IMG/VR virus record: IMGVR_UViG_3300020437_001482
Span: 1-22,209 of that record
Length of the DNA: 22,209 nt
Direction: 5' to 3' (one strand)
Source of the DNA: a virus
This document shows, piece after piece, positions 1 through 22,209 of the stretch. Under the pieces are notes generated by a model. The model worked only from the letters and a program-made list of their open reading frames with translations, was not told the origin of the DNA and ran no database searches. The position numbers were made by a program, and so were the translations under genes. Numbering within the stretch: position 1 is the stretch's first letter; every line of letters starts with the position of its first letter.

Positions 1-120
1 GAGATTGCATTATATAAAAGATTAGGTTATGATTACTATTATCTGGGAGAATCATCAGATTATAAATCAAAATTACAAGGGTATGAAATTTCTAATTTCT
101 TTGACGAATGGCAAAATTAA
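1..120 (+). CDS. 3' end of an unidentified phage gene (partial)
   Basis: Frame 1 is open from the first base of the window and ends at TAA 118-120, giving a 39-residue C-terminal fragment that runs LYKRLGYDYYYLGES and ends FFDEWQN. The tyrosine-rich YYYLG segment followed by YKSKLQGYE recalls the C-terminal part of GNAT-fold aminoacyl transferases such as arginyl-tRNA-protein transferase, and I recall such a gene in some marine T4-like phages. The fragment is too short to prove this. The following gene starts inside it, overlapping by 13 nt in another frame. That arrangement supports a real coding end, since the same overlap style continues through the next two genes. The function should be treated as unknown. 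Confidence 0.6.
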   Translation, partial: EIALYKRLGYDYYYLGESSDYKSKLQGYEISNFFDEWQN

Positions 121-764
121 TCGCTAACCTACCAACAAAAAAGGTATGGGTAAGAAAAGAATACTTAACTGATTTTCAATCAGGTCATGGAGAGTTTGTA
201 GAAGGCATTTGGGTATGTGCGAAGTCAATACAAGGTCGTGCATTCTATTTTGAGACGTATTTACCCGAATATGGAGCGATGTACGATAAATTACCTATAT
301 CCGCTTTTCTCTCGGCACCAAAAACACCTGACCCAGACATGGATTTGGTCAATTTACAGTTCTGGAACTGCATGGACTATGATTTTACGGTCATTGTTAA
401 ACAATTTGTAGCTCCAATGGAGTGGGAATGTCGTACAAGACACTACGGAAACCAAAAAGGACAGTATATTTGCACTTTAGACAACTATCATGGTGATTTT
501 GACCAGATTGATGCATCTACAAGTGAGATGCCTGATGAACATAAGTCATTTAATCTGATTGAATTAAGAAATGGACAGTATTGTCTCTATCCGAACAACA
601 GATGTCGCATCTATGACACCTCAATGACTCCTGATCCAGTCAAAACACCTGATTTTAAGGTGTCAACACGTATTTTTGAGGTTGAGAATGATGTTAACTG
701 GGGTAGATTAGGTGATTGTGATGATTATTTCTGGACTACACCTGATGAAAGACGAGAAGAGTAG
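108..764 (+). CDS. conserved hypothetical protein (218 aa)
   Basis: The 218-residue protein starts MAKLIANLPTKKVWVRKEYL and is rich in aromatic residues. Sections include FYFETYLPEYGAMYDKLPISAF (about residues 46-67), FWNCMDYDF (about 85-93), YICTLDNYHGDF (about 120-131), DEHKSFNLIELRNGQY and, near the end, WGRLGDCDDYFW. I see no signal peptide, membrane segment or known catalytic motif. The text is familiar as a conserved protein of T4-like marine phages, usually annotated only as hypothetical; that is recollection, not a search result. ATG 108 lies within the preceding gene and there is no clear Shine-Dalgarno, so translational coupling is likely. The repeated acidic and aromatic blocks suggest a soluble globular protein. 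The function is unknown. Confidence 0.85.
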   Translation: MAKLIANLPTKKVWVRKEYLTDFQSGHGEFVEGIWVCAKSIQGRAFYFETYLPEYGAMYDKLPISAFLSAPKTPDPDMDLVNLQFWNCMDYDFTVIVKQFVAPMEWECRTRHYGNQKGQYICTLDNYHGDFDQIDASTSEMPDEHKSFNLIELRNGQYCLYPNNRCRIYDTSMTPDPVKTPDFKVSTRIFEVENDVNWGRLGDCDDYFWTTPDERREE

Positions 765-1200
765 ATATATTCTACATTGGATTAGTCAATTATCTAAAAT
801 TCGACCAGAATTAGGTAATTTTGCAATATGTCCTTATGCATCAACTGCAAATTTTGCGATTGTTGATGAAAAATTAAGTCAAATCATGCCAAATGACGAA
901 TTTGACGTTATAATATACGTTGTAGAGGACAATATTAACGCAGATTTCTTGTATGATGCTGTTGATGACTATAATCGCAACTATCCGAACTACAAATTCA
1001 TTGCAGATCACGGAAAAACAAAGACATACATACAAGGAATACAGACAAGTAACGGAAAATACAACTTAGTACTGTGTCAACCACGAAAAGAGTTGACTGA
1101 GGCAAGGAAAAAACTTGCAAAAACCAATTATTACGATTATTGGGACGAAAACTACCTAGAAGAAGTATTAGAGGACGATTATGGAATCATCAGAGACTAA
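745..1200 (+). CDS. conserved hypothetical protein, weakly DUF1415-like (151 aa)
   Basis: I place the start at ATG 745 (MKDEKSRYILHWISQLSKIR), not at the upstream ATG 712. The 11 residues between them (MIVMIISGLHL) come from sequence that encodes the C-terminus of the previous gene and do not fit the rest of the protein. The protein has an N-terminal helix with HWISQLSKIRPELGNFAICPYAS. This resembles the opening W-x(n)-NLCPFA pattern of the DUF1415 family, but only weakly. Later parts include FDVIIYVVEDN (about residues 52-62), TYIQGIQTSNGKYNLVLCQP (about 93-112) and an acidic tail with EVLEDDYGIIRD. Homologues seem common in T4-like marine phages as hypotheticals (recollection). The start overlaps the previous gene by 20 nt, so coupled translation is likely. 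The role is unknown. Confidence 0.82.
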   Translation: MKDEKSRYILHWISQLSKIRPELGNFAICPYASTANFAIVDEKLSQIMPNDEFDVIIYVVEDNINADFLYDAVDDYNRNYPNYKFIADHGKTKTYIQGIQTSNGKYNLVLCQPRKELTEARKKLAKTNYYDYWDENYLEEVLEDDYGIIRD

Positions 1201-1297
1201 AAAAGAGTACACTGAGAAGGAATATTGGGAAGGAAAGGTTCCTGATGAGTTATTCGAGGAATATTTACAGAAGTACGGATATGAATATACTCCATGA
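1181..1297 (+). CDS. small acidic hypothetical protein (38 aa)
   Basis: ATG 1181 opens a 38-codon frame ending in TGA 1295-1297. The protein is MESSETKKEYTEKEYWEGKV and then an acidic, tyrosine-rich tail ending KYGYEYTP. Three points support it as real. It begins 20 nt inside the previous gene, the same overlap length as at the junction before it. It fills the space up to the late promoter exactly. Its composition (many E, K and Y) resembles the acidic end of the neighbouring protein. It has no recognisable domain, membrane segment or signal. A peptide this short could be an adaptor or could simply be poorly conserved; I do not recognise it. Confidence 0.6.
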   Translation: MESSETKKEYTEKEYWEGKVPDELFEEYLQKYGYEYTP

Positions 1298-1302
1298 TAG
1301 GG

Positions 1303-1310
1303 TATAAATA
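1303..1310 (+). promoter_or_regulatory. T4-type late promoter upstream of gp25
   Basis: An exact TATAAATA octamer, the -10-like element of T4 late promoters (read by the phage late sigma factor gp55 with gp33 and the sliding clamp), ends 18 nt before the gp25 start. It lies in the only intergenic gap of the first 16.9 kb. Late promoters need no -35 element, and none is visible. Transcription should begin a few bases downstream, leaving a leader of roughly 10-15 nt, and would cover gp25, gp6 and the giant gene. Confidence 0.8.
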
Positions 1311-1328
1311 AATCTAAAAGCATTAATA

Positions 1329-1730
1329 ATGGCGATTCAACGCAAATCAAGAGCATTTAAGGATATCAGTCTGTCTTTTTCACCACATCCAGTGACAAAA
1401 GACCTTCCTGTGCTTACAAATGAACGTGCAATCGTCAGATCAGTGAGAAATTTAGTGGAGACAATACCAACTGAGAGGTTTTTTAATTCTTTGATTGGTA
1501 CAGACATTCGTGATTCATTGTTTGAGAACTTTACTGCAACCACTCCTACTATAATTGAAGACCAAGTTCGGAATACAATTAGAAATTTTGAGCCAAGAGT
1601 CGGAGAAATAGGTATAGAGGTAGATGCATTGCCAGATAGTAACCGATTAGAGGTTAAAGTGCTATTTGATATTATCGGATTAGAAGTTCCCACTCAATCT
1701 TTTACTTTTATTTTAGAACCAACGAGATAA
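1329..1730 (+). CDS. 25: baseplate wedge subunit gp25 (GPW/gp25 family)
   Basis: The 133-residue protein has almost the same length as T4 gp25 (132). It has the family pattern: an N-terminal segment FKDISLSFSPHPVTKDLPVL, then NERAIVRSVRNLVETIPTER (about residues 31-50), a core with LFENF, the NFEPRVGEI stretch containing the EPR motif typical of gp25/GPW proteins (about 87-95), and beta strands to the end. In T4, gp25 sits in the inner wedge with gp6 and gp53 and provides the handshake fold from which the contractile sheath starts to polymerise. It is the first gene after the upstream late promoter. The start has only a weak purine-rich sequence before it. gp6 follows after 1 nt, so the two are probably translationally coupled. 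Confidence 0.93.
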   Translation: MAIQRKSRAFKDISLSFSPHPVTKDLPVLTNERAIVRSVRNLVETIPTERFFNSLIGTDIRDSLFENFTATTPTIIEDQVRNTIRNFEPRVGEIGIEVDALPDSNRLEVKVLFDIIGLEVPTQSFTFILEPTR

Positions 1731-1731
1731 T

Positions 1732-3678
1732 ATGCCCTTTACTCAATTTACTAATCTAGACTTTGAAGAAATCAAAGTACAAATCAAAGATTTTTTACGA
1801 TCAAACTCAAATTTCACAGATTTTGACTTTGAGGGTTCTAACTTTTCTGTTCTTATTGATACCCTAGCGTATAACACATATATTAATGCCTTTAATGCTA
1901 ATTTACTTGCAAATGAATCATTTTTAGACTCTGCAACCATTCGTGAAAATGTTGTCTCTCTTGCAAGAAATATTGGTTATGTACCACGCTCTAGAACCGC
2001 TGCAACAGCGACTATTCGCATAGCTGATATAAACTTAGGACCAACCTCTAATGCAACTCCTAAGTTCATAGTGATACGTTCTGGACTAATTTGTATTGGT
2101 AATTCAGAGAACACAACATATCGTTTTTCAATACCTGATAATATCACCTCTTCCCGTATTGTTGATATTGGAGGTAATTCTTTTGCCCAATTTGATGGAG
2201 ATATTACAATTTATGAGGGAACATACTTATCAAGAACATATCTAGTTGATACAAGTGTTGATCAAAGGTATATTATTGATAGTCCAAATATTGACAGCTC
2301 AACTTTAAGGGTTTATGTATCAGCATTAAATGATAGTAGTATTGGAAGAAAGTATTCGCAGGTTGATAATATACTTAACTTAAATAAAAACTCAGAAATC
2401 TATCTTGCACAAGAGGTACAAGATGAAAAATATGAAATTTTGTTTGGTGACGGACTTTTTGGTAAAAAACTTGAAAACAATCAAACAATCACTGCAACAT
2501 ACATTGTAACTGATGGTAAAGATGGAAACGGTCCTTCTAATTTCAGTTTCCAAGGTACATTTAATAAAGATGATGGAACATTTTTTGTTCCTTCTGATAA
2601 TGTATCGATAACTACTATTACAAACGCCTCTAATGGTGCTGAAGTTGAGAATGTGTCTTCTATTAAGTATTTTGCACCAAGACTTTACTCAGCACAATAT
2701 AGAGCAGTTACACCAAGAGATTATGAGGCAATAATTGAATCAATTTTTCCTCAAACTGAGTCAGTATCTGTCATAGGTGGAGAAGAATTGACACCACCTC
2801 AATTTGGAAAAGTTCAGATAAGCATAAAACCAAAAAATGGTACTTTTGTATCAGATTTTGACAAACAACAAATTAAAAATAAACTAAAATCTTATGCGGT
2901 AGCAGGTATCAATTCAGAAATTGTTGATCTTAAGATTTTATATGTAGAAGTTGACTCAAACATTTACTATAACCCTTCACAAGTTGCATCAGCTCAAAAT
3001 TTGAGAACTCTAATAATCTCTGGATTGGATGAATATGCACAAAACGTCGAAATCAACAAATTTGGTGGTAGATTTAAATATAGTAAAATTAATCAACTCA
3101 TTGATCGTATTGATGATGGAATTACATCCAATATTACAAAAGTAATTATTCGTAGAGATTTAAATGCTCTAATTAATACTTTTGCTCAGTATGAACTTTG
3201 TTTTGGTAATAGATTCCATATTAATCCTGCAGGTTATAACATAAAGAGCACTGGATTTACAATAGCAGGTACAACAACCACTTCTTACTTTACTGATATT
3301 CCAAATAAAGACGCTGCTGGTAATCTTGACGGTAGTATGAAGGGTACAATTAGTATTGTTACAAAAAATAATAAAGATCAAGAAGTCGTTTTAGTAAAAG
3401 AAGCAGGTGGTGTTGATTATATGAAGGGTGAGGTAGTATTGAATACAATAAACATAACCTCAACACAAGCAGAGAACAACATTATTGAGGTTCAAGCTTT
3501 TCCAGAGTCTTTTGATGTTGTAGGACTCAAGGATTTATTTGTCAGTTTTGACGTTTCTAATAGCTCCATAAATATGGTTAAAGACGTAATTGCATCAGGA
3601 GAAGATGTTTCAGGTGTTGTATTCACAAGAGATTACTATACCTCTAGTTACTCAAATGGAGTTTTAGAGAGGAAATAA
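1732..3678 (+). CDS. 6: baseplate wedge subunit gp6
   Basis: The 648-residue protein (T4 gp6 has 660) has the gp6/baseplate-J-like layout. The N-terminal part aligns by eye with T4 gp6: FEEIKVQIKDFL, then DFDFEGSNFSVLIDTLAYNT (about residues 39-58), then a helix ending NIGYVPRSRTAA. The central AVTPRDYEAIIES and VQISIKPKNGTF blocks (about 325-370) match the T4 region ATDYDTFVSERF...IAAKPKSG. The C-terminus VVFTRDYYTSSYSNGVLERK matches the position of T4 DVIFTRDGSLIVFEND. In T4, gp6 dimers join neighbouring wedges into the inner ring and form the core bundle with gp7, and gp25 and gp53 bind to it. The start lies 1 nt after the gp25 stop, with GAGA just upstream. The giant gp7-position gene follows 3 nt after its stop. 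Confidence 0.92.
   Translation: MPFTQFTNLDFEEIKVQIKDFLRSNSNFTDFDFEGSNFSVLIDTLAYNTYINAFNANLLANESFLDSATIRENVVSLARNIGYVPRSRTAATATIRIADINLGPTSNATPKFIVIRSGLICIGNSENTTYRFSIPDNITSSRIVDIGGNSFAQFDGDITIYEGTYLSRTYLVDTSVDQRYIIDSPNIDSSTLRVYVSALNDSSIGRKYSQVDNILNLNKNSEIYLAQEVQDEKYEILFGDGLFGKKLENNQTITATYIVTDGKDGNGPSNFSFQGTFNKDDGTFFVPSDNVSITTITNASNGAEVENVSSIKYFAPRLYSAQYRAVTPRDYEAIIESIFPQTESVSVIGGEELTPPQFGKVQISIKPKNGTFVSDFDKQQIKNKLKSYAVAGINSEIVDLKILYVEVDSNIYYNPSQVASAQNLRTLIISGLDEYAQNVEINKFGGRFKYSKINQLIDRIDDGITSNITKVIIRRDLNALINTFAQYELCFGNRFHINPAGYNIKSTGFTIAGTTTTSYFTDIPNKDAAGNLDGSMKGTISIVTKNNKDQEVVLVKEAGGVDYMKGEVVLNTINITSTQAENNIIEVQAFPESFDVVGLKDLFVSFDVSNSSINMVKDVIASGEDVSGVVFTRDYYTSSYSNGVLERK
3666..3675 (+). promoter_or_regulatory. 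strong ribosome binding site for the giant gene
   Basis: AGAGAGGAAA, lying within the last codons of gp6, contains GAGG about 10 nt before ATG 3682. It is the clearest Shine-Dalgarno in the window; the other late-gene starts here have weak or no such sequence. It supports ATG 3682 as the start. Confidence 0.65.
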
Positions 3679-3681
3679 TTT

Positions 3682-6600
3682 ATGTCACAAATTGACAGAA
3701 GAATAAAAGTCAATACTATAATCGAAAATCAATTACCAGAGTTTATACTCTCTGATTTTCCTAATGCTGTTGAATTTTTTAAACAATATTATATCTCTCA
3801 AGAATTTCAAGGAGGTCCTAGTGATTTAATTGGTAATTTCGATCAATATCTTAAGGTAGATAATCTTGTTCCAGAGGTTATTGTAGGAACCACAGTTATT
3901 ACATCAGATGTTAATACATCAGATACTACAATTTCAGTTACCAGCACTAAGGGATTTCCAGACGAATATGGTTTATTAAAGATTGGAAATGAAATTATTA
4001 CATATACTGAAATAACACCAACTTCATTTATAGGGTGTGTTCGTGGTTTTAGTGGTATTACAGGATATAATGTTGGAATATCATCTTCTTTGCTTGATGT
4101 AAATAAAGAAACTTTGACATTTGAGGATACTAATGCTCAAGAACATGTATCTGGAAGCACTGTAACTAATCTATCCGTTTTATTTTTACAAGAATTTTAT
4201 AGAAAAATAAAGAAAACTTTTTTACCAGGTTTAGAAGATACTACATTAGCATCTAATTTAGATGTAGGTAACTTTGTTAAGTTTGCACGTTCGTTCTATC
4301 AATCAAAAGGTATTCAAGAATCAATATCAATATTATTTAAAGTTCTATATGGAGTTACATCTACAGTAGTTGATTTAGAAGGAAGATTAATAAAACCATC
4401 GGATGCAGAATTTATTAGAAGGGAGGTTATAGTTGCAGAATTAATTACCCCAAATGGTACACCAAAAAATCTCATTGGTCAAACAATATTTAAATCAAAT
4501 GATCTCAATACTAATGGTTCTGTATCAGAGGTTGAAGTTTTTACAAGGAAAAATAAGACATATTATAAAATTTCATTATTTGTTGGGTTTAGTGACCGTG
4601 ATTTAATAAAAGGTATATTTACAGTTACTCCTAACACAAAATCATTAAATGAGGTCTCAATAGGTGGTTCTATCATAAATGTGGATTCGACAGTTGGATT
4701 TGGTGCTACTGGAACATTAATAAGTGGAAATAATATAATAAATTATACTTCTAAATCTATAAATCAATTTTTTGGTTGCACAGGTGTTGAGAGAATTATT
4801 AACACAGCAGATAATATAAGAAAGAATGAGAGTATTTTTGGTTATGAAAATGGTGAACTGTCAAAGAGAATTGATTTAAGAGTCACAGGAGTAATATCAG
4901 AGCTTGAAATTATAGATGAATTAAATCTAGCAAGAGAAGGTGAAAATGTATATGTTAAAAATATAGGTGAAAAAATACTGAATGATGGATTAACATATAA
5001 AGAAAAATTTGCAAATGTATGGAAATATAATACCAGTAGTAGATTTAGAGTTGAAATAGTTGGATCAACTATTTCATTAAAAACTGATATTGATAAAGCA
5101 TCGTTGAAGATAGGAGATAAATTTCAGGTATTACGAAGAAATGAACAAACAGTAGAAGATGAATTTATTGTAGCGACTATAGATACTCAACTTAATCAAA
5201 TTACAACTACTGGATTATCATTTGCTCCAAATCCAAACGAAGATTATGATATTCGTAGAGTAATGGAGAAAGCGACTAGTTCAGGAGTTAACATAAAAGA
5301 GGGAAACGAACAATTATTCACTGATGTTTTAAATGTTTACACTGATAATAGTATTGATGGATATGTTGCATCCAATTCATTACCAAGTTACGATATCACA
5401 AGTCATCTCACACAGGAGTCAGCGGTAGGTATTGCTAATACCACAATTGATTTTGGATTAGATACTCAAAATCCATTAAATAATCTTTACTACTTTATTA
5501 ATTTTAATACTAATCGTAATATTAAATTTTTGCAAGGTGATGCAGTCATATACAACGTTGTAAAAGATCCTTTTACTGTTACTACTACTCCAGCTGAAGC
5601 AGCACCAGGATTAGTGGATGGACAATTATATTATGTTGATCCACAACCAGAACCTGCTGGTGCAGACATAACAAGAATCGCTTTACATTTTTCAAGAGCA
5701 CAAATCGGAACAGCAAGCACAATCCAAATAGGTGTGGGTGCCTCTGCATTCGATCAACATAGATTTACTCTACAAAGGCATGCAAATAAACAATTATCAT
5801 CAAATCAGATACTAAGAAAGTTTCCATTAAGTCAAAATTTATTTGTATCAACATCTGATGAGCAGACTATAAATGAGGTTGGTATATTAAAAGATGGAGT
5901 AGAAATTATCTCACCAGTATCCCCAGATACTATATTTTATGGACCCTTACAGGATTTATTAGTATCTAATGGTGGAGAAGGATATGATGTTTTTAATCCA
6001 CCTGTAATAGAGATAGAAGCAGGATTAGGTAAAACAGCACTTGCTGAACCAATATTATCAGGTGAAGTTGAAGCAATATTGGTAGATCCACAGGATTTTG
6101 ATATTGAATCTGTTACTAGTATTTCTTTGACAGGTGGTAATGGTAGTGGGTGTCTTCTTGAACCATCACTTGGAGACAGATTCCGTGAAATTAAATTTGA
6201 TAGTCGTGATTTATTTTTTGGTGGTGGAATTGATAAAACTAATGAAACAATAACTTTTACTGAAGCACATAATTTAGAGAATGGTCAAATTGTATATTAT
6301 AGAAATAATGGTAATACATCATTAGGTATAGGTGCTGCTTATGATGCAAATAATATTATTACTGGAACTCTTTCAGATGGTGATCCTTATTTTGTTAAAA
6401 TTGTAAATCCAACAACTGTACAAATATTTAATAATAAGAGTGATGCATTGTCTGGAATTAATACTGTTGGATTATCAACAGACACTGCTGCAGCAGGTAT
6501 TCATTTATTCAGAACTGAATCAAAAAATACTATATTTGGTATAAATGTTATAGATTCAGGCTCTGGTTATCAATATCGAAAATTAAGAGTTAATCCATCA

Positions 6601-9600
6601 GGTATTTCAACATCTTATAATACAATAAATTATGCTAATCATGGTTTTGCACATGGTGATATTATAAATTATTCACCAACTATTGGTGCAGGTACAACTA
6701 CTCCAGTTTCAATACAAGGTTTGACTACCACTTCATCATATTATGTGATGAAAATAGATGACGATACATTTAAGTTAGCGGATGCAGGTATTGGAGCAAC
6801 AGATACAAGTAATTTTGATAGAGGCAAAGTAGTAAGTTTTGGTTCAACTGGAACTGGTTATCAAACATTTACATATCCAGAAATTAAAGTTAATATTGAG
6901 GTTTCATATGGATCGACTGTTACTGGTACATTTAATTTCACTCCTATCATATCTGGAACAATAACAGGTACATATTTGTATGAACAGGGAACTGATTATG
7001 GTTCTACAGTAATAAATCATGTTAATAAACCCTCTGTAAATATACGAACTGGAACGGGTGCAGAATTAAGACCTGTAATCGCTAATGGTAAAGTTGAGGA
7101 CGTTATAGTCGTCAATCAAGGTTCTAATTATGTTTCGCAACCATTAATTAAAGTAAATTCTCTTGATGGATTGGGTAGTGGTGCTGTGGTAAGATCAGTA
7201 ATTGAAAATGGTAAAATTACAGACGCTGTTGTAATAAATTCAGGTATAGGATATAGTACTCTTACAACAGAGGCAGTAGTTGAAGCAAGAGGAAAAAATG
7301 CTAAATTTGAGCCTGTTTTAAGAAGTTTAACTCTTAATGATGAAAACAGATTTGGCAGTCAGCATTTAGTAGGTAGAGATGATAAAGTTACTTTTGGAAT
7401 ACTAGGATATTCACAAGAATTAGCAACTGAATTTGAATCAGAATCTTTTACAGAAAAAGGTAATGGTGAATTTAATGAAGTGATAGGACACTCACCAATT
7501 ATTGGTTGGGCTTATGATGGTAATCCGATTTACGGACCTTTTGGTTACACCAAATCAGATGATATAAACTCTGGTTTTTCTACAATGCGTTCATCATATA
7601 AAAAGGATATATCTAAAGTAGAGAATAGACCATCAGGATTTGATGCAGGATTCTTTAATAACGATTATATATTTGATAATTCAGGTGATTTAGATATTCA
7701 TAATGGTCGTTTCTGTAAAACTCCCGAATTTCCAAATGGAATTTATGCATACTTTGCCACCACTGAGATTAATTCTAATGGTTTCTTAACTGGTTCTTAT
7801 CCATATTTCATAGGTTCTACTTATAGATTACCAATTATAAAAGAAAATTTAGAGTTAACTCACGCTTTTGATTTTAATAATTCTAACTTATCACGAAATA
7901 CATTCCCATATAACTTAGGAGAAGAGGATGCAGAGTATGATTTTATTATTGAATCTAATGAAGAGATAAGACAATCTACTGAAATTTTATCAGTAAGCAA
8001 AGGTGGAGTTGAAGATATACAAATATTAAATGCTGGAACTGGGTACAAAGTTGGTGATGTAACAGATTTTGATAATACAGATACTAATGGAAGTGGTTTC
8101 AGTGCAGAGGTAAGTGAGATATTAGGTATTGGAATATCAAATATTACCACAACTCTCGAAAGATTTGAGAATGTAGTCTTTACATGGAATAGTTCTAAAG
8201 AGATTCAAGGAAGTTGTTTACCATTTTTTGAGTTAAATCCTAATGATTCTTTATCAGTATCAGGATTATCTACAACCATAAGAAATTTAACTGATACTTT
8301 TGTAGTTGGTGTTAAGACTGATACAATAAGTATTGGTAAATCAATGAATTCAGTATCTGCTAATAACAGTGTAATTGAAGATATTTTTGTTAATCAAATA
8401 CCAAATACTGTGTCAGTTGGAGGATCATTAAGAGTAGGTGATGAATTTGTTAAAATATTAAGTGTTTACAATTCACAAAAGGTAATTAGAGTACAGAGAA
8501 ATATTGGTGCTACTGCAGGTGTAGCTCATACTTTTGGTTCTAATGTGGATGTTCTCAACAATAGATTTACAATACCAGTAAGTACAAAACAATTTACATC
8601 AAGATTAAATGATGTTGTATACTTCAATGCACCACAATCTGTTGGTGTTGGTACAAGTGGTGGTGCAACAGATATAACATATTACGTTGGAGAAACAGAA
8701 AAACAAATATCAATATCAAACAGACAAATATATCTCCCAAATCATCCATTTACAACAGGACAAAAAGTTACATTAAACGTTCCACCAGTTGCAAATAAAC
8801 AAATCGATGTTGCCACAGTTGATGACCCTAGTGTTACTGCAGGTAATTTTTCTATACCTTATAGTGGAAATACTATAGATCTGTTTGTTATTAAAAAAAG
8901 TGAAAATTTCATCGGTCTATCTACAGTTGGCATAGGTTCTGATAGTGATGGATTATTCTTTAGATCAAATGCAAGTAATGTTGCTGGAATAAACACACAT
9001 CTATACTACTTTACATCAACTTTTGATCAAGTTACAGGAGATGTTGATAAAGTTACAAGCACAGTATTAACTAATGTATCAGCTGCTGATACAACAACTC
9101 ATGGATTGGAAGAAGGTGATATAGTCGCAATTAATGTAGTACCAAGTTTAGAAGTAGGTATTGGCACTACAGCACCAGTAACAGTCAAATATAATCATCA
9201 ATTTGATAAATTATTAATTAATCCAATATCATTTACAAGTTCTGATGTAGAGGCAAACAGAATAGATATAGCAAATCATGGATTTAAAACTGGAGATAAG
9301 GTATTCCATGATGGTGGTAATGGAACTGGAATAGCAACAGGATTATATTTTGTTAATAGAGTTAATGATAGGTATTTTCAACTTGCAGAAACATTAAAAG
9401 ACTTGAGTGTTGATCCAGTAAGAGTAATATCAATAAATCCAAATACAGGTGGTAATCAAACAATTGCTCCTGTTAACCCTAGAATAACTGTTGTTAAAAA
9501 TTCTAAATTAGCGTTTGGATTAACAGATACCTCATTAGTAGATTTTGACTTTAAGATTTATTATGATAAGAATTTAACAAATGAATATTCAAGTTCACAA

Positions 9601-12600
9601 GATTCAAGTAATTTTAATGTTATTGGAGTAGGGACAGTTGGTATAGGATCTACATCTGATGATTCTAAATTAATAGTTTCACATACATCATCATCACCAT
9701 CAACACTTTATTACGGATTATCAAAAGGAGGATTTATAAGCACATCTGATACTGATGTTGTAAATTATTCTGAAATTACTTTCATCGATAGTATTTACAA
9801 TGGTGAATATGAAATATCTGGTGTCACTTCTGAAAGATTTAACTTTTCACCTAAACTTCCAGAGTTTCTTAATTATCAACCGTCAGACTGTGAAAAATTA
9901 GAGTATTCAACAAAATCTCGTAATACTCACGGTGGTATTAAAAACTTTAAGATTTTATCATCTGGATTTAATTATAAAAAATTACCAACATTTAAGTCAG
10001 TTAAATCTACTTTAGGTCAAAATGCGAATATTAATCTACAATCAAAACAAATTGCAAAAATAAAAGACGTTAGAATAATAGATTATGGTTATGAATATTC
10101 AGCAGATAAAACTTTAAGACCTGAAGCACTTATACCCTCAATTGTTAATATTGATAATCTTGATGTTGTTGAAACTGTTAATATAATAGACGGTGGTTCT
10201 GATTTAACAAGTGCACCAAACTTATTATTATTCAATCCTGAAACGAATGTTGTAGTAGATAATTCAACATTAAATCCAATATTCCAAAATCAGACAATTA
10301 GTAATGTAGAAGTAATTGCACCAATAAATGGATTAGATTCAACACAGCACCGTATTATTTCAATCAATAACTCAAATGGAGTTGGAATTAACTCAATCGA
10401 AACAAGTCCTTCAGGAATAGTAACATGTTTCTTAGAAACACCGTTTAATGGATTCCCTAATCCTCAACCATTTGCAGTTGGTGATGAAGTTTATGTTGAA
10501 GGTATCCAGAGAGTTGGTGAAAGTGGAATAGGAACTAGCGGTGTAGGAGTAAGCACTGCAATAACAGGTGATGGTTTTAATTCTGAAGATTATAATTATA
10601 GTTTCTTCCCCGTTGTTTCATATACACCAGGCACTACAGCAGAACTTGAGTTTAGTATAGCTGGTTTGACAACTAATCCTGGTATTGCAAAGACATTCCA
10701 ATCTGGTTTTGCATCAATTATTAATAAAAAAATATATCCAAATATTATTCCTGTCCAAACAAGAGGGCAGTTTGCAAGAAATGAGTCTGTTCTAATAAAT
10801 GGAGAAAAGAGCGATTTAATAGTAGTTGAAATCAGAGATGATTATATTAAATTAGATGGAGTTTCTAAATTCAGCATAGGTGATAGAATTACTGGATTAT
10901 TGTCAGGAGTATCAGCACAAATTACTAGCGTTGTTAAGAATATTGCTAAATTTAATATTGATTATGCAAATCGTCAGGAATATGGTTGGATAGATGGTAT
11001 TGGTAAATTAAATGACGATACGCAAGTAATAGCTGACAATGACTACTATCAGAATTTATCATACACAGTAAAGAGTCCAATAACTTGGGATAAATTCTCA
11101 AATCCATTAAATCGACTTGTTCATCCTGCAGGACTTAAGAATTTTGCAGATACTAGCATACAAACAAATGTTAAAGCTGGAATCGATACTTTATCTAATG
11201 AATCAATATCAACTCTTATTTTAGACTTTACTGAACAAACTAGAGTTGACGCTGTAAATAATTTTGATTTTGGTGATGATTATGATATTGTTAATCAAAA
11301 ATCGAAAAATATTTTACTAAGTAATAGGAAGTTAACTGATTTTACAAGATGTTTAACAAACAGAGTATTAATACATGATGATATTAGTTCTAAATTTTCA
11401 AGTGTAAGTTTTTCAGAGGACTCTTCAATTATTGATGAATTATTAACTGATTTTGCAACTTATTTAATACAAATTATTGATCCTGATACTTTTGATACTC
11501 AGATAAGTGAAGTTATTGTGATGAAAACTCAAACTGATAATTTCCTTATTGAAAAATCCACTGATTCTGCAGGAGTTGGTCTTAATAATCAAAATACTAA
11601 TTTAAAGTTAGGTGAAATAAAAACAGAAACAACAACAGCTGGAGATAATAATCTTATATTTGTGCCTGTTGATGCTTTTGACAAAGATCATGATATCAAG
11701 GTATTAAAAACTTTCTTTAACACTGATGTTCTTTCTACAGGTTCTAAAACAATAGGTAGTGTCAAATTAACTGGAGCTAATGTTGGTGTTGGAAGCACAA
11801 CAGTTGGATTTACAACAACTTCAGTTGCAGAATTTTCTAAGAATGATTTTAATGGACTATTTGCAAAAGTATTTGTACAAGATTCTATCACTAAAGAAAT
11901 AAATTATAACGAAGTATTGATTGATTTTGATGGTAGCACAACAGCTGAGTCTAATGTCTTTGTTGACTCAAATACAGGAGCGAATGGAAATGTTGTCGGA
12001 TTAGTAACAGCTAGATTTGAGAATGATTTGATTAAAATACAAGTTCAGAATGATAGAATTAATGATTTAGATGTAAAAGCTCACATAGTTGGTCTAGGCA
12101 CAACCACAGCAGGAAGTGGTGTACATCGTTTCTTGACACTTGATCAACCACCAGGATCTGAAAGAAGTGTGAGATTAGAATCAGAATATAATACAGGAAC
12201 TACAAGTCCTATCACTTATACATCTGTTAATAAAGATAATGATAGTACTATTAAATCAATAGTAAGAGTTTCATGTGGTGACACATCAGCTGTTCATCAA
12301 ATCGTCACTATTCGTGATGCTGATGATGTTATGACAGTTCAGTATCCATTCATTTCTATTGGGTCTACATCAGGTATTGGAACATTTGGTGGAGAAATTA
12401 ACGGTAGTAATATTGATTTAAAGTTCTATCCAGACTCAACTTTCTTATCTCTTGTTGAAGTTCAAGCATTTAATGAAATATTCTATACAGCTACTGATTT
12501 TGATAATACACCAAATGAATTAAATTATGGAAGTGTTCAGCAAGAGGTATTTGTTACAACCTTTGATGGAAGAAATGGAAATAGAGCAAATAAAACTAAA

Positions 12601-15600
12601 TTTGACTTAAAGTATCAGGGAGTTCCAATATACACTAAAACATTTAATCCAGACGGAGTAGGACTTGAAAAATCGACTGGTATATTTACAATTAATAATC
12701 ACTTCTTTAACACTAACGAGGAGATAACATACCAAGAATCCTCCACATTTGTTGGTGTTGCTGCTACACCAGTATCAATAGGTTCAACTATTAATTTTGC
12801 TGGTATTAATACTACTCTTCTTCCTACAACAGTATTTGTGAAGAATATAGACGAAAATAGATTCCAACTATTCCCAACTAGAGAAGATATAACATCAGGA
12901 ACAGCAATTACATTCACAGGTAGTGGATCTGGTAACGCTCACAAGTTAAGCATGACTCAAGCGTTGACAAAAACAATAATTGGTTTAGATGGAGTAACTC
13001 AACAACCCATATCATTTACATCAATAGCACATACTTTGAGTGGTAATATTGGAGCAGCTACTTCACAGTTTGCATTGAGTGGCATAGGTTCGATATTTAC
13101 AACAGACGTGTTGAAGATTGATGATGAATACATGAAGATTGAACAAGTAGGATTTACAAGCACAGCTGATGGTTCTGGATTAATTGATAATACATTAAAT
13201 GTATCTCTTGGAATTTCTACCATTCCTTCAGTTAGAGTTGAGAGAGGAGTGCTTGGTATACCAGCAGCATCACACTCAAACGGTGCGACAGTAAGAGTTC
13301 ACAGAGGATCATTTAATATTGTTGATAGTTCAGCGTACTTTATAGAACCTCCAAAAGGTAATACTAGAGAAAGAAAAACACCAACAGAGTTACCTTTCGT
13401 AAAAGCAGACTTTAGTGGTAGAACTTTCTTGAGACAAGATTACACAACCAATATGATATTTGATGATATATCAGATAACTTTACAGGTATTGGTAAAACA
13501 TATTCTCTTACAGTTGGTGGTGCAAATACATCTGCAGGTATTCAGGTAGGAAATGGTGTATTGTTTATCAACGGAGTTTTCCAAACACCATTTACAAGTA
13601 ATAATGCAGGACACAATTATAAAATTACTGCTGATACTGTAGCAGGTTTATCTACAGTTAATTTCACTGGTATTACATCTGAAAATGGTCAACTTATAGT
13701 TTCAGAATCAGATATCAATCAAAACCAAGTTCCAAGAGGTGGTCTAATAGTATCATTAGGTTCTACACCAGGTTTAGGATATGCTCCTTTAGTAGGTGCA
13801 AGAGTTCATCCATTTACAAACTCAAGTGGAGCAATCACAAGTCTTGCTGGCATAGGCACAACATCAGGAGTGAATATTGGTATTGAAACTGCTGTTTATG
13901 ATAACGTAAGTGGTATTATTACAGTTACAACAGAAAAAGTTCACGGATTCTCACTTGGAAGACCTAATTCTGTTCATCTAAAAGATTTAGAATTTGTATG
14001 TCCTAAGACAGTTGTTGGACAACCTACTAATGCAACCTATGATGGTGTAACTGGTATATCGACAATCACAATCGCAAATCATGGATTAGTGAATGGTGAT
14101 GCTGTTATTCTTGATACAGGTTCAATATGTTTTAGATGTAGTAAAGATAGTTTTGCAACAGTTCATTGTTATCCTCGTGCTACTGACCCTGCAGCGGGAC
14201 AATACTTAACAGTTAGTAACGTAACTACAAATACTTTCCGAGTCAATGTGGGTGCTTCCAATCCAGGTGATGTTTACGTTCACCAATTTGAATCAGCGAC
14301 TGCGACTGCAGTTAAAACAATTGGTGGTGGTGGATACGTTGGTGTTACTACAACAATCTTCCAAGATCATGAAAGACCTCTATTTGTTGTCGGTATTGTT
14401 TCTGAGAGAACATTTGAGGTAAAAGCAGGAACAAGTACAATTCCTCACACTTATCAGGGTGGTGGTAATGCTATTGAGTTCTTTGATGATTTGACATTTG
14501 GTTCAGGTTATCGTGGCACAACAGTTGCAATCGGTGTCACTGATATTAATTTCTTACATGAATTTGTAAGTTCAAGCACAAACTCAATTGCAGTTCAAGG
14601 TGGCTCCGCTGGTCCATTTACTCCTACAGACGCAATATATGAGTCACATACAGGTCAACTAACTCTTATAATTCCTGGTCATGGATTAACCACAAGTAAT
14701 AAAGTTAGAATTGCAACTAATTCTCTTTTATTCAAGTGTAGTAAAGATGGTAACTTTAGTAATCATCCTTATCCTCGTGCTACTGACCCTGCAGCAGGTG
14801 TATTCCTAAGTATTACTGCTGTGACTACAGACTCCATTACAGTCAATGTAGGTGCTGGTGGTGGCGGTGGAACAGGAGCAAATATTACCGCTACAGTTGG
14901 TGTTGGCGGAACTTTAATTTTCAATATCGCTGCTGCTGGTAGTGGGTATATTAATCCTCAAATTGATATTCCTGAACCATCATATGAAAATCTTGAAGTA
15001 GTAGGTATATCAAGAATAGGTATTGGTACTACAACAGATACTGGATCAAACCTACTACTCAACGTATCTGTTAGTGGCACATCAACAGTAACTGGTATAG
15101 GATCAACCTATTTTGAGATTAATAAATTTGAAATAGCTAGAAGTGGACATTCATTTAAGAAGGGTGATAAATTTAAACCTGTTGGATTAGTTACTGCTTT
15201 AGGTTTATCACAACCTATTCAAGAATTTGAGTTAGAAGTATTAGAAGTATTCAATGACAAATTCTCTGCATGGCAATTTGGTGAATTAGATTATATTGAT
15301 AGTATCAAAATACTTCAGGATGGCGAAAGAAGAAGATTCCCATTATTCTTTAATGGAGAATTATTAAGTTTCGAGAAAGATTTGACTGATACACAATCTC
15401 AATTAATTGATTTAAATGCAGTATTATTAATCTTTGTTAATGGTGTATTACAGAAACCTAACGTATCATATCAGTTTGAGGGTGGTTCTACATTTACATT
15501 CCTTGAGGCTCCTCGTGGTGAATCACAACCTGGATTAAATGATAATGATGATGTAGACATATTCTTCTATAAAGGCACTCAAGGTGTAGATACAATTGTT

Positions 15601-16938
15601 GAAGATATTCAACCAACTGTAAAAATAGGTGATACTCTTAAGATTGAAAAAAATTCTATTGTTGCAGGTATGCCTATTGTTCATACAAATCGTGAAAAGG
15701 AACAAACTAGAGCAAGAGTTGTTAAAGACATATTAAATACTGATTTGGTTGAAACTGATATCTATTCTGGAATTGGTATTGTAACCACTGGTGGTGCTTT
15801 AAGACCAATAACATGGACAAAACAAAAGCGTGACTTAAGAATTAATGGAGCATTGATTGATAAATCAAGGTCAATTTTAGAACCACAAGTATATGCAACA
15901 TCAAAAATTATAGGTGATTTATCTACTACTGATGGTAAAGGTGGTCCTAGTGATGGTATTTTTGTAGACAATGCAGAATCATTCTTTAAGGAAAATAATT
16001 ATTCTGGAATTACTGTAACAGAGGTAGATGCTCTAATCACATCAGGAGAATTTAATGTTGGTGCTGCTGCAACTGCAACCGTATCTGCTGCTGGAACAAT
16101 ATCATCACTAACAATTACAGAACCAGGTAGTGGTTATTCGGGCACAGTGGAAGTTAAATTAAGTGCTCCTTCTGAAATTGGTGTAGGAATAGGGACAACT
16201 GCCACAGCAACTGTCACTGTAAGTAATGGTGTGATTGGAAGTCCTTTAATAGTAAATCCAGGTTTAGGTTATACACATTCTAATCCACCTGGCGTAATTA
16301 TTGAGGAACCTGAATTTAAAACTGAGAAAATTACAAGAATATCAAACGCACAAGGTTACACTGGTATTATCACTGGAATATCACAAGTAAACAGAGGTGG
16401 TGTTGCTGGTGGAGCACTTAAATTCTTCTTCCATGCTGTTGAAGAAAATGCAGACGGTGATTTAATAAATGCAACTGCATCTGAATTACTTGCTGGTTAT
16501 CCAATCCTCGTAAAAGACACAAAAGTTGGTAACGGTGTAACATCAGTAAATCCTGGCAACTCTAACGTAGTAAGTATAGGAACTACATTTGTTGATAATA
16601 TTTACATTGTTAATTCTATAACAACTGATGGAGCAAAGGGAATTTGCACCTGTCATGTTCACAGTAATAGTGTTTCATCTATTGCAGGAATAGTGACAAC
16701 TGGTTCATTTACCAGTGTCAATGCACTTGGTCAGGCAAATATATTAGGAACTATCAGTTGGGGTGTTCTATATGGTGCTAATCTTGTTCGCTCATCAAGT
16801 CCAATCTCAATAGGAGTTACAGGACTAACAGTTAATACTGGTTTGACTACTTTCCCAACTATTCAACGTAAAAGTTACGATAAAATAGGTGAGAGGGGTC
16901 ATCGATCATCTGGTTCATATAGGGCTGAATTAGCATGA
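3682..16938 (+). CDS. giant gp7-position baseplate structural protein (4418 aa)
   Basis: One frame runs unbroken for 4418 codons in the place where T4 has gene 7, between gp6 and gp8. Residues about 195-315 resemble the C-terminal part of T4 gp7: FYQSKGIQESISILFKVLYG (205-224) against T4 FYSTKGIEASYKFLFKVLYN, and LIGQTIF (264-270) against LVGQTIY. Residues 2454-2488, with DYYQNLSYTVKS and W-x(8)-RLVHPAG, resemble the next T4 gp7 block (RFVHPVG). About 2,100 residues lie between these segments and about 1,900 follow. The roughly 700-residue N-terminal part of T4 gp7 has no visible counterpart. The added sequence is modular: many G-x-GY repeats, HGF/HGL repeats, four 'IGxExIxY...RG' modules, a YHYH-type domain (about 1267-1382), a pair of Cys/PRATDPAAG repeats 200 residues apart (near 3467 and 3667) and NGVLQ modules (about 3295 and 3914). 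It ends TFPTIQRKSYDKIGERG, a tail I recall from other marine phage structural proteins. There is no signal peptide or membrane segment. Likely role: wedge body plus outer baseplate or adhesive decoration. The gp7 link is inferred from remembered T4 sequence. Confidence 0.88.
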   Translation: MSQIDRRIKVNTIIENQLPEFILSDFPNAVEFFKQYYISQEFQGGPSDLIGNFDQYLKVDNLVPEVIVGTTVITSDVNTSDTTISVTSTKGFPDEYGLLKIGNEIITYTEITPTSFIGCVRGFSGITGYNVGISSSLLDVNKETLTFEDTNAQEHVSGSTVTNLSVLFLQEFYRKIKKTFLPGLEDTTLASNLDVGNFVKFARSFYQSKGIQESISILFKVLYGVTSTVVDLEGRLIKPSDAEFIRREVIVAELITPNGTPKNLIGQTIFKSNDLNTNGSVSEVEVFTRKNKTYYKISLFVGFSDRDLIKGIFTVTPNTKSLNEVSIGGSIINVDSTVGFGATGTLISGNNIINYTSKSINQFFGCTGVERIINTADNIRKNESIFGYENGELSKRIDLRVTGVISELEIIDELNLAREGENVYVKNIGEKILNDGLTYKEKFANVWKYNTSSRFRVEIVGSTISLKTDIDKASLKIGDKFQVLRRNEQTVEDEFIVATIDTQLNQITTTGLSFAPNPNEDYDIRRVMEKATSSGVNIKEGNEQLFTDVLNVYTDNSIDGYVASNSLPSYDITSHLTQESAVGIANTTIDFGLDTQNPLNNLYYFINFNTNRNIKFLQGDAVIYNVVKDPFTVTTTPAEAAPGLVDGQLYYVDPQPEPAGADITRIALHFSRAQIGTASTIQIGVGASAFDQHRFTLQRHANKQLSSNQILRKFPLSQNLFVSTSDEQTINEVGILKDGVEIISPVSPDTIFYGPLQDLLVSNGGEGYDVFNPPVIEIEAGLGKTALAEPILSGEVEAILVDPQDFDIESVTSISLTGGNGSGCLLEPSLGDRFREIKFDSRDLFFGGGIDKTNETITFTEAHNLENGQIVYYRNNGNTSLGIGAAYDANNIITGTLSDGDPYFVKIVNPTTVQIFNNKSDALSGINTVGLSTDTAAAGIHLFRTESKNTIFGINVIDSGSGYQYRKLRVNPSGISTSYNTINYANHGFAHGDIINYSPTIGAGTTTPVSIQGLTTTSSYYVMKIDDDTFKLADAGIGATDTSNFDRGKVVSFGSTGTGYQTFTYPEIKVNIEVSYGSTVTGTFNFTPIISGTITGTYLYEQGTDYGSTVINHVNKPSVNIRTGTGAELRPVIANGKVEDVIVVNQGSNYVSQPLIKVNSLDGLGSGAVVRSVIENGKITDAVVINSGIGYSTLTTEAVVEARGKNAKFEPVLRSLTLNDENRFGSQHLVGRDDKVTFGILGYSQELATEFESESFTEKGNGEFNEVIGHSPIIGWAYDGNPIYGPFGYTKSDDINSGFSTMRSSYKKDISKVENRPSGFDAGFFNNDYIFDNSGDLDIHNGRFCKTPEFPNGIYAYFATTEINSNGFLTGSYPYFIGSTYRLPIIKENLELTHAFDFNNSNLSRNTFPYNLGEEDAEYDFIIESNEEIRQSTEILSVSKGGVEDIQILNAGTGYKVGDVTDFDNTDTNGSGFSAEVSEILGIGISNITTTLERFENVVFTWNSSKEIQGSCLPFFELNPNDSLSVSGLSTTIRNLTDTFVVGVKTDTISIGKSMNSVSANNSVIEDIFVNQIPNTVSVGGSLRVGDEFVKILSVYNSQKVIRVQRNIGATAGVAHTFGSNVDVLNNRFTIPVSTKQFTSRLNDVVYFNAPQSVGVGTSGGATDITYYVGETEKQISISNRQIYLPNHPFTTGQKVTLNVPPVANKQIDVATVDDPSVTAGNFSIPYSGNTIDLFVIKKSENFIGLSTVGIGSDSDGLFFRSNASNVAGINTHLYYFTSTFDQVTGDVDKVTSTVLTNVSAADTTTHGLEEGDIVAINVVPSLEVGIGTTAPVTVKYNHQFDKLLINPISFTSSDVEANRIDIANHGFKTGDKVFHDGGNGTGIATGLYFVNRVNDRYFQLAETLKDLSVDPVRVISINPNTGGNQTIAPVNPRITVVKNSKLAFGLTDTSLVDFDFKIYYDKNLTNEYSSSQDSSNFNVIGVGTVGIGSTSDDSKLIVSHTSSSPSTLYYGLSKGGFISTSDTDVVNYSEITFIDSIYNGEYEISGVTSERFNFSPKLPEFLNYQPSDCEKLEYSTKSRNTHGGIKNFKILSSGFNYKKLPTFKSVKSTLGQNANINLQSKQIAKIKDVRIIDYGYEYSADKTLRPEALIPSIVNIDNLDVVETVNIIDGGSDLTSAPNLLLFNPETNVVVDNSTLNPIFQNQTISNVEVIAPINGLDSTQHRIISINNSNGVGINSIETSPSGIVTCFLETPFNGFPNPQPFAVGDEVYVEGIQRVGESGIGTSGVGVSTAITGDGFNSEDYNYSFFPVVSYTPGTTAELEFSIAGLTTNPGIAKTFQSGFASIINKKIYPNIIPVQTRGQFARNESVLINGEKSDLIVVEIRDDYIKLDGVSKFSIGDRITGLLSGVSAQITSVVKNIAKFNIDYANRQEYGWIDGIGKLNDDTQVIADNDYYQNLSYTVKSPITWDKFSNPLNRLVHPAGLKNFADTSIQTNVKAGIDTLSNESISTLILDFTEQTRVDAVNNFDFGDDYDIVNQKSKNILLSNRKLTDFTRCLTNRVLIHDDISSKFSSVSFSEDSSIIDELLTDFATYLIQIIDPDTFDTQISEVIVMKTQTDNFLIEKSTDSAGVGLNNQNTNLKLGEIKTETTTAGDNNLIFVPVDAFDKDHDIKVLKTFFNTDVLSTGSKTIGSVKLTGANVGVGSTTVGFTTTSVAEFSKNDFNGLFAKVFVQDSITKEINYNEVLIDFDGSTTAESNVFVDSNTGANGNVVGLVTARFENDLIKIQVQNDRINDLDVKAHIVGLGTTTAGSGVHRFLTLDQPPGSERSVRLESEYNTGTTSPITYTSVNKDNDSTIKSIVRVSCGDTSAVHQIVTIRDADDVMTVQYPFISIGSTSGIGTFGGEINGSNIDLKFYPDSTFLSLVEVQAFNEIFYTATDFDNTPNELNYGSVQQEVFVTTFDGRNGNRANKTKFDLKYQGVPIYTKTFNPDGVGLEKSTGIFTINNHFFNTNEEITYQESSTFVGVAATPVSIGSTINFAGINTTLLPTTVFVKNIDENRFQLFPTREDITSGTAITFTGSGSGNAHKLSMTQALTKTIIGLDGVTQQPISFTSIAHTLSGNIGAATSQFALSGIGSIFTTDVLKIDDEYMKIEQVGFTSTADGSGLIDNTLNVSLGISTIPSVRVERGVLGIPAASHSNGATVRVHRGSFNIVDSSAYFIEPPKGNTRERKTPTELPFVKADFSGRTFLRQDYTTNMIFDDISDNFTGIGKTYSLTVGGANTSAGIQVGNGVLFINGVFQTPFTSNNAGHNYKITADTVAGLSTVNFTGITSENGQLIVSESDINQNQVPRGGLIVSLGSTPGLGYAPLVGARVHPFTNSSGAITSLAGIGTTSGVNIGIETAVYDNVSGIITVTTEKVHGFSLGRPNSVHLKDLEFVCPKTVVGQPTNATYDGVTGISTITIANHGLVNGDAVILDTGSICFRCSKDSFATVHCYPRATDPAAGQYLTVSNVTTNTFRVNVGASNPGDVYVHQFESATATAVKTIGGGGYVGVTTTIFQDHERPLFVVGIVSERTFEVKAGTSTIPHTYQGGGNAIEFFDDLTFGSGYRGTTVAIGVTDINFLHEFVSSSTNSIAVQGGSAGPFTPTDAIYESHTGQLTLIIPGHGLTTSNKVRIATNSLLFKCSKDGNFSNHPYPRATDPAAGVFLSITAVTTDSITVNVGAGGGGGTGANITATVGVGGTLIFNIAAAGSGYINPQIDIPEPSYENLEVVGISRIGIGTTTDTGSNLLLNVSVSGTSTVTGIGSTYFEINKFEIARSGHSFKKGDKFKPVGLVTALGLSQPIQEFELEVLEVFNDKFSAWQFGELDYIDSIKILQDGERRRFPLFFNGELLSFEKDLTDTQSQLIDLNAVLLIFVNGVLQKPNVSYQFEGGSTFTFLEAPRGESQPGLNDNDDVDIFFYKGTQGVDTIVEDIQPTVKIGDTLKIEKNSIVAGMPIVHTNREKEQTRARVVKDILNTDLVETDIYSGIGIVTTGGALRPITWTKQKRDLRINGALIDKSRSILEPQVYATSKIIGDLSTTDGKGGPSDGIFVDNAESFFKENNYSGITVTEVDALITSGEFNVGAAATATVSAAGTISSLTITEPGSGYSGTVEVKLSAPSEIGVGIGTTATATVTVSNGVIGSPLIVNPGLGYTHSNPPGVIIEEPEFKTEKITRISNAQGYTGIITGISQVNRGGVAGGALKFFFHAVEENADGDLINATASELLAGYPILVKDTKVGNGVTSVNPGNSNVVSIGTTFVDNIYIVNSITTDGAKGICTCHVHSNSVSSIAGIVTTGSFTSVNALGQANILGTISWGVLYGANLVRSSSPISIGVTGLTVNTGLTTFPTIQRKSYDKIGERGHRSSGSYRAELA
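7474..7830 (+). other. YHYH-family domain inside the giant protein
   Basis: Residues about 1267-1382 carry the YHYH domain landmarks in order: HSPIIGWAYDGNPIYGPFGY (1270-1289), DIHNGRFCKTPEFPNG (1338-1353), IYAYFATT (1354-1361) and YPYFIGS (1373-1379). The family is named for a YHYH motif, which here reads YAYF, so both histidines (positions 1356 and 1358) are gone. The domain occurs in some bacterial secreted proteins and, as I recall, in marine phage structural proteins. Its function in phages is not known to me. Confidence 0.85.
14026..14270 (+). repeat. Cys/PRATDPAAG module, copy 1
   Basis: About 80 residues starting near PTNATYDGVTG run through ITIANHGLVNGDAV and FRCSKDSFATVHCYPRATDP to VTTNTFRVNVGA. 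Copy 2 lies exactly 600 nt downstream in the same frame, and the spacing holds at both the HGL and the PRATDPAAG landmarks, so the pair aligns without gaps. A 27-nt stretch (14169-14195) is identical to 14769-14795. This copy has cysteines in SICFRC and HCYPR. Confidence 0.85.
14626..14870 (+). repeat. Cys/PRATDPAAG module, copy 2
   Basis: This is the second copy of the module, starting near PTDAIYESHTG. It runs through LIIPGHGLTTSNKV and FKCSKDGNFSNHPYPRATDP to VTTDSITVNVGAGGGGG. It keeps the CSKD cysteine but lacks the first cysteine of SICFRC and has HPYPR where copy 1 has HCYPR. It ends in a glycine-rich stretch and then a G-x-GY repeat (AAAGSGY). The 27-nt identity with copy 1 covers the codons for PRATDPAA. 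Confidence 0.85.
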
Positions 16939-16950
16939 TGAGCAAACCAC

Positions 16951-16958
16951 TATAAATA
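16951..16958 (+). promoter_or_regulatory. T4-type late promoter upstream of gp8
   Basis: A second exact TATAAATA octamer (CTATAAATAAAG context) lies in the 39-nt gap between the giant gene and gp8. It ends 19 nt before the gp8 ATG. This is nearly the same geometry as the promoter before gp25 (18 nt). It would give gp8 and the DUF4815-type gene a transcript independent of the 13-kb gene upstream. I see no terminator hairpin in the gap, so read-through is also possible. Confidence 0.82.
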
Positions 16959-16977
16959 AAGAAAAAGTTTAGATACA

Positions 16978-18564
16978 ATGTCAGCAATTGTCACTGATCA
17001 ATTTAGAATATTAAATGCAAATAATTTTGTAGAATCAGTAGAAGATACAAATAATTCATATTATATCTTTATTGGATTGCCAAATCCAGATGGAACTAAC
17101 ACGCTTGTAGGTTTTGGTAGAACAACAGATTGGGATACAAATACACCAGCCCCAACTGATAATTTTGCATACAGGAAGCATACAACTGATACTATGATGT
17201 TTGGAAGGAAAATATCATCTGCAAATATTAGAAGAGTTGTGAGAAGGATAGATTGGGTTTCTGGAAACAAGTATGAAATTTATAGAGATGATTATAGTGC
17301 ACAAAATCCAAGTCCCAATACTAAAGCAAATTCTTTATATGATGCCAATTATTATGTTTTAAATTCTGACTTTAAAGTTTATGTTTGTATTGATAATGGA
17401 TCATCAGGAGATAATCCTACTGGTAACGTATCTCAAGATGAACCTACTTTCACTGACTTAGAACCATCTAAAGCAGGTAGTAGTGGAGATGGATATGTGT
17501 GGAAATACTTATTTACTATTTCACCTAGCGATATTGTAAAATTTGATTCAACAGAATTCATAACTGTACCAAATAGTTGGTCTACATCAACAGATAGTCA
17601 AATCAGAAATGTTAGAGAGAATGGAGATTCTAATACTAATCTGAATCAAATTAAACACATTTATATTGAAAATTCGGGAGTTGGTTACAAAAATGGAACT
17701 GGTCAAGAGGTAGACATAATTGGTGACGGAATTGGTGCTAAAGCAAGAGTTGACGTTACTGGTGGTAAAATAACTAATGTAAGCGTTAGTTCTGGTGGAA
17801 AAGGTTATACTTATGCATTAGTTGATTTGGGCAATATAAGAACAACAGCGGTTTCGACCAATGCAAAACTAGTTCCAATCATACCTCCAAGTTTAGGACA
17901 TGGGTATGACATCTATACAGAATTAGGAACCGATAAGGTAATATGTTATGCAAGATTTGATGACACAACAAAGGATTTTCCAACTGATACTACATTTTCT
18001 CAAATTGGTATCGTAAAAAATCCAACAAAACCAGACTCAACAGACATTTTTACTGCTGATAGTTACTCTTCCTTACAGGCAGTTAAGTTTTCATCGGTCA
18101 CTGGAACTCCCAAGGTTGGTGAAGTAATTCAACAAGTTTTAACAGTGGCTCCAAATAATGGAAAAATTGCAAGAGGTTATATTGCATCGTTTGACGAAGA
18201 AACAAAAGTATTAAAGTATTTTAGAGATAGATCCCTTAATTTTAATACAACAGAGTTAGATCATACTGATTATGTTGGAATAAGCACTGATGGTAGAATA
18301 TTCCAATTTGAAAGTTCTGTTAATGGAAGTGTTATAAAAGGGGATGAATCTGGATTTACAGGCTCTGTTGAAACAGGATTTACTGGTGTCTCAACTATAA
18401 CATCAGGCAATAAATTAGTTAATTTAGGAACGAACTTCAACGCAGGATTATCTCAATCTGAGATAAATAAAGGGTCGGGTGAAGTTATCTACTTAGATAA
18501 TAGACCTGAAATAACTAGAAGCACTCGACAAAAAGAGGATATTAAAATCATACTCGAATTCTAA
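16978..18564 (+). CDS. 8: baseplate wedge subunit gp8
   Basis: The 528-residue protein matches T4 gp8 (334 aa) at both ends and in the middle. The N-terminus AIVTDQFR corresponds to T4 AIVTSKFR, then FGRTTDWDTN to FGRSEPWSSN, SGDGYVWKYLFTISPSD (about residues 163-179) to PGDGYVWEYLFEIPPDV, and the C-terminal GEVIYLDNRPEITRS...EDIKIILEF to GEMIYMENRPPIIMA...EEINILFTF. The extra length includes an inserted block at about 225-290 made of two G-x-GY repeats (ending Y237 and Y277) like those in the giant protein upstream. In T4, gp8 dimers bind gp7 and gp10 in the wedge. The gene has its own late promoter. Its ribosome binding site is weak. The next gene starts 2 nt after its stop. Confidence 0.92.
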   Translation: MSAIVTDQFRILNANNFVESVEDTNNSYYIFIGLPNPDGTNTLVGFGRTTDWDTNTPAPTDNFAYRKHTTDTMMFGRKISSANIRRVVRRIDWVSGNKYEIYRDDYSAQNPSPNTKANSLYDANYYVLNSDFKVYVCIDNGSSGDNPTGNVSQDEPTFTDLEPSKAGSSGDGYVWKYLFTISPSDIVKFDSTEFITVPNSWSTSTDSQIRNVRENGDSNTNLNQIKHIYIENSGVGYKNGTGQEVDIIGDGIGAKARVDVTGGKITNVSVSSGGKGYTYALVDLGNIRTTAVSTNAKLVPIIPPSLGHGYDIYTELGTDKVICYARFDDTTKDFPTDTTFSQIGIVKNPTKPDSTDIFTADSYSSLQAVKFSSVTGTPKVGEVIQQVLTVAPNNGKIARGYIASFDEETKVLKYFRDRSLNFNTTELDHTDYVGISTDGRIFQFESSVNGSVIKGDESGFTGSVETGFTGVSTITSGNKLVNLGTNFNAGLSQSEINKGSGEVIYLDNRPEITRSTRQKEDIKIILEF

Positions 18565-18566
18565 CA

Positions 18567-21500
18567 ATGCCACAAAAGACCAATTTAAATATAAGTCCTT
18601 ATTATGACGATTTTGATAAGGCTAAAAATTTCTACAAAGTTTTATTTAAACCAGGTAGTCCTGTTCAGGCTAGAGAATTAACTGGATTACAGTCAATTTT
18701 ACAGAATCAAGTAGAATCTTTTGGAAAACATATCTTCAAAGAAGGATCAATGGTCATACCTGGTGGTATTGAATATAATCCTGCTTATTTTTCATGTAAA
18801 ATAAACTCAACACATTTAGGCATTGATGTTACAGTTTATCTTGACAGTTTAATTTCAGCGAATGGTGGAAAAGGTACAAGAGTTCGTGGTCAAAGTTCAG
18901 GTATAGTTGCAACGATAAAGAATTATGTCCTACCTCCAAATGAAAGCGTCACAGATGCTACCATATTTCTTGCATACAACCAGTCAGGAAATGATGGTGA
19001 GAATGTCGCTTTTCCAGATGGTGAAGTATTAGTACTTGAAGAAAATCTTACTTATGGAAATACAACAATAAATTCTGGTGACACTATTTTGACATTGATT
19101 CTTGAAAATGCTTCTGCAACAGGATCTTCATTTGGTATTCAGGAAGGAATATATTTTGTACGTGGAACTTTCATTGATGTATCAGAATCCCTTATAATTC
19201 TTGATCCTTATAATAATAAACCATCATATCGTGTTGGTCTTGATATAATTGAGGAGGTTGTTAATGCAAATGATGATGATTCTCTATATGATAATGCTAA
19301 AGGATTTACAAACTTTGCTGCACCAGGTGCTGACAGATTTAAGATTACTGCAAAATTAGCGAAAAAATCATTAAATGATTACAATGACACCAGTTTTGTT
19401 GAACTGTTCCGTGTAAGAGATGGAGAAACAAAGAAATTACAGAACGAAAGTGTATATTCAGAGATTAAAAAATATTTTGCAAAAAGAACTTTTGATGAGT
19501 CGGGAAACTACGCTGTTGAACCTTTTCGTCTAAACATACAAAATTCTCTTAATGATGAAATAGGTAATGATGGATTATTTACAGAAAATCAATTAACTGA
19601 TGAGGGAAATACTCCCTCTGAGGATATCATGTGCGTTAAATTATCTCCAGGCACAGCATATGTAAGAGGATTTGATGTTAGATTACCTGGCACAACCGTT
19701 CTAGATGTTCAGAAACCAAGAGATACAAAATCAATAAGCTCCGCATCAATTCCATTTAATATGGGAAGTGTTTTAAGAGTGAACAACGTTCAAGGAACTC
19801 CATTTATCAATATTGGTGGATCTAATACAAACATAATAGGATTGTTTAGTAGAAGAAAGGGAAACACAAATGCCTCAAATGGTGTAAAAATTGGTGAAGC
19901 AAGAGTGTATTCATATAACGTTACTGATGCATCTCATTCAGGTCCTAGTACAGAGTATGATCTTCGTTTATATGACATACAGACATTTACTAATCTAAAA
20001 TTATCTGCTGTTCCCACAGCTCCAATCGGTACAAAAGTAAGAGGTTTAGCAAGTGGAGCGATTGGATATACATCTCAAGCAGTTAATGCAAGTGGATTGA
20101 ATGAAATATCTTTATGTCAAACAACTGGAAAATTTGTTCAGGGTGAATCGATTATAGTAAATGAGCAAACAACTAATTTTAATGCTTCTATACTTGAAGT
20201 TCATGCCTTCACTGTTAGAGATATCAAATCAGTCTTTCAGGATGCTGATGGTATTTCAGGAACTCTGAACACAGATTTTTCTGCAGACGCTGTATTATAT
20301 GATCGTGTTCTTACTAATTTTTCAAGCACAGATGTACTAAATGTTACTCATGTTGACGCTACTAATGATACAGCGACCATACCAGGTCGTAACTTTGGTG
20401 GAGTGTCAGGAATTACAACAGATGCAGTAATTTCATATGCATCAGGTAGTTTTGCAAATCCAGTATTTAACGTTGTAACGAACATTGGTGATGGTTCACA
20501 AATAACATTACAACAAGTTGAAGATGTAGCTGGTGTTTGTGAGGGTGATGTTCTCACTACAGGCACAGCATCAGGAGTCTTTAGAGTTAAAGAACCTTTA
20601 ATAAGAAATCTAAGTGATTCTGGATTATACACACCTTTACCAAGAACAAATATATCAAGTCTTAATACATCTAATTCTAATTTAATAATCACTACACAAG
20701 TTACTGGAAAAACAGTAAGTGGTGGCAGTGTAACTATTGGAATAAATGATGCATTAGACGCATCTTCAGGCATTACAAGTGCATTCTTTGAGCCATTTGA
20801 CGCTGAAAAATATAGTATTCACTATACTGGTGCTAATGCTGTCACAGAGAGTCTTACATCAGACCAAGTTATTGTCTCAGCTGATGGTGGAGCAGTTCAA
20901 TTCAATGGATTATCTCTAAACGCTGCATGTACAATTAATGTTACTCTAAAGAAATCTGGTGTAACAAGTAAAACAAAAAATTATGTAAGGAGTCAACAAT
21001 TTGAGGTTACAAGAACTGTTGGAATCTCAACTAACGGTGGTTTAACAACAGATGCAGGGTTAAATAATAATCTTGGATATGGAACAAGAGTTGAAGATCA
21101 AGAAATATCACTTAATGTTCCTGATGTTAATAAGGTTATTGCAGTATATGAATCTAAAAATACATCTAAACCAATACTTGATAAATTAACATTTGTTTCT
21201 GGATTAAATTTAGATACAAACGCAGTTATTGGTGAAAAAATAACAGGACAAGAAAGTAGAGCAGTCGGTCAGATAGTTGAAAGAACTTCAACTACAATAA
21301 GTTTTGTATATCTAAACGCTAATAAATTTACACTTGGTGAGCAAGTTAAATTTAAGGAGTCAGCCATTACCGCTGTCTTACAGGAAATAACGAACGGTAA
21401 TTTTATTGATAGGACTGGTAATTATGAATTAAACAAAGGTCATAATAGACAATTCCTAGATTATTCAAGAATTGAAAGAAAGGCAAAATCTGGTATACCA

Positions 21501-22209
21501 TCAAGAAGATTACTGATTATATTTGACAAATATGTTATTGATGCTGGTAATAAAGGAGATGTTTGTAGTATTAACTCATATACTGCTGATAGGTATCAGT
21601 CTGATATTCCATCTGTGGTTGGTAATAGATTAACTGACATACTTGATTTTAGACCTAGAGTTAAAGAATTTAGTTCAAGTACTAATGGATCTCCTTTTTC
21701 ATTCCACAATAGGGAGTTTGAGGAATCAAATCCATTTGTTATAACTCCAGATGAGAGTTCTATTTTAGGATATAGTTTCTACTTACCAAGAATTGATAAG
21801 TTAGTCATAAATCAATTTGAACAAGTTAAATTAATTAGGGGAGAATCAGCTGAAGTACCTGTTCCTCCAACTGAAGTTGGTAATTCAATGGAGATTGCCC
21901 AAATTACATTACCTCCATATCTTTATGATGTTGTTAAACAACCATCAATAAGAATGTTTGATAATCGTCGTTTTACGATGAGAGATATAGGTGCACTAGA
22001 AAAAAGAATAGAAAACTTAGAGCTTATGACATCTTTAAGTGCTCTTGAACTTGATACTAAAACTCTTCAAGTCAAAGACAAGGATGGTCTCAATAGATTT
22101 AAGACTGGATTTGTAGTTAATAATTTTAAGGACAGATCGTTTATTGATTTTAGTCGTGAAACTGGTTCTAGATGTGAAGTCGATGTTATTAACCGTGAAT
22201 TAGTTAATG
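18567..22209 (+). CDS. DUF4815-type virion structural protein (partial, 3' end outside window)
   Basis: The frame is open from ATG 18567 to the end of the window (1214 codons plus one base). The N-terminus, MPQKTNLNISPYYDDFDKAK and then FKPGSPVQARELTGLQSIL (about 28-46) and FGKHIFKEGSMVIPGG (about 52-67), is the pattern I associate with DUF4815 proteins of T4-like marine phages. A conserved RFTMRDIGALEKRIENLE segment (about 1135-1152) is predicted helical and is also familiar from these proteins. Between them are beta-rich repeats of the form 'G-x-x-V-x-G-x-x-SGA' at about 103, 488 and 889. It starts 2 nt after gp8 with no Shine-Dalgarno, so coupling to gp8 is likely. By position it may be the counterpart of the T4 gp9-gp11 outer wedge or fibre-attachment components, but I see no T4 similarity. 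Confidence 0.85.
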   Translation, partial: MPQKTNLNISPYYDDFDKAKNFYKVLFKPGSPVQARELTGLQSILQNQVESFGKHIFKEGSMVIPGGIEYNPAYFSCKINSTHLGIDVTVYLDSLISANGGKGTRVRGQSSGIVATIKNYVLPPNESVTDATIFLAYNQSGNDGENVAFPDGEVLVLEENLTYGNTTINSGDTILTLILENASATGSSFGIQEGIYFVRGTFIDVSESLIILDPYNNKPSYRVGLDIIEEVVNANDDDSLYDNAKGFTNFAAPGADRFKITAKLAKKSLNDYNDTSFVELFRVRDGETKKLQNESVYSEIKKYFAKRTFDESGNYAVEPFRLNIQNSLNDEIGNDGLFTENQLTDEGNTPSEDIMCVKLSPGTAYVRGFDVRLPGTTVLDVQKPRDTKSISSASIPFNMGSVLRVNNVQGTPFINIGGSNTNIIGLFSRRKGNTNASNGVKIGEARVYSYNVTDASHSGPSTEYDLRLYDIQTFTNLKLSAVPTAPIGTKVRGLASGAIGYTSQAVNASGLNEISLCQTTGKFVQGESIIVNEQTTNFNASILEVHAFTVRDIKSVFQDADGISGTLNTDFSADAVLYDRVLTNFSSTDVLNVTHVDATNDTATIPGRNFGGVSGITTDAVISYASGSFANPVFNVVTNIGDGSQITLQQVEDVAGVCEGDVLTTGTASGVFRVKEPLIRNLSDSGLYTPLPRTNISSLNTSNSNLIITTQVTGKTVSGGSVTIGINDALDASSGITSAFFEPFDAEKYSIHYTGANAVTESLTSDQVIVSADGGAVQFNGLSLNAACTINVTLKKSGVTSKTKNYVRSQQFEVTRTVGISTNGGLTTDAGLNNNLGYGTRVEDQEISLNVPDVNKVIAVYESKNTSKPILDKLTFVSGLNLDTNAVIGEKITGQESRAVGQIVERTSTTISFVYLNANKFTLGEQVKFKESAITAVLQEITNGNFIDRTGNYELNKGHNRQFLDYSRIERKAKSGIPSRRLLIIFDKYVIDAGNKGDVCSINSYTADRYQSDIPSVVGNRLTDILDFRPRVKEFSSSTNGSPFSFHNREFEESNPFVITPDESSILGYSFYLPRIDKLVINQFEQVKLIRGESAEVPVPPTEVGNSMEIAQITLPPYLYDVVKQPSIRMFDNRRFTMRDIGALEKRIENLELMTSLSALELDTKTLQVKDKDGLNRFKTGFVVNNFKDRSFIDFSRETGSRCEVDVINRELVN

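Follow-up and report, generated by a model that had tools for sequence, protein, structure and literature searches.

The T4 baseplate wedge protein gp7 is described as present in six copies per tail, one in each wedge, where it works with gp10, gp8 and gp6 (PMC3004832). Two smaller relatives, XM1 gp17 and the T6SS protein TssG, are described as forming 2:1 complexes with gp6-type chains and as holding receptor-binding partners with their loops (PMC10457771; PMC6300606). In gp17, the 242-residue gp7 orthologue of XM1, the tail spikes are reported to be held by a loop (residues 80-106) and by the C-terminus (residues 201-242) (PMC10457771), and TssG is reported to have two loops, each anchoring a TssK trimer (PMC6300606). 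The accessible text of these two reports describes no arrays like those found here. Cyanomyoviruses have been reported to be without g10, g11 and g12, in a passage whose list does not name g7 (PMC2984593), and an excerpt of Sullivan et al. 2010 gives gp7 as a member of the non-cyanophage core (PMC3037559). A 2020 paper states, in the part available, that marine cyano- and pelagimyophages lack gp7 and apparently have VrlC as its substitute (PMC7029224). No description of a split or inserted gp7 core in cyanophages was found in the open-licence literature.

The stretch of DNA analyzed here (the window) is 22,209 nucleotides long, and its phage is known from this 22-kb fragment alone. The gene order in the window was gp25-gp6-4418-aa ORF-gp8, with the ORF directly after gp6. 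The 4418-aa ORF occupies the position of T4 gene 7, which is flanked by genes 6 and 8. The genes were as follows:

1329..1730, + strand: gp25-type wedge subunit (PF04965, E 5.9e-11)
1732..3678, + strand: gp6 (PHROG 219, E 8.4e-192; PF21379, E 1.6e-16)
3682..16938, + strand: gp7-type baseplate wedge protein of 4418 aa, a single uninterrupted ORF
16978..18564, + strand: gp8 (PF09215, E 1.6e-14; PHROG 438)
18567..22208, + strand: VrlC-type structural protein, continuing past the window end

Taken as a whole, the best explanation, with a probability of roughly 0.8, is that the phage is a T4-like marine one and the ORF encodes its gp7 wedge protein, with a split core and with the insert and a C-terminal array as arms. 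PHROG 2885 ('baseplate wedge subunit') matched the 4418-aa ORF over residues 3-4397. A megablast search with the window returned only short scraps, in five cyanophage records, and a phmmer search with the whole protein against all PDB sequences returned a single match, a pilin (E 1.8). Since phmmer with a single sequence misses gp7, the gp7 link is visible only through profiles.

The initial annotation had placed two gp7 blocks at residues 205-270 and 2454-2484, and the words of both were found there exactly as written. Block A contained FYQSKGIQESISILFKVLYG from residue 205 and LIGQTIF ending at residue 270, while block B contained DYYQNLSYTVKS (2454-2465), W2469, and RLVHPAG (2478-2484). The T4 gp7 counterparts were GIEASYKFLFKVLY at 739-752, LVGQTIY at 781-787, and SYYVMKIKSNLPSSRWKSDVIRFVHPVG at about 848-887; the link between the blocks in T4, said to be only tens of residues, was 40. 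Profiles A and B were built from 12 gp7s, T4 included, and contained no sequence from the window or from the marine giants. Both segments of the window protein matched these gp7 profiles: profile A at E 5e-21 (residues 12-58 and 170-285) and profile B at E 3.7e-15 (residues 2446-2489). The best values among 200 shuffled windows were about 3e-3 for profile A and for profile B, and the best wrong reading frame of the window reached 2e-3 (profile A) and 5e-4 (profile B). A gp7 core split by some 2,100 residues, as had been proposed, is thus supported by matches on both sides of an insert of about 2,120 residues. The earlier reading had missed that the core begins near residue 12 and that helix 1 is separated from block A by a smaller insert at about residues 61-165. 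The map of the protein was as follows, with the core end at residue 318 placed by eye from the alignment of short gp7s with T4:

3715..3816, + strand: core helix 1 (residues 12-45), the first gp7 core piece (profile A, residues 12-58, iE 6.5e-7)
3862..4176, + strand: loop 1 insert (residues 61-165), a small beta domain (spacing comparison and weak AF2 model)
4189..4635, + strand: core block A and domain V start (residues 170-318; profile A, 170-285, iE 7.8e-16)
4636..11001, + strand: loop 2 insert of ~2,120 residues (319-2440), at a site holding 40 residues in T4 and 59-2769 in 213 other ORFs
5893..10314, + strand: span of 8 GxGY-type and 5 HGL-type modules in loop 2 (residues 738-2211; own HMMs)
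7489..7773, + strand: YHYH domain within loop 2 (residues 1270-1364; PF14240, E 1.6e-25, above cut-off)
11002..11151, + strand: core block B (residues 2441-2490; profile B, 2446-2489, E 3.7e-15)
11152..16935, + strand: C-terminal array of ~1,930 residues (2491-4418; from the sequence)
12673..16389, + strand: span of 3 HGL-type and 3 GxGY-type modules in the C-terminal array (residues 2998-4236; own HMMs)

The connection to T4 ran through short gp7 proteins. Searches by tblastn with two window segments as queries returned 462 and 455 phage records; among the matches listed in the second set were Stenotrophomonas, Methylophilales, Caulobacter, Pseudomonas and Ochrobactrum phages besides cyanophages. 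Bridging short proteins were chosen from the tblastn matches listed, and each follows gp6 where the record is annotated. These were of 482-607 aa in ACP17, BUCT608, pf16, RHph_I1_18, SRB7757 (record unannotated) and BUCT-ZZ01, and of 767-1288 aa in Cr30, Melnitz, phiM9, ORM_20, phiM12 and DLP6. Eleven short gp7s and T4 aligned in one common core, which starts with a first helix, continues with a helical part that has block A at its end and with a beta part that contains the LIGQT-like strand, and then has a variable part followed by block B. On the block A side, hhalign of nine short gp7s gave 96.6% and E 5.7e-10 against T4 gp7, and 97.2% and E 2.8e-11 against window residues 169-270. Six giants compared directly with T4 gave a weaker result than the route via the short gp7s (64.8%, E 6.2e-5; N-terminal part, block A region). 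For block B, a set of nine rows gave 53.1% and E 1.4e-4 against T4.

With T4 left out of the profiles, T4 scored above all 1000 shuffles (500 of T4 and 500 of the window). The margin was clear for profile A (34.2 bits against 10.3 for the best of the 500 shuffled T4 sequences) and narrow for profile B (10.2 against 7.0 bits, also 500). The T4 link of block B taken by itself is thin, so that it rests on the position of block B after block A and on the wider family. Profile searches against all PDB sequences (177,635 distinct) behaved similarly. The window-led alignment A5 found T4 and KP1 gp7 at 9.4e-4, with the next match at 0.26, and the short marine set A4 found KP1 gp7 at 1e-10 and T4 gp7 at 1e-6. 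The A4 alignment placed block B in order, but the block B stretch alone was non-significant (i-Evalues 12 and 370). The block B profile A3 ranked T4 and KP1 gp7 first (E 0.021 and 0.045), followed by an unrelated chain at 0.076. Below its cut-off, Pfam PF23786 (284 positions) matched by its A half in the window (173-214) and by its B half in S-PM2 (236-281) and S-CREM2 (228-280). At the level of sequence, helix 1, block A and block B were shown to be homologous to T4-like gp7s and, through them, to T4 gp7 at about residues 640-890. Identification of the 4418-aa ORF as a gp7-type wedge protein is accordingly supported, as are the interruption of its core by about 2,100 residues and the presence of a second, C-terminal array.

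Conservation among 34 relatives followed the same map. Identity to the window was 0.91 for helix 1 (residues 10-45), 0.79 for block A, 0.71 for the domain V start and 0.79 for block B. Outside the core it was 0.73 for loop 1, 0.70 for YHYH, and 0.62 for both the loop 2 insert and the C-terminal array. Blocks A and B are equally conserved, and both are above the stretch that divides them. Nine block B residues (Y2455, Y2456, Q2457, S2460, Y2461, W2469, H2481, P2482 and G2484) were identical in 34 of 34 relatives.

Relatives of the window protein's N-terminus were encoded by 448 IMG/VR stretches. In total, 420 loci, comprising named phages and IMG/VR contigs, were scanned with profiles A and B. 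Block A occurred in exactly one ORF in each of the 420 loci, its presence being guaranteed by the use of gp7 sequences to retrieve the loci; block B occurred in 216. Block B was an independent finding for the 46 giants, which entered via N-terminal matches, and not for loci fetched with the full-length Melnitz or BUCT-ZZ01 queries. There were 206 A-containing ORFs without B: 204 run off the available sequence, and in the other two a break in the frame puts B in the following ORF. Contig L023 of the giant group is broken in frame. Block A preceded block B in all 214 ORFs carrying both. T4 had the smallest gap between the two blocks, 40 residues; the gap was 59-777 in 167 other ORFs and 1543-2769 in the 46 giants, and none of the 214 ORFs had one between 800 and 1500. 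The 40 IMG/VR giants near the window had gaps of 2126-2211 residues, and in many relatives gp7 was some 500 to 1300 residues long.

The giants of the marine cyanophages Bellamy, P-HM1, P-SSM4 and S-PM2 (PHROG 2885, 4406 and 701) are direct relatives and had the same split core as the window, with arrays in loop 2 and at the C-terminus; their loop 2 was 1543-2769 residues long, compared with about 2,120 in the window. S-CREM2 and S-B68 end 19-23 residues past block B and carry no C-terminal array. The short form was found in BUCT-ZZ01, a lake phage of Synechococcus elongatus (gap 140), and thus the giant form does not track cyanobacterial hosts as such.

A maximum likelihood tree was made from 77 of 213 cores after near-duplicates (>85% identity) had been removed, with at least 100 columns required. 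The 15 giants formed one clade (UFBoot 86), which was joined by the Melnitz type (UFBoot 77), neither value reaching the customary 95. Rooting the tree at T4 was the analyst's choice. S-B68 (101 columns) and S-CREM2 (100 columns) were retained despite thin coverage, and two ORFs in which helix 1 was not located (L345 and L124) were excluded. The nearest short form in this tree, the 896-aa gp7 of Methylophilales phage Melnitz, has a loop 1 insert like that of the window. Loop 2 of the Melnitz type spans 342-382 residues and, unlike that of the window, gave no YHYH match in Melnitz. The loop 1 spacing was 96-108 in the Melnitz type, 97-133 in 43 of the 46 giants and 616 in P-SSM4, two giants being unmeasured; the insert was small or absent in the other short gp7s.

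The window protein differs from T4 gp7 at both ends and in the middle. T4 gp7 has about 640 extra N-terminal residues and ~40 residues between the blocks, whereas the window protein lacks such an N-terminus, its blocks are ~2,120 residues apart, and a further ~1,930 residues follow block B. The initial annotation had described this as a loss of N-terminal domains, a wording that the comparison did not support. Helix 1 was located in 210 of the 214 ORFs and began within 60 residues of the first codon in 205. It lay more than 100 residues from the ORF start in five: T4 (about 650), phiM9 and ORM_20 (about 277), and two contigs (124). Only T4 had an offset of more than 300. T4 was the sole named member of Straboviridae among the 214 ORFs, and hence the count of long N-termini marks a peculiarity of T4's line. 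An N-terminal gain in T4's line is the simpler reading than a loss in all others, without being proven. The 4418-aa ORF falls outside the Straboviridae gp7 subtype (phrog_964) because its core starts at residue 12, without the ~640-residue N-terminus.

Array modules had been proposed both in one loop of the core and at the C-terminus, and module HMM matches were found in both. Across the whole protein, our own HMMs gave 12 GxGY-type and eight HGL-type modules (eight and five, respectively, in loop 2), and an extra weak GxGY copy lay at residues 2499-2570. These HMMs were seeded from seven giants, the window among them, so that the copy numbers are descriptive. They gave no matches in 21 reversed or shuffled controls, and no seeds were found for a fourth module pattern (VRG). 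The YHYH domain (PF14240) scored 90.6 bits in the window against a gathering score of 25, and lay within loop 2 in all four giants scanned (window, Bellamy, S-PM2 and S-CREM2). A 2021 survey describes YHYH as a predicted tail-associated metal-dependent hydrolase, with a predicted metal site of three histidines and one aspartate (PMC7824862). In the window, two histidines and two aspartates that are candidates for such a site (H1270, D1336, D1338 and H1340) were identical in at least 95% of 34 relatives. At the start of loop 2, short marine gp7s contained a stretch resembling the T4 tail sheath gp18, a structural protein. The S-CREM2 homologue, ORF 122, has been reported in the virion with 91 unique peptides and 27.2% coverage (PMC10665884). 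T4 was the only one of 12 genomes with gp11 (PF08677); N-domains of gp9/gp10 type (PF07880) were found in T4, P-SSM4 and Melnitz, with one short ORF each in the latter two.

Structure models were made with AF2 for window residues 1-340 (mean pLDDT 59.7) and for the short marine gp7 L101 (61.3), both weak. With Foldseek, the best two matches of the window model among 350,542 chains were gp7 of T4 (3.7e-4) and KP1 (8.8e-4), at TM 0.17 and rmsd 26 A; these baseplate chains were taken as gp7 from chain length and entries. The best three Foldseek matches of the weak L101 model were gp7 chains (6e-6, 7e-5 and 5.6e-3; TM 0.06-0.08). With VIA-align, the same three chains ranked 1-3 for L101 (Z 8.8-9.0, next 6.2), and residues 5-669 of the model were paired with T4 gp7 638-895, including both blocks and skipping the loop, at an rmsd of about 20 A. 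Overall, the gp7 matches of the two weak models had TM values of 0.06-0.17 and rmsd values of 20-29 A, and with such low TM and high rmsd the models show local pieces in order, not one superposed fold. For the window model, gp7 was absent among the 50 VIA-align matches listed, which were filled by the loop 1 domain; the loop 1 part of this weak model matched phage virion protein domains (Z 9.3-10.9). Between its two blocks, the L101 model was beta-rich and largely confident. As modeled, the local core elements appear to agree with gp7 in their order.

The proposed arrangement would be as follows. The conserved core consists of three sequence-separated pieces, namely helix 1 (12-45), block A with the domain V start (170-318), and block B (2441-2490), and blocks A and B would meet in the folded chain as one gp7 core. 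Together with two gp6 chains, this core would build the scaffold of a wedge, and each tail would have six of these, like that of T4. The insert of ~2,120 residues would leave the core as a loop and fold into a chain of small beta modules, and the C-terminal array of ~1,930 residues would be a second arm. These arms may take on peripheral work that T4 assigns to other chains: holding fibres, contacting the cell surface, or cutting the envelope with YHYH. The arrays may in this way supply some of the periphery missing with g10, g11 and g12. XM1 gp17 and TssG carry parts on their loops or C-terminus, and by analogy gp7 growth would fall at the same kinds of place. Going further, gp7 itself could be the host-contact periphery in marine T4-like cyanophages, assuming the role of gp10, gp11 and gp12, with six wedges that each have a built-in YHYH hydrolase arm; this extension is tentative and, on balance, somewhat unlikely. 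In such a host-contact arrangement, an array of 1.5-2.8 thousand residues would be threaded out of and into the core, with a second terminal array in most giants.

The published absence of gp7 and its substitution by VrlC in cyano- and pelagimyophages (PMC7029224, as far as the accessible text goes) would make the 4418-aa ORF an unrelated structural protein. Consistent with this, the Straboviridae gp7 domain models (PF21427, PF21456 and PF21428, for domain V, domain VI and a helical part) matched T4 gp7 and gave no match to the window protein at E up to 1. However, the VrlC-type gene of the window is a separate ORF after gp8, with 39% identity (E 1e-70) to the first part of the S-PM2 gene annotated as Virulence Associated protein and E 2e-51 to its BUCT608 homologue. 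BUCT608 and S-PM2 each have both a VrlC-type gene and a gp7-core ORF, and sequence and synteny assign gp7 to the 4418-aa ORF. Substitution by VrlC was dropped as the VrlC-type gene is separate, and we consider it very improbable. A separate gp7 gene, named at the outset as an outcome that would count against the assignment, was found in none of six complete cyanophage genomes (the window's own genome being a 22-kb fragment). A search of these six for block A, which a very diverged second copy could escape, returned this one ORF only, the remaining matches being loop-region modules. An assembly or annotation artefact fusing two genes has nothing to recommend it beyond the unusual length of the ORF; in 40 other IMG/VR contigs and in six isolate genomes, the two blocks likewise share one ORF and lie more than 1,500 residues apart. 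Fusion or assembly error is refuted by these independent genomes and retains a negligible probability.

Two further readings accept the gp7 relationship. Blocks A and B could both be gp7-derived and no longer form one core, with the chain cut or block B repositioned and the giant acting as two proteins. The contact of A with B in the giant is something we infer, and the S-CREM2 peptides are given per ORF in the accessible report, which is compatible with cutting (PMC10665884). Set against this, block B identity is 0.79 compared with 0.62 for the insert, with its residue run identical in 34 of 34 relatives, as expected if it were still packed on conserved partners; in the weak model, both blocks of the short marine relative also map to one contiguous T4 region. 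A giant acting as two proteins is therefore regarded as improbable. The gp7 identity could also hold with the insert and C-terminal array as spacers or decoration, with no host-contact or enzymatic role. S-CREM2 and S-B68 manage without the C-terminal array, and short marine gp7s begin loop 2 with a stretch similar to gp18, a structural protein; both observations fit such a role. The retention of YHYH within loop 2 in four of four giants scanned argues against it, as would, by analogy, the family precedents XM1 and TssG, which use gp7 loops to hold receptor-binding proteins. A purely structural role is possible and rather doubtful. The preferred reading remains a gp7 wedge protein with one split core and two arms.

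The ORF is a real, well-supported, unusual variant of a known protein. The initial annotation had expected to give an identity to an ORF usually called 'structural protein', and this held in part: gp7 is supported and some relatives are indeed labelled 'structural' or 'hypothetical protein', but others already carried gp7 or wedge labels. Among the matches listed, P-HM1, P-SSM4 (gene name only), Bellamy and others were labelled gp7, 'baseplate wedge initiator' or 'baseplate wedge subunit'. The gene ranks among the largest in marine T4-like phages, and the analysis provides it with an identity and a domain map that can be tested; often listed under the anonymous name 'structural protein', it can now be assigned to the tail machine. 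Several PHROG families under 'head and packaging' or 'head closure' are suggested to hold wedge proteins. The split core may explain reports of gp7 missing in marine T4-like phages. One site in the wedge core of a contractile tail accepts 40 to 2,769 residues, and if the insert is a host-meeting arm, the baseplate periphery of these phages would be built by enlarging a scaffold protein rather than by adding subunits.

The gp7 core of cyanophage P-SSM4 is enlarged at three sites within one protein. In the two-profile scan of the loci, the 7312-aa frame of this gp7 had a spacing of 616 residues at loop 1 (the site between helix 1 and block A) and of 2769 residues at loop 2 (the site between blocks A and B). 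Loop 2 was also giant, at about 1,600 residues, in the gp7s of S-CREM2 and S-B68, encoded by the following ORFs:

S-CREM2 locus (L009), 11953-17766: gp7 with a giant loop 2
S-B68 locus (L010), 11953-17700: gp7 with a giant loop 2

Because both of these chains stop just after block B, with the ORF ending 19-23 residues past it, the loop 2 array and the C-terminal array are independent of each other. Across 214 gp7s, loop 2 measured either 777 residues or less or 1543 residues or more, and none with 800-1500 residues was seen; this jump from 777 to 1543 may be genuine or may be a gap in sampling.

The start of loop 2 in short marine gp7s (profile A4, searched against all PDB sequences) matched approximately residues 82-174 of T4-type tail sheath proteins (best E 2e-5). 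The sheath-like stretch, positions 206-304 of the profile, lies after domain V in the short marine gp7 of L101. In a weak AF2 model, the predicted loop 1 domain of the window protein (3862-4176) resembled domains of the JBD30 baseplate, phage Chi tail tip, GP4 portal-tail and VP1 virion proteins (Z 9.3-10.9).

Four PHROGs strongly matched the gp7 core proteins of S-PM2, P-SSM4, S-CREM2, and Melnitz: PHROG 4406, 701, and 19630, categorized as head and packaging, and PHROG 3465, labeled head closure Hc2. These head-type labels look wrong. PHROG matches were also found for two overlapping ORFs ahead of the wedge genes in the window:

108-764: first ORF, matching PHROG 3704 (labeled ferredoxin), with no Pfam match
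712-1200: second ORF, matching PHROG 10325 (function unknown)

In two contigs (L023 and L378) the gp7 ORF was broken in-frame between blocks A and B, and the next ORF carried block B. A 379-aa protein of Aeromonas phage 65 (BFVD entry E5DRT6) is named Gp7b, and this name suggests that gp7 in that phage is divided over two genes, with the core as its own chain.
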